Shown: piece after piece, positions 1-64,000 of the stretch
Numbering within the stretch: the first letter of the stretch is position 1
Layout: the number at the start of each line of letters is the position of its first letter
From: Brassica napus
Taxonomy: Eukaryota; Streptophyta; Magnoliopsida; Brassicales; Brassicaceae
DNA: 64,000 nt
Assembly (NCBI RefSeq): GCF_020379485.1
Contig: NC_063452.1
Span: 51,336,439-51,400,438 of the forward strand
Reading direction: 5' to 3'
The notes under the pieces: generated by a model
The model's input: only the letters and a program-made list of their open reading frames with translations
What the model was told of the DNA's origin: nothing
The model's database searches: none
Translations under genes and position numbers: made by a program

Positions 1-1917
1 TTTAGGATTTTAAAGCTAATATGATGCAGTTTCATGGCAGCTAATAAATTTTGATAAGTTCTTCTTCCTCCAATTTGGATATAAGATTGAAGAATCTGTC
101 AGACAGGAATTAAGAGATATTTTGGGTATTCAGAATCTTGGAGGAATGGGATCATATCTTGGTCTACCAGAAATCTGGGGGGATCAAATCCAAGTTTTCA
201 GCTTTATACAGGATTGTTTAAATAATAGAGTCAATGGGTGGACTTTCAATTTTTTCACAAAAGGTGGAAAGGAAGTGATCATTAATTCAGTGATTACAGC
301 ATTACCAAATCACACGATGTCCTGTTATCGTTTGCCTAAAGCAACGGTGAAAAAACTGACAAGCGCGGTATCACAATTTTGGTGGAGTCCAGGGGGAAGT
401 ACAAGAGGCATACACTGGAAATCATGGGACAAAGTATGTGTAGATAAGGAGGAAGGAGGTTTGGGGTTTAAAGATATCGCTGATTTCAACACAGCGATGC
501 TTGGTAAACAGTTATGGCGTCTAATAGAGAAGCCAACACTTTATTTTCTCGAGTTTTCAAAGGTCGGTATTTTAGGAATGCTTCACCCTTGGAACCGATT
601 CGTTCATATTATCCGTGGTACGGCTGGCGGAGCATTGTTTCTGCTAGATCTCTGGTTAGCAAATGACTAATCAAAAGTGGGATCAGGGTCTCTATATCTG
701 TATGGAATGATCCCTGGCTCCCAACCACTCGCCTCAGACTAGCTAATAAAAATCAACACAATTTATACCCGGACCTTACAGTAGAGTCCCTCATTGACTC
801 TACCTCGCGTACTTGGAATACAGAGGCAATTAGGGCTTTGGTGGATCCTCAGGATGCGAAACTTATAGAAAGTATTCACTAAGCAGGACTCAGCGGGTTG
901 ATAGAGATGGATGACACTTTACAAAAACCGGAAAAATATACGGTCAAATCAGGATATCAGGTAGAGCGGATTTATCCAGATAGAGAAAGACCACTATTAC
1001 TGATTAGTGACAGGGTGTATAGCAGTGCGGAAGAATTTACAAGCAAGAGGGATTCAAGAGGATATTTGTTGTGTAGATGTGGAGCTCCTGAGGAATCAGT
1101 AAATCATGTGTTCTTTGAATGTCCTCCAGCTCTTCAGGTTTGAGCACTTTCGAAGATACCATCAAATCCAGCTATTTTTCCAACAAGTTCCCTCTTCACA
1201 AACATGGATCATCTATTCTGGAGAGTTTTATCACAGATAGAGGATCACCAGTTTGCATGGATACTATGGTACATCTGGAAAGCTAGGAATAATAAGGTTT
1301 TCAGTAATTTGGATATGGACCCTATGGATACACTTAAATTGGCTGAAACAGAATTAACATTGTGGGCTGAGGCACAAATTGTGAATGATCAGAGGACGCC
1401 ACCACCAATAATAGATACGATATTGCCGTCGATCCCAGGACGATGGTGTTTTACAGATGGCTCGTGGAAAGAGGGCATTATTTTTTCAGGACAAGGTTGG
1501 CTCAGTACTTTGGAAGGTTTCGATGGATTGTTAGGGGCGAGAAATGTCCGGGCTATTCTTTCGCCTCTTCATGCAGAGATGGAAGCACTACTATGGGCAA
1601 TGGAATGCATGAGGAATTTACGTCAATTTCAGGTCACGTTTGCAATAGATTGTTCTCAATTGATGAAGATGGTTTCGGAACCAGAGGATGACCAGCTTTT
1701 GCAAATTATTTAGAAGATATCAAGATCCTGAGAGAGAGTTTCACCCGATCAGAGCTTATCTATGTACCACGAACGCAAAATTCAAAGGCGGATAGTCTAG
1801 TACGCAGTGCTAGAAAGCAATCGTCTTTCGTTGTTCACATGGATGCAGATCACCCAGTTTAGTTTACAGAGTCAGTATGAGTCTGTGTTGTTGATGACAA
1901 AAAAAAAAAAAAAAAAA
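1..1917 (+). mobile_element. LINE (non-LTR) retrotransposon, 3' part
   Basis: Decayed L1-type LINE, cut at its 5' side by the window edge and ending in a run of about 17 A at 1901-1917. The order reverse-transcriptase C-terminus, zinc-binding RT-associated domain, RNase H, poly-A is the usual 3' half of a plant LINE. I could not identify a target-site duplication because the left end lies outside the window. Confidence 0.9.
122..1862 (+). pseudogene. LINE ORF2 remnant (RT C-terminus, zf-RVT, RNase H)
   Basis: Remnant of the LINE polyprotein that copies the element's RNA into DNA at the nick. 122-670 carries the RT thumb/connection region, with motifs such as [18 protein letters not shown] and QFWWSP. 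About 898-1143 holds the zinc-binding region (CRCGAPEESVNHVFFECP). 1204-1713 plus the frame continuing to 1862 holds an RNase H fold: FTDGSW, HAEMEALLWA and a C-terminal NSKADSLVRSAR stretch typical of the plant LINE RNase H. Stops and frame changes near 670, 880, 1143 and 1713 break it, so it cannot make a working protein. The palm domain with the catalytic YxDD box would lie upstream of the window. Confidence 0.9.
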
Positions 1918-2371
1918 TTCTTCAGTGCAATTGTGGGATTAGAATACTTCAGATGCCATTTTTAGGCTTAGGCTTCTCGGGCCCAATACCCATTAAAGGG
2001 GCCAATATTCTATAGGACTTCTTCGGCCTTACGGTAGGCTCAGTCATATTTAAAGGGAACAACTAGTTTCACAATAAAAGAATCAACAGTTTTGCTCCTG
2101 ACTACTACTTGACATAAAATTACCACAACTCAGATGTTTCCAAAATGTGTTTTTTTTTTTCCTTCAGAACATAGTCATCAAACTAATAATTCACATCAAT
2201 AACAGAGTCAGAGGAGTAGCTCTTACAATCCAACTCCAAATCAACGGTACCTGAGAAGCAGAAACCAAGATGAGCAAAGAGAAAGTCAGTTCCTTTAGAG
2301 ATTTCAAAGAGAAACCATCACTTATCTAATAAATATATATATGAACTTTAGAATAGATTACCTTATTATTA
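1918..2371. other. Intergenic, no gene seen
   Basis: AT-rich sequence between the LINE poly-A tail and the 3' end of the ICR3-like gene. It probably includes the latter's 3' UTR. No coding or structural RNA signal was seen. Confidence 0.5.
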
Positions 2372-4605
2372 TTATTCTGTTAGTCTCCACCCATTTCTGC
2401 GACTTCTTCCACCAAACACCAATCTTCTTAAGCTTATTCCCTGTTTTCTTCTTTGCACTTCATCATCGATATCCTCAGAGTAAGAAGGGTTTCTTTGATT
2501 ATTGTTGTTTCCAGCAGAGAGCATGGCGTTAGCCTTTTCCGCAGCTTCTCTCAATTGGTTTGATTGAACTTGGAGCTCCCTGAGTTCTGTTCCCATTTCT
2601 GACTTCAGTGTCTCGTTCTTGTCTGAAACGATCTGTAGTTGTGTCTCTTTATCCATCAAATCCGCCTTTAACTTCTCGATTACCTCCCTTTGTTGTTTCA
2701 GCTCAGCTTCAGCTTCAGCATCTGTCTCTTTCTGGTTCTTCAGTAATAGGTATACGTTATCGGTCTCATCTGAAATAAACTGTAACTCTGTTTCCTTAGC
2801 CACCAACCTCGCCTTTAGCTTGTCTAACTCTGTTTCCATTGCTGAGTTTGACGCTTGAGTTGCATCTAGTTGCTCAGTGACTCTAACCGCTCTCTGGCTA
2901 TTCTTCTCAGCCTCTCTCATTGCAAACCCTAGCTTCATGAGCACGTCTTGTATATCTGTCTCCCTCTTGTGGATATCTGACTTCAGTGTCTCGTTCTGAT
3001 CTGAAACGATCTGGAGTTGTGTTTCTTTATCCATCAAATCCGCCTTTAACTTCTTGATTACCTCCCTTTGTTGTTTCAGCTCAGCTTCAGCATCTGTCTC
3101 TTTCTGGTTCTTCTTTAGTAATAGGCATAGGTTATCGTTCTCCTCTGAAATAAACTTTAATTCTGTTTCCTTACCCACCAACCTCGCCTCTAGCTTGTCT
3201 ATCTTGGATTTAGCTGTCCTTAATTCAAACCGGAGTTCAGCTTGTATCCTTAACCGAGATGAAGCCTTTACATTCCCCTCTTGGTCATTTTTACCAGAGG
3301 CTTCTAGAGCCGCTCTCAGTCGCTCTACCTCACATCTCAAGGAAGATATTTCATCCTTCATCTCATTTGATTCCCCAAGTTCTAAACTTGCATACTCTTT
3401 AAGCAGAGTTTCGTGGTTTTCCAAAACCCCGGGTTAGCCAGAAGTTTGGTCACAAGACCTCCAAGCCATACCATCCTAGATTTTGACTGTTCAAGCTCCA
3501 CCGCCATTTTCTTATAACTATCAACTGCTTTTGTGCCATCTGACTTCAGTTCTTCTACTGCCTTTTTAGCATTCTCCATTTGCCTTAGAGTTTCGGTGGC
3601 TAAAGCCTTCGTTTCAGCGTCTGTTACCTCACAGTCCTTAAGTTGGTTACTAAAATTCTCGACGAGGAAAAGCGTGTCCATTAAGTTTCCTCTCAAAAGC
3701 TGAATCTCAGAGTTACGCAACTCAGCTTGTTTCACATGATCAGCTTCAGAAGAAGCCACCATCTCAATCTGAAGCTTGAGTTGTCGGATCTCTTGAACAA
3801 CAACAGCCAGTCGTCCCCTTTCATTAGTACTAGTAGCACCAAACTCCAAATCCCATCCCTGAGATACACTTCGATGATTAAAAGCACCGGTTTTATCTGT
3901 TTCTTCCTCCAAGACCTGATTCTTAGTCTCCTGGAGCTTAGAGGAAACTTCTTGTAGCTGTTTCTTGGACTCTTCTGCTTCTTGCTTTGCTTGCTTCTTT
4001 GATGTCTCAGACACACTGACTTGATGTTTCGCCTTCTTCAGCTCCCCTTGAAGCTGTGAGACTAGCGACTCAAGCTCCGTTATTCTGCTCGGCCTCTTCT
4101 TCTGTTAGCAAACAAGCATGACAGTGTTACGGCAATCCCAAGGAGATAAAATAAACAGACAATAGAGTGGAAGTTAGTTACATTTTTATCTCTCAACTAC
4201 TCTAAATTAAATGTTCTACCTAATTTTATATCCCATAGACACGAAATCTAATGTATGCTACATTTTTCCTCATTAAAGTCAAGTCAGTAACATGTTATGA
4301 TGGAACGGCTTATCTAGGATCATGCAAATAAAAGATAGTTTATTGAAATCTAAATGCACCAACATCCAACAAAGAATAAAACAATAAAAAATTGAATCTG
4401 AAATAAGCTTAGTACAAGAGAGGCTCATACCTCGGAGAAAGGACTTGGTGAAGGTTTACGGTCTGAAACTTTTGGACTTGTGTCCTTTGGTATTCTATTA
4501 TTAGCTGAGATAGCAGATGAAGAAGAGTCTGTCTCTAGCGCTGCTAACTTTAGTGGCCGAGCAGCACGAGGAGACAGCTTCTTGGGAACATCTGGAGATC
4601 CATTT
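2372..4605 (-). pseudogene. ICR3: Interactor of constitutive active ROPs 3-like (ICR3/RIP5), frameshifted
   Basis: ICR/RIP proteins are coiled-coil scaffolds that bind active ROP GTPases at the plasma membrane and on microtubules. Exon 4605-4431 encodes the family N-terminus (GSPDVPKKLSPRAARPL). After an intron (4430-4102, GT..AG on the minus strand) comes the main coiled-coil exon from 4101 (KRPSRITELE). Three defects are visible. A one-base loss near 3428 throws the frame between KSRMVWLGGLVTKLLANP and ENHETLLKEYASL. The ROP-binding QWRKAA motif reads QLREAA (codon TTG at 2555-2553). A one-base loss near 2450 shifts the frame just before the conserved basic tail, which is still legible in another frame as LKKIGVWWKK. 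An internal coiled-coil block is duplicated (2600-2825 and 2970-3195). Exon 1 was not found; an ATG at 4956 reading MQT is suggestive only. Assignment to ICR3 rather than a paralogue rests on remembered sequence and neighbours. Sequencing error could account for the frameshifts but not for the W-to-L change. Confidence 0.82.
2600..3195 (-). repeat. Direct duplication inside ICR3 coiled coil
   Basis: Two near-identical segments of about 225 bp (2970-3195 and 2600-2825) each encode a block with KETEL.FIS, then NQKETDAEAE, then KLKADLMDKETQLQIVSD. The spacer holds the DIHKRETDIQDVLMKLG segment. The duplication adds about 70-75 residues to the coiled coil. Confidence 0.8.
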
Positions 4606-5622
4606 CTGCCCCAAAACACATACAAAATCAAAAACAAAAAGATCGACAAGATGAAAATCACGAGGACATTCACACTCAAGCACATGTGCAAGAGAATTAC
4701 TGATAGTAACAGATCATTAAAGGTCATAATTTGTTGGCTAGAATGGATTTTCGTTAAAAAAAAAAGAGAGAGACTAGAGAAAAGTTGTGATTGAATTTGA
4801 TTAAACAGAGGCAATGTATTTGAGGACCACAAGAATGCAACCTTTAAGATTCAGTGTTGAATATAACTCCCATAAGGAAACAACAAAAGGGGAAAAGAAT
4901 CAGCCATAAATGTAAAGAATCTATAGAAAGTCAAAATCAAGATTTGGGTCTGCATACTGTAATATTCTCCCTCCAATTCACAGGATGAATATATTTTGGG
5001 TTTATCGAAAAGATATTTACCATCCTCTTCTTTGCTTCTTCAATGTATAGCCTGACCCACCAACAATTGTATAGAGAGCTCATGAATATTCAATACTGAA
5101 AGATGGAGACATAGGTTACAATCGAATGGCAAGAAAACATGACGGTAGTTATTAAAAAGAAAGGATAAGCGTATAAAAATATTTCTTTACGTCTGAATTC
5201 ATATTCATTACCAGCAAATGAACATCTTAAGGAAGAAACAAAATCTTTTCTCGCACTTCTTACTAATGTCTTATGTTTGCATAGAGATTCGTTGGATTGT
5301 GTCTGTGTCGAAACATCTGATTTTATAACAAATGTACTGCTTCTTTTTTTGCTTGAGACTATTCTATTCAAATGAACCTGCTTATCCATAGCTCTGGAAC
5401 ACCATCAAAAACTTGGTGTTTAACATGTCACTCGAAGACTATTTCTATTCAAATGTTACTGCTCATGAGAAATATAATATTATAAAAGATGGTATGAGAT
5501 TTGAGATTCCCCGAAGAAAGTAAAATGTTGTGTATCTCAATATCAAATATAATTGAAAACAATTGTTTAAGAGATTGATGTGGAAAATCAAAACCAGTAC
5601 TCAGTTAACCAGGACAGGTTCA
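4606..5622. other. ICR3 upstream / SEN2 downstream DNA
   Basis: No convincing gene. It should include the ICR3 first intron, 5' UTR and promoter, and the SEN2 3' end. A minus-strand open frame at 5389-5090 has no recognisable domain. In my memory of Arabidopsis a tetraspanin gene (TET4) lies between ICR3 and SEN2; no tetraspanin coding sequence is visible here. Confidence 0.45.
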
Positions 5623-6375
5623 TCAAAGAGATTTCAAATCACTCACAGTGGTAGCATTTGGTTTTGGATTTGTGGTTTCATCTTCACGATTGAGTTCTGG
5701 GCTCCATCTACAAATAGTTTGCTCTTCCACTCTGTAGTTCTCCAAACACAAAGGTAGATTCAAATCCTCTTTTTTAGAGTTACCACTCACATGGACAGTC
5801 AATAACGTCTTGGCAACACTGCCGCTTAAACGAACAGCACAATGGACATCTGACCACACTCTTAACCGATTACTATCACCAGACTGAACCAAAACAGAGT
5901 ATTCAGAGTGGACAAGAGATGGATGGTGACGGTATGCCACGAAATGCACACCGTATTGCAACCCGGATCTCAAAACCCAGTTCTTGGACCGTAAATGTGA
6001 ATAAGGTTTGAAAAATATCGGGAAGTTTGGTCTTTGTGATTTCATGTACATCCAAGTGTCGACTTCGTTCTCCAAGCAACGGCCTTGGAGGTAGATTTTG
6101 ATGCATTTGAGATTGTAAAGCAAATAGAAAGCTTCTTCAAAGGATAACTGAATACATTTCTTGTCTTTCTCAGCGGATAGGACGAGTCTGCCAAAACAAC
6201 AGCGGTCGAGTAGCTCAGCTTGCTCAGGCTCAACCGCTAGAAGCACGTTGCAACTCGAAAGGGAACCGGATGTCTCTGTTTTGGCTAGAGAGAGTTGGAG
6301 CTCTGAGACTGAGTTTGAAATTGGTTCCGCAAGAGCTTTGGCTTCAGCACCTTTCCATTTCCATCTGGGTGCCAT
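5623..6375 (-). CDS. SEN2: tRNA-splicing endonuclease catalytic subunit SEN2
   Basis: Catalytic subunit of the tRNA-splicing endonuclease, which cleaves pre-tRNA at an exon-intron junction. The 250-residue product starts at MAPRWKWKGAEAKALAEP (ATG 6375-6373); the eight codons upstream in the open frame fall beyond a splice acceptor and are not coding. The N-terminal half (SSCNVLLAVEPEQAELLDR, LSFEEAFYLLYNL) and the C-terminal nuclease fold (YSHLRSKNWVLRSGLQYGV) match the plant Sen1/Sen2 family. The presumed catalytic triad is present: Tyr148 in HFVAY, His156 in LVHSEY, Lys189 in GSVAK. The Tyr-His spacing of eight matches yeast Sen2. Coding sequence is a single exon at normal family length, and nothing looks broken. 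The 5' UTR is split by an intron. The gene is divergent from RBR gene A and was probably served by a shared promoter, now separated by the MULE. Confidence 0.93.
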   Translation of the reverse strand: MAPRWKWKGAEAKALAEPISNSVSELQLSLAKTETSGSLSSCNVLLAVEPEQAELLDRCCFGRLVLSAEKDKKCIQLSFEEAFYLLYNLKCIKIYLQGRCLENEVDTWMYMKSQRPNFPIFFKPYSHLRSKNWVLRSGLQYGVHFVAYRHHPSLVHSEYSVLVQSGDSNRLRVWSDVHCAVRLSGSVAKTLLTVHVSGNSKKEDLNLPLCLENYRVEEQTICRWSPELNREDETTNPKPNATTVSDLKSL

Positions 6376-6384
6376 GGAATGAAG

Positions 6385-6912
6385 CTGCATATATAGCATT
6401 AAAAATCAAACTTTTGAACATAAGAATATAAAAGCCAAAAACAGGTTGAGCAAAATATAAAGCATATGCTTCTGCTTAGTTTATCAGCAGCAACAAGTAT
6501 TACAGTATAGGAACTCAGACGAACATTGTTAGTGACCAATGGTAAATCAACAATTGACATACTTGGAAGAATCCAAGTTGGAGACAAAGCTATCTATTAC
6601 CAGCAGAGAGACATACATACTTCAACACGCAAATTGCATCTTAACGTGCCCCTATACATGCTTAAGCTTTTGAGTTTAGCGCAAAAAACTTATTTCAGGC
6701 ATTTTAACGAACAGTTTCCGTGCACCAATATTCCTTAGAAGATACATAGAAAACATTCAAATAGCTCACAATTCAAATACCAAACCTTATAGAAGTTCAA
6801 TTATTTAAATGCACCAAAATAAACTCTAACTTCAATGGAGATTCATTCACAATATGATTGATTTGAGGTGTAACAACCGAGTAATTTAGCGAAATCAAAG
6901 GTTACTAATTAC
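6385..6912 (-). other. 5'-UTR intron of SEN2
   Basis: On the minus strand the donor AAG|GTAATT lies at 6913/6912 and the acceptor TATGCAG at 6391-6385, nine bases upstream of the ATG. The same intron ends are conserved in the truncated second copy (acceptor near 35770, donor near 36192), which supports them as real. Confidence 0.7.
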
Positions 6913-7840
6913 CTTGATTATCGTTACTGATTCTTTGTTAATCCTCCGCGATCTCGTCGAAGCGGGGAGAGAATTGGACTGAGTTAATTTATTTGATTTT
7001 CAAAAATAAAAAAGAGAACAGTAGATTCTTTTGGGAGCATAACTCCATATGACCTCTACCCTCCAAAAAAATCTCCATTTATCCTTTTATTATAATATAA
7101 TTTTTTTTTCATTTTTTTTAAATAGAAAATGTGGCTAAAGACAGGATTGCCCTAAAATAATTTAGTTATTTACAAGATTCAACCAAAAAGATCCGACCCA
7201 TACAATACAAACCCTAAAACCCGACCCATCTAAACCAAAACGATGTCGTTTTGAATTACTCAACATTCTCTTCTCCAAAATTTTCAATCATCGGGTCTGT
7301 CTCTCCCCCAACCTTCCCCTTGCGACACTCTCTATTGCGAAATCGGAGATTGAAACCCTAGAGTATCCATCTTCGTTCTTCCTTGTTTATTCTCCATCTA
7401 ATTCGAAAATCCATCTTCGTTCTTCCTTGTTCGTTTGTGTCTCAACTATCTCTTTGTCTCTCTTGTCTGAAACCCTAAAGTCGAGACCGCTTCGTTTCTT
7501 CTTCCTTCTTTGTCGAAATCGAAGCTCCATCTTCGTTCCTTGTGGTAAGTGATTAGTTTCCCTTTATTTGGTTGTTATTTGGTCGAATTTGTATGTAGAT
7601 TTGAAAACAAATTTGGGGAAAACTTTGAATGTGTCTTATGTTTACATCGAATCTGTATGTAGACTGATACGTTTTTTTTTGTGTGTTTCCGATTTGAGTG
7701 ATAAATTGTATTTAATTTTTGTTAATAAAATTGTATTGGGGAAACTTAGTTGATGTTGTGTTGTTGTTTTGCGGTTTGAATTTAGTTTCATTGAGTGTTG
7801 TAATGTCTGTTTCATTGAGTGTTGTAATGTCTTGTACAGG

Positions 7841-10800
7841 GAAGTTATAAAAGGAAATCAAAAAGGAGTCCCCAATGAAAGGCGTCGCCAATCTCTTAGA
7901 ATCCAAAAACCGGACTCAATTGCAAAAAGGCCGGAGCCGAGAGTTCACAAGAGCAGTAAGAAGAGTAAGAAGAGTAGGCCAGTGAGAGAGCCAGTGAGAG
8001 CACAAAGTGTAGAATCGCTCTCAGCCTCAGATGAGTCCGAAAGGGAGGGGTCCGAAAGAGAGGTATATATTTTCTATTCATTGTTATTTTTAGTGAGAAA
8101 TGCTGAGTAGTAATTAGTAGTACTACTAGTACTTCTTGTATTTCTAGCATTACTAACATGTATATATGTATTTTGATTGCAGGAAATGCAACCAATGCAA
8201 CCCCTTGAGTTCTACTTCAAAAGCAGTGAGTTCCCCAAGAGTTCCAAGATACAAACTAAGTGCTTTGTAACCAAGACAGTAAAGCTCATCAAGGGTAAGC
8301 CTGAGGCTGAATCGTTCACAAGCCATCCTCAGTTTCAACATTTCTTCCACATGCCAGACGAAGATAACCTGAAGCTCCAGGGGATGTGGATGTTACTCTT
8401 GCGCACCATTTGTACTCCAGAAGATGATGTTGCATGATTTGCGGTTAATGGTGTACCCATCCGCTATTCTATGAGGGAGCATGCCCTCATCTCTGGCTTA
8501 GACTGCGGTGATTATCCACCAAAGTACGAGAAGTTGGGGGGTTATAAGTTTGTGGATTATTACTTCCATGACAAAAAGAAGATCACCATCAGCAATGTGC
8601 AGCAGAAGATGTTATCTATGCCACCGTGTCCAGATAGATTGAAGATGACTGTCTTATTTTTTCTTGGTCGGGTTATCAGAGGAAAGCCGAAGGATTCTGG
8701 ACATTTAGACCTCTTCATATTAAGGATGATTGACGATTTAGATGCTTGCAGATCATTTCCCTGGGGTCGTCTAACATTTGAGGATGCAATAAAGGAGATT
8801 AAGCACGTGATGAACAATCTGAAGGGTGAAGTGAAAGAGGCATGCGCCTTTCCTGGATTCATAATCCCTTTAGAGGTAAATCATATAGTTTTGTAAATTT
8901 TTAGTTGTTATATAATTGAAATCTAACACTATGACAATGGATGTACTAGGTTTTGGCTTTTGAGTGTATTCCGGATTTGGGGAAAACGTTTAGAATCTAT
9001 TCAGACGACTGTAGTGAAGACTGTCCAAGGATGTGCAAGAGCCGGTTTACAAAGTCCAGTCTTAAGGGTTATCCTTTGGAAGACATATATGCTGCAGTTG
9101 GAGACACAAAGGTACATGTATATAGTTATAGTAGAAGCTAGATGAACATAAAATTTAACTGATCTAACTTATTGTTTTATTTTCAGGTTATTAACAGTGT
9201 GTTAGTTCCAACTATTGGTGAGCAAATTATGCTGGCTCGTATCATTGATGAGGAGCGAGAGTATGACCGTCAGGGCAGGCCAAGTGATACTTGGAACTAC
9301 TGGTTAAATGTGAAGCAGAAGAATATTTGGTGGAAAGAGCTATATGAGTTAGATCAAGCTGCACGAGGAGTGTTGCCAAAAAATAAAGACAAAGAAAAGG
9401 TGACGTTTGCAGAAGGATCATCCTCTAATTCTGGTTTAGATTCGAGGTTGCAAGGTCTGGAAGAGAGGATTTTGGAGTTCATGGGAGAAGGATTTGTTGG
9501 ACTTCACGTAACGGTGGAGACAAAGCTAGAGGCTCTAGGCTCAAGGATGAGTCATATTGAAAAGAACCAGCGGATTTTGAAAAGAAGGGCTAAGAAAATG
9601 GAAGACAAGCTAACTTCTATTGAGAGTAAGGTGGAGCCGAGTCATGGTGAAGACATGGATTTTTGACAGTGGGACTATGGTACATATGAAGAGAAGGAGA
9701 AAGCTAATTCTGAGAAGGACAAAGCTAATGCTGAGCAAGAGGCTGGGAAAGAGAACGATAACATCGAGAATACTGAGCAAGAGGCTGAGAGAAAAAATGA
9801 TGAAGAAGGGGAAGAAAAAGAGGCTGATGACAATGCTCAGCAAGAGGATGAGAAAGAAAAGGAAAATAGTGAGGCTGATGAGCAAGACAAGGAAGACAGT
9901 GAGAGTGAGAGTGAGAGTGAGACTGATGAGTTGAAGCAATTGAAGGAGATATGTAGAGTACAAGCTGATAAACTGTGGAAAGAAATTGAAGCGGAAGAAG
10001 AAGAGGTTGGAGGGAAACAAGATGAAGAAGAAGGTGAAGAGAAAGAGGCTGAAACCAGTGACGAAGAGAAAGAGAACAGTGAGGATGATGAGAAAGTTGA
10101 AGAAAAAGTGGTGGAATCTGAGGCTGAAGGCAAAGATGATCAAGCAGAGGTTGAAGGGAAAGAGGATCAAGAAGAAGAAGTTGAAGGGAAAGAGTCTGAA
10201 ACCAGGGAGCAAGATAAGGAGAAAAGTGAGACTGATGAGGTGGAATCTGAGGCTCGGGAGGCAGAGATAGAAAAAGGAACTCCGACACCACCACGTGGGA
10301 ATCAGACAGAGGGAACTCCCACACCACCACGTGGTAGGACTAAGGCAATGGCTGCGAGGAGACTAGTGACAAGGACTATGGAGGGAGAACCTGGAAAAGG
10401 TGTTGAAGTTGTTGCGGAAGAGGTTGTGGAAACAGAGGAAAAAAGCAGGAAGAAAGTTGCAGAAGAAGAGAAAAAAGAGGAAGAGGCTGTGAAAGTTGTT
10501 GAAGAACAGGTTGAGGAAGTTGTCGAGGAACAGGCTGGGGAAACAGAGGGAAAAAGCAGGAAGAAAATTGCAGAAGAAGAGAAAAAAGAGGAAGAGACTG
10601 TGAAAGTTGTTGAAGAACAGGCTGGGGAAGTTGTCGAGGAACAGGCTGGGGAAATTGTTGAGGAATATACTGAGGAAGAAAAGCAAAGGTTGATCATGGT
10701 TGTTTACAAGGAAGCACCGAGTCCTTGGATCATGCATAGGTGCAAGGAGAATGCCGCTGTTGCTGTACCTAAGAAGAGTGGCAGGCCAAAGAGGAAATCA

Positions 10801-10923
10801 CAGTGGGTGCAGACTCCTTTCACGGAGGGGAAGAAACGTAAAACAAAGCCTTATGCTTATGTATTTATTAGGAATCTATGTTTAAAACTTGGTAGTAGAA
10901 TGTTAAGTATTTTGGATGTTTAA
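7841..10923 (+). pseudogene. DUF1985 (Ulp1-associated) MULE gene, broken
   Basis: Captured-gene type found in Ulp1/Kaonashi MULEs of Brassicaceae. Likely exons: about 7841-8062 (basic, QSLRIQKPD, KKSKKSRPVREPV), 8183-8875 (DUF1985: WMLLLRTICTPEDD, VNGVPIRYSMREHALISGLDCGDYP), 8950-9111, and 9187 to the end, all with GT..AG borders and one reading frame. In-frame TGA codons stop it at 8435-8437 (where family members have Trp before FAVNG) and at 9664-9666. After the second stop comes about 400 residues of Glu/Lys-rich low-complexity sequence. That stretch contains two tandem units of about 115 bp (near 10438-10670) and two TPTPPRG boxes. No C48 Ulp1 protease domain is visible, although many relatives carry one. 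The function of DUF1985 is unknown. Upstream 7200-7560 is a C/T-rich leader with repeated CCATCTTCGTTCTTCC. Confidence 0.75.
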
Positions 10924-11110
10924 AACTTGGTAGTAGAATGCTTTTGAATGTTTAAATCTTGGTGTGTTGCAACAGGTTTGGAAAACTAAGTTTACAGGTG
11001 TTACCATGCCCAAAAATGAGTAAGATGGATAACTAGATTTACTGGGTTTATTACGCCAAAAAAACACTATAAAAGATATACAAAAAATTAGTAAACACAT
11101 GTAAAACACT

Positions 11111-11147
<37 letters not shown>

Positions 11148-11868
11148 AAAAAACGAATTGAAAAATGCATTTCACATTTAAAACATGCAGCCGTCATAAA
11201 TATTTTAATATTATTTTTAACACTTAGTAATACCTATGGTAATCTTCAAGGTAATAGTAATACCACCATACACATAGTAATACTTTGGCATTTTTTACGT
11301 TTTTGTAGTAAATCCATCTCAAAAAAGAATGTTTGGTAGTAGAACCAATGATTTTACCCTATTATTATCGTCAAAGAAGACATTTACATAAGCAATTTAC
11401 GAGAAATATGTATTTTGTAAAATTCTACTTACTATATTGTTAACCATTCACATACTAACAATGAAAGTCAAGGAAGTTTTTTGGGAAACCGTTAAGATTT
11501 TCTTAAACTATTGAAAATAATTAACAAAAATAGCCTAATCTATATATTTATTATATACGTAGCCTACGAATTGAAAATAATCATATAAAGATAGTCTAAA
11601 TTACACATAACGTAGTGATACACATTGGTTTCAAATTGCACATAAGAATACCAGTAAAACCCAGTAATCCAAATTGCACATAATAATACCAATAAAACCC
11701 AGTAATCCAAATTGCACATAATAATACCAGTAAAACCCAATAATCCAAATTTCACATAATAAGCCCAGTAATCTCCAGTAAAACCTAGGTAGTACCTGAA
11801 CCACTCCCACATTCAAAATACGATGCCATACCTTCTCCTCTGCCTCTTCCTCTGGCTCCTCTAGCTCC
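10924..11868. other. MULE internal non-coding region with repeats
   Basis: Non-coding DNA between the two convergent MULE genes. It holds a (TA)n microsatellite at about 11115-11142. At 11631-11780 about four units of roughly 45 bp carry the core AATTGCACATAATAATACC plus AGTAAAACCCA. Short AGTAATACC-like motifs recur here and again at 13440-13560. Confidence 0.7.
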
Positions 11869-13415
11869 TCATCTGCCTCTTTGTCCTCTTCCACGGGATT
11901 CTCCTACTGATGGAAATCTTGTTTGTTGTGGTTTTCCTTTCTTCTTATCAAAATCTGGAGGAAGTATTTTCTTTGCTTTAACATCTTCTGGTATAACCCA
12001 ATCAGACATATGAGGAACATGATATATGGTCCTGTGATAAGCCAAAACCCATTGCTCCACCAAATAGTATTTTGAACAATACTCTGATAGATGGAGTTCC
12101 CTTCCCGCTGCCTTAGACATGAATGTGGCAGCAACCACTCCATGCACATAAGGGTATTTGTCTTTATCAAATTGTTCACAACTGCAAGTATTCCTAGCCA
12201 TATCGACAGTATAAACCTTGCCGTCAGTACCATGCACACTGTACTCAAGATGGAAGCTGTTTAATCCGACTTAGTTATATCAAACTCAAAACATTTCTTA
12301 TGTGAAGCCGTCTGAATATGGACTTTTGCTTTCTCCTTGGTTCTAAATTCTTGACCTAAAACCAAACCTGTACCATCATCCTGTGGCTGATAGACAACTG
12401 CTGGTCTTACTTCTGTATCTTTAAACACATGCTCATCTCTTTCCGTGACATTCTCACCCATCTCAATCTCTCCGTGAAAAGTGAGCACACCACCAGTACC
12501 TTCATTACCAGTTGCATCATTCTCAGTACCATCTTCATCACCAACCTCTCTATCAGGCAGTGTTCTTGTAACGACAGAACATGTATGCTGCTTGATGAAA
12601 CTTCTAACCATCCAAATATTTGACGTCTTTAACATTGCAACTCGCACAAACCAATTGCACCCATCTTTGGCTCCTCGACATTTAACCACAAATCTCTTAG
12701 TATCCGACTTAATTATATCAAATTCAAAAGATTTCTGATACGACGCTACTTGAATAAGAACTTTTGCTGCCTCCTTGGTTATAAATTCTTGACCTATAAC
12801 CAAATCCATACCATCATCCCGTCTCTGATTGACACCATCATGCATCTCAATGTCTTCGTGAAAAGTGAGCACACCACCATTACCATCTTCATCACCAGCC
12901 TCTATAGCCTCTCTATCAGATAGACCGACATAGACATCAGTTTCATCATTCTCAGTACCATCCTCATCCTCTTCTGAAAGTTGCACTTCTTCATTGATGA
13001 ACTCCACATGTAGAACACTTCTACACTTCTCATGATTTACTTGCAGTAGATAACCAAAAACGTCTTCATCATTCCAGATGTATGATGGCTTGTACGAATA
13101 TAATACCATTGGAAAGTAACTAATCTTCACTTGCACCTTAGATTCATCTACCCTTATCTTTCTGCAAATACGCTCAACCAAAGCATATTAAGTGATATCC
13201 TCCATTGATTTCCTCAACACAATCGTGTGGATTTCATCTTCTCCTTCACCACCTCCCGAGATCCATTTTATTTCAGCCTCATCTTTCATATAATATCCCC
13301 CATAATCAAAACAAATGATTGTGCAATTCAAATTTTGTATTTTCCTGAAATAAAATAGAATATCATTAGAATTCTCATTATTAAGATGTTTAGAATTAAT
13401 TATCACACCGTACAA
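11869..13415 (-). pseudogene. MuDR-type transposase missing its DDE domain
   Basis: Remnant of the MULE transposase. From the N-terminus: a PB1-like region (13415-13000), interrupted by an in-frame TAA at 13190-13188; an acidic spacer (LSEEDEDGTEND); then the MuDR DNA-binding domain GQEFITKEAAKVLIQVASYQ...KCRGAKDGCNWFVRVA. A second partial copy of that domain follows (LGQEFRTKEKAKVHIQ, ending about 12262). The sequence then jumps straight to the C-terminal SWIM zinc finger at 12237-11869 (VDMARNTCSCEQFDKDKYPYVHG). The SWIM motif has Tyr where its third Cys should be. The whole catalytic DDE core, normally several hundred residues, is absent at the 12262 junction, so this copy cannot transpose itself. 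Confidence 0.85.
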
Positions 13416-14249
13416 TCTTCTCTTACTAATACTAATTTAATTCAGTACTATACATAGTAATACTAGAAATCACAGTAAGAAATATCAATATAGTAATCTT
13501 AGTATTTCCAGTAAACCTTTTTTCTTTAGTAAAACTAGTTATACCAGTAATACCCAGAACTTATCCTTGTACTAACTAATTCGCTTTTAGGACCATATTG
13601 TTAGTATTTTACATCAACCATGATGTATAATTCATTTTAAATGAAATTACACACAGAAAATCATCGAAACACACATAAAAATACCCAAAATCTATAAACA
13701 CAGTTTTCAAAATCTTTTTAAATCTCTCATAATTTTCATTGGATCTTCTTTTTTTACACTAGCCGAGATATACACTTGTTTTAATAACATTTCAGCAAAA
13801 AATTCATCCAAAACGGACGTTAAAAATACCCGATAGCCCTAAACATAGTTTTTGAAATCGTTTTTAATCTCTCAAATTTTCATCAAATCTTACTTTCTTA
13901 ACGTTACCCATCATATACACGATTTTTAAATGTAATATCACAAAAAAAAATCATCGAAAACGAACTTGAATTGCCTATTTTTTGAGCTTCAAAAAATGCT
14001 AATGGAGGATGAGAGGAAGAAGCTTGTACGATGAAGAAGGAGACATATGGGTCATGAAAAATCTGATTGGTTAAGGTTGTTTTGTGGGCCATGTAAGTTA
14101 TTGAATTATGGTTGGTTTATTTAATTAGAGAATAAATGAAAGGCTAGTTTGGGAAGTGCAAGGATAAAATGATAGGAAGAATAGAGAGAGGGCAGTAGGA
14201 ATTCATTTAAAGGGGTATGAGATATATGAAGTTAATAACCATTCTTTTG

Positions 14250-14480
14250 ACGAAGGTTCGATCACAATAATAAATGACGTTTTTACCCATATTTCAAGTG
14301 GGATGAACTACACGTGCGTAGACTTTCCGCACGTGCGGTTTGAGGGTCTCCTCTCTATATTAAAAAAAAAATGTACGTAAAGCGAAGGGGAAGGCTAAAA
14401 ATCACTCGTCACCCACCCATACGAAGAAAAACAAAAAAAGGGGACGCACAGTGTTCTTGAATCATCGCTGCTGCCAAGTT
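14250..14480 (+). promoter_or_regulatory. RBR gene A promoter: two G-boxes and TATA
   Basis: Between the MULE target duplication and the RBR ATG lie two CACGTG G-boxes (14311-14316 and 14330-14335, 19 bp apart) and a TATA-like TCTCTATATTAAA near 14353-14364, about 120 bp before the ATG. The same arrangement, with the same G-box spacing, is kept upstream of gene B (36340-36402). G-boxes bind bZIP and bHLH factors; which factor acts here is unknown. Confidence 0.65.
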
Positions 14481-16929
14481 ATGGAGTTCTTGGGTCCTCT
14501 CGATTCCGATTCCGACTACGCTTTCCGTTTGCAGATGGAGGAGGCGCTCGCAGCTTCTCTCGCTACCCGATCTCGTGCTCCACAGCACCCACCGTCGCCT
14601 CCCGTCGTCGCTAGGTGCGGATTCGCTGTCGTGGAGGAGAACGCTTCCACGCCGAGGGGTAACTCCGAGACCGTGCGTCGCGGAAACACCGGCGGCGGCG
14701 AAGGTAGCTCGAGGGGAAAAGGGAAAACCCACGAGACAGTCGCTAGCGAACGGAGAGACGATCGAAACCCTAACAGCATTAAAGTAGGTAACTTCCAGAA
14801 TGCTTCTGGGAGACCTTCTCCGGGAGTTACTGTTGGCCCGGCGCAATCAGTCGCCGTCGGCGAGGGGAGCTCGAAGGTTAGTGGCGTAAAGGGGAGTTTC
14901 AGGGGAGACTTAATGTATAGACTTTACTTCAAGGGTTTGGTGAGCGAAGAGACTGGGACTGGGAAGGGGAAGGGGAAGGGGAAGGGGAAGGTGAGTGACG
15001 TGGCGGCTGGGTTTGGGGTTGCGATCTGCGACCAGAGGGATACTCTGTTGTTTGAGTCCAAGGGACAGCTTGTTGGCCGTGGCGCGAATCGCCAGGGAGC
15101 GGAGATTCAGGCGTTGACACGAGGTTTGACCGAAGCATGGAAGCTGGGGATCAAACACGTTTCTATCTTCTGCGATTCTTTTCCCATTTTTCAATTCGTA
15201 AAGTTTCCAACTTTTTCCCTTTTCTTCATTGTCACGCTTCACTCTTTACTTGCTCTTGCTGTTGTTGAATGGTCTGTTCGTTTTCCTTCTGTTTACTGGA
15301 TGCATCATGTAGAAATAGTGGTGAGCTGATTAGTTCAAGTTTCCTCTGTTCCGGTATCAGTAGATGGTAGCTAATGTGCTAGTTACAACTTACGATTTAA
15401 AATCTGATTGAAGAGTGGCAATGTCTATTCTATCATTCTATTTTCTGACCATTTTGTAAGCCATTGTTGTCTCTCTTTGCTTTGAAATGTAAAGAAGTTT
15501 GTTGCGCTACCTTCACAAGCTTATTAGAGAGTAGACTGTTAATTTCTAAGGTCATTTGCTTGTGTTTTTGTGCAATGGTTCAGAATTTCAATGTTTTATG
15601 CTTTCTTTACCTAGATTTTCATTTTCTGTTTATTTTATTTGAATGCAGGTCAGGGGAAGCTGGACGCCTAAGCAAAAGAAGATTGCCATGCTAATGGATG
15701 ACTTGCAACGGATCAGGCAACAATTCTCGTTTACTCAAGCTGTTCTGGTGGCTGGAAACCAAGTCAAATATGCCTATAAACTCGCTAGGGAATCAATTGT
15801 TTCGCAAGCAACCCCTCATGAAAACCCCCGCCAAGCTAAATTAGCTGCTAGGAAAGAAGAGTGTCTTATCTGTTTCAACGATATCGATCCTGAGCGCATG
15901 TTTTCTATCGGTAAATGCACTCACCGCTTTTGCTTTCAGTGTGTGAAGCAACATGTAGAGGTGAAGCTGCTTCACGGAATGATTCCGAATTGTCCTCATG
16001 ATAAATGCAATTCTGAGATGGTTATCGATGCGTGTGGCAAGCTTTTGACTCCGAAATTGGGTGAAATGTGGAAGCAAAGAATCAAAGAGAACGCAATACC
16101 TGTCACTGAGAGAGTTTACTGTCCTTACCTGAGGTGTTCGGCTTTGATGTCCAAAACCAAGATATCTGAATCGGCCAAGAGCTTACAGTCTGCTTACCCT
16201 GCATCCGGAGTCAGGAGATGTGTCGAATGTCGTGGCCTCTTCTGTGTGGACTGTAAAGTCCCGTGGCATGGAAAGCTGTCATGCACCGAGTACAAGAAAC
16301 TGCATCCTAATCCTCCAGCTGATGATGTGAAGCTAAAATCTCTGGCGAATAATAAAATGTGGCGCCAATGTGGTAAGTGCCAACACATGATTGAACTTAG
16401 TCAAGGATGCAATCACATAACTTGCAGGTATCTTCTTAACACTTTGATCAACCTAAGAAACCTAAGCAATTAATCAATCTTTCCTTGTTTAACCATATTG
16501 GTGGCGTATTTCCCTTTTGGTATTCTCGTTAGATGTGGGCATGAGTTTTGCTACAACTGTGGAGGAGGATGGAACAAAAAAACAGGCACTTGTGCTAAGC
16601 AATGCCCGACATGGGACGAAGCATACATCATGCGTCAAGATCCAGCTCCAGCGCGTGTGTATGTGTTGCCTAACAATTACTTTGATGATTATGATGAGGA
16701 TGAATATGAGGATTATGAAGCTGATGAAGATTTTGAATATGAGGATTATGACGCTGATGAAGATTTTGAAGTGGAAGTGGAAGTGGAAGAGGAAGAGGAA
16801 GAGGAAGAAGACGAAGACGAAGAGGAAGAGGAAGAGGAAGAGGAAGAGGAAGTGGAAGTGGAAGTGGAAGAGGAAGTGGAAGAAGAAGAAGACGAAGACG
16901 AAGACGAAGACGAAGAAGAAGAAGAAGAA

Positions 16930-16976
<47 letters not shown>

Positions 16977-17022
16977 TATAGTATATGACTCGGACGGCTA
17001 TGAAAGCGAGGATTACTATTGA
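14481..17022 (+). CDS. RBR (RING1-IBR-RING2) E3 ubiquitin ligase gene A, RNase-H-like N-terminus
   Basis: Likely E3 ubiquitin ligase of the RBR class, which passes ubiquitin through a RING2 cysteine. Three exons, 14481-15197, 15649-16427 and 16533-17022, join in frame to 661 residues. Residues ~150-240 form an RNase-H-like (RVT_3) domain (VAICDQRDTLLFESKGQLV, EIQALTRGLTEA, FCDSFPIFQF). RING1 follows (CLICFNDIDPERMFSIGKC, then CTHRFCFQCVKQH), then IBR (RRCVECRGLFCVDCKVPWH) and RING2 (CGKCQHMIELSQGCNHITC | RCGHEFCYNC) spanning intron 2. The Cys of GCNHITC is the expected catalytic residue and is present. The C-terminus differs sharply from gene B: an acidic tract of about 70 nearly pure Glu/Val/Asp residues encoded by a GAA/GAG microsatellite replaces B's tail, then both end in a shared YDSDGYE motif. 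The family matches Arabidopsis RBR genes near SEN1/SEN2 (from memory). Substrates are unknown. Confidence 0.88.
16768..16976 (+). repeat. GAA/GAG/GAC coding microsatellite
   Basis: About 210 bp of purine-rich triplet repeats (GAA, GAG, GTG, GAC) within exon 3 of RBR gene A, encoding poly-Glu with Val and Asp interruptions. It remains in frame and ends ten codons before the conserved GYE.ED terminus. Gene B has a non-repetitive ~150-codon tail in this place. Confidence 0.92.
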
Positions 17023-17273
17023 GGTGTAACTATCGAGGTGTAATTTGGAACCAAAGTTGTTATCTTTCGCTTTATGATCTTTCGGCTGTAAATTTATTGG
17101 TGGATCATATGTTTTTATGACTTGTTGCGTTTGAGTTTGGGAGATTCAGCAGTGAGAAATTTGTAGAAACCTTGGGTTTGAAGGTAAAGCTTTGTTTTGC
17201 ATACAAATGTCAATGACAAAATTGTCACATATAACTTTTAAATCACCGAGAAGCAAATGTTTGATTAAAACCC

Positions 17274-17805
17274 TCATTTATTTTTGAATCGTTGAGAATT
17301 AAGGAGAACGCGATACCTGTCACAGAGAGAGTGTACTGTCACAGAGAGAGTGTGGAAGCTTTTGACTCCAACTATTTTCGATGCATGTGGCAAGCTTTTG
17401 ACTCCAAAATTGGGTGAAATGTGGAAGCAGAGAATTAAGGAGAACGCGATACCTGTCACAGAGAGAGTGTACTGTCCTTACGTGAGGTGTTCTGCTTTGA
17501 TGTCCAAAACCAAGATATCTGAATCGGCCAAGAGCTTACAGTCTGCTTACCCTGCATCTGGAGTCAGGAGATGTGTGGAATGTCGTGGCCTCTTCTGTGT
17601 GGACTGTAAAGTCCCGTGGCATGGAAAGCTGTCATGCACCGAGTACAAGAAACTGCATCCTAATCCTCCAGCTGATGATGTGAAGCTAAAATCTCTGGCA
17701 AATAATAAAATGTGGCGCCAATGTGGCAAGTGCCAACACATGATCGAGCTTACTCAAGGACGCAATCACATAACTTGCAGGTATCTCTCTTTAACACTTT
17801 GATTA
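17274..17805 (+). pseudogene. RBR exon fragment (A'), catalytic Cys changed to Arg
   Basis: Partial tandem copy of RBR exon 2, from FDACGKLLTPKLGEMWKQR through the IBR and most of RING2, ending at the exon-2 splice donor (ACTTGCAG|GTATCT, about 17780). It has no RNase-H part, no RING1 and no exon 3. The front is scrambled: a short segment around AACGCGATACCTGTCACAGA is repeated at 17308 and 17443. In RING2 the catalytic position reads QGRNHITC (CGC at 17761-17763) instead of QGCNHITC. A non-functional relic of local duplication. Confidence 0.87.
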
Positions 17806-17960
17806 TCTTATAATCATATTTATAAAATGGTCAAGTCGAATAGTATACTTTTCTGTGATGAGGAAAGGTTTGTATACTCTGTTGTTATAGCTTTCTGATT
17901 CATTGTATGTATTGTTAATCTCAAGAATCTTACTTAATGGTAATCACATAACTCAACAAT
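17806..17960. other. Host DNA flanking CACTA-1
   Basis: Downstream RBR DNA that is also present after gene B (39800-39934). It ends with ...CATAACTCAACAAT, after which CACTA-1 begins. Confidence 0.8.
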
Positions 17961-18233
17961 CACTACAAAAAAAGTTGCTATTCATAGCACATTGTTATAA
18001 CACGTTTCACTGAACTGCTGTCGTTGATGAGTGAATTTTTTTTCTAGTATAGGTTAGCATTATATAAATGCTATGATAGAGTTTTGCTTAGCGGGAAGCT
18101 AAAATTAGCTTTTCCACGAAACACTTAGTAAAAATTAGCTAATATTTTCTGTTTTCCCTCTCTCTAATCGGGGTTCCCTCTCTTCTCTCTCATTTTCCCC
18201 CTTTCTCGACAAAACTCTAAGAGAAATCAATCT

Positions 18234-18388
18234 GGATTCTCCATCTCCTTCTCTATCGTTCTCTCTCTATTTCCATCTCTGTCTCGATTCTCCATCTCCG
18301 GTTCTCCATCTCCGCCTCGATTCTCCATCTCTGATTCTCCATCTCCTCCTCGATTCTCCATCTCCCCCTCGATTCTCCATCACTCTCC
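18234..18388 (+). repeat. C/T-rich minisatellite in CACTA-1 leader
   Basis: Tandem copies of TCGATTCTCCATCTCC-like units of 15-18 bp on the plus strand, in the presumed 5' UTR of the TNPD transcript. Confidence 0.8.
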
Positions 18389-18702
18389 TTTATCGCCGCT
18401 TCTCCCAGCTCCGATTCAACTCCTGTTCTACATCTCTTAGGTATAGGAAGTCACAATTTCGATATCTCTGTCAGTGTTAAGCTGAAATCGAAGTTTTATT
18501 TTTTTTTGCTTTAATTTCTTGGTTGCTTTGATATGTTGGTTGCTTTAATTTCCTGTTTTATTCCAGTTATCTTTTTATTTGGTTGGTATCGTTTCATGCT
18601 CTGAATATTTTTGCTATATCATTACATCCTCTGACTCTTATGTGTTATGTTATAAGTTCGTTTTGTTACAAAAGGTTTCAACTTAGGTTCGAACACAGCA
18701 TT

Positions 18703-21700
18703 ATGGACAAAGCTTGGGTACATCTAAACAGGTAATGAGCTTAAGCGTGTATCTCATGTTTCATTTGGTGATTACTGACTTAACTTGTTTAATTTTGTTT
18801 TTCTTTTGATTGTTAATGGCAGAGTTGATCCTGGATATGAGAGAGGGGCTTCAAAGTTTGTCCGGGATGTGGCTTCAGCAATGGGAGGGGTTGATGTTAT
18901 TGTATGTCCGTGTATTGACTGCCGTAACATAGTTCGACATTCAGCAAGTGTGGTACTTGATCATCTTGTTACTAGGGGTATGGAGGAGGGTTATAAGATG
19001 CGGGCTGATTGGTATCTACATGGAGAGTTGAACGCAGAGGTTGCTGATGAAAGCAAAGGAAGTGAGTGGAACGATGAGATCTATGGGTTGTTCAGAGCTG
19101 CTGAGTGTTTTGATGAAGAGTTAGCTGGTATGGGGAATCTATCTGATATGGCAGAGGGAGAGGACAAGAAAGAAGATGAGTTCTTGGCAAAGCTAGCTGA
19201 CGCTGAAACACCATTGTATCCGAGCTGTTCAAGCCATAGCAAGTTATCTGCAATTGTTTCGTTGTTCAGATTGAAGACTCAGAATGGATGGTCTGACAAG
19301 AGCTTCAATGATTTGCTAGAGACCTTGCCAGACATGTTACCTGAAGAAAATGTCTTGCACACATCACTCTATGACGTGAAGAAGTTCTTGAAATCATTTG
19401 ACATGGGCTACGAGAAGATCCATGCTTGTGGCAACGACTGCTGCCTATTCAGAAAGAGGTTCAAGAAACTCGATAAGTGTCCTAAATGCAAGGCTTCAAG
19501 GTGGAAGACTAATGTCCACACGGGTGAGACGAAGAAAGGCGTCCCACAGAAAGTTCTCCGTTACTTCCCTGTAATACCAAGACTGAAGAGAATGTTCCGG
19601 TCTGAAGAAATGGCCAAGGATTTGAGGTGGCACTTTACCAACAAAAGCAGTGATGGAAAGCTGCGTCATCCTGTTGATTCTGTGACATGGGATCATATGA
19701 ATGCCAAATACCCTACGTTTGCAGATGAAGCAAGGAACCTGAGGCTGGGACTTTCAACAGATGGATTCAATCCATTCAACATGAAGAACTCGATGTACAG
19801 TTGCTGGCCTGTTCTGCTAGTTAACTACAACTTACCTCCAGACCTGTGCATGAAGAAGGAGAATATCATGCTTTCTTTGCTGATTCCTGGTCCACATCAG
19901 CCTGGTAATAGCATAGACGTGTATTTAGAACCCCTAATCGACGATCTTAACACTCTGTGGAGCATTGGAGAGGTAACATACGACGCTCTTACTCGATCAG
20001 CTTTTACACTAAAGGCGATGCTGCTTTGGACAATCAGCGATTTTCCAGCTTATGGGAATCTAGCAGGCTGCAAAGTAAAGGGAAAAATGGGATGTCCGTT
20101 ATGTGGAAAAAATACAGAGAGCATGTGGTTGAAGTTCAGCAGAAAGCATGTGTATATGGGTCATAGAAAGGGTCTGCCACCAACTCACAGTTTTAGAGGA
20201 AAGAAGAAATGGTTTGATGGAAAAGTAGAACAAGGGAGAAGGGGAAGAATACTTACTGGGCGTGATATTTCTCAAAATCTGAGAAATTTTCACAATGATT
20301 TTGGAAATTTCAAACGGTCTGGCAGTAAGAGAAAAATGATGCAGGGTTCAACTGATTTAGGGTCTGATATTGAGGGTATGTCGAGTGAATCAGATGAAGA
20401 GGAAGAAGTACTAGTAGATGAGGATGAGTTATCTAGATGGAAGAAGAGGTCAATATTCTTCAAGCTACCTTATTGGGAGGTAGATTATTATTTCATTTGC
20501 TTAATTTTTTTTTCCTCATCACTGTTATTTTCTTAACTTAAATATGATGTTTTATTTCTCATGTGTAGGAACTCCCGGTGAGGCACAACTTAGATGTAAT
20601 GCATGTGGAGAGAAATGTTGCTGCAAGCTTAGTTTCAACGTTGTTGCACTGTGGGAAATCTAAGGATGGTCTTGCCGCTCGTAAGGATCTGGAGGAGCTT
20701 GGTATTAGGCCGGATTTGCACCCTAGAGTGCAAGGAAAAAGAACCTATCTCCCTCCAGCACCGTGGTCTTTGTCCAAGCAAGAAAAGAAGATATTTTGCA
20801 GGCGTCTATTTGACTTCAAAGGGCCAGATGGATATTGTTCTAACATATCAAGAGGTGTCTCGTTGGATGACTGTAAAGTCTCTGGTCTGAAATCACATGA
20901 CTACCATGTTTTGATGCAACAACTTCTGCCGATTGCACTTAAAGGGTTGCTGCCAAAAGGACCGAGGCTTGCAATTTTTAGATTATGCTCTTTCTTCAAT
21001 CTGTTGTGTCAGAGAGTGATTGACATGGAGAAGCTTCTGGTTATGGAAGCTGAGATTGTTGAGACTCTGTGCTTGTTTGAAAGATACTTTCCTCCAAGTT
21101 TGTTTGATATCATGCTTCATTTGACTGTCCATCTAGGAAGAGAAGCTCGGCTTGGTGGACCAGTCCACTTTAGATGGATGTACCCGTTTGAAAGGTAGAT
21201 AAATATGATTTTTTTTCATTCTGTTACAAACATATCCAAAACTGACATTTATTGATTTGATTCAGGTACATGAAAGTCCTCAAAGACTTTGTTAGAAATC
21301 CTGCAAGACCAGAGGGCTGCATAGCTGAGTGCTACCTTGCTGAGGAATGTATCCGGTTTTGCAGTGAGTTCCTGAAGAAAACAACAAATGTTCAAGAGAA
21401 ACATGATAAAAACACAGAGTATGAGAACAATTCTATCTTAGAGGGTCGTCCAATAACCACTGCTACTTCAGTAACTCTCACTGAAACGGAAAAGAGGATT
21501 GCTCATCTTGCTATCATCCAAAACATGGCTCTAGTCGAACCTTATGTAGAGTAAGTATAAATTTATCTTTCATTACATAGTTTTTATTTACAATCAACAA
21601 CTTTTTCTAATTTATTTCTATTTTGATCTGCTACTAGTGAGCATCTACAATATTTACAAGACACATATGGAAGGTGTCGGCGAGATGCATCAACGTTATG

Positions 21701-22416
21701 GAGTATGCATACTAAGAATTTTGCTTCCTGGCTAAAAGAGAAGGTACTGAATTACATTATACAATTCTCCTCTTATAGACTGCCTACTTGTTATTGACTT
21801 GTTATTTATTTATCAGGTGCCTTTTGATTATGCAGAACATGACGACACACTTAAGTGGATAGCTTATGGTCCACGTTGTTCTGCGAGATCATATACAGGA
21901 TTCATTGTTAATGGGCAGAGGTTTCACACAGTGTCAGTTGATAGGAAAAGTCAGAATAGTGGGGTCTATTATGAGGCTACAGCAGTGTGTAGAGCTAGTG
22001 CAAAAGATACATCACAGGTGGTAGATTTAGTATCTTACTACGGCAGGGTGACATACATCATTTTGATCGACTACAATGTCTTCTATGTTCCTCTGTTCCG
22101 ATGTCAATGGGCAGTTAAGGGTAATGGAGTAAAGATCGAAGATGGTTTTACACTTGTGAACATGAATCAAAGTCAAGCCTCCTTTGCAAGTGACCCTTAC
22201 ATTCTAGCATCTCAAGCGAAGCAAGTGTTTTACTCCAGAGAAGATGAGTCATCAAACTGGTATATTGTCATGAAAGGTCCTTCTAGAAGATACAGTAAGG
22301 AAGATATTCAAGAGGGAAATGCAGATATTGGGCCATTACCGTCGAATGTTGACTTGGATGTTGACATTGATGATGCTGAGAATGTCAGAACTGATTGTGA
22401 AGGGATATATGTGTGA
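18703..22416 (+). CDS. CACTA-1 TNPD-like (tnp2) transposase
   Basis: DDE transposase expected to cut at the CACTA ends. Six exons with canonical borders, 18703-18731, 18823-20479, 20569-21194, 21266-21550, 21638-21743 and 21817-22416, sum to 3303 bases, giving an uninterrupted 1100 residues. Residues 1-75 form the transposase-associated domain (MDKAWVHLNR, CPCIDCRN). The tnp2 core follows, with a Zn-binding CPKCKASRWKTN, LGLSTDGFNPFNMKNSMYS, NYNLPPDLCMKKENIMLSLL and PLCGKNTESMW. Then come RHNLDVMHVERNV, DUF4218 (FERYFPPSLFDIMLHLTVHL, GPVHFRWMYPFERYMK) and a C-terminal DUF4216 (CQWAVKGNGVKIEDGFTLV, DPYILASQAKQVFYS). Each conserved block is present and no stop is found, so this transposase could be functional. 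Phases at every junction agree with the reading frame. Alternative starts upstream of 18703 were not favoured because exon 1 splices precisely into the N-R-V-D sequence. Confidence 0.92.
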
Positions 22417-22599
22417 CGAAGTTGCCTTATTGACATTGATGATATCATTGCTTGTTTTTGTTTTTGATTGTGGTACTTGCTTGGTCATTGTCTACTTGTT
22501 TGGTTGTTTCTTTTTTTGAGGTTGTAGTGTGATTGTTTCAGTGTTCTGTTGAGTATGAAGTTAACTATGTATTTCTTATTATGTTTCAGATGAATTAAG

Positions 22600-25456
22600 A
22601 TGGGACGTGCAAAGCAGACTAAATGTGGAAGGAGACAATCAAAGAAGTTAAAAAAGGCAGATGATGACGAAGTTGAGTTCGTTTGTACTATCCAAACACA
22701 TGAAGAAGAACATGAAGAGGAACGTGGGCAGCGACAGGAACAGGAAGAGGAACATGTGGAGGAACGAGAACCGGAAGAGGAACATGAGGAGGAGCAACAA
22801 CAGGAAGAGGAGCGTCAACCAGAGCAACATAATGGCGACGAGCCCGAAGGTGAGATAGAACATACTCAGGAGGCTGAAGGTGGAACCTCCCGTAAGAGAA
22901 AGCGTGGTCCAACAATGATGAGAGACCTAGCCAAAGATCCAAATACCAGAGTTCATGTCGATTTCACTTTTATGGGAGAAGCTTATGGTCCTGGTTCAGT
23001 CAAGCTATCTTCATATTTGGGTCCGTTGGTAAGGGAGCACGTGCCTGTTACAGTTGAAAATTGGAAAAAAATTACTGAAGAAGTGAAGACAGTGCTTTGG
23101 AAATCAGTCCAGGTGACAGTTTCTAAACAATAACAGCATGTATATTTCTGAACAAACATCAAGTTATTGATTATTGGTTGGCTAACTACGTGTGCAGGCA
23201 AGGTTTAAACTTGATGAGGACCACCAAAGGGTTGCAGTTCTTAAGCAGATGGGAGCCTTGTGGAGATCATCCAAGTCACGTCTTGTTACCCAAATCAATG
23301 AAGCTGAAAATAACCAACAAAGGATGAATCTCAGACCTAAGAATGTTCATCCAATTGAGTGGCACAAATTTGTGAAGCTAAAAACAAGCCAAGAATTCAA
23401 GGTATACATTCTTAGATGGAACTCCCATCGCTATTACTAACTAGATTAATAAGATCGTTATTACGAAATGATAGGTTCTGAGTGATAGCTACAAAGAGAG
23501 GAGAAGCAAACAGATTCCTCACACTTGTAGTAGAAAGGGAATGGTTAGACTAGCAGAAGAGATGGTAAGCATATTATCTCAGATTTTGGTTTCATTTTTT
23601 TATCTGTAGACAAGGCTGTTGACATATAATTTTGCAACAGAAAAATAGTTCTGAAGACAAATCTAAAGTGTCGAGACTTAAAGTCTGGGTGAGGTCACGT
23701 ACAAGAAAAGATGGAACTCCCATCAATACAAATGCTGCTGAGAAGATTGTAAGTTTATAACATAATCTGTTCCTCCTATTAATCCTGGTCGGTAGATAGA
23801 TATGCTTATAACTTTTTCTGTTAATTGTAATGTGGTATACAGCAAAAGGCAGCTGAGATTGTTAAGGGTGGTAGTCAGAGTGGAAAAAATCTGGATGAAG
23901 ATACGCTCATCCAGGTCTTAGGACCTGATAATCCTGGTCGTATGAGAGCAATGGGGAGGAATATTAGTAAGACGAAATTAGCTTGCTCAATGTCAACCAG
24001 AAGTCAATTTCTGAAATGCAACAAACACAAATTCATCTCATGCAAAAGGTTAATGAGCTACAGTCTGAACTTGCGAAAGTAAAAAACCAGGTTAGTTACA
24101 TCTCCAAGAATACATAAAGATAAGTGCTTATCACATAATAATAAGCTTTGTGTTGGGTTTATGTTACAGAGAGATGACAATGAAGTGGGGGAAAACTCGG
24201 CTGCAAGAGTAAGCAATTTATATGAGATCAATGGCATTTTTTTCTACTTTACACTACTCTTATACTTTAACAACTAACATTTAACAGAGTGTGAACAAGA
24301 TACCACAAAAGAAGTGTCTTCTCATTGACTGGGCTGATGAAGATGGAAACGTTGCTGAGGGTCGTATCATTTCTTCTGACCCTGAAGACATAGTGAATGA
24401 CAGTCGATTAGGTCCTAATGATGTTAAAGTCTTGGTTGATGAAGCTACTGAACCTGAAGCATTCCTCTGGAGACCTGCGACTAACATGTGCACAATTAAG
24501 GAAGCTGTTGGTCATATTATTGCATGGCCGAAGAAAAAATGCGTGGAACTAGGTCTGGGGCTTGAACATGAAGACATTGCACCACTGGTAAATGTTTTTC
24601 ATTCTTGCAGTTACATAGTTAATAAGGTCTTGATTTCGCCTATGATAACTTCTTTTTCTGAATGTGTTTGATAGGGCTCAAGAGCAAATTCTCTCAACAA
24701 ATGCAAACTTCTGGATTTGTGTGATGATAGTGTAGTTGTTGGTGAAGGGCGTTGGCAGACAAAAGAACCACAAGCATTGGTTAATGGACTTCCTCTAGGA
24801 CCTAAAGCAGTTAAAGTATTCTTGGATGTTGTACACGAGCATGAAACATATTTATGGAGGCCTACGATGGATCATTCCTACCTGGAGGACTGCTTACATT
24901 CTTTTATGTCATGGCCTGCTAGCAAAGTTGTCTTTGACAATCCACCAGAAGCAACAAGAGGACAATCTCCTACGGGTATGAAAGTTACATCGGTTGGTTA
25001 TAAGTCGCCTACTGATACAAGTGGTAGAAAAGGTGCAAAATCAGGAGCAACAATATCAATTCATACTGAGGAGTCTCCTGCAACTAATCAGGTAAATTTT
25101 TAACTTATATGTTCAATCATCTGCTCAGATTAATATCTGTGTTTTGAATTGTGTGCATGTCTATTGTAAAGTGTCAGCTTAAGCATGGATCTCAGACAAT
25201 GAAACAGAATCAGAAGTGCAAATTGATGGACATTGGTGAGAGGAAACAAGTTGTTGCTGAAGGTCGTATCCATTCAACAGACCCAACTCAACTGGTCCAC
25301 TTTGTGCGCTTGGGTCCGAAAGCAGCTAGAGTGTGGGTAGATGCAGTGCTCGTAGATGATGCAGAAGTTTGGAGGAAATCAGATGAAATAGAGAGTTTGA
25401 AAGATGCACACGGTTCATCAATTGCATGGCCAATTGATAAATTGGTCATATTTTAA
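22600..25456 (+). pseudogene. CACTA-1 TNPA-like gene with three DUF8039-type repeats, one frameshift
   Basis: Second CACTA gene; TNPA-like products bind the subterminal repeats and assist transposition. Nine phase-0 exons: 22600-23112, 23198-23401, 23475-23564, 23641-23748, 23843-24090, 24170-24208, 24288-24587, 24675-25091, 25172-25456. A basic N-terminus (KCGRRQSKKLKK) and Glu/Gln-rich stretch lead into the plant transposase (Ptta/En-Spm) region (RKRKRGPTMMRDLAKD). A coiled coil ends exon 5 (QQTQIHLMQKVNELQSELAKV). Then three divergent copies of one domain follow, each with a GEGR/AEGR.. turn, a LGP.....V.VD motif and a closing xxAWP/SWP. I read these as DUF8039. Exon 5 is 248 bases, one short of a codon multiple. 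The frame changes near 23973, between NISK and the coiled coil, so the product is broken there unless the base is a sequencing error. Confidence 0.8.
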
Positions 25457-26179
25457 GCTGCTGTAAGTATTCTGTTTTGTGTGTTTAAACCTGCATATGT
25501 AATTGCATAACTGATCAGAGTTTTCATTGTTGCAGCAGCTAAGGGAATGAAGAACTTAGGTCCAGATTTAGCTAGTGTTTAAGTTAGGCTAATGAACTTG
25601 ATGTATGATATTATTGCTTATGACTTTGGTTTGTGTTTTAGAACTGCATCAGTAACACTTATGTGTAATGACTTATGTATGTCAAACTTATTTTATGAAA
25701 GGGTTAGTTTGTTATGAAGTTTCTACTTTTTTTATTACAAATTTTCGAAAATGCAAATTCATAGCTCGTGAACAAATAACAATAGCTAAAAAAATAGTTA
25801 TGCTTGTAAAGCATAGCATTAAATATTTCATATAATGTAAACTATCATAATATATTTCTAAGCTATTAAAAACTTTAGTAAAGCACTTATCCACAACAAT
25901 TACCAAAATAAGCTATTGCTATTGTAGACGTCGCTACCATGGCACGCAATACATATCATAATCAATTTGTAACAAAAAATAATTGTGCCGTAGATTCATT
26001 AATAACATCAGCTAATTAATGCTATCGTAAACGAACATTTCGTAGCATCAAAGAAAAACGCTATTGTAAGGGGGCTACATATGATGGCTGCCGTATACAC
26101 AGCAGTTGTGAATTCGCTATCAAAACTCTAACATAGCATATAACCCGCGCTAACAATGAGCATTTTTCTTGTAGTGAAT

Positions 26180-27618
26180 GGATAAAACAATATTTTTTTC
26201 GTTAATTGCTACATATTGAACTAGGCATCTCTCTTATGTCATTCAACTTGATCTCAATTTAAGGTTTATCTGTCACATTTTTATTCATATTCAAATCAAC
26301 TTGTATTTTATTTTTATTATTATACACAATTAGGACGGTTGTGAAGTGATTTATACTTATTTGTCATGATTTCCATGATTTTAGGTAATTTTGCTTATTT
26401 GTCATGTTTTAATTAGGTTTAAGCCGAATCATTAATTTATTAATAGTTTTTAGTTAAGTCTATAATCTATTAATTTAAATAATATAACTATAAAATATAT
26501 AATTATATATATAATTATTTTGATTTTGCTTATTTGTCCTGTTTTCCATGATTTTAGTCAATTTTGTTGATTTGTCATGTTTTTATTAGGTTTTATCTTA
26601 GTCATTGGTTTATTAATAATTTTTAGCTGAATCACTAATTTATTAATTTAAAAAATATCTGTAATGAATTTTATATTTAATTAAAAACGAATTTTGATTT
26701 AATAATATTTAAATCTATATGTTATATTAAATTTTTTATTTTTTATTTGTCATATTTTATAAGGTTTTAAGCTTTTATATAGGTCATTGATTTATTATTA
26801 GTTTTTAACTTAGTATTTATTAATTTTCAAAAAAATCGCAATGAATTTTATATTTAATAAAACACACATTTTATTTTAATAATAGTAAATTTATATGTTA
26901 TGTTAAATAATTAATTATAAACTAATATAATAAAATTGTGAAAATATATTTAAAAATTAAGAGAATTCTTATATATATTGTGTTGCTATCTGAAAACAAT
27001 ATTTTTATTATAAAGTTAAAAAAACTAAGATATAAAACAGTTTATAATTAAATATTAGTCAAACAAAAATATTTATATAAAGATATTTTCTAAACTATTT
27101 CTAATATATGAGTGTTTTAAAACTTTTAACACAATAATAAGTACATAGTTTGATGAACGTTTTTTGACATATATAAATAATTTGATGTTTGATTTAAATA
27201 TTTAAAATCATAAATAATAACTTAACTATTTAAAATCATAAATAATAACTTAACTTGTGACTGAGTTTAAAACAAATTTTCTTGCTTTTATTTTAAACCA
27301 CTTTAAGTTTAATCCGTGAAACACTATAGCTTCAGTTGGTGATCACTAGAAAAATGAAAAAAATGAACAAAATAAAAAATAAAATTTCATTTGAGGAATT
27401 GAAAAAATAAAAAAAAAATATGAATTTTTGTTCAATTTGTTTCTTATCAAAATTGCTTGGGAAATTTTTTTCTTATAAATTCATTCCTCCATGGGAAATT
27501 TGGAAGAAAAAATGGGATCTACCTTTCAATAATTTGACTAAAATTTTAACATAACTGGTATAAATTTTTAGGAACAAAGAATTCACCATAATATTTTTTC
27601 TTCAACATGTTCACCAAT
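26180..27618. other. AT-rich DNA between CACTA-1 and CACTA-2
   Basis: 26180-26355 is duplicated host DNA (CTTATGTCATTCAACTTGAT...ATTAGGACGGTTGT) matching 45087-45172 and 49340-49365. From about 26356 it is very AT-rich, with recurring TATTTGTCATGTTTT and TTTATTAATAGTTTTTAG motifs, and no genes. This stretch is absent from the paralogous block. Together with 35403-35497 it probably forms one inserted, Helitron-like element into which CACTA-2 jumped. Confidence 0.6.
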
Positions 27619-27639
27619 CACTACAAGAAAACGTAGCAG

Positions 27640-27960
27640 TAACAACGGCGGTTTACGACGAAATTATTTCCTCGTAACTTTACATGGGCTTTACAACGCA
27701 ATTACGACGAGACATTATTTCGTCGTAAACTCCATGGTAATTTACGACGAAAGGATTTCGTCGTAAAGTCAATGTAAGTTTACGACGAAAGTACGTGGAA
27801 TGCGAAATAGTTGTAAACGTTACATCGACATTACAACGAATCATGTTACCGTTATATAAAGGTGAAAACGTGTATTCAATGTGCTTTAACTTACCTAAAT
27901 TCGTTGTAAAGTCGTTGTAAATGTTCCATGTAAAATCCATGTAAAACTTTTCTTGTAAAA
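27640..27960 (+). repeat. CACTA-2 5' subterminal ACGACG repeats
   Basis: At least eight copies of TTTACGACGAAA or its complement TTTCGTCGTAAA within about 150 bp of the left end. They are candidate binding sites for the element's TNPA-like protein. The same unit recurs at 28340-28420, 28500-28530, 32710-32950 and 35040-35390. Confidence 0.85.
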
Positions 27961-28035
27961 TCATTGTTATATTTCTCTATATATATATGTCATTTCCCAC
28001 AACTCTCTTCTTCACAACACACAACTCTCTTCCTC
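27687..28035 (+). promoter_or_regulatory. CACTA-2 promoter-like leader, copy 1 (upstream of hairpin)
   Basis: Direct repeat of 28331-28660. Shared blocks include ACAACGCAATTACGACGA, ATCATGTTACCGTTATAT, GTGAAAACGTGTATTCAATG and the terminal CATTTCCCACAACTCTCTTC. A TATA box (TCTCTATATATATATG, 27973-27990) lies about 85 bp before the first base of the EDM2 inverted repeat, so this copy is placed to transcribe the hairpin. Transcription itself is inferred. Confidence 0.7.
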
Positions 28036-28072
28036 TCGAACCTGATGGCGTTTAGACTCTGTTCCTCATTCA

Positions 28073-28333
28073 GCCACCAATTACTATTTCGAAGATGACG
28101 ATAAGGAACATGAGTCATTCGTCTGTCTGCCAATTCAGTGGAGCGACAAGGAGAAGTGGACGGAAGTGCAGTTGGTTTATACTTGAAAGGAACCTCCGAC
28201 CATCGTCAAAGGTTCCTCTCAAGTACAAACCAGCTGCACTTCCGTCCACTTTCTCCTTGTCATTCCACTGAATTGGCAGACAGACGAACGACACAGGTTC
28301 CTTATCGTCGTCTTAGAAATAGTAACTGGTGGC
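28073..28333 (+). ncRNA. Inverted repeat of EDM2 coding sequence: candidate hairpin small-RNA precursor
   Basis: Arms 28073-28194 and 28211-28333 are inverted copies with a 16-base loop. By hand I count 11 mismatches and one 1-base gap over about 123 bp, with an unbroken 25-bp paired run. Read in the plus sense, the left arm and its upstream bases give VPHSATNYYFEDDDKE..., then PIQWSDKE, then (after a one-base loss) VDGSAVGLYLKGTSD. The complement of the right arm gives DDDKEPVSFVCLPIQW, NDKEKVDGSAAGLYLRGT in one frame but with a stop (TAA) near its start. These match the N-terminus of Arabidopsis EDM2 as I remember it. Because each arm is broken as protein, the structure rather than a peptide is what has been kept. 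The right arm is antisense to EDM2 mRNA. Small-RNA production is inferred. Confidence 0.85.
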
Positions 28334-28660
28334 TTAACAACGCAATTACGACGAAACCAACGAAACCAAATTTCGTCGTAAACGCCATGTAATATTACGA
28401 CGCAAGTACGTCGAAAAGTAAACTTTACATCGACATTACAATGAATCATGTTACCGTTATATTTAGGTGAAAACGTGTATTCAATGTGCTTTAACTTACC
28501 TAATTTCGTCGTAAATTCGTTGTAAATAATATGTTAAAACCATGTAAAATCCATGTAAAATATTCCTTGTAAAATCGTTGTTATTTTTCAACTACCCAAC
28601 TCGAAAATTTCTCTATATATATGTCATTTCCCACAACTCTCTTCCTCACAACACACAAAC
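28331..28660 (+). promoter_or_regulatory. CACTA-2 promoter-like leader, copy 2 (drives TNPD)
   Basis: Second copy of the leader described at 27687. Its TATA box TCTCTATATATATG (28610-28623) is about 100 bp before the TNPD ATG at 28724. It begins immediately where the right arm of the hairpin ends. Confidence 0.7.
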
Positions 28661-28723
28661 GGGAGAAAAAAAAGCAGAAAAAAGTCAGAAAAAAAAAGAT
28701 TTGAAAAAAAAATCTAAGAAAAA

Positions 28724-31700
28724 ATGGCCGGTGGCGGTAGTATTTACGAGTTACGGAGTTGGATGTATTTGCACAAAGATTCCGACGGGAGGGTGACAAA
28801 CGCATTTCTGAGCGGGCTAGAGACATTCATGCACCAGGCGGGCTGTACACCGATCACACAGGAAAGCGGTAAGATGTTCTGCCCCTTTCGGAAATGCAAG
28901 AATTCAAAATTTGCACGTAGTGAAACTGTATGGAAGCATTTAGTAAACAGAGGATTTACACCACAGTACTACATTTGGTATCAACATGGAGAGGGTTATG
29001 GGGGAAATGAAGCTAGTAGTAGTAATAATAATTTTGAGGATGGTCATCATAGTGAAGAACCGAATCATTTGCATAATGAATATAATTATCATCAAGATCA
29101 TGAGCAGATGGTAGATCATGATAGGGTTCAAGATATGATTAGTGATGCATTTTTAGAAACAACTACAACAATAGCTGATGGAACTGGAAATGTAGAAGAA
29201 CCTAATTTGGATGCAAAAAGGTTTTATGAAATGCTAGATGCTGCAAATCAACCAATCTACACTGGTTGTAGAGAAGGTCTCTCTAAATTGTCTCTAGCAG
29301 CTAGGATGATGAATATTAAAACGGATCATAATTTACCTGAGAATTGCATGGATGCATGGGCGGAGTTGTTTAAAGAGTATTTGCCAGAAGACAACGTGTC
29401 TGCTGAATCTTATTATGAGATTCAGAAATTGGTTTATAGTCTTGGGTTGCCTTCGGAGATGATTGATGTTTGCATCGACAACTGCATGATCTACTGGAAA
29501 GAAGATGACAAGTTAGAAGAGTGTCGATTCTGCAAAAAACCACGATTCAAACCGCAAGGCCGTGGGAGGAATAGGGTACCGTACCAAAGGATGTGGTACC
29601 TACCAATTACAGACAGATTGAAAAGATTATATCAATCTGAGAGGACTGCTGCATCGATGAGGTGGCATGCGGAACATGTCCAGAGAGATGGTGAGGTTGC
29701 ACATCCATCAGACGCAAGAGCGTGGAAACATTTCAACAAGGTACACGCAGATTTTGCTACAAATATTCGGAATGTCTATCTTGGGTTATGCACCGATGGA
29801 TTTTCTCCATTTGGAATGTCTGGTAGACAATATTCTTTGTGGCCAGTCATTCTTACGCCGTACAATTTACCGCCGGATATGTGCATGGAACAAGAATTTC
29901 TATTTTTGACCATATTAATCCCTGGGCCGAAGCATCCAAAACGGTCTCTTGATGTTTTTCTTCAACCGTTGATAGAAGAGCTAAAGCAATTGTGGTCAGA
30001 AGGGGTGTGGACGTACGATTGTTCCTTGAAAAACAATTTTACGATGCGAGCAGTTCTGCTGTGGACGATAAGTGATTTCCCTGCTTATGGGATGTTGTCT
30101 GGCTGGACAACACATGGAAGATTATCTTGTCCATATTGTCTTGGATCGACGGATGCTTTTCAACTGAAGAATGGTAGGAAGAGTTGTTGGTTTGACTGTC
30201 ATCGTCGCTTTCTTCCACTTGCCCATCCGTACAGAAGAAATAAGACATTGTTTCGGCACAAAAAAATTGTCAGAGACGGTCCTCCTCCATATCTCACCGG
30301 CCAGCAGATCGAAGCAGACATTGATTATTACGGAGCTCAGGAAACAGTTAAAGTTGGAGGAAATTGGCATGTTCCTGGAAATATGCCTGATGGATATGGT
30401 GTGTCTCACAATTGGCATAAGAAGAGTATATTTTGGGAGCTACCCTATTGGAAGGATCTTCTCTTACGCCACAATCTGGATGTCATGCATATTGAGAAGA
30501 ACTTTTTTGAGAACATCATGAATACATTACTTAACGTCCCTGGGAAGACAAAAGATAACAAAAAGTCAAGGATGGACTTACCTGATATTTGCTCAAGAAG
30601 TGAGTTACATATCAAGAGCAATGGAAACGTTCCTGTTCCCATCTTCCGGTTGTCATCAGAAGCCAAAACAACCTTGTTTGACTGGGTTGCATCAGAAGTT
30701 AAGTTTCCTGATGGTTATGTTTCAAATCTGTCAAAATGTGTTGAACGAGGTCAAAAGTTCTCCGGAATGAAGAGTCATGATTGTCATGTGTTTATGCAAC
30801 GACTTCTTCCATTTGCTTTTGCCGAGCTCCTTCCAGCAAATGTCCATGAAGCACTTGCAGGTAATTATAAAACGTTAATATATATACATATGTTATGAAA
30901 TGTTATTAATTTGATTACTTTTGCAATATACAGCCATCGGCGCTTTTTTCAGAGATCTCAGCACACGTACGTTCAAGGAAGAAGTCATCGAACAACTTCA
31001 TCATAACATTCCGATCATATTGTGCAACCTGGAGAAGATATTTCCTCCTTCATTTTTTGACGTCATGGAGCATCTAGTTGTCCACCTACCATATGAAGCA
31101 TTGCTTCGTGGACCTGTTCACAACGGATGGATGTATCCGTATGAGCGACAGATGAAACATTTGAAGGGGAAAGCAAGAAATCTTGCAAAGGTGGAAGGTT
31201 CAATAGTTGCGGGAAGTTTGACAGCCGAAACATCTAACTTCACATCATACTACTTTGCTCCAACTGTTCGTACGAGGAAAAGAGTTCCTAGAAGATATGA
31301 TGATGGTGGAGTACCGACATCATATCCAATTGATGGTGTTCCTGACATTTTCTGCGAAATTGCAAGGTTTGGTGGTAAAACGAAAGAAGTATGGTGGTCA
31401 TGTGAAGAGGATAAACATAGTGCCCACACTTATATTCTGCTCAACTGCGAGGATGCAATGACCCGTTACTTTGAAAGGTAAATATTTTTGTGAATGTTAA
31501 TTATATGAATTGCAGTTAATTATGTATGACTTGATTATTTGTTTAATTTGCAGCATGTTTGTATCTCAAGTTGAAGAAGCAATACCAGGAATATCTGCAA
31601 CTGATGTGGACACACGTAAAGATAAGCACTTTGTCAAGTGGTTAAAATCACAGGTACGTAATATATCTCATACATTGATTAATTAAGTAAGTGTTTTGAT

Positions 31701-32417
31701 ACTTCAATATTAATTAAGAATAACTGCTTTTTGCAGGTTGATTACGACGATCCTTATTATCCCGTATGGTTTCACGAATTGGTTCAAGGTCCAGTTGCAA
31801 AGGTCACCACATCACCTATGTATTTCACACGAGGATTTACCTTTCACACATACGAGTATGGGAGACATCGGGCAACGAGTAACTACGGAATATGTGTGAA
31901 AGGTGAAACGGACTTTTACGGGATCTTGCAGGAGATTATTGAAGTGGAATTTCCGGGGTTATTGAAGCTAAAATGCGTCCTCTTCAAATGTGAATGGTTC
32001 GATCCTGTTGTGAACCGAGGGATTCGGTATAACAAATTTGGTGTTGTGGATGTCAATTTTGGGAGAAGATACAACAAATTTGAGCCTTTCATTTTAGCTT
32101 CACAAGCCGAGCAAGTAAGCTTCCTTCCTTATCCTCGGCTTCGAACTTCCGGGATAAACTGGTTAGCTGCTATCAAAATTACACCTCGTGGACGCATTGT
32201 CGCTGGAGAAGAACCGCCCTTGCAAGAAGAAGACGCTATCAATGAAGTTGAGGTACCAGAACAACCAACTGATGAAATCCTTTTGATCGACCCGCAAAAC
32301 TTTCAATATGAAGATATTCCCGAAGATGCGACAGATGAAGCACGTGAAGACGAGTTCGAGAGAAGCGACGATGATGATTGTAATGATAGTGATGAGAACG
32401 AAAACGATTTAGAGTGA
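28724..32417 (+). CDS. CACTA-2 TNPD-like (tnp2) transposase
   Basis: DDE transposase of the second CACTA. Exons 28724-30860, 30934-31477, 31554-31653 and 31737-32417 sum to 3462 bases, an uninterrupted 1153 residues. The N-terminal transposase-associated domain includes MFCPFRKCKNSKFA and the downstream YYIWYQHGEGYG. The tnp2 core has ECRFCKKPRFKPQGRGR, LGLCTDGFSPFGMSGRQYS, PYNLPPDMCMEQEF and LSCPYCLGSTDAF. RHNLDVMHIEKNFFENI and DUF4218 (LEKIFPPSFFDVMEHLVVHL, GPVHNGWMYPYERQMKHLKG) follow, and a C-terminal DUF4216 (FKCEWFDPV, FEPFILASQAEQVSFL) leads into an acidic tail. It shares organisation with the CACTA-1 protein but is clearly a different subfamily: fewer introns, different N-terminus. 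All landmarks are intact, so activity is plausible. Confidence 0.92.
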
Positions 32418-32699
32418 TGTAATATTGATGAGAACGAAAACGATTTAGAGTGATGTAATATATGTCTCTGATGTTGTATTTCTCTATTGTAACGTATGTT
32501 TAAAGAAATATTGTTTTTTTACCATCCTAATGTATGTGTAACAAATGTTGTTTTATATAATATGTATTTGTGTTAATTTTAAAAAAATTATTTGGAGTTT
32601 TAGGGTTTTAGAGTTTAAGTTGGAGAAAGAGCACAAAGTAGTAGAGAAGAAGAGATATGATGTTAGATGATATGTGACTTTGGGGTTTAGGGATTTCAT

Positions 32700-32960
32700 T
32701 CTCGGTGTTTAGGGTTAAGCGTTGTAAAATCGTCGTAAACCGATTTTTCGACGTAATTTCGTCGTAAATGGAAAAACGCGGGCCTGGTAACTTCGTCGTA
32801 AACGTGGGCCTTGTAAATTCGTCGTAAACCAATGTTTCGACGTAATTTCGTCGTAAATCGAAAAACACGGGCCTGGTAACTTCGTCGTAAATTAAAAAAC
32901 ACGGGCCTGGTAACTTCGTCGTAATGTTACGAGGAAGTTACGAGGAAACCGTTTTTATAT
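32700..32960 (+). repeat. Internal ACGACG array between CACTA-2 genes
   Basis: Repeated AATTTCGTCGTAAA units plus three copies of a longer AACACGGGCCTGGTAACTTC-like block. It precedes a TATA-like TTTTTATATATATGG (about 32952) and the TNPA-like gene, so it may serve as that gene's promoter region. Confidence 0.8.
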
Positions 32961-33207
32961 ATATGGGAGAAGTCTTTCAGACGAGCACTGCTCGTATCTT
33001 CCTCCCTAACTCCTCTCCCCCTCTAAGGTAACTTTCTCTCTCTATCTTTTTTTTTTTTTATAGTTTAGGTTGTTAGTTTAGGTGATTAGTTTAGGGAATT
33101 AGTTTAGGTGATTAGTTAACGGAATTAGTTTAGATGATTAGTTTAGAAAATTATTTTAAACAATTCGTTTAGGATATATATTAATTTAATTTTTTTAAAT
33201 TTTCTAG

Positions 33208-34847
33208 ATGGCTCCTAGACCGAGACCAGCAGCTCCTGCACCTACGTATGCGGATTTGTTTGGCGATGGATCTTCCTCTAGCGGTCCATCGTCTTCTTCC
33301 GGGACAGTTCCAGACTCTCACACATCTCGGAGAGTTCCTTCGACCCCTCCTCCTCTTCCATCTCAGATGCCTCCCCCACGAGCTCCACCTGTCGCCCCGG
33401 ATCAGCCTGCCCCACCGGCTGCAGTTCATCCCGATTTGCGGGTGCCAGCTCATGCACCATTCGCAAGATACACCGTCGAGGATTTGCTTGCCCAGCCCGG
33501 ACGAGAGGGTTTACACGTTCTGGACCCCGATAGACCCCCGGGTACTTATTGGTAAGTACATAAAATTATTAATTTTAAATTTAAAATCTTTGATCAATTT
33601 TTTTAACAAATTTGTTATATTTGCAGGTTTGGGGCTAACAACCGTGTTAGCCGGAGCGTTTCAGAGACGATGAAGGGATATTATGACGGCCCTTATCCCA
33701 ACTGGACCATGACTCCCGATCACGTCAAGACGACGTGGTTTAAATGTTTTGCGGTAATTATATTTACATATTATTAATATTTATATTGTTAATTAAATAA
33801 TTATTATTATTTTTTTTCTAATCTTTTAAAATGTTTGTTTTTTCAGCAAAGGTGGAACTGGTCCGTAGGAATCACCGAGAGGGTGAAGAGCGAATTTATT
33901 GCAAAGGCGAAAACTCGTCTTTGCAACACCGTCTCCGATTGGAAGGACAAGTGGGAGATTTACGGCTATGAGGGGAAGCCGAGCGGGGTCACAAAGGAAG
34001 CATGGGATGGCCTCATCACCTATTGGAACGAACCCAGCTCCATCCGCAAAGCCAACTCCTGCTCCGCTTCCCGAAGAACGAGGGATAAAGATGGCCATTT
34101 GCCCATGGTTCATAGATCCGGCCAAAAACCCCATGCCGGAATTCGTCTCGAAGCTGTAAGTTTTATTTAAATTTATAATTTTCATTATTTTAAACTTGTA
34201 TTTATTAATTATATTTAATTTATTTATTATTGTTGTTTATTAGTTGGAGAAGACGGGAGTTTTGCCATCTCTCTCGGACTTATTCAAGATGACTCACGCC
34301 TCACCAGATGGGGTTTTTGTGGATCCTGCATCCGAAAACTCTTCAACGCTGTGGCGTCTCGGGTTGAAGAGCAAGAGACGCAACTTACCCAACAGTCTGC
34401 AGATGGATTACCCGTCAAGTTGTCAACCGTAGAGGTCGACCGGATCTTCGAGGAGGTAAAATTTAATAATTTTAATTTTTTTTCTTTATTTTATTATTAA
34501 CTCTAAATACGGTTTTATATATATACATATAGGTGGCTCCTAGAAAGAAGGGAAGGACGGTTGGAATAGGTTCCGTTAACGAAGTTGCAAGGGCGACTTC
34601 GTCATACTATTCGAGACGGGACCAGGACAACGACCGGATGCAGGCTCGCATGGATACCCAGCAGCAGCGTTTGGACTCTCTCGAGGGTTTGCTGGATGTG
34701 ATGGCGGTGGGAAATCCAACTTTGCAGAGAGCTTTGGCGGAGAGACGAGCAGCTCTCGGGATGAGCCAGCCGGATCCCGAAGCAGGAACGTCTACAGACC
34801 CGAACCCCTCAGCCAACTACTTCGATGACCATGATGTTGGCCTTTAG
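33208..34847 (+). pseudogene. CACTA-2 TNPA-like (Ptta/En-Spm) gene, one frameshift
   Basis: Accessory DNA-binding protein of the element. Exons 33208-33551, 33627-33753, 33847-34155, 34244-34455 and 34533-34847, with GT..AG borders. Pro/Ser-rich N-terminus (GPSSSSGTVPDSHTSRR). Conserved Ptta block: MKGYYDGPYPNWTMTPDHVK, QRWNWSVGITERVKSEF, AWDGLITYWNEPSSIRKANS and HRSGQKPHAGIRLEA. The C-terminus has a predicted coiled coil (MQARMDTQQQRLDSLEGLL). In exon 4 the frame is lost near 34336-34340, after DPASE: downstream codons continue in the next frame (VEEQETQLTQQSADGLPVKL). One base appears missing. Otherwise the gene is complete, resembling the situation in CACTA-1. Confidence 0.85.
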
Positions 34848-35029
34848 TTTCCTTTTTTAATTTCTTTTGTTTTGTATAAAAAATTTAAATTCTATTTAAT
34901 TAATGAATTTATAGTTTTTTTAAAAAATTATTTGGTTTCATATTTAATTTTATTTCAAATATTTTAAATTTTAAAATTATTGTTTTATAAAATTTATATA
35001 ATTATTATAATTAATTAATATTTTAAATA

Positions 35030-35399
35030 TGGAGATGTAAATTCGTTGTAAAATTCCACGTTAAGTCCTCGTAACGTTTACGAGGAATTTACATGAAGTC
35101 GTTGTAAAGTCCTCGTAAAATTTACATCGACTTTACGTGGAAGCCTTAAGTGGCTTTTACAACGAACTATTACGAGGTATTTACATCGTCATTTACGAGG
35201 GCATTACGACGAATAGTTTCCTTCCGCTTTACGAGGAATTGACTTCCTCGTAAACATAACTAGGACTTTACGACGAAACCTCCGTTACGACGAGCGTTTA
35301 ACAACGAAACGCGTATCGATGTTAATTCGTCGTAAAGCCCCTATTACGACGAATTTACAACGAATACCGCCCTCGTAAAAAATATGTTTTCTTGTAGTG
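35030..35399 (+). repeat. CACTA-2 3' subterminal ACGACG / ACGAGG repeats
   Basis: Dense TTTACGAGGA, TTCGTCGTAAA and TTACAACGAA units in both orientations up to the right terminus. Confidence 0.85.
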
Positions 35400-35402
35400 A
35401 AT

Positions 35403-35497
35403 TAGAGTTTTATAATGCCGATTTTTGGATTGATAAAACATAAAATAATAAGTATTCGTAAGATTATTATGCCCGCATGTGCGGGCTAAACACCTAG
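35403..35497 (+). mobile_element. Helitron-like 3' terminus with hairpin
   Basis: The palindrome GCCCGCATGTGCGGGC (35470-35485) is followed about 10 bases later by CTAG, resembling a Helitron 3' end. The base after CTAG is A rather than the usual T, so the assignment is tentative. It would close the AT-rich insert that began near 26356. Confidence 0.45.
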
Positions 35498-35693
35498 ATC
35501 TTCCTTAAAAATCTAGTCTTAAATGATATTCTTCCTTAAAAATCTAGTCTTAAATCTCTAGACTATTTTCTATTGATTGTGAGCTGTCTTGTGACATTCA
35601 CAGACATTACAATAAAGAAGGAAACACTGTTATTGGGTGCTCACTTTAGTCTTTATTCACAACATTCATAAACTCTTTCTCTTGTAGATTCAT
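35498..35693. other. Duplicated host DNA at end of repeat unit 1
   Basis: The sequence ...TTGTGACATTCACAGACATTACAATAAAG... matches 49420-49515 at the end of repeat unit 2. A local 30-bp tandem copy (CTTCCTTAAAAATCTAGTCT) lies at 35500-35560. The junction with the SEN2 fragment at about 35693 marks the tandem-duplication breakpoint. Confidence 0.75.
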
Positions 35694-36230
35694 AAATTGG
35701 TTCCGCAAGAGCATTCGTTTCAGCACCTTTCCATTTCCATCTCGGTGCCATGGAATAAAACTGCATATAGCATTAAAAAATCAAACAGTTTGAGCATAAA
35801 ACATATATAAATAAAGCAAAATATTAGCAGCCACAACTATTACACACTAGCATCATGCGGGCATTGTCTGTAACTCATGTTTCTAACAATTGACATACTT
35901 GGAAGAACCCAATTTAGAGCTGAATTGAACAAAGCCAAGAACTTTTGCGTTAAGAGTCAAAGGAAAAGTGCAGAGTCAGGATTATTATCTATTACAAGCA
36001 GAGAGGCATACATAGACACACCAATTTCATCTCACATAACATAGCATAAACACGCAAATTGCATCTTAGCGTGCCTATACATACTTAATTAAATGCACCA
36101 AATAAACTCAAACTTCATGGAGAGTCACTCACACTGTGATTGATTTGATACTTTGAAGTGTAATAAAATGAGCGGAATCAAAGGTTATTAATTACCTTGA
36201 TTATCGTAATTTATTTTGATTTTCGAAAGA
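35694..36230 (-). pseudogene. Truncated SEN2 5' end (second copy)
   Basis: Minus-strand copy of the first ~20 codons of SEN2 (start ATG at 35751-35749, MAPRWKWKGAETNALAEP), the 5'-UTR intron and the 5'-UTR exon. Coding homology stops abruptly at the EPI codons (about 35694), where unit 1 DNA joins. It retains the same splice sites as the intact gene, the donor being near 36192. It cannot encode the nuclease domain. Confidence 0.9.
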
Positions 36231-36241
36231 AAAACCAGTAA

Positions 36242-36250
36242 ATTCTTTTG
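36242..36250. other. Empty MULE target site
   Basis: ATTCTTTTG occurs once here, flanked by CCAGTAA on the left and ACGAAGG on the right. In repeat unit 1 the flanks GTAG...ACGAAGG surround the MULE and its duplicated ATTCTTTTG. Confidence 0.92.
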
Positions 36251-36339
36251 ACGAAGGTAAGGCAAGAGGCGTCTTAACGTAAACCATTCGCAAAATTTCC
36301 GGTTAAAGTTTCGATTACAATCCAATGACGCCCGGCCCA

Positions 36340-36402
36340 CACGTGCGTTGACTTACTCCACGTGCGGATTTTGAGGGTCTCCTCTCTAATCTCTCTATAT
36401 TA
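36340..36402 (+). promoter_or_regulatory. RBR gene B promoter: two G-boxes and TATA
   Basis: CACGTG at 36340-36345 and 36359-36364, then TCTCTATATTAAAA at 36392-36405, about 120 bp before the ATG. It lies in a compact divergent region of about 330 bp between the SEN2 fragment's 5'-UTR donor and the RBR ATG. Confidence 0.65.
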
Positions 36403-36522
36403 AAAAAAATATGTAGGAGACGACGTAAAAGCTTAAAAAGCACTCGTCACGAAGAGAGAACAAAAAAGGGAAAGCAAGCACGCACAGTGTTTTTTGAATC
36501 GCTGCTGCTACCAAAGTAAGTT

Positions 36523-39263
36523 ATGGAGTTCTTGGGAGGTCGCGATTCCGATTCCGATTCCGAATACGCTTTCCGATTGCAGATGGAGGAGGCACTCGCT
36601 GCTTCCCTCGCTTCCCGATCTCGTGCTCCGCCGTCGCCTCCCGTTGTCGCTAGGAGTGGATTCGCTATCGTGGTGGAGGATGAGGAGATCGGTTCCACGC
36701 CGAGAGGTGAATCTGAGAACGCGCGTCAAAGAAACACCGGCGGCGGAGAAGGTAACTCGAGAGGAAAAGGGAAAACCCACCACGAGACAGTCTCTGGTAC
36801 ACGGAGAGACGATCGAAACCCTAACAGTAAAGTCCAGAATGCTTCTGCGTACGTTGGTACTGTTACTGTTCTTCCCGCGCAATCTGTCGGTGAGGGAAGC
36901 TCGAAGAAGGTTGTTGGTGATGCCGTAAGGAGGGGGAGTTTCAGGGGAGACTTGATGTACAGGCTTTACTCCAAGGGTTTGGTGAGCGAAGAGACTGGGA
37001 ATGGGAATGGGAATGGGAAAGGGAAGGTGGCTGATGTGGTGGCTGGGTTTGGGGTTGCGATTTGCGACCAGAGGGATGCTCTGTTGTTCGAGTCCAAGGG
37101 ACAGCTGGCTGGCCGTGGCGCGAATCGTCAGGGAGCGGAGATTCAGGCGTTGACTCTAGGGTTGACCGAGGCGTCGAAGCTGGGGATCAAACACGTCGCT
37201 ATCTTCTGCGATTCTTTTCCCATTTTCCAATTCGTTAAGTTTCCAACTCTTTCCCTTTTCTTCTTTGTTACGCTTCACTCTTACTTGCTTTTGTTGAATG
37301 GTGTGTTCGTTTTACTTTTGTTTACTCGATGCATCATGTAGAAATAGTGATGAGCTGATGAGTTGGAGTTCCCCTGTTCCTGTTACTATTTGATGTAGCT
37401 AATTTGTGTGTTTGAGGATGTGCCAATGTGATTGAAGAGTTGCATTGACTACTCTATCATTCTATATTCGTGAACCATTTTGTTAGCTATTGTTGTTTCT
37501 CTTTGCTTGGCGATAAAAATAAGTTGTTTGTTGCGCTACCTCCACTAGCTATATCAGAGAGTAGAGACTGTTTATTTGCTTGTGTTTTGTGCGATGGTTT
37601 AGAGTTCCAATGTGTAGTGCTTTCTTTACCTAGATTTTCATTTTCTGTTTATTTTATTTGAATGCAGGTCAGGGGAAGCTGGAAGCCTAAGCAAAAGAAG
37701 ATTGCCATGCTAATGGATGACTTGCAACGGATCAGGCAACAATTCTCGTTTACTCAAGCTGTTCTGGTGGCTGGAAACCAAGTCAAATATGCTTATAAAC
37801 TCGCTAGGGAATCAATTGTTTCGCAAGCAACCCCTCATGAAAACCCCCGCCAAGCTAAATTAGCTGCTATGAAAGAAGAGTGTCTTATCTGTTTCAACGA
37901 TATCGATCCTGAGCGCATGTTTTCTATCGGTAAATGCACTCACCGCTTTTGCTTTCAGTGTGTGAAGCAACATGTAGAGGTGAAGCTGCTTCACGGAATG
38001 ATTCCGAATTGTCCTCATGATAAATGCAATTCTGAGATGGTTATCGATGCGTGTGGCAAGCTTTTGACTCCGAAATTGGGTGAAATGTGGAAGCAAAGGA
38101 TCAAGGAGAACGCAATACCTGTCACTGAGAGAGTTTACTGTCCTTACCTGAGGTGTTCGGCTTTGATGTCCAAAACCAAGATATCTGAATCCGCCAAGAG
38201 CTTACAGTCTGCTTACCCTGCATCTGGAGTCAGGAGATGTGTCGAATGTCGTGGCCTTTTCTGTGTGGACTGTAAAGTCCCGTGGCATGGGAAGCTGTCA
38301 TGCGCCGAGTACAAGAAACTGCATCCTAATCCTCCCTCAGATGATGTGAAGCTAAAGTCTCTGGCGAATAATAAAATGTGGCGCCAATGTGGCAAGTGCC
38401 AGCACATGATTGAACTTAGTCAAGGATGCAATCACATAACTTGCAGGTATCTTCTTAACACTTTGATCAACCTAAGAAACCTAAGCAATTATTCAATCTT
38501 TCCTTGTTTAACCATATTGGGGGCGTATTTCCCTTTTGGTATTTGCTTTAGATGTGGGCATGAGTTCTGCTACAATTGTGGAGGAGGATGGAACAAAAAA
38601 ACAGGGACTTGTGTTAAGCAATGCCCGACCTGGGACGAAGCGTACATCATGCGGCAAGATCAAGATCCAGGGCGTGCGTATGTGGCGCCTAACAACTACT
38701 TTGATGATCATGATGAGGAGGATGAAGCTGATGAAGATATTGAGTACGGCTATGGTGACTTCCCCTTTAATTTGGGGCAACATATGAATATTGTTAATCC
38801 TGAAGAGCCCTTTGATCCCTTCTTCGACCTGCCAGATGGTAATGTGCCAAATCTCTATATAAAGCCCCTTGAATCTCATAAGCTGTTCCTACTGAAATCA
38901 CTCTCTGATGCTCCTCTAGGTGTGATCTTTCACCCATCTATGCTGTCTCCCAGGAGCCGTCAGCAATTCTACGACTCGGATGATGATTCTGATGAGGAAA
39001 GGTTGCGACCACCTCATTTGAGACAGAGTAATGCCCCGTCTGGTGATGAGACAACAAGAGTTAATGGTCATTTGAGACAGAGTAATGCCCCGTCTGGTAA
39101 TGAGACGACAAGAGTTAATGCTCCTCCTGAGGAAGAAGAAGAAGTGGACGACTGCCCATACTTCGGAACGTATGGAAAGTACGCTATAGTATATGACTCG
39201 GACGGCTATGAAATCGAGGATTACACGAACCCTTTCCATCCAGATTACTATCCTCAGTTTTGA
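36523..39263 (+). CDS. RBR (RING1-IBR-RING2) E3 ubiquitin ligase gene B
   Basis: Intact paralogue of gene A with exons 36523-37233, 37668-38446 and 38552-39263, giving 733 residues. The RNase-H-like domain (VAICDQRDALLFESKGQLA, EIQALTLGLTEASKLGIKH), RING1, IBR and RING2 are nearly identical to A, and the RING2 catalytic Cys in QGCNHITC is present. The C-terminus (~190 residues) is a normal mixed-composition tail (FPFNLGQHMNIVNPEEPFDP, LKSLSDAPLGVIFHPSMLSP) with two tandem 18-20-residue units (HLRQSNAPSGDETTRVNG and a near copy), ending GYEIEDYTNPFHPDYYPQF. Intron 2 (105 bases) is a multiple of three with no stop, so its retention would insert 35 residues into RING2. It is more likely than A to reflect the ancestral protein. 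Confidence 0.9.
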
Positions 39264-40008
39264 GGTCTAGTTTGGAACCGAAGTTCGACTCTGTTTTCTT
39301 TTTCTCCTCAGCTCCAAACACTTTGCTATATGACTTTTTCGGCTGTAATGTTTTTGGAGGTTCATATGTTTTCTATGACTTGTTGCTGCGTCTGAGTTTG
39401 GGAGATTGAGAAAAGTGTAAAACTTGGAATTTGGGTTTGAAGGTAGGGCTTTTGTTTCACCGTATTGTTCCATTGCTGAGTTATGTGATTGCCAGCTGAA
39501 TCACAACCCGTAAGTTGCTAAAACGAACACGGACACGTTTAATCAATTTCTCATAATTAGTTAGTCACTATGGGTCGGATAAAACCCATCTTAGAATACC
39601 CACCCATTAGGTGAGATTCAGTAACTGTCCCAATCGTCACCGTCCAGGAGATTTAGCCGTCTTTCTCTCTCCCGGTGACGTTTATCGGCGATTGCTTTAG
39701 TTTCACGGATTTCCCAGTCTTCTACGAACCCTCAGGCGCAATTCCACACTTTGTCTATTGTCGTCGTCCACCCTGAAGATGCCTTAGTTTCTGTCACATG
39801 TATAAAATTAAGTCGAATGGTATATTGTTCTGTGTTGAGAAAGGTTGTATACTTTGTCGTTATGGTTTTATTCCTTGAATGTAGAGTTAAAATCTCTTAA
39901 ATTTTTCTTAATGGTAATCACATAACTCAACAATGGATAAAATAAAATTTATTTGTATACTTTGTGGTTATGGTTTTATTCCTTGAATGTATAGAACTAG
40001 CTAGGGAT
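39264..40008. other. RBR-B downstream DNA with empty CACTA-1 site
   Basis: 3' UTR and downstream DNA shared with gene A (for example GGGTTTGAAGGTAGGGCTTT near 39432). A stretch at 39530-39790 is absent from unit 1 and unrecognised. CATAACTCAACAATGGATAAAA at 39921-39942 is the uninterrupted target of CACTA-1 (AAT at 39932-39934). Confidence 0.8.
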
Positions 40009-43000
40009 TAGAGATGTCAAATAGGTTGGACCGTCCCATCCCGTCCCGACCCGCCGCGGGCTCAGCATCTCGTGGATCTAGGCGGTCCCGTCCCGCGCGG
40101 GCTGCGGTCTAGAGAAAGACGGCCCAGTCCCGTACCGCCTAATTGCACAATCCCTTACAAGCCGTCCCGCGGGCTGGACGCGAAAGGAGTGCAGCATGAC
40201 GTTTCTCGACGCTGCAGGCTGCTCCAGTGACCACTACATACCTAACTGCACATAATGAATGATATATGAACACATGACCCATCTACTATTGGAGCTTAAC
40301 AAAATTTTACATATATTAGTCTTGTTCTGTATTTTTTTTTTCTATTGAAGACTCTTCAAGTTTGGTGCAGATATTGGATGCAATCAAGTTCACTGTTAAT
40401 TACTAGCCATTCAATCTGTTTCTTCAGATAACTTTGAAGAACTATAGTTTGTTGTTTGATCGTGAGTATAAAAAATTAAGTCTCAACAAAAGTAAAATTT
40501 AGAGAAACACCAAATGGTCCAAATCATAGTATTCAAAACCAAAAATCATGCAACTTAAACAAGAAATCTTAAATTGTAATTGAAGCAAAACACCAAATCA
40601 AGATAACATTTCAAACTTGCTCATCTACTCATCTTCATCTTCCCCATCAACAATGGACTCAAATGTTGGTAATTTCTCTTCTTCTCCATCACCATCGATT
40701 TCTTCATCTACAAATATCAGTGTACAAGTCAGTAATGTTACTGTTACTAAAACTATAATGTGAGTTATTTACCATGTGCGTAAGATTCATATCCTTTGAT
40801 CCAATTCCTAGTGCATATCAGAGCTTGCACATTTTCTGGGAGTAGACGACTCCTATATTTATTTAGAACTCGCGATCCAATACTGAAGGAGGACTCCGAA
40901 GCCACTGTTGTGATTGGAATACTTAGCAGATCACATGCCATTGCAGCCAAGTCACCATACCGATGCGCATTATCTTTCCACCAATCGAGGATGTCCAAGC
41001 TCTGGAAATTAGTAATGTCCAAAGGTGGTTCTTCAAGATAAGCTTCTAGAGGTGTCTTTCCACTAACAATTCCACTGACTTTGCGAAATGCAAAGAAATC
41101 CTAGCAAAGTTAAAAAAAAAATATCAGAGAGGAAAAAAAAACTAAACAGCAAAGCAACGTAACTATAATTCTTTCACTGATGAATTGGAGGCCGACGACG
41201 GAAGGAAAAAAATTGAACAGAAGAAAAAAATGCTTGTGAAAGATAAACAGAAGGAAAAAAATTTTAAAACACTCACATTGTAGTTCCCAAACAGTCCCAT
41301 TGATCCTGCCGCACAAGCTTTTTGCGGAACAGTGTCACGTGGCTCAGTGGAAGGTGAGTTATTCTTGGAGTTTTTGTCGTATGTCTCAAACAGAATACTG
41401 AGCTTCTCACGCAAGTTCTTCACCTTCGCATCACGTGTACTTATGTCAAGCTTCCCTAAACAACATTTAACAATTGAAAGCTTAAACCGTGAATCAAAGA
41501 CTGCTGCCATTGCAAAAACACCACTAACTTCATCCCAATATTTGTCAAACTTCTCCTTCATCGGTGGCACCATGTATCTGACAATCTCATCTGCGCTTTC
41601 CTCATTTCTCCGAAGCCAATCATGGATCAACCAAACCTGATAGAAATACAGGTTTGCAGTCGGGTAATTCGAATCAGACATCAAGCTTGTGATCACAGCA
41701 AAATGACCCAAAAAATCGCAGATATTAGCGGCTCTAGTCCATTCCTCATCTGTGGGCGCTGTTTTATAACCCTTCTTATCAAATGTCTCCAACTTAACAA
41801 ATGCTTTACGGTATTTGAGAGCTCTTTCAAGCATATAGTAAGTTGAGTTCCATCTCGTCGACACGTCCAGTATCAGCCACCCACTTTCTACTACACCCGC
41901 AGCATCCACACATTTTTGGAACAATTGTTCACGTGTTTCCGATCCTAATACATACTTAACACTCTCTCTTACTTTCTGCGAAGATTCTCCAATAACCTTC
42001 AACCCATCTTGCACTATGAGATTAAGTATGTGAGCTGCACATCTTACATGGAAAAACTCTCTTCCACACAACAAATCATCATTCAAATTCAGCTGCGACT
42101 TCACAATGTCCTGCATGGAGTCATTACTTGTAGCATTATCTAATGTGACTGAGAACACCTTCTTATCAATTCCCCACTCTTTCAGTGACGCGAGGAGTTG
42201 AACCGCAATAATCATACCGGTATGTGGTGGTGGTAGAGCACAAAACGTCAGGATCTTGCTGTTCAACTTCCAATTCCGATCAATGTAATGTGCTGTCACA
42301 CACATGTATCCTTCCCGTTTCACGGATGTCCTCAAGTCAGACGTGAAGGAGACTCGTCCAGGGAGAGTCGCTAATTCCCTCTTGAGTGTGTCTCTCTCGC
42401 TTTCATATAGTCTATACACATCTGCTCTCGCTGTTTTTCGACAAATGGTTTGGACATCAGCATTCAAATACTTCCAGGTGTCTCTCACTCTTTCATACTC
42501 CACGTACGAGTAAGGTAGATCATGCTAGACTATTGTCTTAGCTACCATCTGCCTAAACACAGTATGATCATACTTTCGAGATACCACTTTCCCGTCGATA
42601 TTGAGTTGTTGCTGCCTTCCTCGATTCCTTGGATACATTTTACATCTCTCCCGATGTCTTCTCAACCCACTGGTTCCATGCGAATGTGATTGCCATGCAT
42701 ACTCACGTTTGCAATGATTGCATGCAGCTTTCAACTTTCCATTGGGTTTTTTGACCACCTTGAAATCTTTCCAGACATCTGATTTTTGTCTCTCTTCCCT
42801 TTCCTCTTCACCGATTTCATCCTCATCAAACTCTTCTTCATCCAGTTCATCACCAAGCTCGGGTATGTCCTCTGCGACCTTCTCCTTCTTCTTTTGCGAC
42901 TGAGTAGGCGAAACCTTCTTCATTTTGGACTTAGTAGGCGACTTTCTTCTCCCTCCACGAATCACAGACTTCATAGGAACAGACTTCCCCTTACTACACA

Positions 43001-45086
43001 CCTGTCCAGACGAGCCAACGCCACCATCTATAGTGAATTGCAACATGGGTTTCCCCGTGGCTGTTCCGAAACTGGTCTGTCTGCGAGGCTTGTTTTTTTG
43101 GATTGGTTGACTGATTTCAACATCAGAATCATCAGTATCATCGACAAGACTGATAAGCCTTTTTCTGCTTCCTTGCTGCTTCCCATCAGCACGAGTTACA
43201 CCAGCTTCCTGAGAAGCAATCTGATCATCAACCTCAGCTGCTGCAGCAAGAGTAGCTAAGACTTCCTGAGTGGCAAAGTCCACAGTATTTGGCGGGGAGT
43301 AATTCGGATCCCACGTCGACTGATCTTCGGACTGGCTCCTTGATCCCATGGTCTCTCTCGCTCTCAAGTTTTGTGTTTTTTTTTTCACGCCGTGGAATGA
43401 AATAACCTTTTTAGGGTTTCCTAAATTTTGTCTATTTTTAAAAATTTTTGTTAATATTTTTTTTAAAAATTTGTTACTTTTTTTTTATTTTCAAAGTTCT
43501 AAATTTTATTACACAAGTACACAAACACAAATCTCTCGTTCAAATTTACTATATCATCTACGCAATGCAAGCTAAACTAGACAGTGATCCGATAACCTAG
43601 TGATTAATGAATCTAAGTTTCACACGTTTAAGAGCTTACTAACCTGAGGTCCTTAAAGCTGCTATATCGGCTGAAGCTGGAAACTACTCGACCAGGTGGT
43701 GTATGTACTCATGCAATCCTTCATTGTTCTCATCACAGGACACAAAAAAAAAGACAGTTCAGTTCATAGAACACAAAAAAAAAGAAAAGACAGTTCAGGA
43801 CACAAACCTTGGCACGCAATCTCCTTTGGCGCCAGCAACCGTCTTGGGGAAGTCGTTGATGAACATGAAAAATTGAAGCACGCAATCTACTACTCCGCAT
43901 GATCTCTTCTCTGTATGTACAAAAGAACAAAAGATGAGACATATCAGTACTATCAATGCAAACAACTGAAACAAGACGCTACACTACTCAACACAAGACA
44001 ATAAGATTCACCGAACTAGTCAACACAAGACAATGAGATAGCGAGTTCTCCTATCAATGATTAATAGTTCTGGGTAAGAGAGTGACTAACCTGATGTCCT
44101 GAAGCTGTCTAAGAGGAGAAGAAGATGACCAAGTCACCTACTTTCTCACCATCACTCCATCACCTCAACACAGAACACAAAACAAAGCGACAGACAAACA
44201 TATCAGATACTGAACACAAGTTATTTTTGTTCTATTATATAGAATTTTTATCACTAAATAAAAGCAAGGTTACCTCAGACAATAAGCATTGTCGATCAAC
44301 ACTGTTGTTACCTGAAAGCAAAGCTACAATGAATCAAAGATAGAACACAAATATACAAACAAACGATGAAACAAAGACACGCTTATTGGTCTTTTTAATA
44401 GATGGATCTAACAGTACGCTTACAGATTTTGTTGTTCAATTTGTTTACATGGATCGCTAACCTAGATAAGACATAACACAAACTATAGATCGCTAAGCTA
44501 GTTCACTATCTTTCGGATCTTGTTGGTCTTCTTATCTAACAACCTGAAAAAAAAACAAGAGTTACAGCAGAGATTATAAGTCCAAAAGAACTTCAATTTT
44601 TTGTCTGAAATACATAACTCTGTACATGCATGTCCGTTCTGTGGAGTTTGGAAGCTCATAGGGAAGAACGGAAGACACATCGAAGAAGAAGAATCTACTT
44701 TGTCGAACCCTTGTCGTTTTAGCTCCTCTGCTGCAGACTGCAGTTCGAAGACGAAGTAGTGAGCAGAAGCAGTGTCGGGAGAGCGAACCGCCGTCGTCAT
44801 CGGTGGAGCTCTGTTTCTTTCCATGGTGGAAGTCGCAACCACATCGCCTTTCACTCTATCTCTCTCGCATTTTTTTTTCAGGTGAAGAGCAAATGAGATT
44901 AGGGTTGCGGGAAATGGAGAAACCCGCGGATCACTGTGGGCTTGCCCGCTTTGGGTCCGGTTCCGCGACAAGCCTCTCCCGCTAGGCCCGCTTTTTTGCG
45001 GGACATGAAATCACCGGCCCAAGCCCGCCCCACCACAGGTTTAAACGGGCCTATCCCGCGGGCCAAACCTTCCTTTGACATCTCTA
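40009..45086 (-). mobile_element. hAT superfamily DNA transposon
   Basis: A 5.1-kb element with short terminal inverted repeats TAGAGATGTCAAA (left) and TTTGACATCTCTA (right), the usual hAT form. GC-rich subterminal DNA (CCGTCCCG, CCCGCGGG motifs) lies at 40040-40200 and 44920-45070. Flanking 8-mers CTAGGGAT and CTCTTATG do not match, so a target duplication is not confirmed. The equivalent position in unit 1 (about 26222-26245, AACTAGGCATCTCTCTTATG) has no insertion. The transposase is on the minus strand. The 43400-45000 part has several short blocks ending in splice-donor-like sequence (CTCAG|GTTAGT on the minus strand), probably a spliced leader. Confidence 0.9.
40625..43349 (-). pseudogene. 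hAT transposase with a single in-frame stop
   Basis: Cut-and-paste transposase of the hAT element. ATG at 43349. Exon 1 43349-41277 carries an acidic/basic N-terminus, a BED zinc finger (DVWKDFKVVKKPNGKLKAAC, CNHCKREYAW, LRRHRERC) and the RNase-H-fold core (RVSFTSDLRTSVKREGYMCV, FSVTLDNATSNDSM, HVRCAAHILNLIV, STRWNSTYYML). Exon 2 (41100-40773) has the C-terminal dimerisation motif [20 protein letters not shown], then [20 protein letters not shown]. Exon 3 (40707-40625) gives a short acidic tail. One in-frame TAG at 42527-42525, between QMVAKTIV and HDLPYSYVEY, is the only break seen. The rest is full length, so the element was probably active until recently. Confidence 0.88.
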
Positions 45087-45172
45087 CTCTTATGTCATTC
45101 AACTTGATTTCATTTAAGGTTTATCTGTCACATTTATTCATATTCAAGTCAACTTGTATTTTATTTTTAATA
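45087..45172. other. Duplicated host DNA right of hAT
   Basis: CTCTTATGTCATTCAACTTG...TTTATTTTTAATA matches unit 1 at 26231-26325. It continues at 49334 beyond the two Helitrons. Confidence 0.85.
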
Positions 45173-46167
45173 CCAGGATAAGCCTTCGCTCGCGCAGGAA
45201 TTTGTTTTTGTTTGCTTGTTGGATTTAATTGTTACAGTTTTTGTTCTGTGTGCATCAATATTTTTATTTTTCTGGGTCTGAATTGATTTTAAGAACTGTG
45301 AGAGAATGAAAGAGTGAAAAGGAGGTTTGTTTGATTCTTTTTAGATGGAGATAAAGCTCAATTTTCTTTGCAATACATGTCCAATTAAAAAAAATAGACA
45401 TGTATTAAGCTCAAGAAAAAATGGAAAATTGAAGTCAAGAAAAACTTTTTAAATGCTTCGACGGCGAGTGGATTCTTTGATATTTTAAAAAAAAAAAATA
45501 ATTATATATTTATTATATAACATTATTTATGTGAAATCGTTTTATATATAATTTATACATAATTTTAGGAGTTGACAAAAAAAATATAGAATTTTAGGAG
45601 CTTACACTTCAAAATTGTTGCAATTAAGTACATTGCATGATAGATGATGCATGATAGATGATTTGTTTTTTTTCTGTTTTTATAAAATTTTAAAATCACA
45701 AAAGAATAATAGTTGAACAAAATGAATCACATTTTGATCGGTTAAAAATCTGAACTAAAGTATTTATTTAATGATACAATTTATAACATAATACCATTAT
45801 ACTATGTATTTTACGTTTTATATGAATTCGATGTGTAATTTGTAGAAAACTACTTATAAATGAATCGACATTTGCTTTTACACAAAACAAAATATTAGAG
45901 TAGATAAGTGAAAAAAAACATCCTTTTTTCCTGCTTTTTCTTTTTCGGTAAGACTTTTATGGGCTAAGAAGTTATTTTATTTTTGTTATATTGTTCGTTT
46001 CATAATTTAAATATTATTTTGGATAAAGACGAATGAATTATTACTCGGAAATCACAGCCTATATGAGACTTTTAAAGCTGTATAAAAGAGATAAATTTTC
46101 ATTATATTGATGTTCTTGGGTGTCATTGTTTACATGTTTCACATTATCTCTTGATTCTTCTTTGGTG

Positions 46168-46365
46168 TCACCATATATCTGAACTTCCCATGGAATTTTC
46201 ATTTTGGTCACACAAAGAATTTTCTTCAATCCTGGTCATAACAAAGAAAGGCCCATTACAATTTGCAGGTCTTGGTACTAAAACATCAAACAAATCTTGT
46301 CTATCGAGATGATCTAATATTGGAAATGCAAAGGGCATGTATTGTTGGAGATTGTCAATACCCAA
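46168..46365 (-). other. Possible captured exon, unrecognised
   Basis: A 65-codon open frame of coding-like composition (MPFAFPILDHLDRQDLFDVL, NCNGPFFVMTRIEENSLC) inside Helitron-1. Helitrons often carry host exon pieces. I do not recognise the source gene. Confidence 0.35.
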
Positions 46366-46924
46366 TACAGTCAGCTACAACTTATACGTTTTTATTTTCT
46401 TTTGATAGCTATGCTCGATTAACATTATAACATATTTGGTCTGTCATTTATTTTTACTTTCACTTGTATGTGTTTTATTAGGAAGCGTAACGATGAAACC
46501 TAAAGGAAACAGTCAGATATTAGCACTGAAATATGGGCAAGCTACCAATTAAAAAAGAGCAAATCACCGTAGTCTAGAACATAACAATTCCGGTTAACCC
46601 TGTCGGTTTAGGTTCTACATTTTTAAAATACCATCTTAATTTCATTTTGCTTTGAGTTCTATCATTAGCAACAGAGAAAAAAATTGGTACAGATTCTGAC
46701 AGTCCAGAGGGAGAGAGAGGAAGATCAGAGCGTATTATATAGATAGTTAAAGTATCCTTTCACCACAATAGTTTCCTTTCCACAGCTCAACTCCAATACA
46801 AACGGACTTGGAAGGTGTTAACAGAAAGTCATCAGATTAGACTCGTTTAGTAATTTATCATTTTGACAATATCATCACTTTCCCAAGCACCTGCAAGCCA
46901 CAACAGACCCTTCCATGACCGTCA

Positions 46925-48152
46925 TTGCCTTCTGAAACTTATGTAACTCTTACTTACTTCTTGTACTTTCTTCCAATACAAACTTCTACTCTTTTCAGGG
47001 GCAATCAAACAACTGAAACTACTTCTACATTCTTCAGTATCTGTCCAGGATTAACAATTGAGCAAAAGGCTATCGATGCAGCAGCTGACTACAGTAGAGC
47101 AAGCTTCAATGCTTTATCGGTATTCTTACATTCTAGGAAGCTTTCTACTCCAGATTATGGCTGTAACAACTCGAGAATCCGTTTAGCCTTATTTCTGAAA
47201 GAGCTCATGGCAACAACTTTTCCTATGCCACAATCACTGTCATTTGATTAAGATTCCATTTCAGACATAATCTTCATGGCTTTAGCTTTTGGATTTTCTT
47301 CTTTCTTCTGTTTCTACAATAGTTTCTTTTTTGCTTTCAACTGACCCAATCGCTGAACCAGAACCTATGTTGCTTCCTGCTTAATTCAAAACCCAATCAA
47401 TATCCACCAATAAATCCAATCATTAGTTTATAATGTTGAATAACTCTTACCGATATTTTCTTGTTGTCATCTCAGCAACCAAACCCTACTCTTGAGAATA
47501 TATTAAAGAACCTTAGCCTTCTTCTTATTCGACATAGAAAGATCATGAAATACTGGGTTACATGAACTTAGTTTAATTTAAAATTAAGTAGTATTTGAGC
47601 AGATGATAAGCTGCTTACATTTCTCACGTTGGTTGCTCTGACATCCAAATCAGCTGTGACCAATATAATTTTCAATGTTGTATTAGTGAGCAATGAACGA
47701 AGTGGTGGAGCTTGAGGGCATCACCAACATCTATATATGAACTAAAACCCATAATCTAAGCAATCTCACCTCCAAGGTGGAAGAACATCTGCCTGATTTC
47801 AAATCTGAAAAAAGGATTGATTTGTTAGCCTTTTGAGAGAAAAGTTTTTTTAACTGTTTTCACGAGTTCAGATGATATGTTCAAGGAAAGAAAGGCTTAC
47901 TTTTTATAGGAGTAGAGGCACCGCCTTAGGCGAAACGTTTCCATTGATTAGATGAGAATAGAAAACGTCGGGATCGAAGATTCACAAAGCAGTCCTTCAC
48001 TTCGATTGAAAATCTCAAATATCCATAGATGTATCAAAGAAGGAAGGAGAAGATTCATGGATTCAGTGTGGAAGAAGAAGATGAATCAAGTCGTGCGGCT
48101 GGTTTCGCGGTCTCTCAAGCTTGCTCACGGGATTAAACAAAAAGCTCACTAA
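46925..48152 (+). other. Two weak open frames inside Helitron-1
   Basis: 46925-47251 (108 codons, includes LTIEQKAIDAAADYSRASFN) and 47952-48152 (66 codons, basic, VRLVSRSLKLAHGIKQKAH). Neither has a recognisable domain. The sequence between them, with scattered CT-rich splice-like tracts, may be fragments of captured genes. Low support. Confidence 0.25.
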
Positions 48153-48280
48153 ATAACGAAAAAAACTCGTAAATGAAAAACACAGCTTTGATAGAGGGAC
48201 ACGTGTCAGCCTATAGTCATCCGAATTGATCACATGGCAGCTTCGTAGGAGAGAAAAACTTTTCTATGTATAATAAGATA

Positions 48281-49333
48281 CTAGATTAAGATCCGCACCT
48301 TGCGCGGAATAAAAATTATATATATAAATTATTTTATGTATTATATTTTCTTACATATTATAAAATAATAAATATATATTAAATAATTAAAAGTCAGTAA
48401 CTATTACATATATAATAAAATTGGTACGAACGTATAAATCAATTTTATTAATACAAACAATTTTTTTAAAAAAATTGATAGGATATGTAATTAAATTTAA
48501 ATGATATTAACATACATAGTATATTTTTAATATTAATGTCTATTTTTTTTAATGGTGTTTTCTACTCATATGTTTTTTTTGATCATGTGTATCTTTAATA
48601 GCAAAAACTTTAAATTACTGATAACAAAATTTTCATTGTGGGACTAATAATTTTAGTAATTGATAATTTTAAAAATTTTATCAATGTTAGTTCAAAACTT
48701 TTATCAAAAAAATTATTCAAAGTAAATTTTGAAACTAAAATATTTATTTATTCAATATGGTTTATAGTTTAATTTAGAATGATATATATATATACATATA
48801 TACTTTAAATCTTTAATTAAATTAGACTTTTACTTATATGATTTTGTAATCATTTGTATTTTGTCATAACAAAAATTTTAAACCATGGATCGCAAAATTT
48901 GAATGTGAGACTTTTAACAATTTTAGTAATTTATAGTCATTTTTTAAAATTCAAAATATAAAATATACAGAAAAATCTAAATTTTTATAATATGGTTATT
49001 TTGTTTTTTTTAAGTTATTTTAATAGTTTTAAATTAAACAAATTTGATAAAAGATACATTTTTTTTATCAGACCTTTTTTATTCAAAATCATTAATTGTC
49101 ATATATACTTTACCCACATTAGGCAATTCCGTAATCTTTATTTAAGGAAATAATAATTGACATTAATAATGAATTTATGGTTAGTTTAATAAAAAGTTTA
49201 TTATATAATTAGATGGACCAACCTATTTCTCTAGTAATTCTAAGAATCATCCTAGTGATGACATGTGGGTACAAAAAGAAGTTGTAATATTTCACAAATA
49301 ATATATAAGGGATAATTTCTTTGTATAATAAGA
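48281..49333 (-). mobile_element. Helitron-2 (non-autonomous), abutting Helitron-1
   Basis: On the minus strand it starts TCTTATTATACAAAG (49333) and ends with the hairpin CCGCGCAAGGTGCGG, then ATCTTAAT, then CTAG (48281), flanked by A (48280) and T (49334). The 5' end is almost identical to that of Helitron-1, so they belong to one family. Only the bases TA separate the two elements. The interior is AT-rich, without genes. Confidence 0.7.
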
Positions 49334-49515
49334 TATAATTAGGAGTTAGGACGGTTGTACTGTGATTATGATATTCTTCCTTAAGCATTTAGTGTTAAAT
49401 CTCTCGTCTATTTTTTTTTAATTGATTGTGAGTCTTGTGACATTCACAGACATTACAATAAAGAAGGAAACATTGTTATTGGGTGGTCACTTAATTCACA
49501 AACATTCATACTCTT
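49334..49515. other. End of repeat unit 2 (host DNA)
   Basis: ATTAGGA.TTAGGACGGTTGT, then GACATTCACAGACATTACAA, match 26326-26350 and 35580-35660. Homology ends near 49515, the right boundary of the second tandem repeat. Confidence 0.75.
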
Positions 49516-49651
49516 TCTTTTGATTTGGTTGCCTCCTACATAATGCTAGAGACTGATATGTTTGTGTTCAAACTCTAATATATGGGAGACATGTATGTTT
49601 CATCTCGTGAGAGGTAAGGTCATGACCTCTTCAATTTTGCCCCTTCAAACA

Positions 49652-49705
49652 TCTATCTTATTAAAGTATAACTAGATTTTGACCCGCGCTTAAAAAGCGC
49701 GGGTT
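49652..49705 (-). mobile_element. Helitron terminal sequences (fragmentary)
   Basis: TCTATCTTATTAAAGTATA (49652-49670) looks like a plus-strand Helitron 5' end. It is followed at once by A, then CTAG (49672-49675) and the palindrome CCCGCGCTTAAAAAGCGCGGG (read minus), a Helitron 3' end. The other ends of these elements were not located with confidence. Confidence 0.55.
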
Positions 49706-51353
49706 TGTTTGTTTTTCATTTATTAATCGAAAACTGATTTACAAATTACCATTATTTTTTATTTCGAACCATAACAATTGAGTTTTTAGGTTTTTATCAT
49801 TTGTTTTTTTTTCTCTTCAAAATATGGTATTTGTTCGAAATATGGTAGCTGTTTTATAATAATGTTTGAGTTTTAAAATTTGTTTTCATATCTGACCTAG
49901 ATTCATGTTTGAACCTATAGACCCGATACATTGTATATAATCCTGTTCGGATTTAATGAAAAATTTGTTAATTAAAAATCCGATATAACCCGGTAAAAAC
50001 CTAAAAACTCACTATTAACCCGCGATCTAATACTATTGATCCGATAACAAAATATCTTATAGTACTTTTTTAAAAAATTGATTAAATTACTCATATATTT
50101 ATTAATATTACATAAATTAGTGATTCCTTAGAATTTGATAAAATTTTATCATGTTATCTAAATAAAAAATGATAATATAAAATAACTTATTGATATGACA
50201 ATATTAGTTTATTTTCGTTATTAATAACCTATTATAAGTTTGTGTTTGTATTTTAGATTTAAAAATTTATTTTAAGATAGTTTTTAAAATATTCTTGAAC
50301 ACTCGTAATTGTTATATTAATATTATGTATAAAGTGACATTATACACTGAAAAATGATATTCAAATATGTATATGATATATGGTGTAGAATATACGATTT
50401 TGGTTTGTATTGAAAATATGTATAATATTCAAATGATCTATTTTGAATATTGATACGTATATTTAAGAAAATAATATTTTCATGTTTCTTAATTCATTTA
50501 TTGTTCATAATATATTTATACTTATATTAAATTTAAAATTAATATATCTTTTAAATATATATATAGGCCTATTATTTATAGATCCATTTAGGTGTATCTG
50601 TAGGCCCAAAACCAAAAGACTTAAATGCCATTAATGAATTTTATTAATTCTTTGTAAAAATAAGGATATTTTTGAGAAAACTGCAATTTTCATTAAGGAT
50701 ATAATTTGAGAATGATTATCTTTTAATGGTATTGATTACTTTAACCTTTTGTTTGGCAACATAGATAACACTTAAAAAAATATAGTATTGTTTGGAAACA
50801 TAGATAACAATATATTAAAGAAAAAGAGTAATGGGGTTATGTTATAAAAAAAAATTGGAAATTCATTATATTATGAAAACTATATATATGGGTCAGCTTT
50901 AAAATATACGAAAATGACTGACCAAATCTAATTACCTAAAAACATATTTGTCTAAAATAATCATAAAACAAAATTTAAATTTTATACACATATTTCAAAT
51001 CATAATATAAATTTAAAATTGATTTATATCAAAAATTGATTCAAAAATATACATATATTCAAAAACTGATTTTACTAAAATGTTTTTTATAACCATTATA
51101 AAAATGTTTTAAATATATTTAAGAAAAATACAATACAAAGCAATTTCAAACACCAACGTAAATTATGATTTTTCTATTTCATATTAAGTTTTAAAAATAT
51201 AATATATATGATTATTTATGTGGTGGTACATATAAAATACTATTACTTATATGATGGTAGGTTAAAAACACGATTAATTATATGATGACACATATATGAT
51301 ATTTGATAGTGACATGAAAAATAAATAACAACTTATTTTTGCAATATTATATC
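49706..51353. other. AT-rich, no gene seen
   Basis: Very AT-rich with short stop-filled frames. Probably the interior of the minus-strand Helitron whose 3' end is at 49672. Nothing else recognised. Confidence 0.4.
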
Positions 51354-51378
51354 TTCTATCTTATTAAAGTAGAAGTAC
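51354..51378 (+). mobile_element. Helitron-type 5' terminus
   Basis: TCTATCTTATTAAAGTAGAA followed by GTACT closely resembles the 5' end common to Brassicaceae Helitrons. No matching 3' end was found before the telomere-like repeats. Confidence 0.5.
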
Positions 51379-51534
51379 TTTTGGGAATGTTTGGAAACAA
51401 GAAGGAAAATTGCCAAAAATACTATTTTCAAAATACCATTTTTCATGTTTACACTAACCACTTTTACCATCTTCTTTAATGAAGAGTAAAAGACATTTAT
51501 AACCGTTTGATTACCTTTCACAAAAAAAACATAT

Positions 51535-52335
51535 GGTTAACTAATCTAAACTTAAAACATCAACTCTAAACCATAAATCATCAACTCTAAACCCTAAACC
51601 ATGAAACGTCAACTCTAAACCCTAAACCCCGAAAAATCAACTCAAAACCCTAAACCCTAAAACTTCAAATCTAAACCCTAAAACATCAACTCTAAACCCT
51701 AAACGTAAACCCTAAACCATAAATCTAAACTTAAAACATCAACTTTAAACCCAAAATCATCAACTCTAAACCCTAAACCATAAAACATCAACTCTAAACC
51801 CTAAACCCTGAAACATCAACTCTAAAACCTAAACCTTCAAATCAAAACCCTAAAACATCAACTCTAAACCCTAAACATAAACCTTAAACCCTAAACCTTA
51901 TATTTTTCTGAAATTCGAACCCTAAACCTTAAATCTTCAAATCTAAACTGTAAAACATCAACTCTAGGGTTTTAGGGTTTAGAGTTTAGGGTTTAGGGTT
52001 TAGAGTTGAAGGTTTATGGTTTAGGGTTTAGAGTTGATGTTTCAGGGTTTAGGGTTAATTTTTTAGGGTTTAGGGTTCAGAGTTTACTTTATAGAGTTTA
52101 GGGTTTAGTGTTGATAGGTTTAGGGTTTAGAGTTGATGTTTTAGGGTTTAGAGTTGAATGTTTAGGGTTTAGGGTTTAGAGTTGATGTTTTAGGGTTTAG
52201 GGTTAATTTTTTAGGGTTTAAGGTTTAGAGTTTACTTTTTAGGATTTAGGGTTTAGTGTTGATAGTTTAGGGTTTAGTGTTGATGGTTTAGGGTTTAGTG
52301 TTGATGATTTAGGGTTTAGTGTTATTTTTTGTGCA
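51535..52335. repeat. Interstitial telomere-like repeats in inverted orientation
   Basis: About 800 bp of degenerate AAACCCTAAAC units spaced by AACATCAACTCT on the left (51535-51960). They switch at about 51965 to the complementary TTTAGGGTTTAGAGTTGATG units on the right (51966-52335). The arms can pair into a long imperfect hairpin. Units are longer than the 7-bp plant telomere repeat, about 21-28 bp with the AACATCAACTCT linker. Confidence 0.88.
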
Positions 52336-52380
52336 TTTCTTCTAATTTCTAATGTTTCTTTAATTTATGTTTTTTTCAAG

Positions 52381-52940
52381 GCGGAAGAAAATGATGGCGA
52401 GCCGGTTGATGATCTCGCCCTAATGAAGAGGGCGTATACCAACAAGAAGACCGGCCAGATTGATGACGGTCTTGTGAGGGAAGTGGTCACCCTGGTCCAA
52501 ACTCAGGTGCAAGACGAAGTGTCTCAGCTTCAAACCGAGGATGACGCTTCGACAGCTTCGACCAACTTGTCCCGGTTTCGAATCAACGAAATCGTTGAAT
52601 CCGTAAGTTCTTTTTTTTTTTAAAGTTCAATTCATTTATTTCTTGATTTAAATTTGGCTATTTTCTATTTCAGTCGGTTCCAAAGAAGAAGGGACGTTTG
52701 GTCGGTTTGGGTCGTCGCACCCGGTCGGTTCCTCCTTCTTCTGCACCACCGCCCTTTGTTGATCCAGACGTACTTACGGCTCAGTTGAAGGACAAGGATG
52801 ATCGCATATCTTTGTTAGAGACCCAGATGGCGGCTCAACAGGCGGGCTATGAGGCACAGAGGAGGTTGAACCATCAAATGATGGAGATGATGCAGAGGAT
52901 GTACCCGAACGAGGTGTTCCCGGACGTGCCAGACCCGTAG
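52381..52940 (+). pseudogene. CACTA-3 TNPA-like gene, last two exons
   Basis: Exon 52381-52602 follows a good acceptor (TTTTTTTCAAG) and encodes AEENDGEPVDDLALMKRAYT, then GLVREVVTLVQTQVQDEVSQ. Exon 52674-52940 encodes PKKKGRLVGLGRRTRSVPPS and a coiled coil (LKDKDDRISLLETQMAAQQA). The layout parallels the last exons of the CACTA-2 TNPA-like gene (VAPRKKGRTVGIGS). The conserved Ptta block upstream is missing, so this is a fragment. Confidence 0.8.
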
Positions 52941-53097
52941 TTTTTTTTTTCAAAAACTCGGAATGTTTTATTTTTATTTGTACAACTTTGAATATTAACT
53001 AATATGATTTCAATTTTAATTTTAATTTTAATTTTATATTTTCGAATTTAAATTTCTAAAATTTTATTTTTTTAAAAAAAATTAATTTTTAAAAAAA

Positions 53098-53610
53098 TTT
53101 CGAGGAAATGAACCCTCGGAATATACCGAGGGACATGTTCCTCGGAATATACCGAGAGACTCATTCCTCTGAATATACCGAGGGACTTGTTCCTCGGAAT
53201 TTTCCGATGGTTCAAATTCCGAGGAAATGAACCCTCAGAATATACCGAGGGACATGTTCCTCGGAATATACCGAGGGACTCATTCCTCGGAATATACCGA
53301 GGGACTTGTTCCTCGGAATTTTCCGAGGGTTCATTTCCTCGGAAATTCCCGATGAAAATTCCGAGGAACATTTCGTCGGAACTTCCGAGGTAAATTCCGA
53401 GGAAGTTCTCCCTCAGTATATTCCGAGGAGCTTTCCGACGAACTGGTGGTCCTCGGAGTTTCCTTGGAAATTTGTTTCCTTGGAATTCCGTCGGAAAATT
53501 CCGAGGGATTTCCGAGGAAAAATGAATTTCCGAGGACTTGTTTCGTCGGTATGTCGTCGGAATAACGTTATTCCGACGACATACCGACGACTTTTTTCCT
53601 CAGTATGTTG
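53098..53610 (+). repeat. CACTA-3 subterminal CCGAGG repeats
   Basis: An array of roughly 30-bp units built on TTCCTCGGAATATACCGAGG, themselves palindromic, grading into TCCGACGA-type units near the terminus. The unit sequence differs from the ACGACG unit of CACTA-2, although position and density are the same. Confidence 0.88.
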
Positions 53611-53626
53611 CTGTTTTCTCGTAGTG

Positions 53627-54088
53627 TTCATGTTATTATGTAGTATATTAATGTCAATGAATATATTGCGCTTCATAGTTCATAGTACCGCTTAGAAGAC
53701 TTATAGACGTGCTATCCATTAACTTGACAGTTTGAGTGTTTTGACCTCATGAAATCACCCGAACCCTTCAATTTATTAGTAACTTCGGTTGCAGCTTCAC
53801 GGTCGACCTTTTTTCTCAATGATAAATCTTTTTGGCATATTCCTCTTAAATAATAGAAAAGGCCCATGACGCTACTTTATTACCAATTTCTTTTTGTCTT
53901 GTTCTGTTTCATTTCATGGAATTCTTTTTGTTGTCTTGACTAGAACAGGCGTCCTAAAGTTTTGCCCAGTGAAGAGTTTATACCATAAAGATTCTAAAAA
54001 GCTGTCGTATATATTGGACTTTGGTGTCATAGTGGGAATCATTGTGAGAAGATAAAAACAAAAGAAAAAAAACGATAAATCGTTCCCA
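53627..54088. other. Upstream region of lectin receptor kinase
   Basis: Intergenic DNA with no other gene seen. It should contain the old promoter of the receptor kinase pseudogene. Confidence 0.5.
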
Positions 54089-56083
54089 ATGATTCGAGGA
54101 GCATTTCTGGGAATCATCTTGATGATATATTGTGTTTCCACGTCATTCCAACGAGAGACTACGTTTGTCTTCAACGGTTTCCACCAAAGAGACCATCGTA
54201 TTCACCTTGCCGATGGTGCAAGAATCCTTCAAAAAAAACATGTCCTGCAACTGACGAATGCAACGACAACCCAAATAGGTCGATCGTGCTTTCTTTGAGC
54301 AGCCTATTGAGTTCAGTCCATCTGAACCTGTCTCGTTCTCGACGCATTTTGTGTGCGCGCTGGTCCCTGTAAGTGAGGTGAGTAGCCATGGGATGGCGTT
54401 TTTCGTGTCTCATTCCACTGATTTCGAAGAGGCCCAGCCATCTCGGTATTTCGGGCTTTTCAACGCAAATGGATCTGCTTCGACACGTGTGTTGGCTGTT
54501 GAGCTTGATATTGCTAAGGCTGAAGATGTGCTCGACATCAATGATAATCATGTTGGGATTGATGTGAACAGCCCAGTGTCTGTGCAATCTGCTAACGCTT
54601 CTTATTACTCAGACAACGAAGTTCAGAAGATAGACATGAAACTCGTGAGTGGAGATCCTATCCAGGTTTGGGTGGATTATGAAGGAACAACACTCAACGT
54701 TTCAATTGCTCCTCTTGAAAACCATAAACCAAGCCAACCTCTTTTGTCATCAACATCCATCAATCTTACCGAGATTGTGCAAGGTAGAAGAATGTTTGTC
54801 GGGTTTTCTGGTTCAACGGGGTCAGGCGTGGTCAATCAGTATGTACTCGGGTGGAGTTTTAGCAAAAGCATGGCGTCGCTGCAGAAGATTGACGTCTCAA
54901 AACTTCCCAAAGCCCCTCATCCCAGCAGTAAAAATAACTATACATCTGTGCTCTTTGATGTTCTGCTGGGGTTACTAGCTTTCTTAGTTTTGGGGCTTCT
55001 CTTTGGAGCTTATATGTATAGGGGAAACTTGTATGCCGAAGTAAAAGAGGAATGGGAAAATGTGTATGGTCCACTCAGGTATCCCTACAAATCTCTATAC
55101 AAAGCGACAAAAGGGTTCAGTAGAAGTGAATTTCTTGGGAAAGGAGGTTTTGGTGAAGTCTACAAAGGAACACTCCCTAAGAACATAGAGCTGAGAGAAG
55201 TGGCTGTGAAGAAAGTATCACATGAAGGTGAAGAAGGTCTGAAGCAATTTGTCGCAGAGTTTAAAACACCGGAGCTTAGTTCCACTTCTTGGGTATTGCA
55301 GGAGGAAACATGAGTTAATATTGGTTTCTGAGTACATGCCAAATGGTAGCCTTGATGGTTACTTGTTTAATCATGATAAACCGACTCTTCCCTGGTGGAG
55401 AAGATTTGCAATTCTCAAAGACATCTCACTAGCTCTTAATTACTTACATACCGAAGCTGACCAAGTGGTTATACACAGAGATATTAAAGCCTCGAACGTT
55501 ATGTTGGACGCAGAGTTTAATGGAAGGTTGGGAGATTTTGGTATGTCGAGGTTATATGAAAGAGGGGCTGATCCAACCACAACAGCTGCAGTTGGGGCTG
55601 TTGGCTACATGGCACCTGAGCTTACAACATTGGGAGCTTCCACTGTGACTGATGTATACGCCTTTGGTGTTTTCTTGCTTGAAGTTACTTGTGGGAGGAG
55701 GCCTGTGGAGCTTGGCGTGCCAGTTGAAAAACGTTCTGCTCAAATGGGTTTGTGAATGCTGGAGAGGGTCCTCTTTGCTTGATGCTATGGATCCAAGGTT
55801 GACAGAATTCTCATCTGAAGAAGTGGAGAGGGTTCTGAAAGTCGGTTTGCTCTGTGCAAACCTTGCTCCAGATGCAAGACCGTCCATGGAACAAGTGGTG
55901 CAATACTTAAATGGAAACGTACTGATGCCCGAGTTTTGGCCATATTCTCCTGGAATTGGAGCTCTCACTCCAACATTGTTTTCACCAGAACAGCTCTCGC
56001 TCAAATCGCTATCAATGTCGTCTTCCTTATCAAACAACTCGATGTTTATTACTCATACAATCAACTACGGGAGTGGACGATGA
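54089..56083 (+). pseudogene. L-type lectin receptor kinase (class I), frameshifted
   Basis: Relic of a plasma-membrane receptor kinase with an extracellular legume-lectin domain; class I includes the extracellular-ATP receptor DORN1. ATG at 54089 begins a signal peptide (FLGIILMIYCVSTSF), then the lectin fold (FVFNGF, LQLTNAT, GMAFFVSHS, VLAVELDIA, HVGIDVNSPVS, IQVWVDYEGTTLNVS, LFVGFS-like MFVGFSGSTG). The transmembrane helix is about 54950-55010. The kinase has [40 protein letters not shown] and RRPVE. Single-base or small shifts break it near 54280 in the lectin domain, near 55260 (four to five codons of the VSM..LKHR segment lost) and near 55740. The rest is colinear with intact relatives, so inactivation is fairly recent. 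No introns, as is normal for the class. Confidence 0.9.
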
Positions 56084-56375
56084 AAGTTTCTAACAACCTC
56101 CCTTATCTTTGGCCTCTTGTCATCGACTGTTTCTCGACCATTTCTACTCGACTTTTGTTTCATTGTATGCTCAAACTATGTTCATTAATGACATTCTCTG
56201 AAAGAGAGCTGATCTTTTGTGAATAAAATCTTGTAGCATCTTTAATAAATACATTGACAATCGGTTGTTGCATTCTTTATTCAAGGCCTGAGCCGATTAT
56301 GGATTAAAGACACTCAAAGATCCGAGGTTTTCCAAGCTTTAACTTTGTCTTAGGTTCATCGGTTGTTCCTCTGAC
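56084..56375. other. Kinase 3' flank up to Copia insertion
   Basis: Downstream DNA of the receptor kinase pseudogene. It ends at the Copia target duplication AAAAT (56376-56380). No further gene seen. Confidence 0.5.
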
Positions 56376-56780
56376 AAAATTGTTGATATGCCTTGAATCT
56401 GGATGTTACATCTAGGCGATGGATGTTACATCACGTACATCATACCGACTCGGTTGCATCAAGAGCGTTGCATCAAGTTATTATGGATGTTACATCGTGG
56501 ACTTAAGCCCATGAGTCCGTTTAGTCTAAGGTTTTAGATGCGAGATGTCACTATATATATCTTGTATTCGAAGTAACCCTGAACTTGCACTTTGTAAGCT
56601 CAATATCGCCTCCAATAATAAGATCTCTCTTTGCCCGTGGACGTAGCCCTAGGGGTGAACCACGTTAAATATCTATGTCGTAGCTACATCGCTTTTATTC
56701 ATCTGTTTCCGCATCTGTTTCTTCTCACAATTGTCACAACAAACTGGTATCAGAGCTTCGGGTTGTGATCTAGTGAGAAG

Positions 56781-59613
56781 ATGTCTGGAATAAGAGCGAA
56801 GATCGACAAGTTTGATGGGAGAAATAGCTTCAGTCTTTGGCAGATTAAGATACAGGCGTTGTTGAAGCAACAAGGCATCTGGGGACCATTGTCAGAGAAG
56901 AAATCTGAAGCAGCTGATTTGGAGACTCTAGAAGAGAAGGTGTTCTCAACAATTTTGTTGTGTCTAGCAGACGAGATCATCATCGAAGTGTCGGATGAGA
57001 AAACTACTGCTAGTTTGTGGCAGAAGTTGGAGAGCTTGTACATGACAAAATCTCTAACGAACAAGCTACTTCTGAAGCAACGCCTCTTTGCCTTGCGTAT
57101 GCAAGAAGGTATTGAGCTTCGCGACCATCTTGACAAGTTAAATTCGATATTAGTGGAGCTGAGTAACATCGATGTTACGGTGGAGGATTAAGACGCTGCT
57201 CTAATCCTGTTGGTATCTTTGCCGAACTCTTTCGAGAACTTCGTGCAATCGTTCATTGTTGGCAAAGATACAGTGAGACTAGAAGAAGTTAGGTCGGCGC
57301 TTCACAGTCGGGAATTACGCCATAAGGCATCCAGGTCAGGGACAGACAATCAAGCTTCGGGATTGTTTGTCAGTGGTGTGAAGGGACATGGGAAGAAAAG
57401 GAAGTCGAAAGATAGAAAATCGTTTCCAAGAGGTCCTAAGCCAACTGATACTTGCAACTATTGCAAAGAGAAGGGACATTGGAAGTCAAACTGTCCCAAG
57501 AAGAAGAAGGAGCAACAGTCTGGATCTGCTGCAGTAGCTGAAGATGAAGCCAAGTCTGATAGTGACATCGCTCTTGTTGTGCACGGACACACACACTCTT
57601 CTGATGTGTGGGTTCTGGATACAGGAGCATCCTACCATATGACACTGAGGAGAGAGTGGTTTTCGAAGTACACAGAAGTACTTGACGACAAGATTAAGAT
57701 GGCAAATGATTTTGTCTGCAAGATTGCTGGGATCGGCTCAATCAAGCTCAGGACACATGATGGTAGATTCTGCACATTGAACGAGGTTAGGCATGTTCCA
57801 TCAATAATGAAGAATTTGATATCCATGAGTCTTCTGGACAGTAGAGAGTTCAAATATTCGGGTGGTGATGGAGTTCTGAATGTCTGCAAGGGTTCTGACG
57901 TGATTCTGAAGGGTTTCATGAACAGTACTCTATATTTTCTGAAGGGTACTACCGTTACAGGTTCAGCAAATGTTGCATCACCAGAGATCTCAGAGGAAGA
58001 TATGACTAAGCTGTGGCATATGAGGCTTGGACATATAGGTGAGCGTGGGATGCAACATCTGTCGAAGTAAGATATGCTTCATTCTGATATTGGTTTGGAA
58101 CTCTGCTCGAAAGAGTTTAAACAATTTTGTAAGGATGCAACATCTGCCAAGCATCTTACAGACAGGGGAACACCACAACGAGATGGTGTTGCAAAATGGA
58201 TAAACCAGATAATGCTAGAGAGAGCGATGTGCATGCTCTCGAGTGCTGGTTTGGAGAAACGGTTTTGGGCTGAAGCAGTTAACACGGCTTGCTACTTGAT
58301 AAATCTTGTTCCCCAGATAGGCATCGAGTGCAGGATACCTTCTGAGGTGTGGTCAGGTAGATCTGCTGAATATTCACTTTTAAGAGTGTTTATGGGCTAC
58401 GGTGATGGAATCAAAGGATACATGGTCTGGTCTCCATCAGAAAACCGAATGGTTCTAAGCAGGAATGGTGTCTTCGATGAAGCATCTATGGTTAGAAGCT
58501 CAGGGTCCAGTTCAGAAGCAGAAAAGTGTAGCACTGATAAACAGGTGGAGCTACAAGATGATCATGAAGTGATCGATGTGCAGGCACACACAGAAAATCA
58601 AGAGGAGCGTGTAGAAGATGTTAAGTTGGAGTCTACGAAGATTCAACCGCTTGATGCTACAGAGCGTAGCATCTTGAAAGATCAACCAAGAAGGATTGAT
58701 ATCAGGCCACCAGAGAGATATCGCTTTGAGGATATGGTGGGTTATGCACTTCAGGTTGCAGAGGAAGTGGATTTACATGGAAGCTGTTTCTAGTCCCGAG
58801 TCTGAGAAATGGCATGTTGCAACGAGAGACGTGGAGTCTCATCAGAAGAATCATACATGGGACCTGACCACATTACCATCGGAGAGAAGGGATGTTACAT
58901 GCAAGTGGGTCTTCAAGATTAAGGATGGAGCATCACTGGCAGAAGGAGCTAAGTATAAAGCTCGGATTGTTGCAAGAAGTTTCAGTCAGAGAGATGGAGT
59001 AGACTACAATGAGATATTCTCATCGATGGTTAGACATACGTCCATCAGAGTGTTGCTAACGCTGGTAGCACGTCAGGACTTGGAGCTTGAGCAATTTGAT
59101 GTGAAGACAGTGTATCTTCATGGAGAGCTAGAGGAGATATACAAGACTCATCCAGATGGTTGTCGAGTTCCTGAAAAGGATGACTATGTGTGTACGCTTC
59201 AGAAGTCACTTTGTGGATTTAAGCAGTCTCTCAGAGGATGGTACAAGAGATTCGACAGCTATATAATCAAGTTGGGCTACATCAGAAGTCCTTATGATTG
59301 GTGTGTCTGCATGAGTGAGTTGAAGGATGCGACGTTCATCTGTTTGGTACTTTACGTGGATGACATGTTGTTAGCTGAAGAGAAGTGTGACATCGAGAAG
59401 CTGGAGCTTCTGGGTTTTGAAGTTGAGATGAATGATTTGGGTGCAGCAATGAAGATTTTAGGGATGGAGATCTTCAGAGATTGGGAGAAGGAGTTGTTCT
59501 TGTCACAGAAGGCCTACATTAATGAGGTGTTGACAAGGTTCGTGATGTCTTCAGATGAACCTATCAGTATTCTGTGCACTGCAAATGTTCATCTCACCAT
59601 GTATATGGTTTAG
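56781..59613 (+). pseudogene. Copia gag-pol remnant
   Basis: Broken polyprotein gene. Gag lies at 56781-57500, interrupted by an in-frame TAA (57189-57191), and includes the zinc knuckle CNYCKEKGHWKSNC. The aspartic protease motif DTGA is at about 57620. The pre-integrase zinc region (LWHMRLGHIGERGMQHL) ends in a second in-frame TAA at 58068-58070. The integrase catalytic core has lost its first half; its end remains (LTDRGTPQRDGVAKW, FWAEAVNTACYLIN). A frame change near 58770 precedes reverse transcriptase, which keeps TWDLTTLP, KWVFKIK and the YVDD active-site motif (about 59355). RNase H is missing: the frame ends at 59613, where the tandem array begins. Non-functional. Confidence 0.92.
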
Positions 59614-60285
59614 CTCGTTGGGGCATCTGACCCATTGGGGCATCTGGCCCGTTGGGGCATCATGCCCGTCGGGGCATCTGGTCCGCAAGGACATCTGGCC
59701 CGTTGAGGCATCTGGTCCGCAAGGACATCTGGCCCGTTGGGGCGAATGGCCCGTTGGGGCATCTGGTCCGCATGGACATCTAGTCCGCAAGGACATCTGG
59801 CCCGTTGGGGCATCTGGTCTGCAAGGACATTTGGTCCGCAAGGATATCTAGTCCGTTGGGACATCCGGCCCGTTGGGGCGTCTAGTCCGTTGGGACATCT
59901 GGTCTGTTGAGACATCTGGCCCGTTGGGGCGTCTGGTCCGTTGGGACATCTGGTCCGTTGGGACATCCAGTCCATTGGGATATTCGGCTGATGATGAACG
60001 TCTGGCTCTAGTTGAGCATCTGGCCGTTAAAGGGCGTCTGGTTCGTCATAGCAACACATCTGGTCCGAAGGGACATCTGAGGCAAAGAGAGCGATGGTAC
60101 ATTTGGCGTTGAAGAACACATCTGGTACATTTGGCGTTAATGGCGCATCTGGCACTTCAAAGTGCATCTTGTACATCTGGCGCTGATGGCGCATCTGGTA
60201 CATCTGGCGCAGAGAAACGCATCTGGTACATCTGGCACTTGAAGGTGCATCTGGTACATCTGTTATTGAGAGGATTCAAGTCAAG
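59614..60285 (+). repeat. 17-bp minisatellite inside the Copia element
   Basis: About 22 head-to-tail copies of a 17-bp unit (TTGGGGCATCTGGCCCG and CAAGGACATCTGGTCCG variants) run from about 59614 to 59985. Longer, degenerate CATCTGGTACATTTGGCG units continue to about 60285. The array replaces the RNase H region and reaches the polypurine tract. Confidence 0.92.
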
Positions 60286-60671
60286 GTGGAGAATTGTTGA
60301 TATGCCTTGAATCTGGATGTTACATCTAGGCGATGGATGTTACATCACATACATCATACCGACTCGGTTGCATCAAGAGCGTTGCATCAAGTTATTATGG
60401 ATGTTACATCTGATCGTGGGCTTAAGCCCATGAGTCCGTTTAGTCTAGGGTTTTAGATGCGAGATGTCACTATATATATCTTGTATTCGAAGTAACCCTG
60501 AACTTGCACTTTGTAAACTCAATATCGCCTCCAATAATAATAAGATCTCTCTTTGTCCGTGGACGTAGTAGCCCTAGGAGTGAACCACGTTAAATATCTG
60601 TGTCGTAGTTACATCGCTTTTATTCATCTGTTTCCGGATCTGTTTCTTCTCACAATTGTTACAACAAAAAT

Positions 60672-60815
60672 TGTGCGTTTGAGTTTGTGAGATTCAGAAA
60701 AGTGCATTCTTGGAATTTGTAGAAACCTTGGGTTTGAAGGTAGGGCTTTGTTTCGCGTTGTAATGAGCTTTGAATAACGATCTGAATTACACCCTGTAAG
60801 TTGCTAAAATATCAT
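60672..60815 (+). pseudogene. Relic of an RBR-gene 3' region
   Basis: GCGTTTGAGTTTGTGAGATTCAG, then TTTGTAGAAACCTTGGGTTTGAAGG and TGTAAGTTGCTAAAA, match the DNA just after RBR gene A (17125-17195) and gene B (39390-39520). No coding part remains. It shows that another RBR copy once lay next to the receptor kinase. Confidence 0.78.
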
Positions 60816-61070
60816 ATAATCGACATTACTCCCTCTGTTTCTGTTTCGGTTTCCGATGTTTGTGAATAAGTGTGAATTTGACATTTTTTCCTTGTTACAT
60901 AAAAAAATGTCATTTTATAATTTCAATGCAATTTATAATCAATTTCAACCAAATATTAATTGCAAAATGCTTTGATCTTATAAATAAAACTTTTTATCTC
61001 AAATATTATTAGTTAACTAGTTGTAACTAATAAAAATATAAATACATCTCAATTATTTTAGGGTGATTTA

Positions 61071-61340
61071 GAGCATGAGCATCAAAGGTTCATGGGGAAA
61101 GCTCTCACACATCAAAAAAAAAAATATTATAATAATAGAATCTGATGAATTCGTCTCGCAGGGGTACCTCCGGATGAACCCGTTTCATCACTGTTTCGCG
61201 GGCTCCACGCCACGTGGCAGCCCGCTATTGGTCCACTTATTTTTACTTTTTTTTAAATCAAACGGAAAAAAATAAAAAATTAATAAATTATTAAAGTTGT
61301 GAACCTTTCCCCTCCCCCTGATTCATTGATGCGCATGCTC
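61071..61340. mobile_element. PIF/Harbinger (Tourist-like) MITE
   Basis: A 270-bp element with terminal inverted repeats GAGCATGAGCATCA (left) and GAGCATGCGCATCA (right, read inward) and the target duplication TTA (61068-61070 and 61341-61343). No coding capacity. Confidence 0.88.
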
Positions 61341-61343
61341 TTA

Positions 61344-62590
61344 GGAAATTGTCCCAAATGTAGGTCCAAATCTTAAAAGTGAGAACTTACCATGATTTGA
61401 CTGAAAGCGGTTGTCTTGTCTTATATCATTTGTGTATCAAACGGACGAAAATGTCCTTCACTCTCTCTCTTCAACCCATGCTTCTTCTCCCTTCTCTCCT
61501 GTACATTTTCTTTCCTCCGACCCCACACACCCACTTCTTTCTTCCTACACCATCTTTTTTTCTTATATTTTTTTCTCACCTAAAAATTCTTTCAGTAATT
61601 CACTTTTTTTTTCCACCACGACCGTCTAATAGAATGTGTTACTGGAACGGTCAAACAGGGTCCGACTCTATAACTAAAAAATATTAAGATATTTTTAAAA
61701 ATAAATACATATATTTGGTTTAAAATTTTAAAATTTTAGATATATTCTTAAACTTATAGTTTATAATTTAAAGAGAAACTTCAAATATATATAGATAAGC
61801 TATTAAGTTTTAAAACTATTTCATTATATCATTAAATATATAGTTAATATTTTTTTGAACAGGGCCTTAAAATTTTTTGAGACGGCCCTGTTTTCCAGAA
61901 TAAAACTATAGTAGTATGCTTATGAACAAACCTGATAAATAATTTTATCTGGGTTTACGATAAACTATATTATAATTCATCGATGATTTGACTACCAAAC
62001 ATGTTACAAAATATGTTAACGAGTTAACGAGTTTTATAAAATGATACAAAATTTGTTAACATTAAATATTACTTTTTAACGTGTTACAAATTTTGTTATC
62101 GAGTTATATTTTGTTATATAAACAAATCAACAACTCAATAATACACTTTATAATGATCAGCATTAATTGCCAAACTAAGACAATATTTAACAGTTAACAT
62201 ATGAAGTTAACTAACTAATTTTAAAGTTAACGTTCCAAATAAAAGAAATTAGCATGTTATAAATAAGTTAGAATGTTAGCAATAACAGTATCGTATACAA
62301 TTATGTTATAGGGGGTTAACATACGATCCAAATAAAATAAATTAGCATGTTATAGGCATAGAAGCCAATAATCTTTATTAATATACGTGAAAAGTGTCCA
62401 AGGGAATTATTGGTAAATGAATTTTCATAGACTTTGAGAATTTTGAGATTCTATTGTTGTTGGTTCTTGGATTTCAATTTTTTTTTTAATATAATCCATT
62501 GTTATTGGTATAAGAATTTAAAAAATCTATTCAAATCTTTTATTATTCAAAAAGCTTATTTATTATTGATTCTCTATTCTAACTAAATAT
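61344..62590. other. AT-rich, no gene seen
   Basis: AT-rich intergenic DNA with a C/T-rich patch at 61450-61620. Recurrent TTAGCATGTTATA and GTTAACATA motifs at 62200-62360 suggest an old repeat. No gene supported. Confidence 0.45.
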
Positions 62591-62593
62591 AGT

Positions 62594-63366
62594 ATTATTG
62601 GGAGATGAATTCTATTCATTTTTACTCATAAGACTCAACTTTCAAAATATCATATGTATCCACGTGATTTTCAAAATCCATGTGATAGAAAATAACAAGA
62701 AAACAAAATAGTTATTCTTACCAAATATCTATTGCAAATTAAATCTAAATTATATGTCCAAAAATTATAATTCATGACATTTTATGTACTTTTACATTTT
62801 TGAATATATATTCAAAATACTAAATTGAAAAATATAATTCGAAATTATAAATAAACTTTTTATTTTTTATTTTTATTATTTATATATCAATAAAGTGAGG
62901 GGTAAAAATTCTTTTGCCTTTTATATGAAATCTATTTTGGTAATTTTCCTCTTTGAGATTTCTTTTTGTAACAAAAACTTAGAAAAAAAAATATTTAAGA
63001 GAATTTTCCAATTTTGAATGTATCACTATTATTTTTTTTTAGTTTGAAAGAAAAAATGTATAATCATGTTATATGATTTAGAAAAAAAATAAATTATATA
63101 TTTACTTTACAAAAAATATGACAGAAAAGACATAATACAAATTCATGAAAATCTATACCAATCTAAAAATTCATGATCAAATTTCATAAGTCAATGTATA
63201 TAAATTTTCACAGTCCACATGTAACTTTTAAAATCTATCAACGCTTGAAATTTATAAACTCTACACAAATTTGTCTCCCAATAACCAAATATCTATTGCA
63301 CATTAAATCCAAACTATATGTCCAAAAATTATAATTCATGACATTTTATGTACTTTTACTTTTGGG
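62594..63366. repeat. MITE-like repeat with direct duplication
   Basis: TATTGGGAGATGAATT (62594) and its inverted counterpart AATTTGTCTCCCAATA (63270-63285) bracket the segment. A segment of about 85 bp containing ACCAAATATCTATTGCA, then TATATGTCCAAAAATTATAA, occurs directly repeated at 62719-62803 and 63286-63366. Class not determined; non-coding. Confidence 0.6.
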
Positions 63367-64000
63367 CTTTTTTCAAATATGACCTAAAATTTCAAGTCAA
63401 ACTTAAAAATAACCCTTGTTTTTTTTGAAACTTTCATTTTCCCTATTCACCCTAAAAGTTTGGATTTATTCACGAAAATGCCATTATATTTTTTTTTCTT
63501 TTTTTGAAAATGATTCTTTTACCTTATCATCCTTATCTTCACCAAGTATTTACAATATTTTCATTACCATCAATACACTAACCACCATGAACAACCAATT
63601 TGAAGCTCTTAATGTACCAAAGTTTCGATTTTTACTCTTCATATCTCATTACTTATGCACACAAATCACATCTCTTTCACTCTCTCTTAAAATTCATCCA
63701 AAAAAACTAAGATTTTGATTCCAAGCTTTGTAAGGTTCATAGGGACATTGAAGCTCATGATTCTTGGTCATTAACGACTTGGTAGCTTTTGTATTGAAGT
63801 TCTGGGTGCTTGGAGAAGCAAAGCAAGTAATCTCACAAGCTCAAGGTATGAAATCTTTTTTTTTTCTCAGATCTGTTCACGAAAACTTTCAGAAGACTTC
63901 GCTAGATGTATTCTCCATCAAGAAGACTTCCCTAGAAGTCTTCTAACTTTCCTTTAAAATCACTTAAACGCAATAACTGCACCAAGTGCTATTTTTATTC
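63367..64000. other. Repetitive non-coding DNA running off the window
   Basis: Starts with TTTTTTCAAATATGACCTAA-type sequence and ends with repeated AGAAGACTTC / CTAGAAGTCTTCT motifs. This resembles the edge of a non-coding Brassicaceae repeat, but the rest lies beyond the window. No gene supported. Confidence 0.4.

Follow-up and report, generated by a model that had tools for sequence, protein, structure and literature searches.

An EDM2-derived hairpin behind a duplicated promoter-like region in a subfamily of Brassica CACTA transposons

Organization of the CACTA element

The window (i.e. the whole stretch of 64,000 nucleotides analysed here) contains a CACTA transposon in which a hairpin-forming inverted repeat lies between the left terminus and the transposase gene, flanked by two copies of a promoter-like region. 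Apart from the hairpin itself, the features of the element are:

27619..35399, + strand: CACTA (En/Spm) element, 7781 bp, with exact 13-bp terminal inverted repeats CACTACAAGAAAA / TTTTCTTGTAGTG
27616..27618 (left) and 35400-35402 (right): target-site duplication AAT
27652..27800: subterminal repeats, units TTTACGACGAAA / TTTCGTCGTAAA
27755..28024, + strand: promoter-like copy 1, 5' of the hairpin, tandem copy of 28370-28658; putative promoter
28370..28658, + strand: promoter-like copy 2, 5' of the transposase, present in hairpin-less relatives; putative promoter
28724..32417, + strand: TNP2-type transposase gene, open pieces 28724-30898, 30921-31481 and 31731-32417
33208..34847, + strand: second element gene, tnpA-like, with a Transposase_24 fragment

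By its termini (the left one starting at 27619, the right one at 35387-35399), its 3-bp target-site duplication and its TNP2-type transposase, this is a CACTA element. The transposase gene encodes Transposase_21 (E 4.4e-77), Transpos_assoc, DUF4218 and DUF4216 domains. Among 28 loci scanned, both exact termini fell inside the fetched stretch in six, and all six had matching target-site duplications. The tnpA-like gene of the window copy has an apparent one-base frame break near 34330, so that one of the two element proteins may be missing here.

Structure of the hairpin

The inverted repeat and the short EDM2-derived stretch preceding it are composed as follows:

28045..28068, + strand: start codon of EDM2 with the codons next to it, truncated by a deletion; not part of the inverted repeat
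28069..28203, + strand: left arm, EDM2 exon 1 in sense, with a one-base loss near 28153
28202..28337, - strand: right arm, from EDM2 exon 1, which a + strand transcript would contain in antisense; TAA stop in the EDM2 frame

The initial annotation had described two inverted arms of about 123 bp around a 16-base loop. The arms are real but somewhat longer, and the supposed loop holds a weak 3-bp stem with a 4-base tip. Arm to arm, 120 of 135 aligned positions are identical, plus one gap where a base is missing from the left arm; the 15 mismatched columns comprise 12 true mismatches and 3 G-U pairs. The reported perfect run of 25 bp was recovered as a 25-mer found in both arms, and neither arm is able to code, given the one-base loss in the left arm and the stop at 28315-28313 (minus strand, EDM2 frame) in the right one. 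The predicted RNA fold reaches -204 kcal/mol against a mean of -67 (sd 4.35) for shuffled sequences (z -31.5), and none of 200 dinucleotide shuffles folded as well.

When all inverted repeats of the window are ordered by BLAST score, the hairpin (336 bits) comes third; both rows above it stem from a single repeat array (51.5-52.3 kb). Arrays of degenerate palindromes, with units resembling TTTAGGGTTTAGTG, occupy 51546-52323 and 53096-53429. A search of the hairpin against Rfam gave 16 matches at E up to 1, none at the gathering score, and hence no match to a described miRNA family; the miRNA-like matches, which were below the cut-off and reflected hairpin shape alone, were discarded.

Origin of the arms in EDM2

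A composite peptide built from both arms, and padded to allow full-length matches, was used as protein query. It returned 13 candidates, 12 of which were retained as proteins, all of EDM2 type (best E 1.2e-22) and none pointing to another gene family, in agreement with the origin first proposed. Two of the 12 are named ENHANCED DOWNY MILDEW 2 (Capsella, Camelina); the other ten, from sources including Brassica carinata, Sinapis alba, Eruca, Eutrema, Thlaspi, Noccaea, Arabidopsis suecica and Cochlearia, were assigned to the EDM2 type by their shared length (1288-1329 residues) and Pfam domains. Translated and compared with the EDM2 of Brassica carinata, the right arm has 40/45 identical residues, the left arm 29/34 and, across the frame break, a further 13/16. 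The 43-residue arm peptide matched no solved structure and no Pfam family; it was therefore identified through full-length homologues and the genome's own EDM2 genes.

The latter were located in the window's own genome (997 Mb) with a probe of 36 bases taken from a long form of the hairpin (locus L025, see below), allowing up to three mismatches. Of the five places matched, two are EDM2 genes, two are the arms of L025 and one is a broken copy of EDM2. The genes and their matches in the right arm are:

C38:5537359: EDM2-A
C262:9587526: EDM2-B
28212..28260 of the window, - strand: perfect 49-nt antisense match to EDM2-A, 29 exact 21-mers
28220-28261 of the window, - strand: antisense match to EDM2-B, 22 exact 21-mers

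The right arm is thus antisense to EDM2 mRNA, as had been stated from its translation, and is identical to EDM2-A at 121 of 133 DNA positions; the left arm has two exact 21-mers in common with EDM2-A and 23 with EDM2-B. EDM2 is thus an identifiable host donor elsewhere in the genome, as expected of gene capture by a CACTA element. In both EDM2 genes codons 1-139 are open and no intron interrupts the captured stretch, so that capture from DNA and capture from RNA would look alike.

The broken EDM2 copy (L053, C38:5531090 region) contains stops and lies about 6 kb from the start of the intact-looking EDM2-A, which may point to a tendency of EDM2 to duplicate locally. As a possible source of the arms L053 was rejected, the arms being nearer to EDM2-A or EDM2-B in nearly all comparisons. 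The left arm of the A2 class of hairpins is level against EDM2-A, EDM2-B and L053 (84.7-85.8 %).

Distribution and forms of the hairpin

Contigs are designated below by number (C1 to C234, ten contigs of 19.6-45.0 Mb; C243, 51 Mb; C262, 58 Mb), and A-like and B-like (the latter including C243 and C262) are labels of contig groups whose presumed assignment to the A and B subgenomes is based on contig sizes and karyotypes. Hairpin sequence occurs in both groups, and so in both halves of the genome. In the hairpin search, 40 of 140 candidate places were scored and all 40, the window's own included, were full-length at about 100 %, 12 of them reaching the top score. The 25-mer of both arms had 260 matches within one mismatch, against none for its reversed control. 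Its exact form occurred on C1-C234 at 57 places among the matches listed (25 with both arms, 32 with one), which, together with the 40 on other contigs, brings the hairpin sequence to at least 97 places. It is accordingly neither unique to one copy nor common to every CACTA copy, as shown below, and is best described as a subfamily trait. An exact scan of bacterial, archaeal and viral contigs with the 25-mer gave no match.

Of the 57 places on C1-C234, 38 were fetched and all had both arms (L016 only in part). Altogether 48 hairpin loci were fetched (L001-L048, L002 being the window's own copy), and both arms were present in 47; in L048 the right arm has been lost by deletion.

This distribution bears on a possible benefit to the host, in which control of EDM2 dosage or altered expression of immune receptors would keep carriers in the population. 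EDM2 is reported to tune immune receptor genes in Arabidopsis (PMC7529245), which lends the idea some plausibility, but near-identical copies on many contigs resemble a transposon burst and not a fixed regulatory locus, and we regard it as very improbable.

The unpadded arm peptide found three short proteins. P0134, a 78-residue gene model of Brassica carinata, reads antisense through both arms and agrees with the window at 63 of 64 residues; it represents the B-type form of the hairpin in that species. P0135 corresponds to the left arm with the EDM2 start region in undeleted form, as also seen in L025, and P0133 to an EDM2-like start without hairpin. By these protein data, the hairpin also exists outside this genome.

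Two loci carry rare long forms. L025 (C116:6902000-6911000) is an internally deleted element with a TTT target duplication; its arms span the EDM2 start codon to about codon 93, with 267 of 274 aligned columns identical and a fold of -528 kcal/mol, and in its right arm the EDM2 frame is open. L030 (C38:17099700-17100500) is an intermediate long form and has both promoter-like copies. All 45 short-form rows of the alignment (the window being included twice) have in common nine derived changes at columns 60-183, four in the left arm and five in the right. This pattern suggests that the short hairpin derives from the long one by a single event and spread only after divergence of its arms. At the 13 of 280 positions that distinguish EDM2-A from EDM2-B, L025 has the A state at seven, the B state at five and neither at one; from this mixture, the capture probably took place near the split of the two EDM2 gene lineages.

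Duplication of the promoter-like region

The two promoter-like copies of the window agree at 240 of 260 aligned positions, with 39 further columns of gaps. One TATA motif (27978) precedes the arm by 91 bases and another (28614) the transposase start by 110 bases; a third one is found at 27853. In our view the two stretches are duplicates of a single promoter, one of which would serve the hairpin and the other the transposase. This layout of hairpin and promoter-like copy had gone unnoticed in the initial annotation. Both copies are present in 25 of the 27 long hairpin loci fetched (L001-L028 without L016), the exceptions being L009, without copy 1, and L025, without copy 2; the 12 hairpin-less sister elements fetched all have a single copy.

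Comparison of carriers and non-carriers

In order to sample the family independently of the hairpin, a probe from the promoter unit, blind to the hairpin, was used; it gave 622 matches within two mismatches and none for its control. The first 100 places listed, all exact, were compared by eye with the exact 25-mer places, the 35 of them on C262 being left out of this classification. On C1-C211 a hairpin was found within about 1 kb at 19 of the 26 places listed. On C243 it was present in seven of the 38 elements listed (39 places, two of them in one element), the other 31 having no 25-mer. Twelve hairpin-less loci were fetched among the forward-strand hits (9 of 31 on C243 and 3 of 7 A-like), and each had the terminus, one promoter-like copy and the transposase, with no EDM2 match; ten forward-strand promoter hits on C262, picked outside the 40-place carrier list, likewise had no EDM2 match. 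The hairpin-less loci on C243, C262 and A-like contigs led us to reject the view that all family members carry the hairpin, and the sisters with a single promoter-like copy and no EDM2 match indicate that carriers form a derived subfamily.

Carriers are also younger in our samples. On C243, over promoter-like copy 2 and the transposase start, carriers differ by 0.29 % on average and non-carriers by 3.4 % (five of the seven carriers usable, two being internally deleted, and nine non-carriers). When C243 and C262 were taken together, with three short loci left out and the five C262 carriers picked from the 40-place list, mean pairwise divergence was 0.0039 for carriers (n=10) against 0.0362 for non-carriers (n=18); nearest-neighbour distances did not overlap (Mann-Whitney p=1.6e-5), and the carriers formed one clade (support 0.974). 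On A-like contigs, terminal branches measured 0-0.02 for 15 carriers and 0.023-0.05 for three non-carriers. The transposase start is free of stops in 26/28 carriers as against 4/12 non-carriers (p=0.0002), and on C243 and C262 in 10/10 and 10/18, respectively (p=0.025); the difference on C243 alone (5/5 and 4/9) was not significant (p=0.086). Another cause acting in one lucky lineage could also account for the youth and intactness of the carriers.

The youth of the carriers is relevant to an action of the hairpin on its own element, in which 24-nt RNAs or a structured leader would work in cis, on methylation of the 5' region or on translation of the transposase, and leave EDM2 unaffected. Its position in the 5' region, upstream of the transposase, suits such a role, and long hairpins are a classic trigger of silencing, as for Mu killer. 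Carriers should then be dying out, whereas those sampled form the youngest clade; moreover the arms match EDM2, and the rest of the element has no exact 21-mer in common with the EDM2 loci, so that the guides would not be addressed to the transposase gene. We consider this action in cis improbable.

The trees conflict between the two parts of the element. In the tree of the 5' end, B-type carriers group with A-type carriers (support 0.96); in that of the transposase start they fall within B-type non-carriers (support 0.92), and likewise in that of promoter-like copy 2 (support 0.82). The B-type carrier thus reads as a mosaic, in which promoter-like copy 1 and the hairpin would come from one lineage and the body from another, followed by a burst. 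Exchange in the opposite direction, i.e. conversion of the element body, would give identical trees. Given that P0134 has the B-type form in B. carinata, the join would predate B. juncea, should that be the host.

Evolution of the arms

Arm identity decreases from 96 % in L025 (counting bases near the tip) to 93 % in L030, 90 % in the B class and L026, 87 % in A1 and 84 % in A2, and the earlier statement that pairing is preserved did not survive this comparison. We counted 21 derived changes in the left arm and 23 in the right, and slower evolution of the right arm as a whole was rejected accordingly. Within the 49-nt antisense stretch, the right arm has 4 changes and the left arm 11, a marginal difference (p=0.055 after correction for the choice of the stretch). 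Selection for pairing also found no support, 12 of the 15 mismatch columns being true mismatches and a single change being common to both arms of the same copies. Of the 47 rows compared (L016 and L048 left out), 43 keep 22 or more exact 21-mers antisense to EDM2-A; without the double entry of the window the figures are 42 of 46.

Several of these figures are those expected of a passenger, i.e. a captured EDM2 fragment turned into a palindrome by aberrant repair, riding on the burst of an element with intact transposase and leaving EDM2 unaffected. Arm identity is lower in the more changed classes, both arms change equally, C>T and G>A account for 26 of the 44 distinct changes, as for methylated silent DNA, and the open transposase start of carriers could by itself explain their success. 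A mere passenger fits less well with a cassette that has a promoter-like copy of its own in front, that occurs at 97 or more places, that was apparently joined to a second element body before the burst, and that keeps at least 29 perfect antisense 21-mers to EDM2-A in 42 of 47 rows; on balance we hold it to be the less likely reading. The number of places, the apparent transfer before the burst and the 21-mers kept in most rows may be signs of selection, while the pattern of change in the arms fits equally the slow drift of a passenger and a drifting hairpin that needs just some good 21-mers.

Proposed action on EDM2

Our preferred reading, at a probability slightly above one half (about 0.55), is that a CACTA subfamily carries a fold-back of EDM2 exon 1 behind a duplicated promoter-like region, and that the predicted hairpin RNA would yield small RNAs that lower EDM2. 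It draws directly on the EDM2 origin of the arms, their layout, their spread through both halves of the genome, the recent origin of the B-type carriers sampled and the discordance of 5'-end and body trees. Promoter-like copy 1 would drive the hairpin transcript, Dicer-like enzymes would cut it, and 21-24-nt RNAs from the right arm, complementary to EDM2 over up to 49 nt without mismatch, would guide its cleavage or silencing.

In Arabidopsis, EDM2 is described as a partner of IBM2 and AIPP1 and as suppressing cryptic poly(A) sites in heterochromatic elements, downstream of DNA methylation (PMC10241880). It is also reported to promote full-length IBM1 transcripts, to affect more than 2,000 transposons, and to raise silencing marks at Mu1 while lowering them at COPIA4 (PMC7529245). 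A decrease in EDM2 would then be expected (i) to increase the use of cryptic poly(A) sites within heterochromatic elements, (ii) to remove H3K9me2 from some DNA transposons and (iii) to lower IBM1, any of which could raise expression of the element. A gain for the element in the form of weaker silencing is uncertain all the same: in these papers EDM2 functions after DNA methylation, and the direction of its effect depends on the transposon.

A more detailed version, which we advance tentatively and at somewhat less than even odds, takes the hairpin and its promoter-like copy as an exchangeable RNAi cassette. It would have been built once, near the split of the two Brassica subgenome lineages, and moved by recombination onto a second body lineage; it would knock down EDM2, and its carriers would be the CACTA clade that is active now.

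Comparison with known systems

To our knowledge, few transposons are known to fight host silencing. If the reading of the hairpin as a source of small RNAs against EDM2 is true, it describes a way for a genomic parasite to weaken host control, and a second CACTA counter-attack by small RNAs beside rice miR820, with another target and another type of RNA. In rice, miR820 is reported to reside in CACTA elements and to have a stem similar to an intron of OsDRM2, the methyltransferase gene that it targets; lower OsDRM2 raises transposon expression, and at least 18 miR820 copies, many identical in sequence, are dispersed in the BB genome (Nosaka 2012, PMC3459959). The parallel drawn in the initial annotation is sound as far as the type of element, the origin of the hairpin in the host gene that it targets (putatively, for EDM2), the nature of the target as a silencing factor and the many dispersed copies are concerned, the Brassica hairpin having 29 and 22 exact antisense 21-mers to EDM2-A and EDM2-B, respectively. 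However, miR820 is a microRNA with an intron-like stem, demonstrated target regulation and co-evolution, whereas the Brassica hairpin is long, derived from an exon and placed behind its own promoter-like copy, with predicted small RNAs. It resembles miR820 on paper and is a candidate for the miR820 type.

Other systems offer partial likenesses. VANC of VANDAL elements is described as an anti-silencing protein acting on related elements (PMC13317346). It is, as predicted here, a transposon-borne counter to host silencing; unlike VANC, the EDM2 hairpin encodes no protein. In Brassica self-incompatibility, Smi is reportedly an inverted-repeat small RNA gene that silences a related gene in trans, as the EDM2 hairpin is predicted to do, although Smi is said to be host-encoded, directed at a mating gene and not borne by a transposon. 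Under the inverted duplication model of plant MIRNA birth, a hairpin arises from an inverted copy of its target and its arms drift over time. The EDM2 hairpin is likewise an inverted copy of its putative target with drifting arms, but it matches no Rfam family at cut-off, and its small RNAs are predicted. Captured gene fragments are sources of siRNAs in maize and in B. napus Helitrons. Here too a transposon carries a host gene fragment; the difference is that it forms an inverted repeat of a silencing-related gene, in an element with an open transposase start. Capture of host gene fragments is also described for Pack-CACTA elements in a 2026 review of plant gene capture, the main text of which contains neither 'hairpin' nor 'miR820' (PMC13317346). 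In the titles and abstract openings searched, a range that excluded subscription papers and preprints, we found no description of a CACTA-borne EDM2 hairpin.

The family comes with built-in controls: sister elements on the same chromosomes either have or lack the cassette, hairpins occur in long and short forms, and EDM2-A and EDM2-B offer two targets. These controls make it directly testable whether a transposon profits from lowering a host silencing factor.

Other elements and genes of the window

A second CACTA element (17961-26176), with AAT on both sides, encodes a TNP2 transposase about 32 % identical to that of the hairpin-bearing element, and no long inverted repeat appears for it in the whole-window list of inverted repeats. 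The pair of CACTA elements is flanked by two related gene copies (14451-17802 and 36523-39263), which we take to encode an RBR/ARIADNE-like E3 ligase; that on the left is a fragment and includes a long acidic repeat. Open frames at 41163-43388 (minus strand) and 57210-59613 presumably correspond to a hAT transposase with a BED-type finger and to a copia-type polyprotein, respectively. Finally, protein P0076, labelled as partial and from Escherichia coli, is 69 % identical to the transposase of the hairpin-bearing element and probably reflects plant contamination of a bacterial assembly.
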